Part shown: positions 1-64,000 of the stretch, one piece after another
How the letters are laid out: each line of letters starts with the position of its first letter
How positions within the stretch are numbered: position 1 is the first letter of the stretch
Assembly (NCBI GenBank): GCA_032622095.1
Contig: CP136062.1
Span: 165,128,590 to 165,192,589, forward strand
Origin: Siphonodentalium dalli
Taxonomy: Eukaryota > Mollusca > Scaphopoda > Gadilida > Siphonodentaliidae
Reading direction: 5' to 3'
Length of the DNA: 64,000 nucleotides
The notes under the pieces: generated by a model
The model's input: only the letters and a program-made list of their open reading frames with translations
Told to the model about the DNA's origin: nothing
Database searches by the model: none
Translations under genes and position numbers: made by a program

Positions 1-439
1 CCAGGGAAGAAAGTCCACCTTGCGGTTCTGACACTAGTTAGGAAAACACAAGATTTAAAGGCGAATTCCCTGCCTTTCGTACCTGATTTTTTTGTGCAAA
101 AAGTTTCCTAAAGTGTCAATTTTTTTCAGATTTAAAGAAAATTTTGGATCCAATGTTTATATTGCCAATAGTATACGCTAAAACGTTAGCACTGATGCCT
201 ATGGAAAACATTTACACCTGTGTAACCTGATTACCGTACCCTAATGTCGAGGCAATTAGCAGGAGCCGGCAAGGACTTCGCGCCGAATTCAAAATCTTTA
301 CTAAGACAATTGCCTGAAGAAAAATATCACATGGTGACTTTGTGTTGGTATGTACTAATACAACATGTGTGTCGTGATAGCGGTATCAATCCTGTTGAAA
401 GAAGATGCTTGCAGATTATTTCTGAACAATAAAACGACG
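1..439. other. upstream flank of COG4, no recognised gene
   Basis: Contains a 62-codon ORF at 244-432 (+) with no family resemblance and no splice context. I see no repeat family shared with the rest of the window. It probably includes upstream regulatory or 5' UTR sequence of COG4. Confidence 0.3.
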
Positions 440-500
440 ACTGTACGGACGCTTTAACAGGAAGTAGATATTTTTCCCATATTGCAGTTGTCGAACAAAA
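440..500 (+). promoter_or_regulatory. COG4 5' flank / 5' UTR with possible splice acceptor
   Basis: The ATG at 501 has A at -3 and G at +4, a strong start context. A pyrimidine-rich run followed by TTGCAG ends at 487, 13 nt before the ATG. It could be the acceptor of a 5' UTR intron or a trans-splice site. AACAGGAAGTAG near 458 contains an ETS core (GGAAGT). AAAATGGCTGCG over the start codon resembles a YY1 site, a pairing common at housekeeping promoters. No TATA box is evident. The transcription start cannot be placed. Confidence 0.4.
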
Positions 501-611
501 ATGGCTGCGCCCATAGAGTGTGCCACGTCCGTCAACAAATTTCACGATTTGGAAAGCCTCACTGATACCAGCGAAATTCAAAGAGCACTTGCAGAAATAC
601 ATGATGAAGAG
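501..611 (+). CDS. COG4: COG4 exon 1 (residues 1-37)
   Basis: Starts [10 protein letters not shown] and ends AEIHDEE before GT at 612, phase 0. The segment [19 protein letters not shown] lines up with the human SLTELQELEAVYERLCGEE stretch. It is the start of the N-terminal coiled coil. This exon lies inside no long open frame because the frame closes soon after the donor, so it is easily missed. Confidence 0.9.
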
Positions 612-3600
612 GTCTGTTAATAAGTTATTTTCACCTATCCACTTTGGCCATTACACAAATAAAAATGGAAGTTTCCTATTTTCGTGTCAAAATTCCTCAC
701 TTCCTGTTGGGAGCTGCGATGGCAGAGTGGTTATAGTGAGTGTATTTGAGCAAAAAAGCTGTAGCCGTAGCCGTAGCCGGCTAGGCATGCGCAGTAGAAA
801 GCTGTAGCCGGCCACAGCTGGCGGTCACTAACTATTGTACCGCTACTCCGAACTTGGAATGTGGCTGATGTATAATATTATACCAGCATAATGTTGGCAT
901 TATGAATTTATGTTGCTATATCAATTCACCAATGGTCTTGCTCGCTGCAGCAAGCACATTTGAAGCAATTAACACTCGTACTAAGTCCATGCCTCGATAA
1001 ATCTGATATTTAAAAGAGTATGATATGTGATTATATCTCGTTCGTTAAATCGGCACATGCAAACAAGATATACTAGTAATTATATATATTTTTACAAAAT
1101 AAGTTTTGTAGCGGTAGAATAGTTAGTGACCACCAGCTGTGTTCGGCTACAGCTTTCTGTAACTTTCCACTGCGCATGCCTAGCCGGCTACGGCTGTAGC
1201 CTGTGTTGCTCAAATACACTCAGTGTTTGACTACTGGCCAGAGATTTCGCTTGGACCCCGGATCGAATCAGCTCGATACTCAAGATCACTCCGTCCCATC
1301 GGGTGGGGAGGTAAATGGCTGTTCCGTGTACAACCATGTGTGCACGATAAAAAAAAACCTTAGCCATTAATGGCTAAATTTCCTGTCAACTTCCTCCCTT
1401 CGGGGCATAAGTTGATGGACATTTCAGGTGATGGTGTAATAGAGTTATCTCTCGTCAGTGACCATGGTGGTGGAATACGCAAAATTGCAGATGGGTAGGT
1501 GGTTCAGCAGCCCGACTAAGGCTGGCCTATATAATTTTTTCCTGGAGTCATTTTTCTTCAAAATAATGCGACAAAAGGTTTAAAGAATGCTTCTATTATG
1601 TATTAGGTATGAACTTAACTCTTGGTAAGGGTGTTTGAGTTCATGAGTTCACCGTCAGTTAATAATGAGGGATGACACCAATGGGTGATAAAAAAAGGTC
1701 AGCTTGCTAAATGCTTTCATCGAGGATCTATCAATGTACATTGACATGGAAAGGCTCATTATTAAATAAATGTAAACTCTTCAAATAAATATAGACTATT
1801 AAAAAAACAATAACAAAATAAAAAGTAAGTGTCTAATTTCAATGATTGATTTTCTGTATATGAGTTATGATGACCCCCCCCCCCCCCCCCCCCCTACTCC
1901 AAACCCTGACACATTGACAAATACAATGTTTTCTGAGCAAAAGTTAATTTCTTGCCTGTTTCAAGATTATATTAACAATAATAAGCAGAAATATCTTAGT
2001 ATGATTTTTTGGTCATATGCAGGCTGCTGTGTGAAGGAATGTTGGGTTGACTTAAGAAAAGAAAAAAATTCAACAAAACAAATTTTTTCACACAATCAAA
2101 TGGGTGGGGGAAAAAATTGTCACTTGAACAAACAAAATTTAAATCTAAACAAAACAAAATTCTCTGGCCATTTCAGGATCAAACGATATCAAATGAGTAA
2201 ATATTTATTTTAGTCATACTGGTACACCATTACCTTATATACTTGATTACAAAATAGCTACATGTATAGTTCTGACTAGAATTCAGTCAATTTCAGTGCC
2301 CAGACTTTTTAGGAGTTTGTTTTATGTTCATTTCAATATTTCTCCATATATACACCTGTATTGGTTTTGAATTTAATTAAGTATAGACTAAAAGATCGAT
2401 AATCACATGTATTTATCTTCAAACCTTGAAATAATGTGTCTGTCATTTGCAGAATGAGGTTCCCAGAGGGTGAATTTAGTGATGCTATCTTGCATGGCAG
2501 GCTACCATCACCAAATTATCACTCTGCTTAGGCCTCAACTGCTAAGGGAAACCTACATGTATGATCAGATTAAAGTTCCCGAGTTGATATCGAAAAAGGT
2601 CGATTGGTGATGTGATGTTCATCCATTACTAGTAGTCACCTAGATTATGCATTTTATCTTCTGCAAAAAATTAGGGGATATGGAAAATGAACGGAAAGGA
2701 AAAGTAACTAAAAACAATGGTAATTTGAGACTACAGATACTTCCCAGAAGATGAGGCCAAAGCAGAATGAGGTCCCCGGAGGGTGAATTTTGTGATGCGA
2801 ACCTGCTGTGTGGGGTAGCATCACTAAATTCACCCTCTGGGTACTTCATTTTGCAAATTACAGACACTCTATTTCAAAGCTTGGTCTAGACTAAAACAGA
2901 TCGATAATCACATGTACATGTACCTACCTTATAGGCTAGAGTTAAGACAGAGCTAGATGAACTATTGGAACACCAATCGACATTGGAGATCAAGATGGTT
3001 TCTCTCCATAAGATGTTGTAAGTATTTGCCCACATCTGCTGATTAAATGTTTCATTCGAAACTTCAAATTATATATTTCTGACCGAACCTATCAATGTAC
3101 TCTGGAAACGATTGTGGTCTTCATGCAAAAATTGTTAGAGTGAAAAAGGGTCCCTTTGTATCTCCAAAGTGATAATTAATGAATTTGACTTCAAAAATTC
3201 TTTCCGAGGAATATAAAGTCCATATAAAATTATTTCCCTTTTTTATTTACCTATTTGTTCCCCGGAACCGGACAGGAATGTGACTAAAGTGAGAATTTAT
3301 AGGTATAATTTGAGGCTCTAAAGTCTAAACCACCTTAGAACCCTTCAATGACTGGAGTTTCCTGAAATTTTGCGAATACCATGTGCCAATGCATTCTCTT
3401 ATATACAGTTATGTGAGTCCCCCATAGGGAGCCTTGCATATATAAGAGAATGCATTGATCTAACAATATTTACCTTGGCCAGTGCATTTTCATATATATG
3501 CGAGGCTCCCCATGGGAGACTCGCATATATAAGAGAATGCACTGGCACAATATATTTAATGCTACATTAGTCATGTAAGGGTTAAGCACCAGGGCTCGAT

Positions 3601-6600
3601 TTAATCGGATTCGCATTGAAATTTGCGATGCAATTTCCAATTGCTAACCAATTTACATTAAAAAACATGTATTGGTAGGAATACTATACAAAATCTACCC
3701 AGGGCCACAAAATGCTTTACAAATTAAAAAAAATTCACTCGAACCCTGAGCACTATTGTGTTATCGTAAAACTAAGGATATTTTTCAGCTTTTTCACCTG
3801 TTATGGGCACTACCGCTAGTAGGGTCCTGTGAATTGGAGATTTTGATCGAATCAAATATCAAATCGAATTCTGGAAATCGAATCGAATATCGAATCGAAT
3901 CATATATGTGTGTTGCATTCTCAATTGGGCATGTTTTGTCAACGATTAGACAATTTGTGAAACGTTCTATCAACTACATGCACGAAGTTCCATCATAACT
4001 TATGTGGCGATGAACCGTCGTTTACAATACTATTAACTTCAAATGATAATTGTCGAGAAAAAAAGGCAGATTTAAAAAAAACGTCCATGCGGCCGTCACG
4101 ACGATTAATATATAACCACTAAACGGATTATCAGAACTAAAATCACTCAAAATTTGTACAGTTTCCATGTATATACAAAATTGTAAATCGACATTCGGAA
4201 TCACCCGTTGTTATAAACTTGAAGATGCAATAACAGTCGCAGGGTAGCCTGATTATGTTGTGCTGGATGCTTCTTGGACAGATGATTCCATAGTTGGGTC
4301 ATTGTCGCAGATGCCTGCGATTTATACACCAGGTTGCATTCATCTCACGTGTATGTCCTTGCACTACCTGCAGCTTTATCATGTTTAAAATAAACATGAA
4401 TAACGACGACATTTTGTCAAGTGTCAAAGAACTCTCCGAAATTGAAAGTAAACTTCAAAAGAAAACAGCGCCAAAATGCACTTTTCAAAATGTCGATGCC
4501 GGGAACACGTGTTGTTTAAATTCTCAGCTATACTACATAACGCAGAATCTGAGACGGATAGACGGCGGATAACGCTAGCGGTTGCTCAGTCTCATAGCTA
4601 TTATTATTCACGCGCATTGTCGGTCCATCGGTGATCTCGGAGCTTTTGGCTACCATGTTCAAAGCTACAATTCAGGCATATTTAGTAGTCCTATAGTGGC
4701 TAATTGCTAGCTATACTTATATTTAATATATATAATCGCGATGTACAATAAGAATTATAAGGTGCATATATACATCATTTTCTGTAATTAAATGGCGCAA
4801 AAACAGCTAAGATCGACGTGTGTACTTGTCCGTAAACAGCCTACTTTTCCATCAGTGTATATTCGAAATTTCGAGTTGGCAATTTCGAATTTGAGAATCG
4901 AATTTGACTTTCGAATCGAATCGAATATCGAATATTCGCAGGACCCTAACCGCTAGTACCAATTAAGTTACTTATACATTGTTAATTCAATCTGTTTGAT
5001 GAAATATTTGTGGAACTATAAACATATTACATCTAGTATTTTATATAGCGGTACTAGTCCTGAAATATCAACATTTGTTGTTTTGGTTTTCAGACCAAGT
5101 TTGCAGATTTTACAGACTGACTCAAAGCAGCTGACCAGTATGATCTCATTCACGTCAACTCTCGCAGAGAATGTCAGCAGTAAAGTTAGACAACTTGACT
5201 TGGCTAAGGTACTAGTAGTACATACATGTAGTTCAAAATCTGTTAAAATAAAAATAAACTTCTACATTGGACAAGGATTTTACATCCAAATTTTGTCAGG
5301 ATACTGGGCCCATGCCACCAAGCCTCTTCCCTGGTCAGTCAGGACCGAAGTTTAGAATATTCCTGATCAACCATCCGTCGTTCGTCCATTCGTCTGTTCA
5401 TCTGTATGTCCGTCTGTCTGGCCATCTGTCCGTCTGTCTGTCCGTAGATACTTGCTATTCGATTCGATTACTCAAGTATTTTTTATTGGATTGTGTTCAA
5501 ATTTTATGTGCATGTTTATGATGACACACCCCTCACCTGTATATTTTTTGGTATCGATCGGTTGATTGGTTTAGAAATGATTAACACTTTCCATCCATAC
5601 CTGGTCATGTTCTATCTGATGCCATAACTAACATATTTTTTGTCCGATTGTGTTCATATTTTATATGCAGGTTTATGATGACACATGGCTCACCTGTATG
5701 GTATATATTGGTTTATTGGATTAGAAATAATTAACCCTTTCACACACATGCCATCCAAAGCAATAAGTCAAATACGTTTCTTCTGATTTACCTCATATTT
5801 CTTACCTATGTTTTCCTTAGCACACTCTTCATCTGTATGGATTTTGGTTTTGATTAATTAATCCTTATACTCTTGAACCAGAGTTATTAATGAATGCTCT
5901 ATTTGATAGTTTTATACATTAATTAGGTGTGATGTCATGTATGAAGATTTTATTGCAATAGTTGCATTTAATATAATGCTATCAATAATTTATCATATGA
6001 ATATCCAATATGCAGTGTTGAGAGTACATTTCTTATTCATATACCTGTAAGTCCAAAGCCATTTTAATAGCTATATGGTGGAGTGGTGGAAAACTCTATT
6101 AGAAATATAATAATAACATTCCCTCTTGCTAGTTGGAGGCAGACAAACAACACTGGTGATAATTGTTTATCAAAAAGTGATTAATGGAGCTTGCTGTTCT
6201 CAAAGAAGCCTGTCAACATCTGGGTTCTGTGTAGTGTTTGTTTATTTTTATAAAGTCTCACAGTCCTATTTGATGTGCTATTAATCTGATCTCACATCTC
6301 ACTTTACTGCAGAAATGAAGTGATTTTAATAGCCATTTGACAGTGGTGGCCCAGAGTTTATTAACTCCCACATAGGTCTCTGGTTTCTGCTGTTTATAGA
6401 CTTATATCTGTCCAATGATAGTCTATCAATACAATATTCAAGTGACATACCTGGTACAGTGCCCTAATTTTATAGACTTAAAATTATTAACCCTGGTCAT
6501 CAATTTTATGCTATTTTATATTGTTGATTTAATCATTCTATTATATCTCCATGTTTCTCCTCCTTCACTTGCATGGATTTTTGTAGTTAAAACATTCCTA

Positions 6601-9600
6601 ATACTTTAACAGAAATACCTTTTATCTAATATATCTCATTTTATATTGGGTTATTTTGACACACTCTTTGCCCTATTGAATGATTCATTTATTTTTATTT
6701 TTATGTGTACCCATACCAAGACATATCAAAACCATTGTTAAATAAATATTAATGTTACATTGATATTACCGATCAATGTCTAATTAGTCCAGTAAGATAC
6801 AAAAGTTTATTCAAAACTTGACATTATACAATGGAAAAAGTCAAAGCATTGAAATATATTCTGAAAATAATATTTAGTCTCAAATATTTTAAATTACTAC
6901 ATGATTATCAATAAGTTACTGTGACAGTTTTGCTTACATAGCAATGGTTCAACTAGTCCAAGTCTTCTTGTACTAAAACCAGCTAAGATATTGGGATGGC
7001 GATTTGCTGTTTTTAGTCCAAGCCCGTCCTATATGCTCTCTTATGACAGAGCTTAAGCGTTAGTGACCCGCTCAAATAAAACCACAATTATATGAAATAA
7101 AATATCACAATTGCGACAATAAACGGATATTTTCCGCAGAAGACATGCTATTTTATCTGAAACCCACATCAGTTGTGAATTTAAAACGGTAATTTAATGC
7201 GAAAAGAGACATTTACCTCAATGTTTACAATTTTTTTAAAGTATGCGAACTCGGTTGACCTCGCGAACAGTGTTCGGCATTTTCCGTTGAAAATATTCCG
7301 TAGATTTTGGACAACAGCGCAAATTACGATGAATTCTCCATTGTAATCGTAATTATGTATGTCAATAAATAAAATAATAAATAGATTAATTAAACATTGG
7401 AGATATAAATGTAATACACTAAATAAATTACGGGAATTAGAACCCTCTCAACGTTTAAAACAGTGTAAACACAAGTTACGAGCATTAGATATAATATGCC
7501 TTATATGGTGCTACATTTCACCCATATTTGGTGGACTTCCGCGAAATTAAGATATATACTAAGCGAACAGGGCAATATACTGCTCTTGTTAAGCACACAC
7601 AAAATCAAATCAAATTTGTATAAATTTTTAACCTTAAGTTTGAAAAGTCCCACTAAAACGGAAGAACTATATTTCGTAACTGTGTGATTCGGTTCTCCGA
7701 TTATTTTATCAACACAGATGTCAAAATGCACATCACACGCATGGCAAGTCAGACACAAGAGTTCTAATTTGCTCCAATTTTGACAAGTTGCTTGCAAAAA
7801 TTGTCAACAAAACTACCGTTCTGATCCTCCATTATGTCATTAAGTTTTTAGTGCGGGAATTGTTCTGAAAGCACATAGAAAACTGGAATTTCAGGCGATC
7901 GGTTTTCGCCATTTTTTTTCGGAAAACCCGCGCTATATATAGAAACGGAAAGTAGAATTCCCAGAACAAACAGCGGATTATGCCGAACTTATTCGGACCA
8001 CTTCGGCTTTCGGTTAAAACGTAAACAAACAGAGAAACAAATCGATTTGTGGCAATCAACCGGAATATTCTATGTGTAATTTAACATTAAAGTTAGATTA
8101 TTATACACCATTATGACCATAAGATGTAAGCCTTTCCGATGTATATAGCATCATGTATTGATTTGCTAGGTAAATCGAGTAAAATACACCACAAATTCCC
8201 GCCACAGATCGTGGGCGTAACTCGTGTGATAGGAATGGTATACAAGCGGGCTTGGACTAAAAACAGCAAATCGCCATCCCAATATCTTAGCTGGTTTTAG
8301 TACAAGAAGACTTGGACTATGGTTCAACATGTTCGTCTTGGTGGTAATGTTTTCACAGACTTTTATATTTCTTGCACATTTATCGACTGCGAATGCCTTG
8401 ATTCCCTTTAAGGATTACCAGACACAATGCTGCTTAACCCTTCCATGACTGGAGCTTTCTGAAATTTTGCGAAAACCCTGTGCAAAGTCATTAAAGGGTT
8501 AAATTACTTATTGCAATGTCTTCCTCTCAGCACCTACATGTACTGCAAAAACAACATGGGATATAACTGGTTTGAAGAGCTAAAACTATATAATATATCT
8601 TATTTTGGTTTAAAGAGCTAAAACTATATAATATATCATATTTTGTTTTATAGGGGAATGTTACAGCTTGCCAAACAAGAGTGGAAGATGTCCTTGACCT
8701 CAAGTTTTGCACTGATGGAGTTCAGGCGTCCCTGCAGAATGAGGAGTATGAAACTGTGCGTTATTTGATTGCTGTTTCATGTTACAATGTTACAATCTTC
8801 ATGAGACTCTCTAAAATATGTTAATACCAGTCTTTATAAATATCTTAACATTTTTATGTGTACCCATACCATGTACATGTATGTACACATTATTCCAACA
8901 GGTGTGGAGTTGGAAATTTCCCTGTTTTTAACTGCTTGTTTTAAAGTGATTTGACAAGTACTGATTATTGTAGTCTTCAGAGTCACAATCTTCTCCGTCT
9001 TTACAGTTAGGTGAGCAACTCCACAGTCATTGACTGTCTTTTATATTTTTTATCATATGTCAGCATTGTCAGATGTGATTAATGGCTTGCTAGTGTGCAT
9101 GGCCAATTTTGTGGAGCATAAATGCCACAGGTGGCGAGTGTTATATCATAGTATTTATCCAAAGCCAATGTTTTGCAAAAATGATTGTTCAGTATAAATT
9201 GACCATCTCCGGTGAAGCCCCATATCTTTGTATTGCTGTCATCAATTTGGAACCTATTATAAATATATATATATATATACTGCATGAAAAACAAAAGTTG
9301 GCAATAGTACTGCCCATTAGAAGCCTATTTTATGTAACTTGAAACTCGGGGAAATGAGTTGAGATCAAGTCTAAAAGATGCGTGCAGAATCGTTTTTTTT
9401 TCCGCAGAGACAGTGAGGTGCGAACATATTTCTGGAAAGTTCAAAACATTTTCGAAAGATCCTGGTGCATATAAATCATGTCCAGCCAAACAGTCAAGCG
9501 CGTGGTTCAATTGAAAAACAATTGCACTGAAAAATGTGAATGTGGAAACATGGATTATTAAAATGCCTTATCAATTAATTGACTTTCTTTTTTTAAGTTA

Positions 9601-12600
9601 CACCTTACTTTTCAACTTATTTTGACTTAGAAAATTCTGTCCGACTTAATAACTTTAACAAATATGAACCGATTTCAATAATTTTTGGTATACATGCTTC
9701 TCACAACACCCTCTCTACATGATGCGGCTCAGGGTTGGCTCGGACTGTTTTTCCTAACATTACACTTCATTTTCGACTTATTTTGACTTAGAAAATTTTG
9801 GGATTTTTTGTGTGTGGATGCTATCAAGTTAGGATATTTTCCGGAAGTTTCTTCGAATATGGGTTCGGAACAATGATTTTTAACACAGTTAATTTGTGTT
9901 TCATTTTCTACCCTTTTTTGGGTTTCTGCAATCATTCGAACAAATACGAACCAATTTGAATATTTTTTTCTGTACAAGCTTCTTGCGACACCATATCGAT
10001 ATTATTAATCCAAATTTTTCTTTAAAGTTAAAAATATTTTTTGTTGGGTTTACAGATAATGCGGGTTGAATTTGCCACGGTGGGGGTATGCTAGCATGTG
10101 AGTGCACACCTCTTGTTAATTTTGGAGAAAATTCCCAACGATCACGATTATTTGGCATTGAGACATTTAGTGAAATTGCCATCACTATTATTATTTTCAG
10201 CATAAATCACCATCCATCACTATTATTAGGCCATCACGATTATTAGGCACCTGAGAGTCGAGTCTGCAAATAGCGTGTCTGTCATTTGCAGAATGAGGTC
10301 CCCAGAGGGTGAATTTAGTGATGCTATCCCGCACAGCGGGCTAGCATCACCAAATTCACCCTCTGGAGACCTTATTCTGCTTAGGCCTCATTCTGCTACA
10401 GAGCCCCAGACAAACATGAGCAGATGACACTCTTCTATATGCTTCTATATATGTGTGGGGCTCCCTGCAGGGTAATGGATGTTTTTTATTTTATGTCCTA
10501 AAAATTGTCAGAAACATTTATTTAAAAAAATGATAAAAAATTGTTAGGCTAATGCATTCTCTTATATATGCGAGGCGACCTATGATCGACTCGCATATAT
10601 AAGAGAATGCATTGGCACAGGGTAAAAAAATCCCGACTTACGACTGGATTTGATATGGCGGGTCACATATGTTCCTGAAGACTGTAGATCAGTCACTAAG
10701 GGCATGTTCACATTGACACACTGTTAATCAAAGACTATCCAATGGTCGCGTGTCTTTTATTTAATTGTGTCGATATTTGTAATTTACTTTGATGTTTTTT
10801 GCCACTGAAGTGCAATGGCATACACACTTGATATCATTCTAGTCAAACTAGTAATTTAACCCAATTGGTATATAATATATCATCATCGGCAACCAATTGT
10901 CTTCACACCCTTTATATGAACGATGTCTATATTGTTCTATAAATACACAACTATTTTAGCGATGGATGAACTGAGATTTGATATCTAGATTTTTGTTATC
11001 GATCTCTCAAACGAGGGGCCAGCACCCGTGGTTCAAACTGTTGTTAGTAAGACACCACAAAACATGCCAAATGTGTGATGGGCGCAAGTATAGGCAGCTC
11101 CAGTGAGTGCATTCTAGTTTATGATGTTTTAGGCTGCTGGGCACGTGCACAGATTTCGAAGTCTGGATGAGAATGTGATCAGAATGACAGCCGATGCTAG
11201 TGAAGGTCAGTGTCTCCTATCAATATTTCTAAAAATTTACAGTACGGCAAAAAGGAATATACCTGTGTTTTCTACTACTGGTCCAAAATATTTAGGAGTG
11301 GGCAGTGTCAATTTGATTTTTTTTAGTTTTTCATTTTAATTCATTTTTCTTACTGGATTGCCAAGGACGGTCATGGGGTAAATCGTCACATTTCACTTCA
11401 TTTATTTACCCGGGCTAAAAATTGGTGTTTATTGACAACTTGAATTTAAAAGTAAACTGATGATTTTTCTTTCATGCATCCAGCCATCCATTCGGTACCT
11501 CATAAGTGATATTAAGCAATTTACATTGTTTCTTGTTCGCAATATACTAAAAAATCAGCAGACCCTCTGGTCTATGCTCGTTATAATGTTGAAAATCACT
11601 GTCACCAGAAATTATGAATATGTAGTCTCATTGTACTTTGAAAGCAGTGATTTAATACTGGCCGAGTGTCCAACATGTCTAGTGACTCCAATATTGTGAA
11701 GACACATATAGATTGATCGACAACTAACTCTTGAAAAATAATTTCAATCCTCTTTGTGTTGAATATATTCGCGTATTTTAACGACAAAGTTGACTTAAAC
11801 GAACACCCCATAGAAGGTTGTGAACGAACCCATTCAGGTTATGACAGCATTGCCGACTACTGATCAAAGATCTTTGGATTATTTTTAACTTAATTATATC
11901 TATCTACTATTTTTCTTGATTCCTCAATTAATAATATCCCCCCCAACGAGTTGTGGGGTGTACTGGAATCAGCTTGTCTGTCTCTCCGTCCATGGACACA
12001 ATTTTGTCCGAGCTTTTATTCCCTATTACTCGAAATTGGTACTGACAGATTCTGGTCAGAGTCGGTCGGGTTAGAATAAACACAGAACATTTTTTTAGCC
12101 TAATCTCCTATTATACATACAGTATAACCAGTGGTTTCTATAGAAACAAGTTTAATTGAAGACGTATCTTGAAAAAGAAGGAATGTTACCATAGAAGAAA
12201 TGGTAAAAATTCCTCTTATTCCACAGGATGATCCGTAAAATTATTTTCTGCCAAATTAGATTTTAAAATTAATTTGCATTTGGCAGATGGATGTTCAAAC
12301 CCTCACTACATCTTAACCTGACAACTTTACATGTTTATGGTCAGCTTTATATGAACTTTTTTTATTACTCTTTTTAATTGGTTTTCAGGAAGCACTCTTG
12401 AGTCCTCTTTCCAAATGCTTCATGAATCGGAGGAGAAGCTTAAAGTCATTGTTAATAACAGGTTTGATGCAGCCGTCCATTCTGGAGATGTGGCTTCTGT
12501 CGAGAGATTTTTCAAGATTTTCCCTCTACTGGGCCTCAATGAAGAGGGCTTGACCAAATTTGCCAAATATTTATCAGCACAGGTATGATATAAGACTCAT

Positions 12601-15441
12601 GCATGTACAACTATTAGACAATTCAAATTAGTTGCATGTTTTCTTCAAAATATAAGTATGGAAAAAACAAAAAGATTCTATATGCATATTTTTTTGTCTA
12701 ATAATGTTAGGAACTAACTATTGTATCGATAACTTTCTGGAACACAATTCTACACTTTCTAAAGTATTTTATAGAATCTCTATCAGTGCCATTTATCCAC
12801 AGTATCGTTAACCCTTTGTTTCTCACTCAGTTATAAAATTATATTAAATTGGAAACATTTAAGAGAATTTTCAAATAAGCCAATAAATGTAAAATTAGAA
12901 TTCATTGAGATGGAATGTTTATACTATGTAGATATCAGGCCATCCCCAATTCCTCTTTGTATTGGCACAGGGTTTTCAAAAAATTTCAGGAAGCTCCAGT
13001 CATGGAAGTGTTAACCAACATGAGTATAAACCAATAATTAATTTATTTTGTATAATGTTGGGGAACAGTTGTAGACAAGGTTATTTAATTGCAGTTATGA
13101 AGACGTTCAACAATACATTAACTCTTTCTATACTAAATGGATTCTCCCACTCAGTTATAAAAGAATACATTGGAATGGTCTATTATTCATTTGGAGGGAT
13201 GTTAAAGGGGGACTGTACACTAAATCTGGCCATTTATGGGACCATCTCCTATTATACTCAATAGAATATATGCAACAAATGACTCGAACCATAAACTCAT
13301 TTTCATTATTATTACCATGTTGTGTACATTTTTAATAGAGCACATGAGTGTATTTTGCTCTCATTCATGGCACAAATGCATTCATTTGTTGCATATTCTG
13401 TTGAGTATGGTTACATAAATCCCCGGATTTAGTGTACAGTACCCCTTTAAGGTGATAAAAGCAGACGACATAAATCAAAGTGCAGTAGGAGCCCTATATA
13501 TGGAGGCAAATGTTTAGATAATAAGTTCAACAAACTTTGGTGAACTTATTATCTGAACATTTCCTATGGGATAACTACTCGTCAATGATGCTTTATACAC
13601 AGAATGAGACGAGTGTGTTAATGGGTTTGTTGATAATCACAAGTGTTATCGCGGAAGGATAGAATGTGACGCCCAGCCTCGAGTTCCATCCGTCCGTGAT
13701 GGCACGAGCAGTATCAACAAACCCATTAAATCACATGTTGTTCTGTGTTTATTACACTTCACCCATCCTCGATATCCATGCATTGAAAATTACAGGGTTG
13801 CACGGTTTATTTAGGCACATACATGGCTTGTTTTGTCATGTGTGATGATGCTTTTATTTTATAGTTTTGGTTTCATAGTTGAGGTGAACATCGTGTATGT
13901 CATATGCCGTCAACGAGATGCGTATGGAATGTACTTTCCATATGGATTTGTAAATATATGATCAGCAATAACACTGTACATCAGGGAACAAGCATGTAAT
14001 AAATAGATAGAACGACACAAGTGTGTGGACTGGTTAACGTTATTGCACGAGTTTGTTGTGACGCGATGGTAAAACGAGAACCGGAGGTTCGAATTTTACC
14101 TCGCGGCAAGACAAACGAGTGCAATAATGTTAACATGTTCATACAACTGTGTTGTTCTATGTTTATTGCACACTCTGAAGATTATAGCTTGTAACATACT
14201 AGCTAATAGGTCTAGCTAATAGGTCGATATTGTTATATTTAATTGAACAAACGTGTGCTTAATGTAGACTATACCCCATAATTTAGCGAAGACATTTTCT
14301 GTTAAAGTTGACATTGCCAGTGACGTTGCTGACATAATAGGTTTGTATTGTTCAAGAACAATACACATTTTGAAAATCTACTGTATTTTGCTGTATTTCG
14401 TACAAATAAGCCATTGGGCGTACAATAAAAATCATCCTTCCACACTGATCTGATAAATAAAATAACTAACTTTTATTGGGCTCATTATTCGTTTCTAGTT
14501 ATCTGAGAAGGCAAGCAACAATTTGAAGATAGCGATGTTTACAGACAAAGAAGATAAAAGATTCAACATAATGTTTGCTGATGCTTTAACCATGCTGTTT
14601 GAAGAGATTGCCAGAGTTGTTGAAATTCATCAGCCATTGGTTGAGACTTATTACGGTAAGTTCATTTAACCATGCTGTTTGAAGAGATTGCCAGAGTTGT
14701 TGAAATTCATCAGCCATTAGTTGAGACTTATTACGGTAAGTTCATTAGGTGTTGGTCCCACACCAATGGTCTACTTGATTGGTCCGTCAACAAACAATAG
14801 TCAGGTTTATACTGATATTTATCCAATAATGCAATTTGTTGACCACAATTAAAACTCTCCACAAGGTAATATAAGGCTGTAAGACAAAGAAAGATTGTTT
14901 GTCGACATTTGGCCTAAAAATATATAGAATATTTACAGTTTTTGTTTGAATACAAAAATATCTCATGAGTGTCTGGAAAGAAATATGAAATTTTCACTTG
15001 CGGCTGCAATCATCGAGTGAAGATTTGTTTTTCTTTCCAGACATGAATGAGATGTTTCAGGTATTCAAACAATGTATCATTTTCACTTTTAATAGCACAA
15101 ACAATTAAAACAATACACTGAAAGTAACACCTGGTTGACCCAAATTTCTGACACCGATCAGCAGATACTGATGATGTCATTCGGCTAGCTACAGTGAAAT
15201 AACAAAAAGATGAAATAACAAAATCGTATTTCACTGCAGCTTCTATGAGATACAAACAACGATTTTCGTTTCGGTAATTTTTCGCTATTTTATAGGCAAG
15301 CATATAATGATACAAATTTCACACTATTTTCTTGCTGTAAAACGAAACTATCAGGACAAATTTAACCTAATTTTGGTTTGAAATTACTAACTGTAGTTGT
15401 ATCAGGCATATTATTTCCAACTGTTGAAAAATTTGACAACA

Positions 15442-15477
<36 letters not shown>

Positions 15478-18400
15478 CACCTTGTCCCTGCTTTGAGATA
15501 ATGTCATGATTGTCAGGACTTATAATTGTGTACATTTACTGCAGGACCTGGCAAGTTATTTCCCTTGCTCAAGATCCTTCAGAAGGAATGTGATGTGCAT
15601 TCTCGCAACATTCTTGAGAACTTTAAGAAAGTCAGAAAATTTGAAGACACTGTGAGTATCTTAATTAATACCTTGGGAGAGGTGCAATGACTAAGTGCCA
15701 TCACTTGTGCTCGGATCCCTTTTTATATAATTATTTCAATAAAATATGTTTAATCTTAATCAAATACCATAACCCTTCCATGACTGGAGCTTCCTAAATT
15801 TTTGCGAGAACCCTGTTCCAATGCATTCTCTTATATATGCAAGTCTCCCATTGGCATCCTCACATATATAAGAGAATACATTTATCTAACAATATTTACC
15901 TTGACCTTGTAAGCCAGTGCATTCTCTTATATACATGTATGCGATGCTCCCTGTGGGAGACTCGCATATATAAGAGAATGCACTGGCACAGGATTTTTAA
16001 TGAAAGGGTTAATGCCTGGCAAAATCTTAGTGTAATATAGTCAGGTCCATTATCCAACTACCACGATACCAATATATCACAGGAACTCATTGCTGAATTT
16101 GAATGTCCTGGTGTTTTATCATAGAATTAAAGGTACTCAATCTGATCGGAAGCTCCTAAATTACTATTTCTTTGGCTTCAGGGGTAAAATATATTTGATT
16201 CGAGTCGTGGAACCCTCCCATCAAAGCTCCGAGTGATCAGATATTGATTTTTGAAGTTTGTTATTTCTATTGTTTGTGGCCCAGAAGCACGTGGTCAAAC
16301 GGACGAACATGAAGATGGATAACTCTAAAATCAAGTGGTTATTATTACCACTTGATGTTAGAGTTATCCATCTTCATCCGCATCTTCGTCCATTTGACCA
16401 TATGTTCTGGACCACAAACAATAGAAATAACAAACTTCAAAAATCAATATCTGATCACTGTGAGCTTTGATGGGTGGGTTCCTCGACTCGATTCAAATAC
16501 TTTTTACCCCAAAGCCAAAGAAATAGTAATTTAGGAGCGTCTGATCAGATTGAGTACCTTTAACATAAATAGAAAAATGAAAATAACAGTAAATACAAGT
16601 ATGCCACATTCAAGACTCCATTGGATGTGATTGGGGGTGGGGGGTTGGGGGATGGAGCAGAAAGTTGTTGATATATTTTGCTGATAAAAAGAGTATATGT
16701 GCACAATTTTATTTTTGCAACAGTATCGAAAATTCAGCACAGGTATATATATTTTATTTGGTCGTATCCAATAGTTAAATTGTATTTTAGGTACAGCAAG
16801 TACACCAGAGTACAATGTTTACAAAACAGACACCTGTTGAAAGGTAAGAGAACTTTTTATACTGTCCTGCATCAAACCTTACACTTTTATGAGATTGAAA
16901 TATGTAATTGTGATTAGAAAACAATGTGAATTTTACTTTCCATTCTTGCTTCTATCCTTGCTTGCAAATTATTAATATTGCACAGAGGTAATAATTTATG
17001 TAAATTCTGAATACCCTTCATGATTCTCTCACAGAGATGAATCAAGCATTTACAAGAAAGAAGAATCAGAGGCCATCACTACAACAATTGTATTTTGTGA
17101 CTCCACTACCCTGAATGTCCTATTCATTGCCTTATTGTAGACTCGATCCCAAAGATTTAGATGTTTTGCTGTCAGAATTGGTGCTTCTGAATTCACGGAC
17201 AGAAATGTACCATAGATTCTTCAGGAGAAGAGCTGTGGTAGGTATACTAACCTCTTGTTTGCTATAAATGATATGATTGGTTGAAACTGATGTAATGCTT
17301 GGAAGTAATGGAATTCCCTGCTATTTAATTTAGACTCATGTTCGAGTGGCTAAGTTTCATACAGTTTTGACTTGAAAAGGTTAATTCCAAATTTGTGACC
17401 CACCATATCAAATCCAGTCGTAAGTCGGGATTTTTTTTACCCTGTGCCAATGCATTCTCTTATATATGCGAGTCGACCATAGGTCGCCTCGCATATATAA
17501 GAGAATGCATTGGCCTAACAATTTTTTATCATTTTATTTTAACAAATGTTTCTTACAATTTTTAGGACATAAAATAACATCCATTACCCTGCAGGGAGCC
17601 CCACACATATATAGAAGCATATAGAAAAGTGTCGTCTGCTCATGTTTGTCTGGGGCTCTGTATGGGTAAAATTAAAAAATTGTTAAAGAATACAAGAAAA
17701 TATTATTAAAATTGTTAGGCCAATGCATTCTCTTATATATGCGAGGCGACCTATGGTCGACTCGCATATATAAGAGAATGCATTGGCACAGGGTAAAACA
17801 ATCCCAACTTACGACTGGATTTGATATGGCGGGTCACATTTCGTCTATTGTTAAAAAGTAGATACAAGTGCAAAAACATTCATTTTGTGATTGCTAGTAT
17901 TAAATGTCATATTAAAATTTTCTATTAGGTCACTGATTAGGCACTGTTTTTACTTACCAGGGAGAAGTTGAAACTGCATTTGCAGATGAAGAGAGTAAAT
18001 CAGGTAAGAAACTATCTGTTTGGTATAGTTACCCTTTCTTTACTAAGGGCACGTCTCATAAGTCTTTCCGGAATCCGCAAATAATTTCCGAAATGTTATT
18101 GTCGGAACTTTACCGCAAATTTTCCGAAAAACGGCATTAGTTTTCTGGTAAATTACTGAAACATTACATAACAATTTCCGAAATATATTCTGCTAGCATA
18201 TCCCGAAAGTTGGTTACGCTATGATTTTCCGCAAAAGTCAGAAATGTCTCGACTTTCCGGAAAGTAATTTTCCGAAAACGTTCTGCAAATGTTGACGCCT
18301 TCCGGAACAATGGGTGTTTTTTAATTATAACGTCATATAAAATCTCGAGCCAAACTTATATCAAACGAGCACCTGAGGTGATTACAGGGGTTGTTAATTG

Positions 18401-21400
18401 GCGCCATATATAGAACTGCTTCAATCGCAACAAACAAACACACGTGCTAACTTGCCCATATATAGCATATAATTTTGCCCCCCTCAGATATTAAAGAACG
18501 GAATGTCCCTTCATGAATAAATACCAGCTCATAAAATTCAAATGTCTGTACAACATATTTGTTCAATAAAATCATTTACAATTAAAATGGACTGAAGTGA
18601 TGTATTTGTCCACATAGCTGATTTATACGTGGCAAGTGTACATTTGATTGTGCGTGGTGCAGGAAGAACCTGCTGTTGACTGGTTTAATCTGTTCCGATT
18701 TGAGAAATGATCATGAATCGCCGGAAAACATTAAGTGAAAACTAATTTCTCTGATATTGTGTACAGAGTCATTTTGGCAGAGTTATTGCCCTTTTTGTCA
18801 GAGAATCGACATCCTGGGACACATATTTTGACCGAGCGTGTATTCCGTCATTTTCCAGTCAATTTTTTTGGCAGAGTTATTGGCATTTTTCGACATAGAA
18901 TCGTACATCGGAGCCTGTATGCCATCATTTTCTAGTAAATTGTTTAAAGACTTGGCACAGATGTCAACCAGCATGGGAACCTGTGCACCTGTAATTTTGA
19001 GTTCTGTCAATTTGGTGGAGTTTTTGCCATTTTTAGACATAGAAATGTTTTATGTTTTTTATTTTAGAGTTATCAACCCTTTCTCGACACATTGAAGATG
19101 TGCAACATATTTAGTGAATATGCACTTTGTATTATATTGGTGTAATCAATTCCTCCTACAGTTTGTGGTATAGGGATCTGAAACCCATAAAACCTTCAAA
19201 CCTGCCACCTTCATCGGGGGACATTTTGGTCAGCGACCTTTTATTTATTTTGACCTAAGGTCAGCTTCATATATTTACTTCTAGATCACATCAAAGAAGT
19301 GGAGAAATTCATCAACGATTGTGGTGTAAAGCGTGGCATGCAGGAAATCATTGGTCACTACATCTCACTTGAGGAGTACTTCATGAGAGAGATGGTCCTC
19401 AAGGTTGGATTAGATTAGATTTTATTTGCACAATAACAATAAATACAATTTGACAAATGACATATAATAATATTTGTTATATTTCCAGTGAAAACGCTGT
19501 TAATTAAAAATGGTAATGTCACTTGTGAATTATGTAATTTCCCGTGACGTCATTGATGTAATGTCGCTTACTGATCTAGACTGAATTTTCTACTATTGAT
19601 CTTTCACCACATCGGGACTTCCATGCACTAATTCTGTGTGTTTTAATCATGCTAATGCTCACTCGTTTCTTACCAACGTCTCTCGCCTCTTCTGAATTAT
19701 TTAACGTAATTCTCAGAACCAATTGATAACTCTCTATATATTGCACAGGAGGAGCATGGCCATAGTCGGTCGTCTTTCTTCTACCCCTAATACAATTATA
19801 ACAGATACTAATACAAAAGATGACAGATGGACATACGAATGAAGTATAAATTATGTTCCAGACTTGAGTAATAGGCAGATGCTGATAAGATCTTATCAAC
19901 AATAAGGTCAATAATTATGTTATGTATGCAGGTGTTTCCATCTCCCTAAAATTCATGTTAATTATGCAGGTGTTTCCATCTCCCTAAAATTCATGTTATG
20001 TATGCAGGTGTTTCCATCTCCCTAGTGTATGCAGGTGTTTCCATCTCCCTAAAATTCATGTTATGTACGCAGGTGTTTCCATCTCCCTAAAATTCATGTT
20101 ATGTACGCAGGTGTATCCATCTCCCTAATATTCATGTTATGTACGCAGGCGTTTCCATCTCCCTAAAATTCATGTTAGGCCAAGAAAATGAAATGTCTGA
20201 TTTGGATTACCAGCCGAAAAAAATAGGGTCAATAGGTAGGCTTGAAATTTTATTTTTTTTACTAATTTTTTTATTTTGACATATTCTTATGACCTTTCAT
20301 GTGCGTATTTTGCTCTGCAAGATTGACAGAAAGCTACTTTTGATTATTTTTGTATATTTACACACTAAGTGTTGTCATCACTAAATCCAGCATTCTGATT
20401 GGTCGGCGCCCACGTGGCTAGTTGCAGTTATTTCTCGGTGAATGCGCAACGCCTCATGACACCAAGCTAATAACACCATCAATACGTCATTAGGTTTGGA
20501 AAGACGAACGCGTAATGTTTTGGGCGCATTTGGACTCGCGCAGGACTGACTTAATACATCATCGGGTTTCAATATGAAGAGAAATTGTTCCTATTAACTT
20601 TTGCCAAGGGTGCTATTGGGTATTTTGGGCTGATCTTGTCACGATACACTTTTCGATTTAAATAAATTTACAAAAGTGGCTTTTTCGCTAAATGTATATA
20701 AATATAAGGATTAACTGTCATGTGGACTATTTTTATGGAGATGTAACGGTGAGGTAAGTGGTCATAACTTGTATGTAAAACCCTTCGGGTTTTACACAAG
20801 TTATGTCCACTTACCTCACCGTTACATCTCCATAAAAACAGTCCACATGACAGTTAATCCTTATATAAATTTTAATATTACACAAAACTTGTACTTAGAA
20901 ATCAACCTATTCTGAGATACTTAAATGTGTTTTTTGTGTTTTTGAAATATTTTAAGAAAAACATTCTTGAAAACCATTAAAAAAAACTTTAGGGTAGGGG
21001 GTTTAAAATAGGGTCGGTAGGGAAACCCAATCCACAAATATTTTTTTCTTTGGCAATATGAAGAAATATTACTAAACATACAAAGCGACTAAGGCGAGAC
21101 ATTTAGTAGAACAGTCAATATATATAGGAGCTTCTTATATTATGTGTGTATTTAAACTTTGGTGCTGTTCCAACTGTAACATCATGTGTAATAATTCATG
21201 TCTTCAAAAGAATAACAGTCTTGGCTTATTCAGTCATTGAAAATAGCGGTAATTTTAGTGATTTGTTTCCGTACTGAGAGTATCTTTATTATCAAATTAC
21301 TTTCTTTAGAAACTTCTTCGCAAAGATTCTTTTTCTTTTTTAGTTTATTTTCTCTATATCCCCAAATTGGCAAATGACACATTTCATAATCAAGATTCCC

Positions 21401-24400
21401 AATGGGTGCACATCACAATAGCGTTGGGATAGCGTCACTAAACTAATCCTCTGGGGACCTCATTCTGAATATGTCCGGCACCTTATTCTCAGGCCTGAGC
21501 TCGGCAGCTCAATGGTTAGAGCACTCAACGTGTAGTCGATGTGTTGACAGCAACATGAGTTTGATGCTCGCTGGCAGGCTGCTGTGTTTCATAACAGTGG
21601 CTAGGTTTTACGTTCAGCAGAATGGCACTGTTCAAGCTTTGAAATAATGTGTCTATAATTTGAAGAATGAGGTGCCCAGAGGGTGAATTTAGTGACGCTA
21701 TCCCATATGGTGGGCTAGCATCACCAAATTTACCCTCTGGGAACCTCATTCTGCTGAGGCCTCAACTGCTATGGGAGACCTAGGATCAGATTGAAGTTCC
21801 CCAGTTGAAGTTGTTGTTCACCCATTAGTCGCCTCGATAATGCATTTTATCTTCTGCAAATTAGGTGATATAGAAACTTATCAGAAGGGAAAAATTAACT
21901 AAAACCAATGTTAATTTGAGACTATAGATCATACTTCCAAGAAGATGAGGCCTAAGCAGAATGAGGTCCCCAGAGGGTGAATTTAGTGATGCTAGCCCAC
22001 TATAGGGGATATCGTCACTAAATTCACCCTCTGGGGACCTCATTCTGCAAATGACAGATACACTAACTCAAGGCTTGGTAGACAGCAGCATGAGTTTGAT
22101 GCTCGCTGGCGACCTGCTGAGTTTCATAACAGTGGCTAGTTATTGTGTTCAGCGAAATGTGGCTGTTTAGTTATACGCTGTTCAAATGGCTTGTACAAAT
22201 GAGTGGGATAATACTATAATATATAGCGTAGTGTTTAAAAACATCTTTACAATTTGGAGCAAGTAATTTGTTAAGTGCTATATAAAACCATAATTATTAT
22301 TAGCTCAACTTACTTTTGTAAGTTTGAGCTATTGCCATGGTTTGGCGTCCGTCGTCCGTGTGCGTGTGCTTTGATCGGAACATCATGAAATTTGTCATGG
22401 ATGTTAACAATGACATGTAGATGGGAACGAGTCATTTTGGGGTCATTCGGCCCGAAAAACATGGCCGCCAGCAGCCATCTTGGATTTTACTCTTTGCATG
22501 ACTAAATCCTTTGGCGCGGGCTACAGGTCGTAGCTTTGATCGGAACATCATGAAATTTGTCATGGATGTTAACATTATGACATGTAGATGGGAACTAGTC
22601 ATTTTGGGGTCGTTCGGCCGAAAAAGATGGCCACCAGCAGCCATCTTGGATTTTACTCTTTGCATGACTAAATCCTTTGGCGCAGGTTACAGGTTGTACC
22701 TTGGTCTAATCTTTATGAAATTTGTCATGAAGGTTGACATTGACATGTAGATGGGAATGAGTTATTTTGGGGTCATTCGGCCAAAAAACATGGCCACTGG
22801 CAGCCATCTTGGATTTCAAGATTCAATCCATTGGCGTGGGCTACAGGTCGTACTGTTCGTCTCATCATCATGAAATTTGTCATGGATGTTAATAATGACA
22901 TGTAGATGGGAAACGAGTAATTTTGGGGTCGTTCGACCAAAAAACATGGCCACCAGCAGCTATCTTGGATTTTACTCTTTGCATGACCAAATCCTTTCGC
23001 GCGGGCTACAGGTCATACCTTTGGTCTGATCTTTATTAAATTTGTCATGAATGTTGACATTGACATGTAGATGGGAACGAGTAATTTTGGGGGTCATTCA
23101 GCAAAAAAACATGGCTGCCAGCGGCCATCTTGGATTTAAAAATTCAATCCATTGGCGCGGTCTACAGGTCTGATCATCATGAAATTTGTAGGTCGTAGCT
23201 TTGGTCAGATCTTCATAAAATTTGTCATGGATGTTAACAATGACACGTAGATGGGAACGAGTCCTTTTGGGGTCAATTGGCCAAAAAACATGGCCGCCAG
23301 CAGCCATCTTGTATTTTACTCTTTGCATCACTAAATCCTTTGGCGCAGGTTAGACATTTCAATTAGCACCTTTCCTATTCCTCCATTTACTGTCAACCAT
23401 TAAATTATTCCCCTACCTAAGTTGAGCTACAGTGTCATGGATTTTAATATTGACATGTAGATGGGAACGAGTGATTTTGGGGTCGTTCGGCCAAAAAACA
23501 TGGCTGCCAGCAGCCATCTTGGATTTTACTCTTTGCATGACTAAATCCTTTGGCGCGGGCTACAGGTTGTCGCTTTGGTCGGAACTTCATGAAATTTGTC
23601 ATGGATGTTAACAATGACATGTAGATGGGAACGAGTCATTTTGGGGTCGTTCGGCCGAAAAACATGGCTGCCAGCAGCCATCTTGGATTTTACTCTTTGC
23701 ATGACTAAATCCTTTGGCGCGGGCTACAGGTCGTACCTTTGATCCGATGTTTATGAAATTTGTCATGAATGTTGCCATTGACATGTAGATGGGAACGAGT
23801 CATTTTGGGGTCATTCGGCAAAAAACATGGCTGCTGGTGGCCATCTTGGATTTAAAAATTCAATCCATTGGCGCGGGCTACATGTCGTACTGTTCGTCTG
23901 ATCATCATGAAATTTGTCATGGATGTTAATATTGACATGTAGATGGGAACGAGTGATTTTGGGGTTGTTTGGTCAAAAAACATGGCCACCAGCAGCCATC
24001 TTGGATTTTACTCTTTGCATGATTAAATCCTTTGGCGCGGGCTACTGGTCGTAGCTTTGGTCGGAACTTCATGAAATTTGTCATGGATGTTAACAATGAC
24101 ATGTAGATGGGAACGAGTCATTTTGGGGTCGTTCGACCGAAAAACATGGCCGCTGGTGGCCATCTTGGATTTCAAATTTCAATCCATTGGTGTGGGCTAC
24201 AGATCGTACTGTTCGTCTGATCATCATGAAATATGTCATAGATGTTAATATTGACATGTAGATGGGAACGAATGATTTTGGGGTCGTTCGGCCAAACAAA
24301 ATGGCCGCCAGCAGCCATCTTGGATTTTACTCTTTGCATGACTAAATCCTTTGGCACGGGCTACAGGTCGTAGCTTTGGTCGGAACTTCATGAAATTTGT

Positions 24401-27400
24401 CATGGATGTTAACAATGACACGTAGATGGGAACGAGTCCTTTTGGGGTCAATTGGCCAAAAAAACATGGCCTCCAGCAGCCATCTTGGATTTTACTCTTT
24501 GCATGACTAAATCCGTTGGCACAGGTTAGACATTTCAATTAGCACCTTTCCTATTCCACCATTTACTGTCAACCATTAAATTATTCCCCTACCTAAGTTG
24601 AGCTACAGTGTCATTGACACTTTCATGTAAATATTCCGGCGATATGTGTAAATCATTTTGGTTGATACAAATGTACATGATATTTTGGAAAACCGTTCCA
24701 AAAGGAGAAAATAAGTTTCGAAGTGACAATGTTTTAGATTGTATCAATAAATAGTCGTGAACACGTGGAAATTTATTTTAAAATTGGCAAAACGTTATGT
24801 ACTGTTAAATCCATTGAATCAATTTCTCACAAAATAATTCACAGCTCATTTGACTCATGTACATCTCCGATATTTGATAAATACAGTTTTATTTCATTTC
24901 AACTTTCATTTCGGGTACAAAATAATTTGATATGGTGAATACCTGGGATATAAAGGTACCTAATTGACAATATATTAACTCTCAAAATATTTATTTACCA
25001 GGCAGTTGCTATGGATACACAAGAGGAGGGAGTACATACGTCCAGTATGGTTGATGATGCCTTCTACATTGTGAAGAAAAGTATCCGGTATTAATATTAC
25101 TCTTTTATTATCTTTTTTCAAGACTTTATATGTGGACTGCCCAGTGCCTAGAAATGTAAGAGGCTTTATTTTGAATCATGTCTCACCTAAAGCTTATCCT
25201 TTCCATGAACGGAGCTTCCCGAAATTTTGCAAAAACCCTGTGGCAATGCATTCTCTTATATATGCGAGTCTCCCATAGGGATCTTTATTGCCGCACCAGC
25301 ACAGCTCCCATCATTAACTCTTTCGCTGCCAAACGCGCATAAATGCGAACTTCGAAGACGCTGCCAATCGCGCATTTTTGCGAATTTGGTATGTAGTCTA
25401 ATGTATGGGATATAACTCTATTCTTTCCGGCATGTTTGACAGTGTACAATGTATTTATCTGTAGTACTGTTGCGCACGAACAATTTAAATCAACAATGTC
25501 CTCAAGGTCATGCTATTTCTGACGTTATGGGAGTACAGTCAGAGACGGAATATTGCATCATTGTTGTTAGCACATGGTTATCAGTCGAAAATGGCTGCTC
25601 GCAAAAGACTCAGGACTGAAGAAGTTATAGTTACTACCTTTATACTCTATTGATCGAGGAGCGCCTGTGGCGCATAAGTTACTTATACCTATTATTTATG
25701 TGGGCAGTAGCCTCTATAGGGGCGCCTGCGGCGCATAAGATACTATGGGTGGTGGGATGGGGTGGTGGGTGGGTAACTAACCTCTATACTCTAATGATCG
25801 AGGGGCGCCTGCGGCGCATAAGATACTTATACCTATTATTTATAATACACCTTTACTGGTTTTGAACAACCCTTGTCTATTGTATCGTTTTCCAGTGGTG
25901 ATAACAGGCAACTAAATTAATTATGCTGGTGAGTTGACCATGCGTATGCCCGCGTGGTCCATATAATTCACATAAATCATCGTAAAACCCAATTTTCCTG
26001 AAATTCAAGATGGCCGTCAAGATCACGTGACTTATAAGGGGCGGAGCAGGGTCATATGTCCCCCTGCAGGTATATATACACATGGGTATGGTTATATATA
26101 TATATATGTATCTATATTTGGAATTGTACCCTATCAGGGAATATTCAAGCAACAAAAGCACGAACTCAACAAAGTTCGCCATTGTATCCCATTTTGCTAC
26201 AAATAGGTGGCAACTTGCATAAATCCAAGATGGACGCCAAGGTCACGTGACCCTATTTTATGTCCAAAGTGGGTTCATATAGGTTACTCCCGTGTACCTT
26301 ACTGTTGGAATCGTATAATTGGGTTGAAAATTAGAAAACAAACAACACACCCATTCATACCCACACAAACTGTACATATACCGGCAAATAGCCACTAATC
26401 CAAGATGGCCGCCAATGTCACGTGACCTTGGTGGGCGTGTCCATGGCGGCATTCGACAGGGTATACCTATGTCTATATACATGTGAAGTTTCAACTAATT
26501 ATATTAGACACTGCTTGAGATATAATGTATTACCCATATATACCTGAAATACATGGATATATGTACAGGATGCGTGGCACTGGGGGTACGTCTGTGGTGG
26601 CGGGTGGCAGCGAAAGAGTTAAAGGGTTAATTTGGTGGGAAATGTTCAGATAATAAGTTCAACAAATTGCCTATGGGTATTTAAATTTAAATGGGTATTT
26701 AATCTACCTCTCCATAACATTCGAAGAATTTTGAACAAAATGGATGCAAACACTCAGCCATACAATTTCGCAATGATTTTAAATGTACCCTAACAAAGAA
26801 ACTACCTAGTAAATATCCATTAATAGTCCAATGTAATAAGAAGTTATGTCCCGACTGTTTTCCACAATAATATGCCAATTAATACATTTCAAATATAATT
26901 GATAGTCAGAAAATTAAAGGAATAGAATAAAATGAGCCCTCTATATCCACGTACATACCCCCTCAGGAACAAATTGACACACCTCCCTGAGAAAACAAAA
27001 CAATTTTACTTTATTAATATCCAGATTTTCAATGTGGCAGTATAGCAAGTTCTCTTCTTATGCATAAGGGATGTTCAGGAAGAACATACATATCCCAGTC
27101 AAATAACCCAATCCAATAACCTTATTTTATTATTCCTATAGCATAGTTATCTCTCTCTATGTATACTTTGTTATTCTGTTTACTTCGGTTATTTGATGAA
27201 ATAAATATTGATTGATAGTAAAGAAAGGGTGAAAACCTAAAAATAATATTATTCTTGTAGAAGGTCCATCTCTAGCAACAGTGTAGATGGAATATGTGCC
27301 ATGCTGAATCATGCTTGTACAATTCTCGAGGAAGACTTCAGAGAAGTTCTGAAAGGAAAGCTGAGACAGGGATTTCCGTCTGGGTTCGACATCACACAGG

Positions 27401-30400
27401 CCTATAATCTCGTTCACAGCAGCATACAACAGGGAAAACTACAAAGCTCAGACACAGAGAAAGCTCAATCAGCATTCCTGGTGTGTACATAGGGGAGCTA
27501 TACACAATCAGCATTCCTGGTGTGTACATAGGGGAGCTATACACAATCCTGCAAATAGTATGTCTGTCATTTGCAGAATGAGGTCTCTATAGGGTGAATT
27601 TAGTAATGCTATCCCACACAGAGGGCAAGCATCACCAAATTCACCCTCTGGGGACCTCATTCTGCTTAGGCCTCATCTTCTGGGAAGTATCTATAGTTTC
27701 AAATTAACATTGTTTTAGTTAACTTTTTCCCTTCTGGGAAGTCTCTATATCCCCTAATTTTCAGAAGATAAAATTTATGATTGAGATGACTTAAGGGTGA
27801 ACATCACCAACTTCAACTGGAGAAATTCAATTGATTCTAGGTCTCCCATAGCAGCGGAGGCCTAAGCAGAATGAGGTTCCCAGATGGTGAATTTGGTGCC
27901 GCTAGCCTTCCATGCAGGATAGCGTCACTAAATTCACCCTCTGTGGACCTCATTCTGCAAATTACAGACACACAATCTGCAGGCTTGGGTATTCACGATT
28001 TCGAGACTAACTGTATCTGGGAGACATAACAGCCAGTGTAGCCTATGTTAAATGTGACATTACTGGTTTGAGGTGGGTGGGGTGCATTATTAACAGTGTG
28101 GCCTGTGTTAAATGTGACATTACTGGTTTGAGGTGGGTGGGGTGCATAATTAACAGTGTGGCCTGTGTTAAATGTGACATTACTGGTTTGAGGTGGGTGG
28201 GGTGCATAATTAACAGTGTGGCCTGTGTTAAATGTGATATTACTGGTTTGAGGTGGGTGGGGTGCATAATAAACAGTGTGGCCTGTGTTAAATGTGACAT
28301 TACTGGTTTGAGGTGGGTGGGGTGCATAATTAACAGTGTGGCCTGTGTTAACTCTTTCATCACTGAATATCATAGCTACATTTATCCCACAACCCTGAAT
28401 ATCTGGCAATAATATTAAGAAAATAGTATGTGCATGTTATGTATACTATACACTATACTAGTTATTGATACCTATGGCAATCTATGTATTGTCATGTTCG
28501 GGAGATATTGAAGTATCAAATGAGTATGTCTGTGTGACTGTCAATTTGTCTCGTTAAGTAATTACAGGTATAAAACAGGTGAGAACCGGTAACATTTACG
28601 TAAAATCGCCTATTACATCTTGTTTTCTGTTATTTGTGGTGCAATATGAATACTACATCTCTAATATAGTTTTACGTTCATGTTCTACTAAACCTCGGTG
28701 AACCTATAGTCCATTTACCTCTGATATACTGTGCCATGACAACAGGTAGAATACATCCTTTACAGGTGTGGTGTATACAAACATTATCCAATGTAGCATT
28801 ATCAATGAAGGTATTCCTTATCAACTGGGGAAACGTATATAAACTCAACAAATAGGTCTTTATGTATGAACAAGTTGTGTTTTCAATTATGTTCCACATA
28901 TCCTTGTAATCACTGTCACATTCTCCACTATAGAGTAATTACTTATTTTACTTCCATGCTCTGAATTCAGGTCAGACAGTTCATTATCGCTAGAGTTAGA
29001 GTAATCAATTTAGTCTCCACTATGATCTTTATCATCTGAGACAAGCTGTTTTCTGGATATTTACTAACTGCACACAATATATCAAATACACAAACATTAA
29101 AATTCTCAAAGAATTCATCCTCAGAAAACTCGTCACCATCACTATCACCCGATATGTTTATAAATTTAGTTTGCTTGGTGTATGCCTGTTTGGAAAGGAA
29201 TAAAACTCGTTTCTATAACATTTTTGAGATAAAACCAAGTTTATATATTTCCTGTCTATGCTCCAGAATACCCCCACATTAGATAAACTTTAATTGTCAT
29301 ATGTTTGTGATTCAAAAGCAATTTAAACACAGGATGCCTGTGTTTGACATAATAGACCGCTACAGCGGGCTGTCGTGATGAAGCGTAATTGTTAATTTGG
29401 CCGCTACAGCGGGCTGCCGTGATGAAAGAGTTAAATGTGACATTACTGGTTTGAGGTGGGTGGGGTGTATTATTAACAGTGTGGCCTGTGTTAAATGTGA
29501 CATTACTGGTTTGAGGTGGGTGGGGTGCATTATTAACAGTGTGGCCTGTGTTAAATGTTTTTCCGCCAAGGAGAAGCCCTCAACTGAACTATATGGATTA
29601 TTATCCTCGGCCTTGTGTTATCAGGAGGGTTAAAATTTATTGTCCGTATATTGCCTACTCAGATCAATCAGTGCTCGGGATTAGCTACGCATGGATGCGT
29701 CTCGTGTAACTCTCGCGTGATTCTCGCGTTGTAACAGTCAGTTTTTAATTCCTCCTCCAGCTATCGGACGTGGTTAATTTTAAGGAAGTATTATTCTGTA
29801 TTGCGCGTTATCAACACATTATTTATTGTTGATAACAACTTGCAATTTATCCGTTGCTTACCCAGTCTTTTAATAAAAAATTTACGAACTCGCAGAAACT
29901 CTTCGTTTCATTGTATGCGCGAATTCCGTGTTTTCTATCGACACATTTCGTCTACGAATTTGTGCTTGAATTTGACCAAAAAATCGTTGGAATCACGTTG
30001 ACATATTCGCCATTGATGGCCATTTTGACTCAGATGCACATCGTTTACTTATGGCCAACCTATATTGCATTATTGTGCAACATATACGGTGGCATGACTC
30101 GTCGAATTTCGGAATCCACGTGGTGCGGTATGCGGAGTAGCCTAATTTCGCGCTACACATTCTATTTACTGACGTCGTCTCTTCGCCCCGTTCAGGTTAT
30201 GTATACCGCCATATCATATATGCAACAGCTATGTTAGTGCGCAGAACGTTGTCCAGGACAGAAATATCTCCTTTGGCACTAATTTACATGAATAAATAAC
30301 TAAGATAGAACTTGTTACCTGATGTAATTTCCTTTGCCTCAACTAATTGTATTTTGTAAGTTGACGTTGAGCAACTGGAACTTCATCGACGTTTGGGAAA

Positions 30401-33400
30401 TAATTATAGAAGAACATCATTGTACCTATACATTATGTCCTTATCATTAATTGTGCTTAAGCGATTAATATTTGCAAATCTTAGCTAGCCCGTAATGTCT
30501 TAACATGAGGGCTTGTATTTGGATACTTGGAACGTTGGTGCAGATGTTAGTGACTTCACAATATTTATTTGACAATCCTGACTCTGTTCTTGCGATTCCA
30601 TTCACTTTCCATCATTGTATCAATGGAATAATTGTTGGCAACAAGGCGATTCTGTTCGTTATACATCTAGTATTATATGACCTGTGTCAAATAATGCTTT
30701 AATACTATAATAGTCTCTTTCTTTACGTACATGTATAGTATGAGTTGACAGTGTCCGGTTGCTACGACTCGTGCAACTGGTTTGATTGGGGAATAGGATT
30801 ATCAGACACACGATTTGACAACAAGGATTTTCGTTTCTAGTTTACATTATCGAATGGCGATCTCGGTCAAATCATAATCTGACTTTCTCTTGGCGACAAT
30901 TGTGTCCGCTTCTTTGCAATTACTTACTGTATTTTGCTGAATGGGTTCCCCTGTTCCAAGACTGCACGGCCATGCAAGCGCAGTAGCCTGAACCTTCAGC
31001 TATAGTTTGCTTACCTATACAATGTCAATTCCGTCCGTGGTCAGAACTCTTTGGTGACATTTTGGATGAGATCCTTGTTGCGAGCCTACTGGCCTACTTG
31101 TGGCAAGTCGCCTTATCCGATGTGACCTGGCATGAACTGTTATCCTCAGACATTAGTGTATCGATACATTCAACATTCATTTGTCCATTAATCAGGACCA
31201 ATATGGTATCAGTGCATCATCGCCACAAAACCGGTCAATGGTGGGCATGACACATGTATGGCCAGCCGTAATAGTTCCATACCAATGGTATCAGTGCCTT
31301 ACATGCTCAATGACATAAGAACTGACTATGTCAATATGGCGACAATTTTTCACCGATACCGACATACTTCTGCGCTTTCAATCCGTGAATAGTAACGGCG
31401 AACTACTATGCATATATATTGTCACGTGCTCCCGATGCATTGCCAATAGCCTTTCCCACTGAGCCCATCACTTGGCTCTCAACCTTCTATTTCCACATAT
31501 CGAACAGATCAAATGTGAAATAGCCTTCACTCACGTATAAAGCACAGTTACATAACATGCATTTATATTGCGCAGGGCCGCTGCCACTATAATTTTCAAC
31601 AGAGACCAACACATGGCTCTTTTCTTTCTATTGCCTCATATCCAATTGATTATCGGGCAAATAATGAAACGGACAGCATTTGTATTGTCACACAAATTAA
31701 GTGCGTTTACATGAACAGCATTTAGATTGATATTGCGCACGTCCACGGCAGGCCTGCGTATTGGAGGCACACAACGGTTCGGTTCACATGACGGTTGCGA
31801 AATCTAGGTTGCGCCAAGGTTGTGTGAGGCTCTCGCGATACTGATTATAACTGTTTGTGTAACTTATGGGTACCTAAGGACAACCAGAAAGCCGACACAT
31901 ACTAGTATGTTACGGCTTGCGCATATTTTGCATTCCGCAGACCTGCCAGTGCCAATTTCAGAAGAGTCCAAAACATATCTCTTCTCCTTCTATTACTAAA
32001 TATCCATATGATTATCTGGTGAATAGAATACCTAAATGACTAACACAAATGACAGCTTTTGTATCATCACATATATACAGCGCCGTTCCGCAAGAAGCCT
32101 CTATATCGTGTGTATGACCACTGCCCAGTACCAGTGACTGGCGGGGTGCCACTATCGTTGATTCGGAAAACCAATCTTCATGGGCGCACGCCTCAGCACC
32201 TGAGCCTTAGGGTGGGGAAGACTCGTCATGTGCCGCTGACAGCGCACCAGCCAACCAGCCTTCAGTTCTTCTCAGATGAAAATGCAGCTCAAGCTCTCAT
32301 TTTCTCTCACAATTCGGAAGACGGATGTAATTGCATCCGTAATATAATCGTTCGTTGTGTTTCTCTCAAATTAAATGTCTTTGTGGAATAGACCTCGATA
32401 CATGCATGTTTAGTTGCACTTTCACATTCCCATACTTTACCTGCGATGGGACCGGTTTTTAAATATACCTCCAATAGTTGAATATTGATTCAACGGTTAC
32501 TGTAACCATGCACATTTTGTCAAGAGGGAGAGGGCAAAGTTTAATGCTCGTGAATTAGAGACTTACAAGTGCATATGGGTGCGAGTACAATTGCTCCTGT
32601 TGTCTGGGAAGGACTGAGACTTCTGTCTCTTCCCCACGGTCCATGGCCCACTCCATGACGAGAGTGGGTCTTGTCCCCCTGGAATCATTCTCCCTCGGGA
32701 TATGTCCAGGCCTGCTATACCTTCGGAGGACTTTCCGTACACGTATAAAACATTCTCCTCACCGTAAGCAAGGGCACCGCGAAAACTGTTCTTGCACAGG
32801 AGAAATTGGTTCTCATCGTCCTCTTCGCCGAGAAGTGACAATATCTTACCTGCAGTTTAATTTCTAGCAGGTAAGAACACGTGGCCACATAATGAATGGA
32901 ATTTACCTTATTAACATTATTTTGCATTAACTAACAAAATGTTTTATGTATTACGCTTGCTAATAACTAACAGAATGTCTTGCTTATAGTTGACGAGATT
33001 CGACTTTGATGGCCATACACTGTGCGGGTTGCTCAAGAAATAAATGCAGCAATATGCGGTATTGTCATTGTTGGATGAGGGCCCGTTGGTCCATGGTTAA
33101 ACAATTTGAGCTCCAGCCAAAATGCCTTCTGACGCTTCCCCACGGCGCTGTGGCCCACCCCATTATGAGGGTCGGTCTTGTCCCCCTGGAAACGTCATCC
33201 CACGTGATACGTCCAGGCCTGCTCCTCTGCCGTCATGGGATCCTAGTGGTATGTCATCGACGTTGATTCCAGCTTGTCTGGACCACCTGCATTCGGGAGA
33301 TTCGGTGGGGGGGTTTTCTCTGGTCAAATTGATCCTTCTAATTTTATCTTTTTGCTGACCTTCTGGCATTGGGGTGGGCCAAAGCACCTTAACTTCAACT

Positions 33401-36400
33401 GCGAGAGCATTTATACCTCGTTCGAGCCATTCCTCGAGTGGGCTTCCCTATAGTACCTTATCTCAACCTGATGCAGGGTGTTCTGTTGCTGTGGTCGATA
33501 CTGACATGCTTCCTATACTTCTCATGGCGTCTGATGCTTTGACGACGATGGGCAAGAATCACGGGATTCTGTCGTTCCTAAGGAACTCGCTTTGCGTATG
33601 GACACGACATGGGTCGATCTATTGTACAAAACTTCATCACAGGATATGTGTCAACTGACTTACACAAACTTGCACAACTGTACCAGTCTTTACCTCGGGA
33701 TGAACCAGTTCGAGCCCCATGGTCCTGCACCAGCAGTCCGTGGCAGGCGGGGTGCCGTTCTCGGAGATTCGGGCAACCAATCCTCCAGGACAATCGCACC
33801 CGAGCCTTTGGAGGCTGTTCTGTGTGGGGACGACTCGATGTCGCATACTGTCAATAGTGCTTTCTATTTTGGAAGATATCTACAGAAATCACTCTCATCA
33901 CATGAAAACGAGAAGAAGACGCAGTGAAGTCAGCTGCAGAAGAAGAAGTCTCTACTTGCTCAGTTTCTAGCTGGCGCGTATGGTGTGGCACTGCCTGGGA
34001 CATTTCTTCCTAAAACCAGGGGGGGCAGGTACAAGCTTGAGCAATACTGGAATCTGAATTTATGAGCTCTTTCACATAACATATCAAGGCTGATTCATGA
34101 CTAAATCACATTTACATGAAATATGTTTTCGGAAGAGTACATTCCCGTCAAACTGGGATATTAAATTTATTGCTCGTTGCCTCCTCCTGGGCTTGCATTC
34201 TAATCCATATAGTTCAGTTGAGGGCTTCTCCTTGGCGGAAAAATATAATTTTTAAATATAAAATTACTTTTTCCTTAAGGGAAGCCCGAAACTGAACTAT
34301 CAGAGATCCCTCCCATGGCGGTGCCATTCCCAACCCTGCGACTCGCAAATCCTATGATTCGGTAGGAAAATTAAAAACTGACTGTTACAACGCGAGAATC
34401 ACGCGAGAGTTACACGAGACACATCCATGCGTAGCTAATCCCGAGCACTGATTGATCTGAGTAGGCAATATACGGACAATAAATTTTAACCCTCCTGATA
34501 ACACAAGGCCGAGGATAATAATCCATATAGTTCAGTTTCGGGCTTCCCTTAAGGAAAAAGTAATTTTACATTTAAAAATTATATGACATTACTGGTTTGA
34601 GGTGGGTGGGGTGCATTATTAACAGTGCAGCCTGTGTTAAATGTGACATTACTGGTTTGATGGTTTAATTATTTTATGAAACTCTAAAAGTTAACAAATA
34701 AGAAGTGTGAAATTTGAATTTGTGAAATGATTTTGTATTCAGTGCAAGCCAATTCTGTATGTTTAGCTTTAGGAATATAGCCCAATTTCTCTGCCCTGAA
34801 TTTGGTCATCTGCGCTTGCAAGACATTATTTTAAAATTGCTATTATAACAATTTAGTCGATTTATTTCAAAAACTCGACTTATGGTTTGACGAGTTTGTC
34901 TATTTTAGCAATATTATGACCGATAACTTGTACAAACGTCAACTGATCAATTCATTTTTGGTATATGTATCTTTCACAACAATATCTTGATAGATTTCGA
35001 AAACCAGATTTGTTCAATGTTTTTAATACCTGAGTTATGGTTCCCCGATTCGTCCACTTTTAGTGATTCTGGTTTGGACAGATCCACACTTATTGGCAAA
35101 ATAACTTGACAAGTGCCATCTTTGATGTACTACCCTTGTTATATTTTAGAAGTCTGGTGGTTTGAGCGTACAACTTGCACAGTTTGATGTCTGAAGGGGG
35201 ACCATTGAATTTTGCAGCAGTAGCTTGGTCTCAAATTAAGCAATGTCTGATGGTATAGTCACACACTAAATCAAAACTTTTGCATATTTTTATATATTAA
35301 AAATTGAATCTCAAATATTTGCAGGAACCTAATGCAAGGATGTAATTCAAATCTATACAAGAATCTGTGACATCTATTCAGTATATGGTACAAAAACTAA
35401 TGAAAATAATTTAAAAAAAATTAATCAATCATAAATTCCGGGAAGTGTTGACAGCCTTAGTTCTTAAATTTTAATGTCTTCACATGACTTTATAGCCTTT
35501 TCTTCGTTGAAATTTACAGACGACACTGAATAACTGTGAAGTGAGCAGTGACTATGTGAAGGCGCTGAAGACCAGTGTAGAGGTAACTTGCTACTCATCT
35601 GTTAAACCACTAATAAATGGGTAAAAAGTACACTGTTATTCTAAAATGTAGACATGCCAGCTGAATTATCTGTTATCTATTATTTGATATTATTTATTCG
35701 TCTGGTTGGCATCTGCTTATTATCCCCCGCCAAATTTAAAATTTGCGGGGTATATAGTAATGGGTTCCGTCTGTCCGTCCATCTGTCGTGCCGTCTGTCC
35801 CGAATTTGTAAGAGTCATAACTTGAACAAATGTCAACGGATTTCAAAGATTTGTGGTATATGAGTTCACCTGACCACTACCTAGAATGAGTTCGCAAGCC
35901 AGGTCCGGCCGGATATATTTACCGCAGTTATTGAACTTTGTTTATTATTTTTGTCGAATTTACCAAATAGCAAATAGACGACGTCACAGGGCTCATTTCC
36001 ACAAATGTCAACGGATTTCAAAGATATTTGGTATATGAGTTCACCTGACCATTACCTAGAATGAGTTCGCAAGCCAGATCCGGCCGGATATTTTTACCGG
36101 AGTTATTGGACTTTGTTTATTATTTTAGTCGAATTTACCAAATAGCAAATAGACGACGTCACAGGGCTCATTTCCACAAATGTCAATGGATTTAAAATAT
36201 TTTTGGTATATGAGTTCACATGACCAGTATCTAGAACGAGTTCGCAAACCAGGTCCGGCCGGATATTTTCAGCAGAGTTATTGGACTTTGTTTATTTTTT
36301 TGTGTGCAAATGGATGACGTCACAGGGCTCATTTCCACAAATGTCAATGGATTTCAAAGATTTTTGGTATATGATTTCACATGACCAGTATCTAGAACGA

Positions 36401-39400
36401 GTTCGCAAACCAGGTCCGGCCGGATATTTTCAGCAGAGTTATTGGACTTTGTTTATTTATTTTTTTCTGAAAATGGACGACGTCACAGGGCTAATTTCCA
36501 CGAATGTCAACGGATTTAAAAGAATTTTGGAATATTCGTTCCCATGACCAGTACCTAAAATGAGTTCGCAAGCCAGGCTTTTTGACAAAATCCCACCTCT
36601 TGTTTAGCACATACTGAGAACGCAAACATTATTGAGAATGCACTTCCCCAACTGCACAATTCGGCGGGGGATACCGCCGTCTGCGACTGCTTGTTTTTCC
36701 TGAAAACCCCTCCAGATGAGTAATAGACCATTCCAATGTATATTTTTAGAACTGAATCGTCGTTTATTGAACTTATTATCTGAACATTTGGTCGTTTGTT
36801 GAACTTATTATCTGAATATTTCCTAAGGGAACTACTCATTAATGACTACATTGTATATAGTAAAGAAAGGGATATGGAAATTATAATGCTGGCATTTTAT
36901 AAATAAACGTTTGTCTTAGTCACGAATGAGATAATTTTCGGTATCCACTCAAAAGCACTAGATATCAAGCCTTGAAATCGTGTGTCTGTCATTTGCAGAA
37001 TGAGGTCCCCAGAGGGTGAATTTAGTTATGGTATCCTGTATAGCGGGCTAGCATCACCAAATTCACCATCTGGGAACCTCATTCTGCTTAGGCCTCAACT
37101 GCTATGGGAGACCAAGGATCAGATTGAAGTTCCCCAGTTGAATTTGGTGATGCATTTTACCTTCTGCAAATTGGGGGTTATAGAAACCGAACAGAAGGGG
37201 AAAAAGTAACTTAAAACAATGTTAATTTGAGACTATATATACTTCTCAAAAGATGAGGCCTAAGCAGAATGAGTTTCCCAGCAGGTGAATTTAATGATTT
37301 TAGCCCTCTATGCGGGATGGCATCACTAAATTCATCCTCTGGGGACCTCATTCTGCAAATGGCAGACACACTATTTCAAGCTTGCCAGATATTCTCTATT
37401 TGTTCCTGCATAAGCTGCCATGATTGGCTCATCCTATCTTTCGAAAACAGTTAAACAGTAAAGTTAATCTCTGATATTCATAGACATTGTGCAACATGTT
37501 CATGCATTGCATCACACCCAAATACAACAATAAATGAGGCTGGGGACTAAAATTGCTTTCATTTTATTTGTTATGAAATGACATTTTTTTATTTTCATTT
37601 TAGGATGATGTTGTCAAAATCAGCAATAACATTAATGAACAAAGCAAGAACAAAATAGAGGTAAGTATGTCTGGAGGGGTCAGGTTACTATGTTTTCAGA
37701 TGTTTGCAGCTTTTGACCAGGAACCAGTCTATTCAACAAGAGACGTTGAGTTCACGCAAATAAACAGACACCAGAGTCACAAAAACAATGACAGACGACA
37801 GCTGGATAGAAATTTTCATTCACTAAGCAGTTATATCAACTTTGAGATGAAAATCGTTCATTAAAATGTAATTGTAATTCCATGAACTAGAAATTTAGAC
37901 AGATGTTATGAGTGTGGTCACATTTCGAGCGATAGACTGGTCCTTGTCTTTGTTCACTGAAAAGTTGAAAACGTATTAACCTGACTCTTTCTGCATCAAT
38001 GTGGCTAATCTTCTTTATCCCTTTCATGACCATAATGGCCATACAGGCTATGTTATATAGAACACCTCGTCACTCGGTAAGGAGTGTCTAGCTAGAAATT
38101 TCAGGCATGTTATTTCATGTAGGCATTGAATTTTCAACTGCTAAAATTTCTCGAAATCTAATTCCATTCTCGGGTGGTATGTTGTAATGCCTATCACCGC
38201 AAAACCTAAACTAATATAGTAATTTACATGTAAATGTAGTCCTTCGACCTTCAGTAACAATCTCAACCTATTATATTGCCAAATCTCTGATTAGGCATAC
38301 CATGCATACCAATCAGTCATTAAATTCATTATACTCCACTAAATCCGAAATATGGCGCATAAATAATTTAATACAATTGCCGAAATCTAAGGTAAAAACT
38401 CCAAAGATATTGGTTAAATTATTGCAGAAGGAGCTCATTGTCGGTATGTATTGTTTCGTCAACAATTGGAAAAGCAATATGGTACTTCCAGTCCATTAAG
38501 TTGACAAAAGGTTTTAAGATGTCACGCCATCCGTGCAGCCAAGGAGCAGCCAGATAGGGCCGACCACTTGGTACAACTCAGGTGTCTTGATCCAATTTTG
38601 GGTTAATCCATTCTGATCAGAGGTGATGCTTTAGACTCAGCCATATTTTGAGACTTGTCTCCACCTCTGCAGTATGGTATCTTTTTCAATATCAGACATG
38701 TCTCCACGACTTCAGTACAGTGTGTTTTTCTTTTTCAGACTTGTCTCCATGACTTCAGTACCGTTTCTACTAGATTCAAGGATACACTGAAGTCCGGCTT
38801 TGAGTTACTGAGCAAGCAAGTGGTGAAGCCTCGTATCAAACCACTCATCGAAGCTTTTCTCTCCACCAGTCATAATATCACAGAGGTAAAGCCATGATTT
38901 AACTTAGCGCTGACATAGGCTAATCTCATTTTATTGTATGCCTAAACAAAAGTTTCTTAGTTAATTTAAGGATATCGGATTCAAGAACATTGTGCTCTGT
39001 GTATAATAAATTCTAATACACTAGCTGCCAATATACTGCCTGAAACATCAAAGATTTGTGGCAATTATCGATAAATTGTCGCAAAGTGTAGTCCGGTTCA
39101 AAGGTACTGGAACATGCTCAAACATTCGATATTCTTATGTGTCAACTTTAATAGCTGATTTCAGTTACCTGGTTGCTACATAAGTGCCACCGCAGACGCT
39201 GCGATTAAAATCATAAGTGGGGAAAATCGTAGGTGGAGCATCCACGACAATATCGCAGCAATATCGTCGCGATCAAGCAATGTTCAATTTTCACCAAGAA
39301 AGTCGTGGCATGACCTTGGCAACGCGCGTGAACGTAGATTGTCACATGACCATGGTCTCACAATTTACATGCTAGCATGTGCTCAATCACCTGGGATAAA

Positions 39401-42400
39401 ATCGTAGCTGCAGACATCGCAGCACCGTAGCGTTTGCGGGCAAGCCACTTTTCCCCACTTACAATTTTAATCGCAGCGTCTGTGGTGGCACTAAACAAAA
39501 ACAATGGCATCACTTTTGCGGAACGATTTCTTTTTGGATGGTTAACGGAGGAAAATTTAGACTTGTTGTTTATTTTGTTATTGAGATTGAAATCAGTTTA
39601 ATGAACTGAAACTGAATTTAAAGATAAATATTGTCAATTAAATTGTGAATTCTCACCAAGTCAGTGGGTGACCCAATTTTAATGCCTGCTGAAATTGAAA
39701 ACCATAATTGGCCAATAAAATTGACTTGACAACGGGGGAGAATCAATAGAAAAACCTGTTATAAATGTTAATATATGGTACTTATCCTTGTATATCATTG
39801 TCTCGATATCATGTGACAAAATCCCCCCCCCCCCAGTAGGACATCATAAGCTTAAGTGTATTTTTTATCTTTTACTTAATACAGGAGGACTTTGATATGT
39901 TTGAGGCAAATGACCCATGGGTGCAAAATGTTATTGTCAATCTGGATAACATGCTGGTAACATTCAAGGTGAGTATAAATACAATGCTGTACATAATTTT
40001 TTTTGCGAACGATCGGTCTGTCAATCTTTTTTCATAACGTTACCCAATTGACCTATTGTTATATTTGCAAATTTTTATATTCAGCAATTGGAAGCCACAG
40101 GAAGATGACTTAATAGGTCACATCATCTACATATGGCATCTCATTGTGTAAAAAACATTGTGTAATGTGCTCTTATATGTTCATTTGCTATAAAATAACA
40201 AAATTTGGATTCTGATTGTTAAAACAGAATCATCTGATTAGAAATAAAATATTGTTTTGCTGCAATCAGTGCAATGCCGGGTTGTTTCAAATCTTATGTG
40301 GGGCAGTCAAGCTTGCAAATAGTGTGTCTGTAATTTTCAGAATGAGGTCCCCAGAGGGTGAATTTAGTGATGCTATCACACACAGTGGACTAGCATCACC
40401 AAATTCACCCTCTGTGGACCTCATTCTGCTTAGACCTCGTCTTCCGGGAAGTATTGATGGTCACAAATTAACATTGTTTTCAGTTACTCTTTCCCTTCTG
40501 TGAAGTTTCTATATCCCCTAATTTGCAGAAGATAAAATGCTTAATCGAGGTGACTAATGGGTTTACATCACCAACTTCAACTAGAATGCACTCAGAGAGA
40601 TGCCAACGTGCGCAAAAATGTAATAAACAATAATTTAAAAAAAAAATTAACTGTATTTTACTTAATTTATTTAATTTAATTTAATGCTAGCAAAAAAAGA
40701 CAATTACCATTTCTCATTTCATCACAGATAAAAGGCAAATTACTATATTAATCATTTAAGTAATTAAAACCAATTCCATGTTGCCGAAAGGATGAATCTT
40801 TAATATCGATTACATTTTTTTCAGCGGCATATTTTCATTTTCATTTTCCGATAGTCAAAGTTGACCAAAGGAGCAATTATAAGAAATAATTAATACTATT
40901 TGTGTAAATATTGATAGCAGCCAATATGCAACAATAAATATCAATAATTAATCAATAATTAATCAATAATTAATCAATAATGATCATTTTATGTAATAAT
41001 AAACTCTTCAAACGGTGTTTGTGTCAACAAATGCGTTTTGTTTTGTGTTACGTCATTCGTCGTATTTGACCCGGAACTCGGCTGAAAGTTAGGCTATTCA
41101 GCCTATTGCGTCGAATTATGAAATCGCGTTTTGAATGTCTCTCTTTTCCCGCACGATAAAAAGAGGTCTTCGCACGAACCAAAAATGATAAAACTTCCCA
41201 ATTATAAGTAAAAATACCCAAAATGAAGGAGTCTATGTAGGTCCCGAAGGAGTCTATAGACTCTTTGATGTAGAGTTCTGATGGAGAAAATGTAGGTCGA
41301 TCTATTTTTGTCATAACTCTGACGTATTTTGACCTGGGAGAAAAAATTGAAATCGAGGCTCACTACGAGCATGCCAGTTTTAAATATAGAAACAGGGAAT
41401 CCTGACAAATGGCGATATCGGCGACAAACAAATAATCGAAAACAACACATAAAATAAACATAGCAAAAACGCGGAACGGTAAAAATGTCAGAACGCCACG
41501 AGGTTTTACGTCGTTTTTTGTGACGTCATGGAGTGTGACACCAACCTACGAATCTGTCTGTTCGCCATACTGTTGCGCGAGCGCACGTAACTAGGGTACT
41601 TCAATATCATCCTAGGGCTCCCATAGCAGTTGAGGACTAAGCAGATTGAGGTTTTCAGAGAGTGAATTTGGTGACGCTAACTCACCGTACGGGATAGCTT
41701 CACCAAATTCACCCTCTGCTCATTCTGCAAATGACAGACACACTATTAGCATGCTTGGGGGCATGAAGACTATATTGACTGATAGCCCTACAGGGTTCGT
41801 ACGGGTGCTTGAATATCTTGAAATATCTTGAATTTGGTTTTGGGTTTTTCAAGCCCTTGAAAGTCATTGAATTTTCCCTTAAACACCCTAAGGTGCTTGA
41901 AAGTGCTTGAATTTAGTCATCAAATGTTGTCTTATTGACACACGCTTGCCGTCTTATACGCAGTATCAAGAAGCGTCAAAATTTTCAAGCGGCATCATAT
42001 GATTGCCAGGTAGTCTGTTCGTTTCGCTATTCGTGCCGGTATTCGGCGATTTGTATTGACTCATTCTAAAAATATAACAATGGCGGCGCCCATGCTTCGA
42101 AATTATCGCTACTCTTTCGTTAAAATAACAATGGGAAAGTGTGTGTTCAACACTGCGTGGTTATAGCACGAAACTTATTCTGGTTGGTTGCAACAAACGA
42201 ACAACAATAGGAAGGCAATGTGCGTGCTTTGTTGCAAAGAAATATATATTTCTGGGATGGGAGAATCAGCTTTGAAAAGTCATGTGAAGTCGACAAAACA
42301 CGCTGCGAAAGTTCGACAGCTATCTGTCGTGATGGTGAATAACTTTTTCGCAAGGAATCAGACAAGAACGAGTGCCCCATCGAACACAAATACTATGTCA

Positions 42401-45400
42401 CCTGTAAATATCACATGACCACCAGCATCCAGTTCAAATTCAAGTACCGGTATATACCTAGAAGCTGATTGAATAATATTCATATATGTATCATTGTACC
42501 GGTATGAAGAAACTATGGATAAGTTGGATAAGACTGACACATGGGTGCACCTATAAGACTATATGAATAAAGGCTTAGAAATTAATGTCTGAAAACTTGA
42601 GTGTTCATCTGATAGAAGTTATATAATACAAGGTACCAGTACAGGTATATTTCTTCTTCTCTTTACTTCATAAAGGTTTATATCAAGTTATCTATGGAAT
42701 ATTCATCTGTTAGGATCATATTTTCTTTCCGCTATTTATGACCCTGTCTTTAGTACATAAATATGAAAGTTCATTAATTGGATGGGTATACTAGTTAATA
42801 TTAAAACTAGTATACCCATCCAATTAATGAAATACAGGTAATAGTAGGGATTGTGTTATTTTATTCTTCATTCGAACAAAGCACAAGCCATGCATCAGAT
42901 CATTTTGTTGGAGACTGGATACCCTATTTATATAATCGGTTCTAGTAGTCTGTGAGGTGCTTGAAAATATTTGAACAAGTGCTTGAAAAGTGCTTGAATT
43001 TGGTTTGAAATTCATAGTGGGAACCCTGCCCTAAATGATATTCAAAATCGCATTCAATCTTACCTGGATTAAGTATAAGAGTACTGTAACGTTGGATTCT
43101 ATCTTCAAGTCACTGAGCAATGGTTCCTTCAAGGAAATTCTTTCAGAATCTTAGTAACAAACACACAGTATAAAGATCTGCTGTACATCCAAGAAGGCAT
43201 CTCTTAGGTCCCATCAAATTCCTTGTGAAAGTGCTTGCAGTTAACCCTTCCATGACTTGAGCTTCCTGAAATTTTGCAAAAACCCTGTGCCAATGCATTC
43301 TCATATATATGTGAGTCTCCACGCATACTGTTATATAAGAGAATGCATTGGCCTAACAATATTTACCTTGACCTTGTAAGCCAGGCATTCTCTTCTATAT
43401 GCGAGGCTACCCATAAGAGAATGCAATGGCACAGGATCTTTAGTGCTGCACCAGTGCAGCGCCCGTCATGAAAGGGCTAATCCCACTATGATGATGTAAT
43501 TTTACAGCTTGTTTGCTCTGTATTTATATGGGGTGTTGTCGAAAGTTCGGTTCATCCAAATTTTCCATGAAATTTGTGCTGTTTGTGGAAACCCTGTCTT
43601 TAAAGACATATGTGACCCACAGTATCAAATCCAGTCGTAAGGCGGGATTTTTTATACCCTGTGCCAATGCATTCTCTTATATATGCGAGTCGACCATAGG
43701 TCGCCTCGCATATATAAGAGAATGCATTGGCCTAACAATTTTTTATCATTTTTTTTAAATAAATGTTTCTGACAATTTTTAGGACATAAAATAAAAAACA
43801 TCCATTACCCTGCAGGGAGCCCCACACATATATAGAAGCATATAGAAGAGTGTCGTCTGCTCATGTTTGTCTGGGGCTCTGTATGGGTGAAATTATAAAA
43901 TTGTTAAAGAATACAAGAAAAAATTATTAAAATTGTAAAAAATTGTTAGGCCAATGCATTCTCTTATATATGCGAGGCGACCTATGGTCGACTCGCATAT
44001 ATAAGAGGATGCATTGGCACAGGGTAAAAAAAATCCCGACTTACGACTCGATTTGATATGGCGGGTCACATATTATGGACTTGTTCGAGTGCGATAAACT
44101 TATAAGTTAGTTTTCAGGCTATATGCCAACCTGGGGAATGTAGCATTCTACTAACATCACCGAAATATTCAAAGAAAACGATCATACCACTCCATAGAAA
44201 ACATTGTCAGAACTACGCTCAATTGTAAATATTTACACCTCAGTTTGGGACGCAACAATCGGCGACAAACTAACGCAAACGATTTCGCCATCCAGAGTCA
44301 ATGCATTTTTTAATATATAAGAAAGAAGGTGTGTGCGTTGTCAATTCTGATTAATATTCATGAAAGTAACTACTTTGAGCAAGATTATTCTTCATTTCTA
44401 TATGAACACCATACGGGAGTGTTTCACATCACTTTAATTGTTTCTTGAGTAATGCTGTCACACAAGTCAAATGATAATTGCTTGATTGGATTTTAGATTA
44501 CTACATCTTACCAACTCTCACTATTTATCCCTTTCATGAAGGGAGCTGCGCTGGTGCAGCATGAAATATCCTGTGCCAGTGCATTCTCTTATATATGTGA
44601 GCCTCACATATCTAAGAGAATGAACTGGCTTACAAGGTCAAGGTAAATGTTGTTAGGCCAATGTATTCTCTTATATATGTGAGGCTCCCATTGGGAGACT
44701 CGCATATATAAGAGAATGCATTGGCACAGGGTTTTCGCACAATTTCAGGAAGATCTGGTCATGAAAGGGTTAAACGTGTCTCGGTTTTATTATTTCAGGT
44801 ATCTCTTTCATCCAGCAACTATGAGTCTTATGTTGGACTCATCACAGAAGAGATTGTTGCACATCTACAACAAGCTGTCCTCCAATCTATATTCAACAGG
44901 GTAGGTTACGAGATTGTAATGTACCAAGTGCAAAAATTGTATTGAACAAGAGGCCGATTACAATCGGCAGATGTTTAACCCATGCCTTGGCGATAGCGAT
45001 TAGCTATAACTGATAATTTGTCAAAGATATGATCACAGGAATCCATATATCAGTACCCAACTGTGAAATAAAAAAATTCTTAAGAAGGGGTAAAAGTATT
45101 TGGGTTGGGGAGGATTAGTTTTAAATATCATAACTATGTCCCTATTCACCCAAGGGCCGCTCACTGTGAGATCCAACGGTTTAGTGAATTCGGAGGATAT
45201 TTAAATTGTACTTTAATTACCCCCCATTCTCCCCAGTTGTTATTTGTTTATCAAAATGTCAGACAGATACGATCAGATCTGACCTGTGTAATAAGGAATG
45301 CTTATATTGTTAGGTACATGCAAGATTAAGTGGTTTTCAAAAATATATGAAGTTTATACAATACAAAAGTGTTTATATAATGTTATACAGACATAATATG

Positions 45401-48400
45401 ATGAGGATGCTGGCCCATATGACCCCTAAATCGAAACAGATTACCATAGTTCATATAAAAGAAAGTATGTAGCCCTCAGTCAATGGTTTCACACATTACA
45501 ATGTTTTACAAGTAGCATTCCTTATTACACAGGTCAGTTTTACAAGTAGCTTGGACACTAAAATCCATAGCCTTCAATGTTAATCTTCTAAGCGCTCTGT
45601 GGCCCCTAAAATTCAATCAACCATGACAATATGAATAAATGGGAAAATAAGGTTCCTGGAAATATTAACAACTTCTTTCATTTTGATTTTCAAAACAAGG
45701 CATCACTTACAATAATCATGTAGATTTATCTGCCTGTTACCTATTGCATAGATAAATCATATTGGCTATCATTATTTTAATTTCACATTGAATCATGGGC
45801 CTGAAGGGTTAATATATTTTTCAAAAGTCAATCAATCAGTCAATACCGAAATCAATAGAAGTGAATAGTGTGCAAAGATAACCATAGATAAGAGATATGA
45901 GGAAGAGTCATTGTACATTATAGCATATGTCTATGGGAATCTTGGAAAGGGTTAATTATTTTCTAAGCAGATCAATGGGATATAGAAGACACTTTATATA
46001 TAGGTGAGGGACTCCTTATCACACCCTGTAATGACATTTCAAGAATTGGATAAACAATAGTTTCATGCTGCCATTAATCAACTTTGGCAGATGCCAGCAG
46101 TGTTGTTTATCTTTGACTTCATCTAACCAAAGGCCAGTGCTCTGTACAATATGTCATCACTCAATTAATAACACGATTTCACTTGGAATGCAACATCTAT
46201 AAAATGTAATCTCATATACTCTGGATATTGGTAATTTATTGATATTATTGCATGCAACTATTGCAATAAAATCTTCATATTTGCAAAACAGGACACCGCA
46301 CCTAATTAATGGTACAAACTGATACAAATGAAAGTGTCAATGACAATTGTTTTATTAATAATTTTTTTTTTTATTATTATAAAAGTAAAAAAAAACATTT
46401 TTAATAGTTTTTTAGCTCAACTTACTTTATAAGTTTGAGCTATTGCCATGGGTTGGCGTCTGTCGTCCGTGTGTGCGTGTGTCCATCAACAATTTCCTTT
46501 GGCGCGGGCTACAGGTCGTATCTTTTTATGAAATTTGTCATGAATGTTGACATTGACATGTAGATGGGAACGAGTCATTTTGGGGTCATTCGGCCAAAAA
46601 ACATGGCTGCTGGTGGCCATCTTAGATTTCAAAATTAAATCCATTGGCGCGGGCTACAGGCCGTACTGTTTGTGTGATCATCATAAAATTTGTCATGAAT
46701 GTTGACATTTACATGTAGTTGGGAACGAGTCATTTTAGGATAATTCGGCCAAAAAACATGGCCACTGGTGGCCTGATCCGATCATCACCAAACATCATAT
46801 GGATCATCGGGGTGACCTCTAGATGGGAACGAGTCATTTGGCCAAAAAACATGGCCGCCGGCAGCCATATTAGATTTTACTCTTTGCATCAATAAATACA
46901 TTTGACACACCCTACATACCACATCCCTGATCTGATCATCACCAAACTTCATATGGATCATCGGGGTGACCTCTTGATGGGAACGAGTCATTTTGGGGTC
47001 ATTCAGCAAAAACATATGGCCACCAATGGCCATTTTGGATTTTACTCTTTGTATGACTAAATATTTCTACAAAATCCATTAGCATGGGTTATAGACCGAT
47101 CTGTTCATTTGATCTTCATGAAATTTGTCATGGATGTTGACATTGACATGTAGATGGGAACGAGTCATTTTGGGGTCATTTGGCAAAAATACATGGCCGC
47201 CGGTGGCCATTTTATAATTTACTCTTTGCATCACTAAATCCTTTGGCACACCCTAGAGACCACATCCCTGATCTGATCATTTTGAAACTTGTCATGAATG
47301 TTGATATTGACATGTAGATAGGAACAAGTCATTTTGGGGTCATTCAGCCAAAAAACATGGCCGCTGGCGGCCCTCTTGGATTTCAAAATTGAATTCGTTG
47401 ACGCGGGCTACAGGTTCTACTTCCACCAATATTAATTTTTTGGTCTCTCTTCACATTTACAACTTGTCTTACTTATACATTTCAATTAGCACCTTTCCTA
47501 ATTCCTTCATTTACTGTCAACCATTAAATTATTCCCCTACCTAAGTTGAGCTACAGTGTCATTGACACTTTCATTTTTGTTAAATTGAGCAAGGAGTTCA
47601 ATCTAAAAAAAAAAATTCAAATTTTTTTCAAAGTTTTTTTTCTCGAAAAAGGGTCATAATTCCTTTAAAATAAATTGGATCAAACCCATTTTCAAACTCA
47701 ATCTGTACTTTGGGCTGAGAAACTCACATACCAAATAGTTCCAATCAGATAAAAATTGTTTGAGTTATGGCAGAATGCGTGAATTCTAAGTCGAAAAAGG
47801 GCCATAACTCTGTAAAAAAAAAGTCTGATGAAACTCATATTTGAACTCGATCTGTATCAGATGGTTCCGATCGGATAGACGAGTGGTCAAACCGGACGTC
47901 GACACTATGTGTACCATGGTATGGGTACACATAAAAATAGATATATGCATTTATCACATAATTAGCCCCTAAATCCGGCCTCATATTTTTTAGTAAGACC
48001 CATGTGTATTATCAGCATGCACAGTGGCATAAGCGGTTAGCGCAATGCTGTTGATGTCAATGCAGGAACTTTATTTTTATGTTAATCAGAATACAATTAT
48101 GATATTCGATTTGTCTTGGGTTATTTACTGTTGACGGTGAGATAAACATGGGTGATAAGGGTGGTTGAACAATTTGTTTTCAACATGAAAAGTCACATTT
48201 AAGATGTAACTGTATTTTTTCTTGAAGGTGTCTTTACATCCTCTTTGGTTGTGATAAGGAAATCAATATTTATTTTTACCCCAGTCGTTTCGAGATTGTT
48301 TTTCTTAAGCAAAAATGTGATTATGTGATAAAATTTATCTCAAATTCGTTGCAATTTTATACAAAATTTATTAACCTTGTCAACTAAAGCTCGGATCAAA

Positions 48401-51400
48401 TTGAATCAAATTTACTCACTCGGTTAATAAATTTTGTATAGAATTGCGACATCATCTATATATATCATCTTCATTTTTAGTTTTAATTCAGATTTGTGTG
48501 TCAATATAATCTAGTGAAGAAATTCACCCTCTGTGGACCTCATTCTGCAAATGACAGACACTATTTCAAGGCTTGCCTACATTGCACATGCTTTTTATGT
48601 TTACCCATACCATAGTATGGTAAACATAATGTCGACGTCCGGATTGACCACTCGTCGTGTGTCCGTCCGTCCGTCCGTCCGTCTGTCTGTCTGTCTGTCC
48701 GTGGACACTTTACGCATGGTGCGATAACTCAAATATTTTATATCTGATCGGAACCAAATTTTGTATATGAGTTTCTCAGACCAAAATACAGATCGAGTTC
48801 AATAATGGGTTTGATCCTTTTTTTTTTTACGGAGTTATGGCCCTTTTTTTCGACTTCGAATTCACGCATGCTGTCATAACTCAAACAATTTTTATCTGAT
48901 CGGAACCAAATTTGGTATGCGAATTTCAGAGCCCAAAATACAGATCGAGTTCGAAAATGGGTTTGATCCGAGTTTTTTTTATGGAGTTATGGCCCTCTTT
49001 CGACTTAGAATTCATGGATGCTACGATAACTAAAAAAAATATTATCTCATGAGAACCAAATTTGGTATGTGAGTTTCTCTATCTAAAATACAATTCGAGT
49101 TCGAATATGGGTTTGATCAGATTATTTTTAATGGAGTTATGGCCCTTTGATATAGAATTCATCCATGCTTCGATAGCTCAACCCGTTATCGTCTGATAGG
49201 AACCAAATTTGGTATGTGAGTTTCTCAACTCAAAATACAGATCAAGTTTGAATATGGGTTAGATCCTGTTTTTTATACCAGAGTTATGGCCCTTTTTAAC
49301 TAAGGATTGAACAGATTCGATATTTTTATGCTTATCATGTAGAACCATAGCAGCTAACCCCTGTGATATCAGTTAGCACTGAGATAGAGAATAGATTAAC
49401 TTGTATTATTGGACATTAGAGTTATTTTTAGCCATCATATTGTCCCTGGCACAGTGGAAGGTGTAATTGGACAGAGAACCATCTGTTGTTTAATGTTTAT
49501 TGTATTTCCATACAGCTCTCTGGTTTAGGATATCAATGCAGTGTTCCAGTGACATACCTGTACCTAATTTTATTGAGTTAAAATTGTTAACCCTTGTCAT
49601 CAATTTTATGCTTTTGTATATTTTTCATATAATCATTCTCCTATTATATCCCTTTCACTTGTATGGATTTTTGTGGTTAAAATGAACCCTTAATTCTCAA
49701 CATTCCTTATACTTAGCAGAAATACCTTTCATCTGATATATCTCATTTTATTGAGATGTATGTAAATTTTGTATGTGAATTTCTCAGCCCAAAATACAGA
49801 TAGATTTCGAATTTGGGTTTGATCCATTTTTTTTATATTTTAAACAGAGTTATGGCTTATGGATTTTCGTGTCAGAACTGAAAATAGCTGATCACTATCG
49901 CCAAGGTATGGGTTAAACATCTGCCGATCGTGATCGGCCTCTCGTTTATTACTTGCGCCAGTCCATGCTGGACGCAAGTAATGTTTTCGGCTCGGATGTC
50001 TGTCCTTCCGTGAATATGTTACGTCATACCGGAAGTACATATTGTAAAAAATGAACACGCGCTAATATGAAATGGTTGCATTAATTGTAATTTAAATCCA
50101 CATATATACTTAATTTGCATTGTTATCTGGTTTTATTTTGGTAATAAATCGTTCATAAATGAACAATATTGAATTATTTCTTTCTGGAAACCGATCAAGA
50201 CGCCATGACGTCACGACGCACATCAGGACGTCACAAGCTACATGGGCGCGCAAAACACCAGACATGATTGCGTCGATGTCCAGACAGCTGAGACTCGTAT
50301 TACACGGACAGGCTAAACCATTCCATCTGCCAACAACTTCGTGTTTGATTATTATAAATATATATACTGCATGTAAAACAAACGTCGGCAACAGTACATG
50401 CCCATTAGAAGCCTATTTTATATATCTTGAAACTCAAGGAAATTAGTTGAGATCAGTCTAAAAGATGCGTGCGGAATCGGGTTTTTTTTCGCAGTGACTG
50501 TGAGGTGCGAACATATTTCTGGAAAGTTCAAAACATTTTCGAAAGATCCTGGTGCATATAAATCATGTCCGGTCAAACAGTCAGGCGCGTGGTTCAATTG
50601 AAAAACAATTGTACTGAAAATGTGAATGTGGAAACATCGATTATTAAAATGCCTTATTAATTAACTGGGAAAACAAGCTTTCTCATTCTCAAACGCAATA
50701 GACATTTTGATATGTTCCCGAAGTCTGTAGATCAGTCGCTAAGGGCATGTTCACATTGACACATTGTTAATCAAAGACTAACCAATGATCCCGTTTCCTT
50801 TATTTAATTGTGTCGGTATTTTGTAATTTATTTTGATGGTTTTTGCCACTGGCATACACACTTGATATCATTCTAGTCAAACTAGTAAGTTAACCCAATT
50901 GGCATATAATATAGCATCGTCGGCAACCAATCGTCTTCACAACCTTCATATGAACGATGTCTATATTGTTATATTAATATGTCAAACAACTCGTACGTAT
51001 TACTAAGACTATCATTAGTGTAACTAGTGTAGATCAAATTGAGATAACAGAGATATTATTTCCGTACACACAACTATTTCAGCGATGGATGAACAGAGAT
51101 TTGATATCTAGATTTTTGTTATCAATCTCTCAAACGAGGGGCCAGCACCCATGGTTCAATCTGTTGTTGGCAAGACACCACACAACATGCCAAATGTGTG
51201 ATGGGCGCAAGTATAGGCAGCTCCAGTGAGTGCATTCTAGTTCTTCTATGCTTTCTCTCTCACAAGCTGTGACAGAAGGAGTTATTTGAAACCTGAACTT
51301 TATTTCATCATTAACGCAGATGATTAACGTATCTAATTTTAGTTGGGAGGTTTGCAGTTTGACAAGGAACTGCGATCATTGGTTGGGTATCTGTCATCTG

Positions 51401-54400
51401 TTACAACATGGACAATCAGAGATAAGTTTGCCCGACTCACTCAAATGGCGACAGTTCTCAATCTGGAGAAGGTATGTAAATGGGCGATCAGTCTGATTAA
51501 CACTTTACCCAACAGAACAGCCCTGTGCCAATGCATTCTCTTATATATGCGAGTCGACCATAGGTCGCCTCACATATATAAGAGAATGCATTGGCTTAAC
51601 ACATATTAAAAATGATAAAATTGTCAAAGAATGCAGAAAAATATTATAAATATTTTTTTAAATGTAAGAATTTTTTTTTTTAGGCCAATACATTCTCTTA
51701 TATATGCGAGGCGACCTATGGTCGACTCACATATATAAGAGAATGCATTGGCACAGGGCATAACTGTAACCATCACAATGTGGTCAATGAACCGGTTCCA
51801 ATGATATCCATATTTGTATGGTGTTATTGAGACAGAAGATATTTTAGGCTGTTGAAGCTTTATTTGGGCGTTTTTGGCCGTTTTGTTGGGTAAAGGGTTA
51901 GAGAAGTTTGCTTGGGATATAGAAAATGTGTTCTGTCAGTCTGTGTGTCCGTCCATTCTTAACCTTTCCATGACTGGATCCTCCTGAAATTTTGTGCAAA
52001 CACTGTGCCAATGCATAGGTTGCCCGCATATATAAGAGAATGTATTGGCCTAACAAATTTTATGTTATTTTTTATAATTGTTAAAAAATGTAACAAAAAG
52101 ATAATAAAAAATTCTAAATTTAAAGAATGTAAGAAATAATGATTAAAAAAGGATAACATTGTTAAAGAATACAAGAAAAAATGATAAAAATTGTTCTAGT
52201 GTATAAGAAAAATTATTTTTAAAAATGTTAAAGATTGTAAGAAAAATTGATAAAAAAATTGATGTGGCCAATGCATTCTCTTAAGTATGCGAGGCGACCT
52301 ATGGTCAACTCGCATATATAAGAGAATGCATTGGCACAGGGTCGGCTCAGTGTAAATCCCTCATTGTTGGGGGTACTCTATGTGGTGCACTTGTTCTACA
52401 ATGGAGATTCTCTTCATGACATATTATCTTGCAAAAATTCTAAGGCTTTTTTCGGGATACACTAAAAGGAAATCTGTTTTAAAGGATGCTGTTGTGGATC
52501 TTGTTGATGACAGGCATAACAGCCACGACAGATGTCCATAAAGCCGAAATGCTGAACAAATTCTTCAGTAGTGTTTTTCCGCCAAGGAGAAGCCCTCTAA
52601 AAACTATATGGATTACGTCTCCGGCCTTGTGTCAATCAGGAGGGTTAAAATTTTATTGCTGTGCCGACCCCACTCACACCCGTGTCCAGATTAGTCTCGC
52701 ATGAATACACCCGCATTCTATCTATTGTCTAGTCAGTTTTTAATTCCTCCTCGGCAGGACAGGATCGTTTCTATTTCTCAAGGTTGTATCTTACTGTGTT
52801 GCGAGTTTATCGACTCAATATTTATTGTTGATATTACAAACTTGCAATTTATTGTACCCGATAGTTAATTAATATTTCTCACATCCGAAAAGGGAACTTT
52901 TTTCGTTTCACTGTATCCGTATTTGTTTCCGTGTTTTTTGTTTTCCTCAAGACGGCTTTATCTTTCAACAATTGGAATTAAGATGGCCATCTTGACAATG
53001 ACTAAAGAAGCACATAGCTTACTTGTGGCAAAACCACATAGTGCATATTGTGCCACACATACGGCGTGATGACTATCATGACTTACAATTGAGGACGCAA
53101 TGTAGTACGGTATGCGATATCTCCTAATTTCGTGCTACACGTGTTTCACTTTACATAAGTTTCCGTCGACTCGCTTCGGTTATTTCGTAAGTTCCGTTGC
53201 TTTGTATCATAATGTATACTGCCAAATCATACATGGCACTGCTCTGTTAATTTGCAGAAAGTTGCACAGGACAGCAGGGGGCGGTAATATCCTCCTTTCT
53301 AATAATTGACATGAATAAATACGAAAGATAGTACTTGTTATCAGATGACATTTCACATAATTTCTTTCGACTGAGCGATCTGTAACATTGTTTTAACGAT
53401 CAATACCTGCGAATCTACGCCCGCCAGTATGTATGAGCGTGTGGTCTTGTCTTAGACACATGGCAAATGTAATAACACATTACATCGACTTCAAGGTATT
53501 TAGAAAATTCTGCCTTGTCTATCACGATTAAATATCATATAACTCATTGTATCATCAGTACAATAGTTACTAACACTCCGTAACAGGGGGATGGTATTCG
53601 TTATCACATATATAACCACACTTCAAATTGATGTGTTGTCTGACGTTCTAAATATTGTGTTGCATTCTTTACATCCATGTATGTACAGTTTGGGTTCCTA
53701 CGAACTGCAATGAAGTGAAAACTTTGTAGCCTGACACTAAGCCATCTTACCGTAGGCTCTAATATGCCTCGGCATGGGCGAGCTTGCAATAATGTATTGC
53801 ACGCCGTAATAATTCCATACATTGTACATGACAATCATATGGTATCAGGGCCTCATGTATGCTGTCAGAACTGACTACTAGTATGCTTACATATGGTGAA
53901 CAGTTTTCGTCCCAATACTGACATACTTTGCAGTTTCATCAGTGAATGATAACGGCAAACAGCGAAATAGAAAGAATACATATTGTCACGTGCTCCAGAT
54001 TCACTGCCAATAGTCTTTCCAGTAGAGACCATCACTTGGCTCACTAACTTCTATTTCCACATATATCAAAACGATATTCTGCCAAATAGCTTTCACTCGT
54101 GTATGATGCGCAGTTACATGCAACACATTTATATTGCGCAGAATATCAGAAAGGACTGCATTTGTATTGTTACATGTCTAAAGCGAGCTTACATGCGCAG
54201 CGTTTATATTGCGCACATCTACTGCCAATATATTTCCGAAACCGGCCAAGACATGGCTCTTCGTCTATTGTCACATATCCACTGATTATGTGACAAAACG
54301 ATTCGATACAATCATGCCGAAAATGAAGGCATTCGTATCTTCACGTCCGCTGTAAGCGCACTTTCCTAACGGAAACCGCCTAGTTCTTGCCTATGTGCAT

Positions 54401-57400
54401 TCGGAACTCATCGTCCTCATATACGAGAAAAGACAGTATCTTACCTGTCATAGCAGGTAAGATCACGTGGCCAGGGGTATAACGTGATTTTATATTAACC
54501 TTACTTTATACTCAATAACCTAGGTTGTATTGTGTTATGTATATTAACCTTGCTTTGTTATAACTAACAGCATGTCTTGCAGTCGAACATGATTCGAATT
54601 TGATGGCCACACACCGTGCAGGTTGCTCATTCACGGGTGTATTACTTGTTATAGTTGGGTAAGGGCATATTAGTCAATGATTACCTACTTTGAGCAACCG
54701 TACCAGTCTTTACCTCGGGCAGGACCAGTTCTGGCCCCCCAGGTCCTGCTACGGCAGTGTGAACCAATGGTAGGCGGGTGCTGCAAGTGGTTGATTCGGG
54801 AAACCAATCTTCACGGGCGATTGCTCCGGCACCTTTCTCTCAGGTGCCTAATGGTAGTGGCAATACGATTATTAAATTTCGAAAAAATTCACATCGATAT
54901 ACTATTATTCCACATAGAGTGAAATTTCCATCAGTATTTTGATTTCGGCCTGGATTCCTGCCACGAAGATCTGTTTATAGGCCACCACAATTATTGGGCA
55001 CCTGGGAGTAGCCTTTGGCGGCTGTTCTGGGTGGGGAAGACTCGTTGTCACGTGACGCTCTTGCTCTCATAGACATAGCGCACCAGCCAAATGGCCTTCT
55101 GACTCTTCCCCATGGTGCAGTGGCCCACATCATTACAAGATGGGGTCCAGTCGATCCCCTGGAATCGTAATACCTTCGGGATACATCCGGGCCTGCTCCT
55201 CCGCCGTCATGTGATCATAGTGGTATGTCATCGACATTTATTCCAGTTTGGTCAGGACCACCTGCATTTGGGGGATTCCATGGAAGGGGCTTCCTCTGAT
55301 CAAATGGCTCATCAGAACTTATTCCCTCTGGCCTTGGGGGCGCAGCTTGATGATGCCCCAGAATTTGAGGGGGTGACCTTGGACAGGACATAGCTACTTA
55401 TCCCAATTGCAAGAGCATTTGTCTTGCGTCGAACCATTTCAGAGTAGGCCTCTTCCACAGTCTGGTATCCCAACCTGATGCAGCCAATTCTGTTGGCTGG
55501 CGTCGATCTTGACATGCTTCTCTGCATCGCGTGGCGTCGGCAGGTTTGACGACGATGAGCAAGAATCGCGGGTCGACAGTGGGTCGCCAGGCACACTGTC
55601 GGACGAGGATTCTGATGTTCCGCTGGTAAGTGATTTTGTACAGGATGAGGATACAGGTTGATATCTTATATTGCTTCATTTAATTCAACAATCTGCGATA
55701 AGTACAAGTATTTATCTCAGTCAGGAAAGATCCAGCACTGTAGCCTTTGGAGGATGTTCTGGGTGGGGAAGTGAAGAGTTGTTGCGTGCCTCCAAGAGCT
55801 GCTCCAGCCTTCTGCCTCTTCCCCACGGTGCAGTGGCCCACATCTCCACAGATGGGGTCCAGCCACTCCCCTGGAATCGTACACCTTCGGGATACCTCTA
55901 GGCCACTCCTCCACCGGTAGGCTGAATGTTCTGGGTGGGGAAGACTTGTTATTGCGTGCCTCCAAGTGCTGCACCAACCAACCTTCTAACTCTTCCCCAT
56001 GGTGCAGTGGCCCACATCTCCACAAGATGGGGTCCAATCCCCTGGAATCGTAATACCTTAGGGATACCTCCAGGCCACTCCTTCACCGGTAGGAAAGAAA
56101 GGCTGAATGATCTGGGTGGGGAAGACTTGTTGCGTGCCTCCAAGAGCTGCACCAACCAGCCTTCTATCTCTTCCCCACGGTGCAGTGGCCCACATCTCCA
56201 CACGATGGGGTCCAATCTCCTGGAATCGTAATACCTTCGGGATACCTCCAGGCCACTCCTTCACCGGTCATTTTGCAATTTTGATCATTCTGCTACATTT
56301 GATCATTTTGAAATGTACCCGACACTCGTTATGTGCGCCATCATAGATCACTGATGCTTCTATGCTTGTTCATCAAGTCCTCAGTGGTGTTCTCTAATCC
56401 CATATATACTGGTATGCAATGATACCTTGGATCATGATGGCGTTCCCTGCTCTCTACATTATACGAGGCTGGAGTACAGATGTGTGGCATGATATAATGA
56501 AACCTCCTACCTCGCTATGTTATCTGCAGCATATCATTTTTATATCTGGTTTGTGTATCACAGGGAGCAATTTACTTTCGATATCTGATTAGCAAATAAT
56601 CTCACATTGACATGATTAGATAGCATTTTTATAACATCATACATGTATAAAAATTTCCTCGCTATTACCGGTATCCACATTTCAGTGGCAAATCGCGATG
56701 CGATTCCAGTTAATTTGCTCCCTGGTGTATCATAAGCATTCTGATATCTTATGGCATACACAATGGCTGCATGTGACATCAGTTCATAATGTGAACTGTC
56801 GAGAGAGCGAAGAAGATAACAAAGAGAATAGGATGCAGCAAAGTTATACTTGCTCGGTTGTCTCGCTAGCATGAATTATATGGCACTACCTGGGATGTTT
56901 ATTCCAAAAACAAGGGAGGCGGGCGGTACACATTTGAGCAATGTCGTAATCTGAATTGGGAGCTCTTTCACGTAACATAATCATATCTGATTAATGACTA
57001 AATCACATTTACATGAATCCTGTTTCGGAAGAGTACATTCCCATCGAATTTGGATATTAATTAACTTTATTGCTCGTGCCTCCTCCTGGGCTTGCATTCT
57101 AATCCATATAGTTCAGTTGAGGGCTTCTCCTTGGCGGAAAAATATAATTTTTATAATTAAAATTACTTTTTCCCTTAAGGGAAGCCCGAAACTGAACTAT
57201 CATAGATCCCTCCCATGGTGGTGCCATTCCCAACCCCGCGACTCGCAAATCTCATGATTAAGTCGGAAATAAAAAACTGACTAGACAATAGATAGAATGC
57301 GGGTGTATTCATGCGAGACTAATCTGGACACGGGTGTGAGTGGGGTTGGCACAGCAATAAAATTTTAACCCTCCTGATTGACACAAGGCCGGAGACGTAA

Positions 57401-60400
57401 TCCATATAGTTCAGTTTCGGGCTTCCCTTAAGGAAAAAGTAATTTTAATTATAAAAATTATATATTTATGCAAGAAAACCTTAACCCTTTTAGTGCCAGG
57501 GGCCGATCTCATCGGCCCTAATTTACGGTCTGTAAAATCGGCCCTAAAAAAAAATTTTAAAAGGGTTTTTTTTTTTTTTTTTTTTTATAGATTTTTTTTT
57601 TTTTTTTTGGGTTGAATTTTTTTGGGGTATGCTTAAGCATGCTATGGCGAATTTAAAACAAACTGGTTAAAACCATAGGGGTATGTTATAACTCAAAACT
57701 ATCACCAAGTATTCATAGTAATAATTTTGATGCCCATGAAAAACGTAAGATTCCCTGGCACTAAACCTACAAAATAAGTCTGTTAAAGAATATAAGAAAA
57801 AATTATTAAAATTGTAAAAAATAATAACAAATGATGAAAAATTGTTAGGCCAATGCATTCTCTTATATATGCGAGGCGACCTATGGTCGACTCGCATATA
57901 TAAGAGAATGCATTGGCACAGGGTATACAGGTTGATACAAAAATCTGACCTGGCACTGAAAGGGTTAATACCACACCACACAAAGAAAACAGAAATATGA
58001 ACTCGTTCACTCCTGATATCATTATCACCCAATGTGCAGTGGACAACTGTTTACTCACGCTCAACCTGTATAAAAGCCAAGGTCCGGACGAAGTGCCAAC
58101 TAGATTACTCAAGGAGTGTACTCAATTTTTGAGTACGCCTTTGTGTATGTTATTCAATAAACTCTCAAAAGATGATAAATTCCAGAAGTGTAGAAAAATG
58201 GCAAATATTGCAAGTTTATACAATATGTCTTACACACATCCTGATCTGATAATCTTCTGCAACATTTCAGAAATCAAAATGGTGAATACAAGATATATAG
58301 CGGATTTACATAGAGATGTGGAAATAAAAAAATTCATCTATGTAAAGCAACCCTACATTTTCAGTGGATGGAATTTGGCCAAATAACAATATTGTAGGAA
58401 TTTTATCAGTATCTTTATGGAACATTTAATATCGTTCTGTTTTTATTTAAGGTCAGTGAAATCTCAGATTATTTTGGACCAAACTCCGGCCCCCTCACAT
58501 GGCGCCTAACTCCAACTGATGTCAGACAGGTCCTCTCCCTTAGGTGAGTATAAAATCCCTTACAACTGCATCAAGGGCCTCAACTCAGCTTTGGGGGCCT
58601 CAACTGAGATTCTTTGTTGTCGGCATCAAAAGAGTCATACTTTTAGTCTGCTGTATTTTGTGTATTATTGTTTTATTGAGCGACCTGGGAGGAAGATATA
58701 TAATATTATCAATCAGAAGTGAATATGTGATAATGAAAATTACCCATATTAAACATGAACAGGTTACTTGCTCACCAACAGTATTTTGGTTGTACAGTAA
58801 TGCCCTAAGAAATCGACCCCTTAACCACAGCAGAATTATGGGTAACTTTTCAGGATTTAGTCGGAAATATGGCTTGTTGCCATTCATCGGAAAGCTCTCC
58901 CCGAGAAGCTCTCAGTGATTACTTACGGCATTGCTGTATATTGGTATATCATATACATGTATGTCATGAAATGGTGTCATTATCAATGGTAGGTATGACC
59001 ATTTGAAACACAGTTATTTAGTACCATGGGAACCTGTGCACCTGCAATAATGAGGTCTGTCTGACTTTTTTTTTTGTTATCCCCCTTTTTCTCAAGATGC
59101 ATAATTTTGTCTGTGGTTTTATTCCTACATTTTTCAGTCAATTTTGTTTAAACTTGGCACATATGTATTAGTGCTGAAACGGATATCCGGTTGACAACCG
59201 GCTACTGTCAGCAACCGGTTGAACTACGATCAACCGGTTAACCGCTATGTATTACACACATGCAATGCCACTGATAAAAACTAACATATTCAGGTCCTTA
59301 ATCGGCATAGACTGATAACAGTAGCTTTTAAACACGGGTACTTTATAAATTTTGCTACAAACGTTATCACTCTCAGGGGGGTATACATTCGAAATTACGC
59401 ATATTAAAAGTCAAAATCTGGTGCCAGATCAAGTCTTCCATGAATGGCAGATTACATAGTCTGGCATTAGCCGGTAAACATCAAAGATGCATGACGTCAT
59501 CTTTGATGTTCCGATGTCTGGTAAAACATGTGCACTGACGCCACTGGGTCATCGGCAAAGATCAATACACTCGTTTTCACTGCAGTATACGGCGTGGTCA
59601 TTTGACATCTACTCTCCGACTGACTACTTGTAGATATTATCATGGATACCCAAGAAATTAGTAAATCAGATGTCTGGGCACATTTCAAAGAGAAATTGGC
59701 AGAATGCAAACTCTGAGATCCAACCCTATTTACATACGCTCGGTCTATACTTCTAACATTACTGAGTTTGAGTAATCTCAGTCGATGAAGTTCAAATGAA
59801 CTCGAATCAAAATGGTGTTCCCCTGCAGTCGGACTTATTTGCATCCTAATGACTAATTCTCAGCATTTGATTGTCTTCTAACAGAAAACAGTGTTTTTAG
59901 CAGGTTTTCAGCTGTTTTTTTTTAATTTTCATTTGTTAACTACATAAAGTTCACAAACTTCATAATTGTGTTTATCGGTCGTCAGTCATCCTATCTATCT
60001 AAAATCGCCAAAGAACACCCAGCGGTTAGAATACCTGAGTCACATGACTTAATAATCGGCCAGTCCCGCAATCGCTATAATGGCAATACAAAACTGTCGA
60101 TATTTGCATGCATGAACATGTATATAGGTCACACAATATTCTTCCCAAAATGAAAACGATAAAAAGTCAGGTAGCAGTCGCAACTGCAGTACAAATAGGT
60201 CAAGCATGACACGTCTATTTATAAACACTGCGAGTTTTAGTTCACTGTGTCATCTGCCGAGTTGTCAACACGTGGCTTTGTGACGTTCATGTTTGGTGAT
60301 TTACATTCATTTAATACAAGCTCTGGTCGGTGTAAACATTACGCGAGTTTGCCATACAGTTAATAAATCAAATTATGCTGATATATTGGTACAAATTATA

Positions 60401-61500
60401 GTATAAATAATCAGTATAAAGTCATAGGTTGAAAATAGCGGATAACCGGTTATGATCCGGTTACACATCGCAGTTAACCGGCTACAAAAATAGGTCAACC
60501 GTTTCAGTGTATGTATTACCAAGGGAACCTGTGCACCTGTGATTATGAGGTTCTTCTTGCTTTTTTTTTAATCCATCGGCACATCAAGCAGCCCACAATT
60601 ATTGGCGAAATGTTATGAAAATTTACAGCCATGTTTGGGATGACCTATAAATGGGAGCTATTGAATTTGAACAATTATCAATGAAAATGATGGCCTCTGG
60701 CAGCTATCTTGGATTTTACTCTTTGCATCACTAAATCCTTTGGCACCCACTACAGTTCACATCCCTCATCCAATTATCACCAAACTTCATATGGATTCTC
60801 AGGGTGACCTTTAGATGGGAGCTTACCATTTTTTTTCCAAATTCAGTAAAAAAATCATGGCTACCAATGGCCATCTTGTATTTTACTCTTTGTATGACTA
60901 AATTCTTTAGCTCACCCCTTGAGGCCAAATTCCTCATCTAATCATCACCAAACTTCATATGGATCATCGGGGTGACATGTAGATGGGAGCTTACCAATTT
61001 TTTCCGAAATTCTGTTAACAAACATGACTGCCATTGACAGTCTTGGATTTTACCATTTGTATGACTAAATCCTTTAGCACACCCTACAGATGAGGTCACA
61101 TTTGTCATCCGATCCTCACCAAACTTCATATGGATCTTCAGGGAGACCTCTAGATGGGAGCTTACCATTTTTTCCAATTTCTGTTCAAAAAACATTTCTG
61201 AGTAAATACTCGTTGACAAGTAGTTCCCTCAGGAAATGTTCAGATAATAAGTTTAACAATATTGTTGAAATTATTATCTGAACATTTCCCTCCAGTGAAA
61301 ATGAATCCTTCTGCACTTATTATCTTTTCGCCTGTCTGCAGTCTGCCCATTTTCTTGAACACCCCTCTATATGAATCATAAGCCAATCCTTGTATAACTG
61401 GGTGGGCGAATCCATTCAGTATAGAACAGGTTAAAAATTGCATCGTTTTTGTTGCAGGTGTGATTTCAGATCAGACGAAATCAAGAGGCTGAAACTGTAA
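501..61500 (+). CDS. COG4: COG4, conserved oligomeric Golgi complex subunit 4 (complete, 22 coding exons)
   Basis: Spliced CDS: 501-611, 2935-3017, 5094-5208, 8654-8755, 11133-11205, 12389-12582, 14499-14655, 15545-15651, 16791-16843, 17141-17237, 17961-18003, 19285-19403, 25002-25087, 27261-27480, 35520-35582, 37604-37660, 38739-38885, 39885-39968, 44799-44900, 51343-51471, 58452-58543, 61458-61500. These sum to 2277 nt with one open frame (758 residues plus TAA); every intron is GT-AG. Diagnostic blocks are [47 protein letters not shown] and [13 protein letters not shown], all near-identical to human COG4 as I remember it. COG4 is a lobe A subunit of the Golgi tethering complex, which guides retrograde intra-Golgi vesicles and binds the SNARE regulator Sly1 and syntaxin 5. 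The N-terminus is predicted coiled coil and the rest helical-bundle (CATCHR-type). No signal peptide or membrane segment is seen, as expected for a peripheral cytosolic subunit. The remaining doubt is UTR extent and isoforms. Confidence 0.97.
737..1222. mobile_element. 486-bp MITE with about 100-bp inverted repeats
   Basis: The left arm (737-838) starts TGAGTGTATTTGAGCA and runs through GTAGCCGGCTAGGCATGCGC to GGTCACTAACTATT. The right arm (1122-1222) is its inverse and ends TGCTCAAATACACTCA. The centre is AT-rich and non-coding. No clear target duplication. Lies in COG4 intron 1. Confidence 0.85.
1240..1550 (+). repeat. SINE-like degenerate repeat
   Basis: Contains GGATCGAATCAG, like a tRNA B box, then GGGTGGGGAGGTAAATGGC and a GTGTGCACGAT...CCTTAGCC block. 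This block order is familiar from invertebrate tRNA-derived SINEs. No A box or target duplication could be fixed, so the call is tentative. Confidence 0.35.
1551..2418. other. COG4 intron 1, AT-rich filler
   Basis: Non-coding. It includes a 21-base poly-C run (1874-1894) and A-rich sequence. The 123-codon ORF over the C run is low-complexity (Pro then Lys/Asn rich) and not a credible gene. Confidence 0.5.
2419..2885. mobile_element. MITE family 2, full-length (about 467 bp)
   Basis: Two terminal hairpins in inverted orientation. Each reads roughly GCAGAATGAGGTCCCCAGAG..AATTTAGTGATGC and its inverse, ending in CAAAGCTTGG or its inverse. The middle segment GGCCTCAACTGCTA..GGAGACC is shared with the copies at 21631, 27547 and 36966. 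No coding potential. Confidence 0.85.
2935..3017 (+). CDS. COG4: COG4 exon 2 (residues 38-65)
   Basis: The acceptor is ATAG at 2931-2934 and the donor is GTAAGT at 3018. It reads [14 protein letters not shown], then [13 protein letters not shown], and matches the human coiled-coil block ELDALLEQQ...ESKMVTLHRM with no gap. It ends in phase 2 with TT, which joins A of exon 3 to make Leu followed by PSLQ. Confidence 0.93.
3341..3581. mobile_element. piggyBac-like hairpin MITE (family 1)
   Basis: The left end is CCCTTCAATGACTGGAG; the right end TCATGTAAGGG is followed by TTAA (3582-3585). Inside are two stem-loops built from AATGCATTCTCTTATATA and its inverse. CCCTTT-type ends at TTAA are typical of piggyBac-derived elements. 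Confidence 0.75.
3820..4948. mobile_element. hAT-like non-autonomous element (1129 bp)
   Basis: The ends are TAGGGTCCTGTGAAT and ATTCGCAGGACCCTA, inverted. The 8-bp direct repeat ACCGCTAG flanks it exactly (3812-3819 and 4949-4956). Sub-terminal GAATCGAATATCGAATC repeats occur at both ends. An internal ORF ([15 protein letters not shown]..., 4381-4572) has no clear family. The 8-bp duplication supports hAT. Confidence 0.85.
5094..5208 (+). CDS. COG4: COG4 exon 3 (residues 65-103)
   Basis: The acceptor is TTTTCAG at 5087-5093. It encodes [13 protein letters not shown] and then [15 protein letters not shown], one of the most conserved stretches of COG4. It ends in phase 0 before GTACTA at 5209. 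Confidence 0.96.
5370..5760. repeat. GTCCGTCTG-rich head with about 160-bp repeated units
   Basis: A CGTCTGTC-rich stretch (5385-5445) is followed by two units, near 5490 and 5650, carrying TTTATGATGACACA..CACCTGTAT. It shares architecture with the arrays at 22.3, 35.7, 46.4 and 48.6 kb. Confidence 0.55.
5761..6940. repeat. diverged dispersed repeat in intron 3
   Basis: AT-rich and non-coding. The segment 6370-6620 (..GTGACATACCTG..TAATTTTAT..GTCATCAATTTTATGCT..) reappears diverged at 49500-49690, so it is a dispersed repeat. Nothing else recognised. Confidence 0.5.
6954..8319. mobile_element. MULE-like non-autonomous element (1366 bp)
   Basis: Terminal inverted repeats of about 75 bp start TAGTCCAAGTCTTCTTGTAC and run through AAAACCAGCTAAGATATTGG. 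The 9-bp direct repeat TGGTTCAAC flanks it (6945-6953 and 8320-8328). Long inverted repeats with a 9-bp duplication are typical of Mutator-like elements. No transposase ORF is visible. Confidence 0.8.
8438..8498. mobile_element. 61-bp minimal family-1 piggyBac-like MITE
   Basis: CCCTTCCATGACTGGAG is the left end and GTCATTAAAGGG the right, flanked by TTAA on both sides (8434-8437 and 8499-8502). It lacks the internal hairpins of the 240-bp copies. Confidence 0.75.
8569..8644 (+). repeat. 38-bp direct duplication upstream of exon 4
   Basis: Two copies of TGGTTT(G/A)AAGAGCTAAAAC followed by TATATAATATATC, spaced 38 bp. The second ends about 10 bp before the exon 4 acceptor. Confidence 0.9.
8654..8755 (+). 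CDS. COG4: COG4 exon 4 (residues 104-137)
   Basis: The acceptor is TTATAG at 8648-8653 and the donor GTGCGT at 8756. It encodes [16 protein letters not shown], matching the human block DDILDLKFCMDGVQ. Phase 0 at both ends. A 38-bp direct duplication lies just upstream in the intron (8569-8644). Confidence 0.96.
9586..10260. other. AT-rich insert inside the 0.9-kb repeat
   Basis: Contains two diverged copies of a unit with AACTTATTTTGACTTAGAAAA (near 9616 and 9774). No gene. It resembles the tandem-unit families elsewhere in the window. Confidence 0.4.
10263..10396. mobile_element. MITE family 2, single terminal hairpin
   Basis: One stem-loop with arms GCAGAATGAGGTCCCCAGAG and its inverse around GATGCTATCCCGCACAGCGG. 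It represents half of the 460-bp element. Confidence 0.8.
10398..10667. mobile_element. MITE family 3, 5'-truncated copy
   Basis: The right end GATTTGATATGGCGGGTCACA matches the copies at 17394-17838 and 43611-44070. It keeps the GAGCCCCAGACAAACATGAG inner block and one AATGCATTCTCTTATATA stem-loop. The left terminus is missing. Confidence 0.8.
11133..11205 (+). CDS. COG4: COG4 exon 5 (residues 138-162)
   Basis: The acceptor is TTTTAG ending at 11132 and the donor GTCAGT at 11206. It reads [18 protein letters not shown] and matches the human AAAHTHRYLCLDKSVIEL region. It ends in phase 1 inside a Gly codon. Confidence 0.95.
11206..12388. other. COG4 intron 5
   Basis: AT-rich intron. 11938-12070 (ATCCCCCCCAACGAGTTGTG.., then CTGTCTCTCCGTCCATGG) looks like the head of a tandem-unit element as at 35721. 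Nothing else recognised. Confidence 0.4.
12389..12582 (+). CDS. COG4: COG4 exon 6 (residues 162-226)
   Basis: The acceptor is TTTTCAG at 12382-12388 and the donor GTATGA at 12583. It encodes [16 protein letters not shown] and then [17 protein letters not shown], start of the conserved COG4 transport-protein domain. Ends in phase 0. Confidence 0.97.
12957..13010. mobile_element. family-1 piggyBac-like MITE end
   Basis: TTGGCACAGGGTTTTC..TTTCAGGAAGCTCCAGTCATGG ends at TTAA (13011-13014). It is a single inverted terminus. Confidence 0.65.
13206..13446. mobile_element. 241-bp TTAA-flanked MITE
   Basis: The ends AGGGGGACTGTACACTAAAT and ATTTAGTGTACAGTACCCCT are inverted. TTAA flanks both sides (13202-13205 and 13447-13450). 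Sub-terminal TATTGAGTATA and TATGCAACAAATGA blocks are also inverted. Confidence 0.8.
13590..14165. mobile_element. palindromic MITE pair in intron 6
   Basis: 13612-13735 has inverted arms around TTAATGGGTTTGTTGAT. 14010-14155 has arms with GTTAACGTTATTGCACGAG and its inverse. Both carry a GTTGTTCT(G/A)TGTTTATT(A/G)CAC block just outside. They look like relatives of one foldback family. Confidence 0.6.
14499..14655 (+). CDS. COG4: COG4 exon 7 (residues 227-279), 3' end tandemly duplicated
   Basis: The acceptor is TTTCTAG ending at 14498 and the donor is GTAAGT at 14656. It encodes [17 protein letters not shown] and VETYYG, matching human FADTLTLLFEGIARIVE. The last 71 nt of the exon plus the donor are repeated once as an 80-bp unit (14665-14744). 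Read-through to the second donor would meet an in-frame TAA after four codons, so the first donor must be the productive one. Confidence 0.95.
14585..14744 (+). repeat. 80-bp tandem duplication across the exon 7 donor
   Basis: Copies 14585-14664 and 14665-14744 differ at one base (G at 14639, A at 14719). Each contains the exon 3' end and a full GTAAGT donor (14656 and 14736). The spacing of 80 is not a multiple of three. Confidence 0.97.
15444..15474 (+). repeat. 31-base poly-C tract
   Basis: Uninterrupted C run in intron 7, 70 bp before exon 8. Similar runs lie at 1874-1894, 39823-39834 and 63642-63663. Confidence 0.95.
15545..15651 (+). CDS. COG4: COG4 exon 8 (residues 279-314)
   Basis: The acceptor is TGCAG ending at 15544 and the donor GTGAGT at 15652. 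It encodes [17 protein letters not shown], aligned with human GPGRLYTLIKYLQVECD. A 31-base poly-C tract sits 70 bp upstream in the intron. Confidence 0.95.
15773..16008. mobile_element. family-1 piggyBac-like hairpin MITE (236 bp)
   Basis: Left CCCTTCCATGACTGGAG, right TTAATGAAAGGG followed by TTAA (16009-16012). Two internal AATGCATTCTCTTATATA stem-loops. Confidence 0.8.
16131..16559. mobile_element. 429-bp near-perfect foldback element
   Basis: Two arms of about 210 bp are inverted around a short centre near 16345 (CAAGTGGTTATTATTACCAC). The ends are AGGTACTCAATCTGATC and its inverse, with TTAA on both sides (16127-16130 and 16560-16563). In the COG4 transcript it would fold into a long hairpin in intron 8. 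Confidence 0.9.
16791..16843 (+). CDS. COG4: COG4 exon 9 (residues 315-332)
   Basis: The acceptor is ATTTTAG ending at 16790 and the donor GTAAGA at 16844. It reads [17 protein letters not shown], with Arg completed by exon 10. This is a variable stretch; support comes from phase, splice sites and the human-like spacing to RxLDP in the next exon. Confidence 0.88.
17141..17237 (+). CDS. COG4: COG4 exon 10 (residues 332-364)
   Basis: The acceptor is TTGTAG ending at 17140 and the donor GTAGGT at 17238. It encodes [20 protein letters not shown] and matches human ELDPILTEVTLMNARSELY. Ends in phase 0. Confidence 0.93.
17394..17838. mobile_element. MITE family 3 (445 bp), full-length
   Basis: The ends TGTGACCCACCATATCAAAT and ATTTGATATGGCGGGTCACA are inverted. 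Inside each end sits a hairpin made of AATGCATTCTCTTATATA. Between them are the CCTGCAGGGAGCCCCACACA and GTCTGGGGCTCTGTATGGGT blocks. Confidence 0.88.
17961..18003 (+). CDS. COG4: COG4 exon 11 (residues 365-379)
   Basis: The acceptor is TTACCAG ending at 17960 and the donor GTAAGA at 18004. It reads [14 protein letters not shown], corresponding to the human linker with DFEVGDSMASEE. It is the weakest exon by similarity, but phases 0 and 1 fit both neighbours exactly. Confidence 0.85.
18004..19284. other. COG4 intron 11
   Basis: 18060-18310 is rich in TTTCCG(A/C)AAA motifs with no coding sense. 18760-19040 holds diverged tandem units (GCAGAGTTATTGCC(C/A)TTTTT.., GGGA(C)ACCTGTGCACCTG..) of the kind seen at 59000 and 60520. 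No gene. Confidence 0.45.
19285..19403 (+). CDS. COG4: COG4 exon 12 (residues 379-418)
   Basis: The acceptor is TTCTAG ending at 19284; the donor GTTGGA at 19404 is weak. It encodes [18 protein letters not shown], matching human MQELIGLYVTMEEYFMRE. Phase 0 at the 3' end. Confidence 0.94.
19921..20178 (+). repeat. 39-bp tandem array, about 7 copies
   Basis: The unit contains GCAGGTGTTTCCATCTCCCT followed by AAAATTCATGTTATGTA. One unit is shortened (near 20025). Lies in intron 12. Confidence 0.92.
20380..20580. other. CpG-richer patch with CCAAT and E-box motifs
   Basis: CTGATTGGTCGGCGCCCACG carries an inverted CCAAT box and part of a CACGTGG E-box. Several CpGs follow. It could be a promoter remnant of a mobile element. 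No ORF. Confidence 0.3.
20700..20871. repeat. long palindrome, about 80-bp arms
   Basis: TAAGGATTAACTGTCATGTG..TGGAGATGTAACGGTGAGG and its inverse surround AAAACCCTTCGGGTTTT near 20788. Forms a strong hairpin on either strand. Confidence 0.9.
21403..21484. mobile_element. MITE family 2 hairpin, diverged fragment
   Basis: One decayed stem-loop arm ending CCTCTGGGGACCTCATTCTG. The opposite arm is largely lost. Confidence 0.6.
21485..21630 (+). repeat. tRNA-derived SINE, 5' part
   Basis: GGCAGCTCAATGGTTAGAGC is a clear tRNA A-box region; GAGTTTGATGCTCG about 40 bp on resembles a B box. A second, 5'-truncated copy lies at 22079-22303 beyond the MITE. Confidence 0.6.
21631..22079. mobile_element. 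MITE family 2, full-length
   Basis: Two inverted terminal hairpins of the GCAGAATGAGGTCCCCAGAG type, bounded by CAAGCTTTGAAAT and AACTCAAGGCTTG. It sits between two SINE pieces. Confidence 0.85.
22079..22303 (+). repeat. SINE copy, 5'-truncated, with tail
   Basis: Starts GACAGCAGCATGAGTTTGAT, like 21548-21568, then continues to a 3' tail AAGTGCTATATAAAACCAT followed by ATTATTATTA, typical of SINE ends. Confidence 0.55.
22303..24616. mobile_element. element with inverted ends and a 13-copy ~160-bp tandem array
   Basis: The left end TAGCTCAACTTAC is mirrored by GTAAGTTTGAGCTA and by TAAGTTGAGCTA at the right (23423 and 24605). Units of 152-180 bp carry TTTGTCATGGATGTTAACA, GACATGTAGATGGGAACGAG and CCATCTTGGATTTTACTCTT. 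The right-end block occurs twice (23344-23432 and 24527-24616), so two elements or a duplication are fused. The ORFs in it are repeat artefacts. Confidence 0.85.
25002..25087 (+). CDS. COG4: COG4 exon 13 (residues 419-447)
   Basis: The acceptor is TTACCAG ending at 25001 and the donor GTATTA at 25088. It encodes [15 protein letters not shown], matching human SSMVDDVFYIVKKCI. It follows a 5.6-kb intron full of tandem repeats. Confidence 0.96.
25199..26630. mobile_element. outer family-1 MITE split by a nested element
   Basis: Left CCTTTCCATGAACGGAGCTT with half of the AATGCATTCTC hairpin to 25313; right AAGGG then TTAA after 26622. The two parts are separated by the TTAA-bounded element at 25318-26618. 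Confidence 0.7.
25318..26618. mobile_element. piggyBac-like element (1301 bp), nested
   Basis: The ends CTCTTTCGCTGCCA and GGCAGCGAAAGAG are inverted and flanked by TTAA (25314-25317 and 26619-26622). This matches piggyBac ends and target. ATG at 25591 opens [13 protein letters not shown], which looks like the start of a piggyBac transposase, then breaks off. The interior has GGCGCCTGCGGCGCATAAG repeats and three AAGATGG..CACGTGA blocks. Confidence 0.8.
26640..27260. other. end of COG4 intron 13
   Basis: AT-rich, no gene. 26642-26680 carries GAAATGTTCAGATAATAAGT, a motif shared with 13508, 36764 and 61235. Confidence 0.4.
27261..27480 (+). CDS. COG4: COG4 exon 14 (residues 447-520), 3' end tandemly duplicated
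   Basis: The acceptor is CTTGTAG ending at 27260 and the donor GTGTGT at 27481. It encodes [26 protein letters not shown] and [10 protein letters not shown]. The frame runs on past the donor for three codons to a TAG. A 39-bp exact duplication repeats the last 15 exon bases and the donor. Confidence 0.96.
27466..27543 (+). repeat. 39-bp tandem duplication across the exon 14 donor
   Basis: Copies 27466-27504 and 27505-27543 are identical. The second provides another CTG|GTGTGT donor at 27520. Using it would add 39 nt, in frame, but the added segment contains an in-frame TAG. Confidence 0.97.
27547..27988. mobile_element. MITE family 2, full-length
   Basis: Two inverted terminal hairpins (27570-27668 and 27862-27965) and the middle CTCCCATAGCAGCGGAGGCC block. 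It begins directly after the exon 14 donor duplication. Confidence 0.85.
28031..28351 (+). repeat. 60-bp tandem array, about 5 copies
   Basis: The unit reads AAATGTGACATTACTGGTTT, then GAGGTGGGTGGGGTGCATAA, then TTAACAGTGTGGCCTGTGTT. Its length is a multiple of three, so it opens frames in several directions; the apparent 138-, 106- and 114-codon ORFs are products of this. The array continues at 29431-29557 and 34584-34660. Confidence 0.95.
28352..29430. mobile_element. piggyBac-like element (1079 bp) inside the 60-bp array
   Basis: Perfect 12-bp inverted ends CTCTTTCATCAC and GTGATGAAAGAG, flanked by TTAA (28348-28351 and 29431-29434). On the minus strand, 29160 down to about 29100 reads [14 protein letters not shown], like the acidic N-terminus of piggyBac transposases; no full ORF remains. 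The sub-terminal GCTACAGCGGGCTG(T/C)CGTGATG block is repeated (29359 and 29402). Confidence 0.8.
29431..29557 (+). repeat. 60-bp array continued, 2 copies
   Basis: Same unit as 28031-28351. It ends within the unit at GTTAAATG, where the DIRS-like element begins. Confidence 0.95.
29558..34583 (+). mobile_element. DIRS-like retroelement A (about 5.03 kb)
   Basis: The left terminal repeat (29558 to about 29753) and right terminal repeat (about 34360 to 34583) are inverted, with only about one visible mismatch over most of their length. Just inside the right repeat, 34201-34310 joins the complement of the left tip (..GGGCTTCTCCTTGGCGGAAA) to the complement of the right tip (TTTTTCCTTAAGGGAAGCCC..). 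This internal complementary region is the hallmark of DIRS elements. The flanks are the two halves of one 60-bp unit with no duplication, as expected for tyrosine-recombinase insertion. No reverse transcriptase or recombinase ORF is seen, so the copy is non-autonomous or decayed. Confidence 0.8.
33540..33927 (+). pseudogene. coding-like remnant in DIRS-like element A
   Basis: A continuous frame reads ..[13 protein letters not shown].., [16 protein letters not shown] and ends [10 protein letters not shown] just upstream of the internal complementary region. An equivalent acidic stretch ([20 protein letters not shown]) is open at 55545-55655 in element B. Conservation of the frame suggests former coding, perhaps gag-like. 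I do not recognise the family. Confidence 0.35.
34584..34660 (+). repeat. 60-bp array, last copy
   Basis: Resumes at TGACATTACTGGTTTGAGG, completing the unit broken at 29557. Confidence 0.93.
34661..35519. other. end of COG4 intron 14
   Basis: 34850-35080 has diverged units with ..TTCATTTTTGGTATATGTAT.. and GAGTTATGGTT, like the pieces at 9600-9990. No gene. Confidence 0.4.
35520..35582 (+). CDS. COG4: COG4 exon 15 (residues 521-541)
   Basis: The acceptor is TTTACAG ending at 35519 and the donor GTAACT at 35583. It encodes [19 protein letters not shown], matching human TLNNVEVCSENISTLKKT. Phase 0 at both ends. It follows the 8.0-kb intron 14. Confidence 0.94.
35721..36673. mobile_element. 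element with TATCCCCCGCC ends and ~165-bp array
   Basis: The ends TATCCCCCGCCAAATT and AATTCGGCGGGGGATA are inverted. The head has GTCTGTCCGTCCATCTGTC. Four to five units (175, 175, 161 and 163 bp apart) carry GAGTTCGCAA(G/A)CCAGGTCCGG and GACGACGTCACAGGGCTCAT. No transposase. Confidence 0.85.
36966..37386. mobile_element. MITE family 2, full-length
   Basis: Bounded by CAAGCCTTGAAAT and ATTTCAAGCTTG. Two terminal hairpins are inverted to each other (36993-37088 and 37262-37357). Confidence 0.85.
37604..37660 (+). CDS. COG4: COG4 exon 16 (residues 542-560)
   Basis: The acceptor is TTTTAG ending at 37603 and the donor GTAAGT at 37661. It reads [19 protein letters not shown], the variable linker equivalent to human ESDCTKLFSQG. 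Phase 0 at both ends. Confidence 0.87.
37661..38650. other. COG4 intron 16
   Basis: Unique-looking AT-rich sequence with short chance ORFs only. I see no repeat shared with the rest of the window before 38651. Confidence 0.4.
38651..38779 (+). repeat. three 43-bp tandem copies across the exon 17 acceptor
   Basis: Units start at 38651, 38694 and 38737. Each begins AGAC(T/A)TGTCTCCA and contains (T/C)T(C/G)CAGTA or ACTTCAGTA further on. The third includes the real acceptor AG (38737-38738) and exon start. The copies are diverged, so the event is older than those at exons 7 and 14. Confidence 0.85.
38739..38885 (+). CDS. COG4: COG4 exon 17 (residues 561-609)
   Basis: The acceptor is TTTTTCAG ending at 38738 and the donor GTAAAG at 38886. 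It encodes [25 protein letters not shown] and STSHNITE, matching human AVSNKFRDLL and FFSVSHNIEE. Its start is the third copy of a 43-bp repeat lying across the acceptor. Confidence 0.95.
39186..39494. mobile_element. MITE with about 45-bp inverted repeats
   Basis: The ends AGTGCCACCGCAGACGCTGC..GATTAAAATC and inverse ..CGCAGCGTCTGTGGTGGCACT. GTGGGGAAAA and TTTTCCCCAC extend the arms. The middle has ATATCGCAGCAATATCG repeats. No firm target duplication. Confidence 0.8.
39885..39968 (+). CDS. COG4: COG4 exon 18 (residues 610-637)
   Basis: The acceptor is ATACAG ending at 39884 and the donor GTGAGT at 39969. It encodes [15 protein letters not shown] and DNMLVTFK, matching human [15 protein letters not shown]. 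Phase 0 at both ends. Confidence 0.97.
40309..41759. mobile_element. MITE family 2, split by a ~1-kb insertion
   Basis: The left half (40309 to about 40580) and right half (about 41612-41759) together make one family-2 element. Between them lies unrelated sequence: AATTAATC repeats (40940-40980), then a CpG-richer part with TTACGTCA at 41048 and TGACGTCA at 41521. No gene was recognised in the insert. Confidence 0.75.
41791..43028. mobile_element. hAT-like element with zinc-finger remnant (1238 bp)
   Basis: Starts CAGGGTTCGTACGGG and ends GTGGGAACCCTG, typical hAT ends. Sub-terminal AGTGCTTGAATTT motifs occur at both ends. The flanks share GCCCTA but no clean 8-bp duplication. It contains a broken transposase start (42131-42418) and a perfect palindrome (42771-42832). 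Confidence 0.8.
42131..42418 (+). pseudogene. hAT-like transposase N-terminus with zinc finger, broken
   Basis: ATG at 42131 opens [11 protein letters not shown], then TAG at 42164, then the same frame continues [18 protein letters not shown] and [28 protein letters not shown]-x2-C then H-x5-H spacing fits the BED-type finger of hAT relatives. The frame closes at 42416-42418 with no catalytic domain following. A dead fragment. Confidence 0.6.
43245..43476. mobile_element. family-1 piggyBac-like hairpin MITE (232 bp)
   Basis: TTAA (43241-43244), then CCCTTCCATGACTTGAGC; right GTCATGAAAGGG, then CTAA. Decayed internal hairpins. Confidence 0.75.
43611..44070. mobile_element. MITE family 3 (460 bp), full-length
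   Basis: The ends TGTGACCCACAGTATCAAAT and ATTTGATATGGCGGGTCACA. Same inner order as 17394-17838. TA flanks both ends. Confidence 0.88.
44071..44528. other. COG4 intron 18, unassigned part
   Basis: AT-rich, no repeat recognised, no credible ORF. Confidence 0.35.
44529..44769. mobile_element. family-1 piggyBac-like hairpin MITE (241 bp), inverted
   Basis: Left CCCTTTCATGAAGGGAGCTG; right TTTCAGGAAGATCTGGTCAT and GAAAGGG, then TTAA (44770-44773). It lies 29 bp upstream of exon 19. Confidence 0.8.
44799..44900 (+). CDS. COG4: COG4 exon 19 (residues 638-671)
   Basis: The acceptor is ATTTCAG ending at 44798 and the donor GTAGGT at 44901. It encodes [19 protein letters not shown] and LQSIFNR, matching human IYDSLTGLMTSLVAVELEK and LKSTFNR. 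Part of the C-terminal helical domain. Confidence 0.96.
46412..47560. mobile_element. element with TAGCTCAACTTA ends and ~160-bp array, copy 2
   Basis: Same ends as 22303-24616: TAGCTCAACTTAC..AAGTTTGAGCTATTGCCATG on the left, CCCCTACCTAAGTTGAGCTA on the right. Six to seven diverged units with GACATGTAG(A/T)TGGGAACGAG and AAAAAACATGGCC. Confidence 0.85.
47590..49310. repeat. inverted pair of GTATGGGTA-headed ~150-bp arrays
   Basis: The left part (47590-47941) ends GTACCATGGTATGGGTACAC. The right part starts TGTTTACCCATACCATAGTA (48600), then CCGTCCGTCCGTCC, then four units (152, 149 and 147 bp) with GAGTTATGGCCCT, CTGATCGGAACCAAATTTGG and AATACAGATCGAGTTC. A family-2 MITE end (48513-48576) separates them. 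Confidence 0.75.
49500..49750 (+). repeat. dispersed repeat, second copy
   Basis: GTGACATACCTG..CTAATTTTATTGAGTTAAAA..GTCATCAATTTTATGCTTT matches 6440-6540 with divergence. Confidence 0.6.
50340..51243. repeat. 0.9-kb dispersed repeat, copy 2
   Basis: Collinear with 9245-9585 plus 10668-11125, without the 1.1-kb insert. It ends about 100 bp before exon 20. Confidence 0.85.
51343..51471 (+). CDS. COG4: COG4 exon 20 (residues 672-714)
   Basis: The acceptor is TTTTAG ending at 51342 and the donor GTATGT at 51472. It encodes [13 protein letters not shown] and [17 protein letters not shown], nearly the same as human. The Arg of KFAR (residue 702 here) aligns with human R729, changed to Trp in a congenital glycosylation disorder. 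Confidence 0.98.
51522..52345. mobile_element. cluster of AATGCATTCTC hairpins in intron 20
   Basis: Hairpins at 51530-51598 and 51684-51756. Another family-1 end starts at TTAA 51959 (CCTTTCCATGACTGGATCC), followed by a half hairpin and a full one (52268-52336). Between them are A/T-rich AAAATGATAAAAATTGTTA repeats. Individual element limits are unclear. Confidence 0.65.
52428..52573 (+). pseudogene. LINE reverse-transcriptase fragment, left part
   Basis: Frames read [19 protein letters not shown], then, after a frameshift, [19 protein letters not shown](M/L)LN(K/E)(F/Y)FSSVF is a classic stretch just before the reverse transcriptase of Jockey/CR1-type LINEs. Broken by the DIRS-like element and by the frameshift. 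Confidence 0.7.
52574..57464 (+). mobile_element. DIRS-like retroelement B (about 4.9 kb)
   Basis: Same plan as element A: left repeat 52574 to about 52750, right repeat about 57258-57464, internal complementary region 57100-57201 joining complements of both tips. The two terminal repeats of B match each other almost perfectly but differ clearly from those of A. The interior repeats CTTCCCCACGGTGCAGTGGC..CCCTGGAATCGTA about four times (55107, 55818, 55991, 56168). No recombinase or reverse transcriptase ORF seen. Confidence 0.78.
57485..57964. mobile_element. piggyBac-like MITE (480 bp)
   Basis: TTAA on both sides (57481-57484 and 57965-57968). The ends CCCTTTTAGTGCCAGG and CCTGGCACTGAAAGGG are inverted. 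Contains long A/T runs, GGGTATGCTTAAGCATGCTA and one AATGCATTCTC hairpin (57848-57917). Confidence 0.85.
57997..58215 (+). pseudogene. LINE reverse-transcriptase fragment, right part
   Basis: One frame reads [40 protein letters not shown] and [11 protein letters not shown]. This matches RT motif KSPGPDGIP.RLLKE..PL..LFN..WK.ANV.PIYK. No YADD-type catalytic motif follows. With 52428-52573 it is one LINE split by elements B and the 480-bp MITE. Confidence 0.8.
58452..58543 (+). CDS. COG4: COG4 exon 21 (residues 715-745)
   Basis: The acceptor is TTTAAG ending at 58451, with a poor adjacent pyrimidine tract; the donor is GTGAGT at 58544. It encodes [20 protein letters not shown]. The Asp in TPTDVRQ (residue 737) aligns with human E764, the salt-bridge partner of R729. 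Confidence 0.97.
59170..60509. mobile_element. hAT-like element (1340 bp)
   Basis: The ends AGTGCTGAAACGG and CCGTTTCAGTG, with 8-bp direct repeats TATGTATT (59162-59169 and 60510-60517). Sub-terminal AACCGGTT motifs fill both ends. Contains a short transposase-like start (59642-59716). Confidence 0.88.
59642..59716 (+). pseudogene. hAT-like transposase start, 24 codons
   Basis: Reads [20 protein letters not shown] then ECKL and TGA. S-x-VW-x-HF is the usual opening of BED-finger hAT transposases, and the stop falls where CxxC should begin. No further domain. Confidence 0.5.
60640..61190 (+). repeat. about 170-bp tandem units, 3-4 copies
   Basis: Units carry CACCAAACTTCATATGGAT, AGATGGGAGCTTACCA(T/A)TTT and TTTTACTCTTTG. 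Related to the 22.3- and 46.4-kb arrays but without their ends. Confidence 0.75.
61208..61300. repeat. short palindrome with TTCAGATAATAAGTT
   Basis: GGAAATGTTCAGATAATAAG and its inverse lie around TTTAACAATATTG. Same motif as 13508-13562, 26642 and 36764-36830. Ends about 160 bp before exon 22. Confidence 0.7.
61458..61500 (+). CDS. COG4: COG4 exon 22, last coding exon (residues 745-758, stop)
   Basis: The acceptor is GTTGCAG ending at 61457. It encodes [13 protein letters not shown] and TAA at 61498-61500, matching the human C-terminus DFRSEDIKRLRL. Confidence 0.97.
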
Positions 61501-62860
61501 CAGAAATACATGTATGCTGCAGTGTGTGTACTTGCGTGAAAGGGCAGTGAATGAATCAGTCGACGTAAACATCTCCGTAATAATTATGAATATTTTATAT
61601 GATATACTGAGTCGAAATTTATGTCGACTGTGAATGAATGTACTCCTCGGACTCTGCTTGTCAAGTTATCGTTCATCAACACATCTAGTAAAACATGACC
61701 AATTAAGTACATTGGAGACTAGAATAGACCACTTGTCAATGTCACAGGGTCGTAATCATTGGTCATTCAGATGAATAATAGACCATTCAATAGAGCATCC
61801 ATTTAGTAATGAAAGTATTAAAACAACAATTGACCACCAGTGTTTGTTCACAGTAATCCTTGAGTAAAATGTCTTGTTAACCCTTTCAGTGCATTAAAAA
61901 TTTTTATTTTTTTTTTGGGTTTAATTATTTTTGGGTATGCTTAAAGTCATTAGCTTCACTCCCGGTGGGCATATTTTTGATGTCAGACAGAACTGTGCCC
62001 GATATACCACAAGAAAGGTCATAAAAAACTAGAAAGAAAACCCCAATGTGGCATATTATTAGTGCGGTACTCGCCCTGTATTAAATTGTTGAAAACTGCG
62101 ATCAGAGTAAGAAATCTTCTCAGATACTAACACATTTTCGGAGCGAATCAGCGCGCTGAGTCTCAAGGAATTATATTCGGAGGAAATCGGAACCACCCGA
62201 ATAACGACGATCGGCTGGCACGCACGACTGGGAGAACAGCCAAAACAAAGGCCGGCATGTCGATAACGAAAGTAGATTCAACAAAAAGAGAAAGAAAAAA
62301 AAATAATAATAGGGGGCCTATCATAGTTTTTGCATTCAAGTTTTCTAAGTAAAATGTCGACAATTATTTGGCAACTAACAAAGTTTTCACACTCTGTATA
62401 TATATTTATATATATATGGAATTTTTGCAAATTTAGGAGAGAATGAGTACGTATTCACAGTGTGCAAAAGACGATTGGCACACCTCCGAAATTATCCAGG
62501 TTCACCAATAATAAACAAATCTGGGAATTCTGCCTTCTAATCTAACGTCAACATATTTGGCCGAATACAAGGTGAAGTTATCTGCATGCGAATTATTGAC
62601 TTCTGTAAATGTAAATTATAAGCAATATTTCAATAATATTTGACATCACAATAGACCAATCGTGCTGAGCTAGATCGATTGGTCTTCCTGACACTGTTGT
62701 AAGAGATTTCTTGAATATTGAAATTTTGTTTGCTTGAAGATTTGTTCAAATTTATGATGAATATACTAGCAAAAAATTATACATTGTCTTTCATTAGTTT
62801 CAAAATTGTCTTTCATTAGTTTCAAAATGAATAAGAATAATTTTTTTACAAAAAAATGGT
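61501..62860. other. COG4 3' UTR and 3' flank
   Basis: No coding similarity is seen. Candidate poly(A) hexamers are ATTAAA at 61817 and 61893 and AATAAA at 62510; which is used cannot be told. A TTAACCCTTTCAGTG terminus followed by a T-rich stretch and GGGTATGCTTAA near 61878-61945 resembles the element at 57485-57964, so a diverged piggyBac-like MITE probably lies here. Confidence 0.35.
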
Positions 62861-62861
62861 T

Positions 62862-63480
62862 GTAACTTGAAAGAACAATTTAGAGTAGGCCTACTCCCTT
62901 TATCCAAGATTCATGCTGGCTGTGAAAGACCGATGGGATTATTTTAGCCCGATCGGTATATTTTAGCCCGATCGGGCTATTATTGATTGATCGGTGGTCC
63001 ACCCAGACCTGTAGGATATGCGCACTATAGGATATAGATAAGGCGTTTTATGTATGGGAGGCCTATTTCACTTGAAAGAACAATTTATAGTAGGCCTACT
63101 CCCTTTATCCAAGATTCAGGCTGGCTGTGAAAGACCGATCGGTCTATTTTAGCCCGATCGGTCTATTTTAGCCCGATTGGGCTATTATTGATTGATCGGT
63201 GGTTCACCCAGACCTGTAGGGTATGCGCGCTATAGTATATAGATAAGGCGTTTCATGTATGGGAGGCCTATTTCACTTGAAAGAACAATTTATAGTAGGC
63301 CTACTCCCTTTATCCAAGATTCAGGCTGGCTGTGAAAGACCGATCGGTCTATTTTAGCCCGATCGGTCTATTTTAGCCCGATCGGGCTATTATTGATTGA
63401 TCGGTGGTTCACCCAGACCTGTAGGATATACGCACTATAGCATATAGATACGGCATGTCATGTATGGGATACCCATTTCA
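62862..63480 (+). repeat. 205-bp tandem array, 3 copies
   Basis: The unit phase marker TAGTAGGCCTACTCCCTTTA recurs every 205 bp (62887, 63092, 63297). Each unit contains two or three CGATCGG(T/G)CTATTTTAGCC sub-repeats. Confidence 0.93.
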
Positions 63481-63614
63481 CATTTATTATTCATTTACGA
63501 TGAAGCGCAAATATTTCGCAAAATAACATCTATCATTTGCGCTTCAGTGTAAATCATTTGCGCAAATAAAAATTAATATGCATTGATATCATCCCCCTGA
63601 ATTAATTTTAAATG

Positions 63615-64000
63615 GCACAGACCCACCATATGAGGGAAGCACCCCCCCCCCCCCCCCCCCCCCAGTAACCCCAATATCTCTTTTATGACCATGGAAATGG
63701 TAGAGATATGTGCAGGATATATCTCTTTTATAAAATATACTAGATCTCTGGGATGGAGACACAAATTCTTGGGGACAGGGATGCTGATAATATGAAAATT
63801 GGGGTTTTCCCCAATTTCAAGTAAATAAGTACACCATATGAGGGAAGCGAGTCCCCAGTAACCCCGAATTCCATATTTATGGCCATGGAAATGGTATATA
63901 TCTGTGTAGGAGATGTCCCTTTAATAAAATATACTAGAGCTCTGGGAGTGAGGCACCAATTCTTGGGACACCAGGGACAGAGATGCTGATATATGCATAT
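63615..64000 (+). repeat. about 210-bp direct duplication with poly-C
   Basis: CACCATATGAGGGAAGC..CAGTAACCCC..CCATGGAAATGGTA..AAAATATACTAGA occurs at 63625 and 63831. The first copy carries a 22-base poly-C run (63642-63663). The second runs to the window edge. Confidence 0.85.

Follow-up and report, generated by a model that had tools for sequence, protein, structure and literature searches.

Two copies of a large element with DIRS1-type termini and no detectable genes in the scaphopod Siphonodentalium dalli

Results

The 64,000-nucleotide stretch of Siphonodentalium dalli contig CP136062.1 analyzed here (the window) includes an insertion of about 5 kb, copy 1, that interrupts a host array of 60-bp tandem repeats and carries inverted terminal repeats (ITRs) and two internal complementary regions (ICRs) adjoining the right ITR (Table 1). 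A repeat search located the ITR arms at 29549-29750 and 34369-34570 (202 nt, 93% identity), the left tip at 29555-29600 as the reverse complement of 34201-34246 (46 nt, 98%), and the right tip at 34527-34584 as the reverse complement of 34243-34300 (58 nt, 98%). The complements of the two tips meet at 34243-34246 and the joint that they form therefore ends at 34300; the initial annotation had recognized this joint but had extended it to 34310. Its description of the whole as a DIRS-like element with ITRs and an internal complementary region is borne out by the ITRs, the joint and the second copy described below, and the boundaries that it proposed, 29558 and 34583, were right to within one base. 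In copy 1, the 11-nt motif AACTGAACTAT recurs in each ITR and each ICR; the left ITR of copy 2 has an altered form of it.

Table 1. Features of the two copies and of the copy 1 target
Feature	Position	Strand	Description or evidence
Copy 1, whole element	29558-34583	+	5026 bp, shared T counted once; junction analysis, repeats, blastn
Copy 1, left terminus	29558-29750	+	Divergent ITR of ~24 nt, then conserved ITR ending at 29750
Copy 1, interior	29751-34200	.	Apparently non-coding; ORF length within shuffles, no Pfam domain above cut-off
Copy 1, interior module, unit 1	32617-32722	+	Alignment; unit 2 at 33123-33229
Copy 1, left ICR	34201-34243	+	43/43 against reverse complement of left tip
Copy 1, right ICR	34243-34300	+	57/58 against reverse complement of right tip
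Copy 1, right ITR	34369-34559	-	Conserved part 34369-34534, 165/166 against left
Copy 1, right extension	34560-34584	+	~25 nt, complementary to right ICR only (alignment)
Host 60-bp tandem repeat, copy 1 target	29430-29557	+	Array resumes at 34585
Copy 2, whole element	52574-57462 (or 57463)	+	4889 bp; strand and anatomy as copy 1
Copy 2, left terminus	52574-52746	+	Repeat search, alignment
Copy 2, interior module units	Starts 55095, 55806, 55981, 56157		Alignment
Copy 2, ICRs	57100-57200	+	97/100 against copy 1 joint
Copy 2, right ITR and right extension	57267-57463	-	Repeat search, alignment

A second copy with the same plan, missed by the initial annotation, is found in the same window, and the family is known here from these two copies, both of which show the ITR-ICR-ITR order with joined tips. 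The ICRs of copy 2 match its tips at 39/42 positions plus one gap on the left and at 58/58 on the right, its left tip having diverged from its own joint. With spans cut back to the inner end of the match, the left and right arms of the conserved ITR agree within each copy at 165/166 (copy 1) and 142/145 (copy 2) positions, in keeping with the earlier description of the copy 1 repeats as almost identical; wider spans that reach past that end gave 158/166 and 136/152. Between the copies, the conserved ITR matches at 100/143 positions with 25 gap columns on the left and at 92/144 with 24 on the right, and 3445 of the 5025 bases of copy 1 can be aligned somewhere in copy 2. The best inverted 40-mer match between the left 400 and the right 1000 bases was 40/40 in both copies, against maxima of 30 (copy 1) and 26 (copy 2) in mononucleotide shuffles (100 per copy). 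A 21-mer tip motif occurs four times in the window, with 0.01 occurrences expected, and its sites are the left tip and the joint of each copy. Direct repeats near the element ends are accounted for by the joint, which contains the tip motif; the remaining ones are interior modules or flanking arrays.

Both insertions are precise, with a single T common to flank and tip junction. In copy 1 this T occupies positions 29558 (left) and 34584 (right), where the junctions read AAATG-T and T-GACATT; those of copy 2 read AGTAGTG-T and T-ATTTATG, and that of the joint ATTATA-T-TTTTCC. The junction triplets of both copies are TGT on the left, TAT on the right and TAT in the joint, the left one differing in its middle base, so that a single T, and not three bases, is common to the ends, the joint and the target. 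Rejoining the flanks of copy 1 yields an empty site that is a unit of the host 60-bp repeat; the 20-base junction string is present exactly in seven of the eight other pattern-matched units and with one difference in the eighth (28227). Rejoining those of copy 2 yields an open LINE-like frame of 108 aa at net 0, which is open also at -3, +3 and +6 and broken (36-49 aa) at -2, -1, +1, +2, +4 and +5. There was thus no sign of a target-site duplication at copy 1, as judged against the tandem unit, or at copy 2, as judged against the open frame, a test that by frame alone is blind to multiples of three. No flanking sequence beyond the tips was common to both copies, either in blastn over the whole window or in a second comparison that covered the flanks farther out from the elements.

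The interior was searched for genes by several approaches. The longest stop-to-stop frames, 133 aa in copy 1 and 121 aa in copy 2, were equalled or exceeded in 46/200 and 62/200 shuffles, respectively. No Pfam domain scored above its curated cut-off in either interior, whether in translated pieces (10/27 pieces of at least 60 aa per copy) or in six frames with stops masked as X, scanned from the inner ITR end to the joint of each copy; weak matches below the cut-offs were WND (0.068), IFT80 (0.033), zf-C2H2_3rep (0.054), Nod_GRP (0.12) and chlorite dismutase (0.47). The positive control for the X-masked scan, a COG4 exon, was found, being a normal exon and not a decayed DIRS gene, and the Pfam scan also failed to recognize the LINE-like flank. 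In six aligned blocks totalling 1,885 positions, divergence between the copies was not codon-phased in any (p 0.14 to 0.98); of the 42 gaps, 7 are multiples of three. Many of the 111 translated pieces of copy 1 of at least 30 aa match copy 2, in several frames and on both strands, the best two (E 8.4e-22 and 3.4e-20) lying on opposite strands of one 3' block, a pattern to be expected because DNA similarity alone would give it. A coding interior was rejected on account of frames within the range of shuffles, no Pfam domain above cut-off and no codon-phased divergence. By ORF length and Pfam, none of the gag, RT/RNase H/methyltransferase and tyrosine recombinase genes was detected, and the earlier statement that no reverse transcriptase or recombinase frame is visible holds as far as these two measures can tell.

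Neither the interior module, of which six units were folded (z -1.99 to +0.19, none convincing), nor any Rfam family at gathering scores (0 matches within the window) pointed to a structured RNA. In the joints folding is strong (z -7.9 and -8.8), since the two tips are inverted copies. A search of viral_contigs with the tip 21-mer and with each of the two joint strings gave no match. A 19-mer occurs at 54 bacterial loci in genome_contigs; these were dismissed as chance, since blastn of both copies against them, among the best 10 of 225 matches (E up to 10), gave at E < 0.01 only matches of 21-22 nt to the tip motif.

Discussion

The near identity of the ITRs within each copy implies little change since insertion, in which case genes present at that time should still be readable. 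Since no ORF beyond the range of shuffles, Pfam domain or codon phase was found, both copies were, to judge from their sequences, probably already gene-less when they last inserted. The recent insertion proposed in the initial annotation is likewise supported by these ITRs, unless the arms were homogenized in place: gene conversion between them could also keep them alike and hide their age.

It could be argued that these are two decayed autonomous DIRS copies, whose gag, RT and recombinase genes were present at insertion and have since rotted beyond recognition. A length of ~5 kb is that of autonomous elements, which average 5160 bp (PMC3266345), 36 of the 75 DIRS families of X. tropicalis are degenerate to some degree, with many in Xenopus (PMC9210276), and the LINE-like flank went equally unrecognized by Pfam. 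However, ITR differences of just 1/166 and 3/145 leave little room for decay since insertion, and with frames, domains and codon phase all negative we regard this explanation as quite improbable. The Pfam failure at the flank, together with the extent of interior sequence shared by the copies, could also be taken to favor an autonomous element whose very divergent or intron-rich proteins escaped the domain search, but longest frames that shuffling reproduces, gaps that are mostly not multiples of three and substitutions without phase in all six blocks make this less probable again.

Long inverted terminal repeats and the failure to detect genes would also suit a non-autonomous inverted-repeat DNA transposon, of the DDE or foldback type, with an internal complementary copy that arose by chance rearrangement. 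Yet the joint is conserved at 97/100 between copies though just 64-70% of their aligned ITR positions are identical, and both tips are present in it in head-to-tail order as in a circle. Neither insertion shows a target-site duplication, by a test that at copy 2 could miss lengths in multiples of three; this also speaks against a DDE transposase, and the likelihood of this origin is lower still. A single insertion followed by segmental duplication, which would make the copies not independent, is suggested by their location on the same strand 18 kb apart; its probability is close to nil, as the flanks are unalike, a 60-bp repeat array at copy 1 and a LINE-like frame at copy 2, each copy has its own precise junction, and the ITR arms agree within copies and not between them.

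The element thus probably depends for its movement on enzymes borrowed from a relative not seen in the window, partner mobilization being proposed because genes are lacking. It would be transcribed and its RNA copied by reverse transcriptase that a DIRS element provides in trans; following the published DIRS model, the ICR, which holds both tips end to end, would template the tip sequences and align the ends into a circle. A tyrosine recombinase, also supplied in trans, would then cross the circle joint with the target at the single T seen at the junctions, leaving no duplication. Each cycle may rewrite one ITR from the other, which would keep the ITRs alike within a copy while the copies diverge, and with no detectable genes in the interior mainly the tips, the joint and the nearby 3' sequence would stay constrained.

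We lean toward the view that large DIRS elements without genes, represented by these copies, form a distinct class that has long persisted as a separate lineage, its non-coding body free to diverge and to reshuffle modules and only the tips, the joint and the adjacent 3' sequence fixed. If this is true, the contrast between fixed and free parts would serve as a natural footprint of the minimal cis signals that DIRS elements need to replicate, and the ITR comparison would establish that each cycle uses one ITR as template for the other. The model in which the ICR templates the lost ends before circularization was considered not fully proven in a 2017 review, in which DIRS circles themselves are reported (PMC5633606). 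ITRs that are alike within and unlike between copies, together with the conserved joint, are natural evidence that fits this model; a short 3' segment is singled out as a candidate cis signal, and the base-exact pre-insertion data from two insertions bear on the position of the crossover.

Comparison with known systems

The terminal parts agree one by one with the definition of DIRS1-like elements in PMC3266345, except in the junction triplet, where a middle base differs, and this agreement supports the DIRS-type interpretation made initially. The initial annotation had named a lack of copies with matching tip-junction sequence as grounds for refuting it; copy 2 has the same tip junction, so that this objection does not apply. 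The likeness comprises an ITR with a divergent outer and a conserved inner part, a right extension, two overlapping ICRs adjoining the right ITR, no target-site duplication, and a short motif common to both ITRs and both ICRs (11 nt in copy 1). Sizes are also similar: ~24 (divergent part), 145-169 (conserved part), ~25 (right extension) and 43 and 58 (ICRs), compared with 26, 140, 26 and 40-58 in AcDIRS1 (PMC3266345). The differences are that no gag, RT/RH/MT or recombinase gene was detected and that the ends are TGT and TAT, with TAT in the joint and one T shared with the target, whereas 23 of 28 published elements start and end with NTT; unlike start and end triplets also occur in some published elements (PMC3266345, table 3). 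Because the DIRS1 gene set was not detected, we file the element, on its sequence, as a putative non-autonomous element with DIRS1 cis anatomy and not as a full DIRS1-like retrotransposon. Among the titles and abstract openings listed, we noticed no published DIRS1-like family that is non-autonomous and has both ITR and ICR; Repbase and most subscription papers lay outside that search, and a precedent may exist.

SIRE, a truncated non-autonomous form of VIPER, is likewise a gene-less derivative of a tyrosine-recombinase retrotransposon, and we infer that it moves in trans. As described in PMC6681497, however, it has split direct repeats without ITR or ICR and measures ~0.43 kb, mostly VIPER's own ends, whereas the present element has a non-coding body of ~4.5 kb of no recognized origin. 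The A1-internal-B1-A2-B2 direct repeats that are the hallmark of VIPER/SIRE, Ngaro and PAT elements are absent, the terminal repeats here being inverted, as is the target-site duplication of TIR (DDE) transposons, within the limits of the copy 2 test, which is blind to multiples of three. Large retrotransposon bodies that lack the usual genes and are mobilized by partners include the LARD elements and Dasheng of plants, which are of the LTR type, and TOC1 of Chlamydomonas, which belongs on the split-repeat PAT side. Beside these, the present element is very probably a large retrotransposon, non-autonomous and with cis anatomy of the DIRS1 type, and its two copies are recent insertions of a gene-less family, which is best read as long-lived and mobilized in trans.

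Structure of the two copies

The window is eukaryotic, as its COG4 exon shows, and includes an approximately 5-kb element, copy 1, bounded by inverted terminal repeats (ITRs) of 202 nt that are 93% alike. It also contains a joint in which the reverse complement of the left tip (43 of 43 positions) is fused to that of the right tip (57 of 58). The element coordinates in the initial annotation were correct within one base, while the joint, which had been extended to 34310, had to be shortened, as the tip complements stop at 34300. The best inverted 40-mer match was 40/40 in either copy; the maxima in 100 shuffles each were 30 (copy 1) and 26 (copy 2). Blastn comparison of the element with the window located a relative on the same strand, copy 2, which has its own ITR pair (144 nt, 99% alike), its own joint, and the same tips as copy 1. 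A 21-base tip motif is found exactly four times in the window (0.01 expected): in each copy it marks the left tip and recurs in the joint. No further similarity to copy 1 was detected at E < 0.001 in the 51.2 kb of the window that remain once the two elements and their near flanks are set aside; a whole-window search with copy 1, a query that itself contained 60-bp repeat sequence, added only matches to the 60-bp repeat arrays. The DIRS-like kind originally proposed is borne out by the DIRS1 anatomy of ITRs and internal complementary region (ICR) in two copies.

Coordinates of the features within the window
Feature	Position	Remarks
Copy 1	29558-34583/4	
Copy 1 ITRs	29549-29750 / 34369-34570	
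Copy 1 joint	34201-34300	
Copy 2	52574-57462/3	
Copy 2 joint	57100-57200	
60-bp tandem repeat arrays	28034-28351; 29430-29558	
Short direct repeat	29357-29426	CCGCTACAGCGGGCTG(T/C)CGTGATGAA
LINE-like reading frame (by eye)	52470-52574; 57969-58180	copy 2 and the TTAA element lie between its two parts
TTAA-ended element, 488 bp	57481-57968	inverted tips TTAACCCTTTTAGTGCCAGG / TTAACCCTTTCAGTGCCAGG
Palindromic hairpin units	52025-52342; 57812-57930	TATGCGAGGCGACCTATGGTC...GCATATATAAGAGAATGCATTGGC; flank copy 2 on both sides
Exon of host gene	4957-5352	Pfam COG4_N match, E 2.6e-9
Tandem repeats, ~165 bp	22381-24520; 60706-61195	units ATCTTGGATTTTACTCTTTG... similar at both places

Insertion sites

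On the complementary strand, the sequence of the joint is ATTATA-T-TTTTCCGCC. Copy 1 lies between AAATG-T (left) and T-GACATT (right), and its empty site was deduced from the 60-bp tandem repeat that it interrupts: the rejoined flanks give GTTAAATGTGACATTACTGG, the 60-bp unit itself, which is exact in 7 of 8 other pattern-matched units, the unit at 28227 having one difference. The borders of copy 2 are AGTAGTG-T and T-ATTTATG, and rejoining its flanks with the nested TTAA element omitted yields an open frame of 108 aa. This frame is broken by net changes of -2, -1, +1, +2, +4 and +5 but remains intact with -3, +3 and +6. By eye, a motif in it looks LINE-like; its right-hand piece was not recognised by Pfam. 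Each of the two insertions is therefore compatible with a conservative recombination event at a single shared T that left no duplication. TGT stands at the left end of both copies, where the joint and right ends have TAT, a difference that, in these two cases, may reflect target choice or repair.

The two 60-bp arrays lie about 1.1 kb apart, copy 1 being within the second, and a short direct repeat is found just left of copy 1 as two copies 44 bases apart. The TTAA element, piggyBac-like to judge by its ends, also interrupts the LINE-like frame, 17 bases beyond the right end of copy 2. Hairpin units are present in both inverted and direct orientation, and the one to the right of copy 2 falls within the TTAA element.

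Concerted change of the ITRs and conservation of the joint

With the inner end trimmed, the conserved part of the ITR has 165/166 identical positions between the arms of copy 1 and 142/145 between those of copy 2. Across the two copies, identity is 100/143 for the left arms (25 gap columns) and 92/144 for the right arms (24 gap columns), so within each copy the arms evolve in step. This is most simply explained if every replication cycle copies one arm anew from the other and if both insertions took place recently relative to the split of the two lineages; in-place gene conversion between the arms is a possible alternative source of their likeness.

The joints of the two copies are identical at 97/100 positions, the spacer from joint to right ITR at 58/66, and the 290 bases upstream of the joint at 223/281; similarity is far lower in the 5′ part of the interior (359/533 aligned, 632 columns). 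Identity in 50-base windows along the 3′ block climbs to 47-49 of 49-50 near the joint, declining to 23-26 of 38-41 within the right ITR. The inner bodies share modules that vary in order and number, including a unit of approximately 100 bp with two occurrences in copy 1 and four in copy 2. Relative to the initial annotation, what is new here is the second insertion, the base-exact reading of the empty sites, the concerted ITR change, and the contrast of a fixed joint with a drifting non-coding body.

Gene content

The longest stop-to-stop frames in the interiors are 133 aa (copy 1) and 121 aa (copy 2), lengths reached or exceeded in 46/200 and 62/200 shuffles, respectively. No Pfam domain scored above cut-off in translated pieces or in the six X-masked frames of each copy; as a positive control, the X-masked scan recovered the 46-aa COG4 exon match, but it missed the LINE-like flank. 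Across six aligned blocks (1,885 positions), the differences between copies followed no codon phase (p 0.14-0.98), and gap length was a multiple of three in 7 of 42 cases. Since the ITRs differ by only about 0.6-2%, genes present at insertion should remain legible, and therefore both copies were probably gene-less when they moved, their enzymes presumably being supplied from elsewhere. We class it as a large, non-autonomous element with the cis anatomy of DIRS1; we do not claim full membership in the DIRS1-like retrotransposons, since their coding features were looked for and not found.

Comparison with known elements

The DIRS1-like elements of Piednoel et al. 2011 (PMC3266345) have ITRs with divergent and conserved parts and a right extension, overlapping ICRs, no duplication, and a common motif, 10 nt or longer, in ITRs and ICRs. 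All these terminal features are also found in the present element, whose part sizes are near those given there for AcDIRS1. It differs on two points: its left junction triplet departs from the joint at the middle base, and no gene was detected in it. The Xenopus DIRS families (PMC9210276) and Dictyostelium DIRS-1 (PMC5633606) carry gag, RT and recombinase. No gene-less DIRS1-like family was noticed in the available sections of three papers that mention DIRS (PMC8498967, PMC12477816, PMC8969392), nor among the literature matches listed, a set separate from Repbase and subscription papers. In the literature examined, the nearest gene-less tyrosine-recombinase retroelement is SIRE of VIPER (PMC6681497), a short derivative of a split-direct-repeat element.
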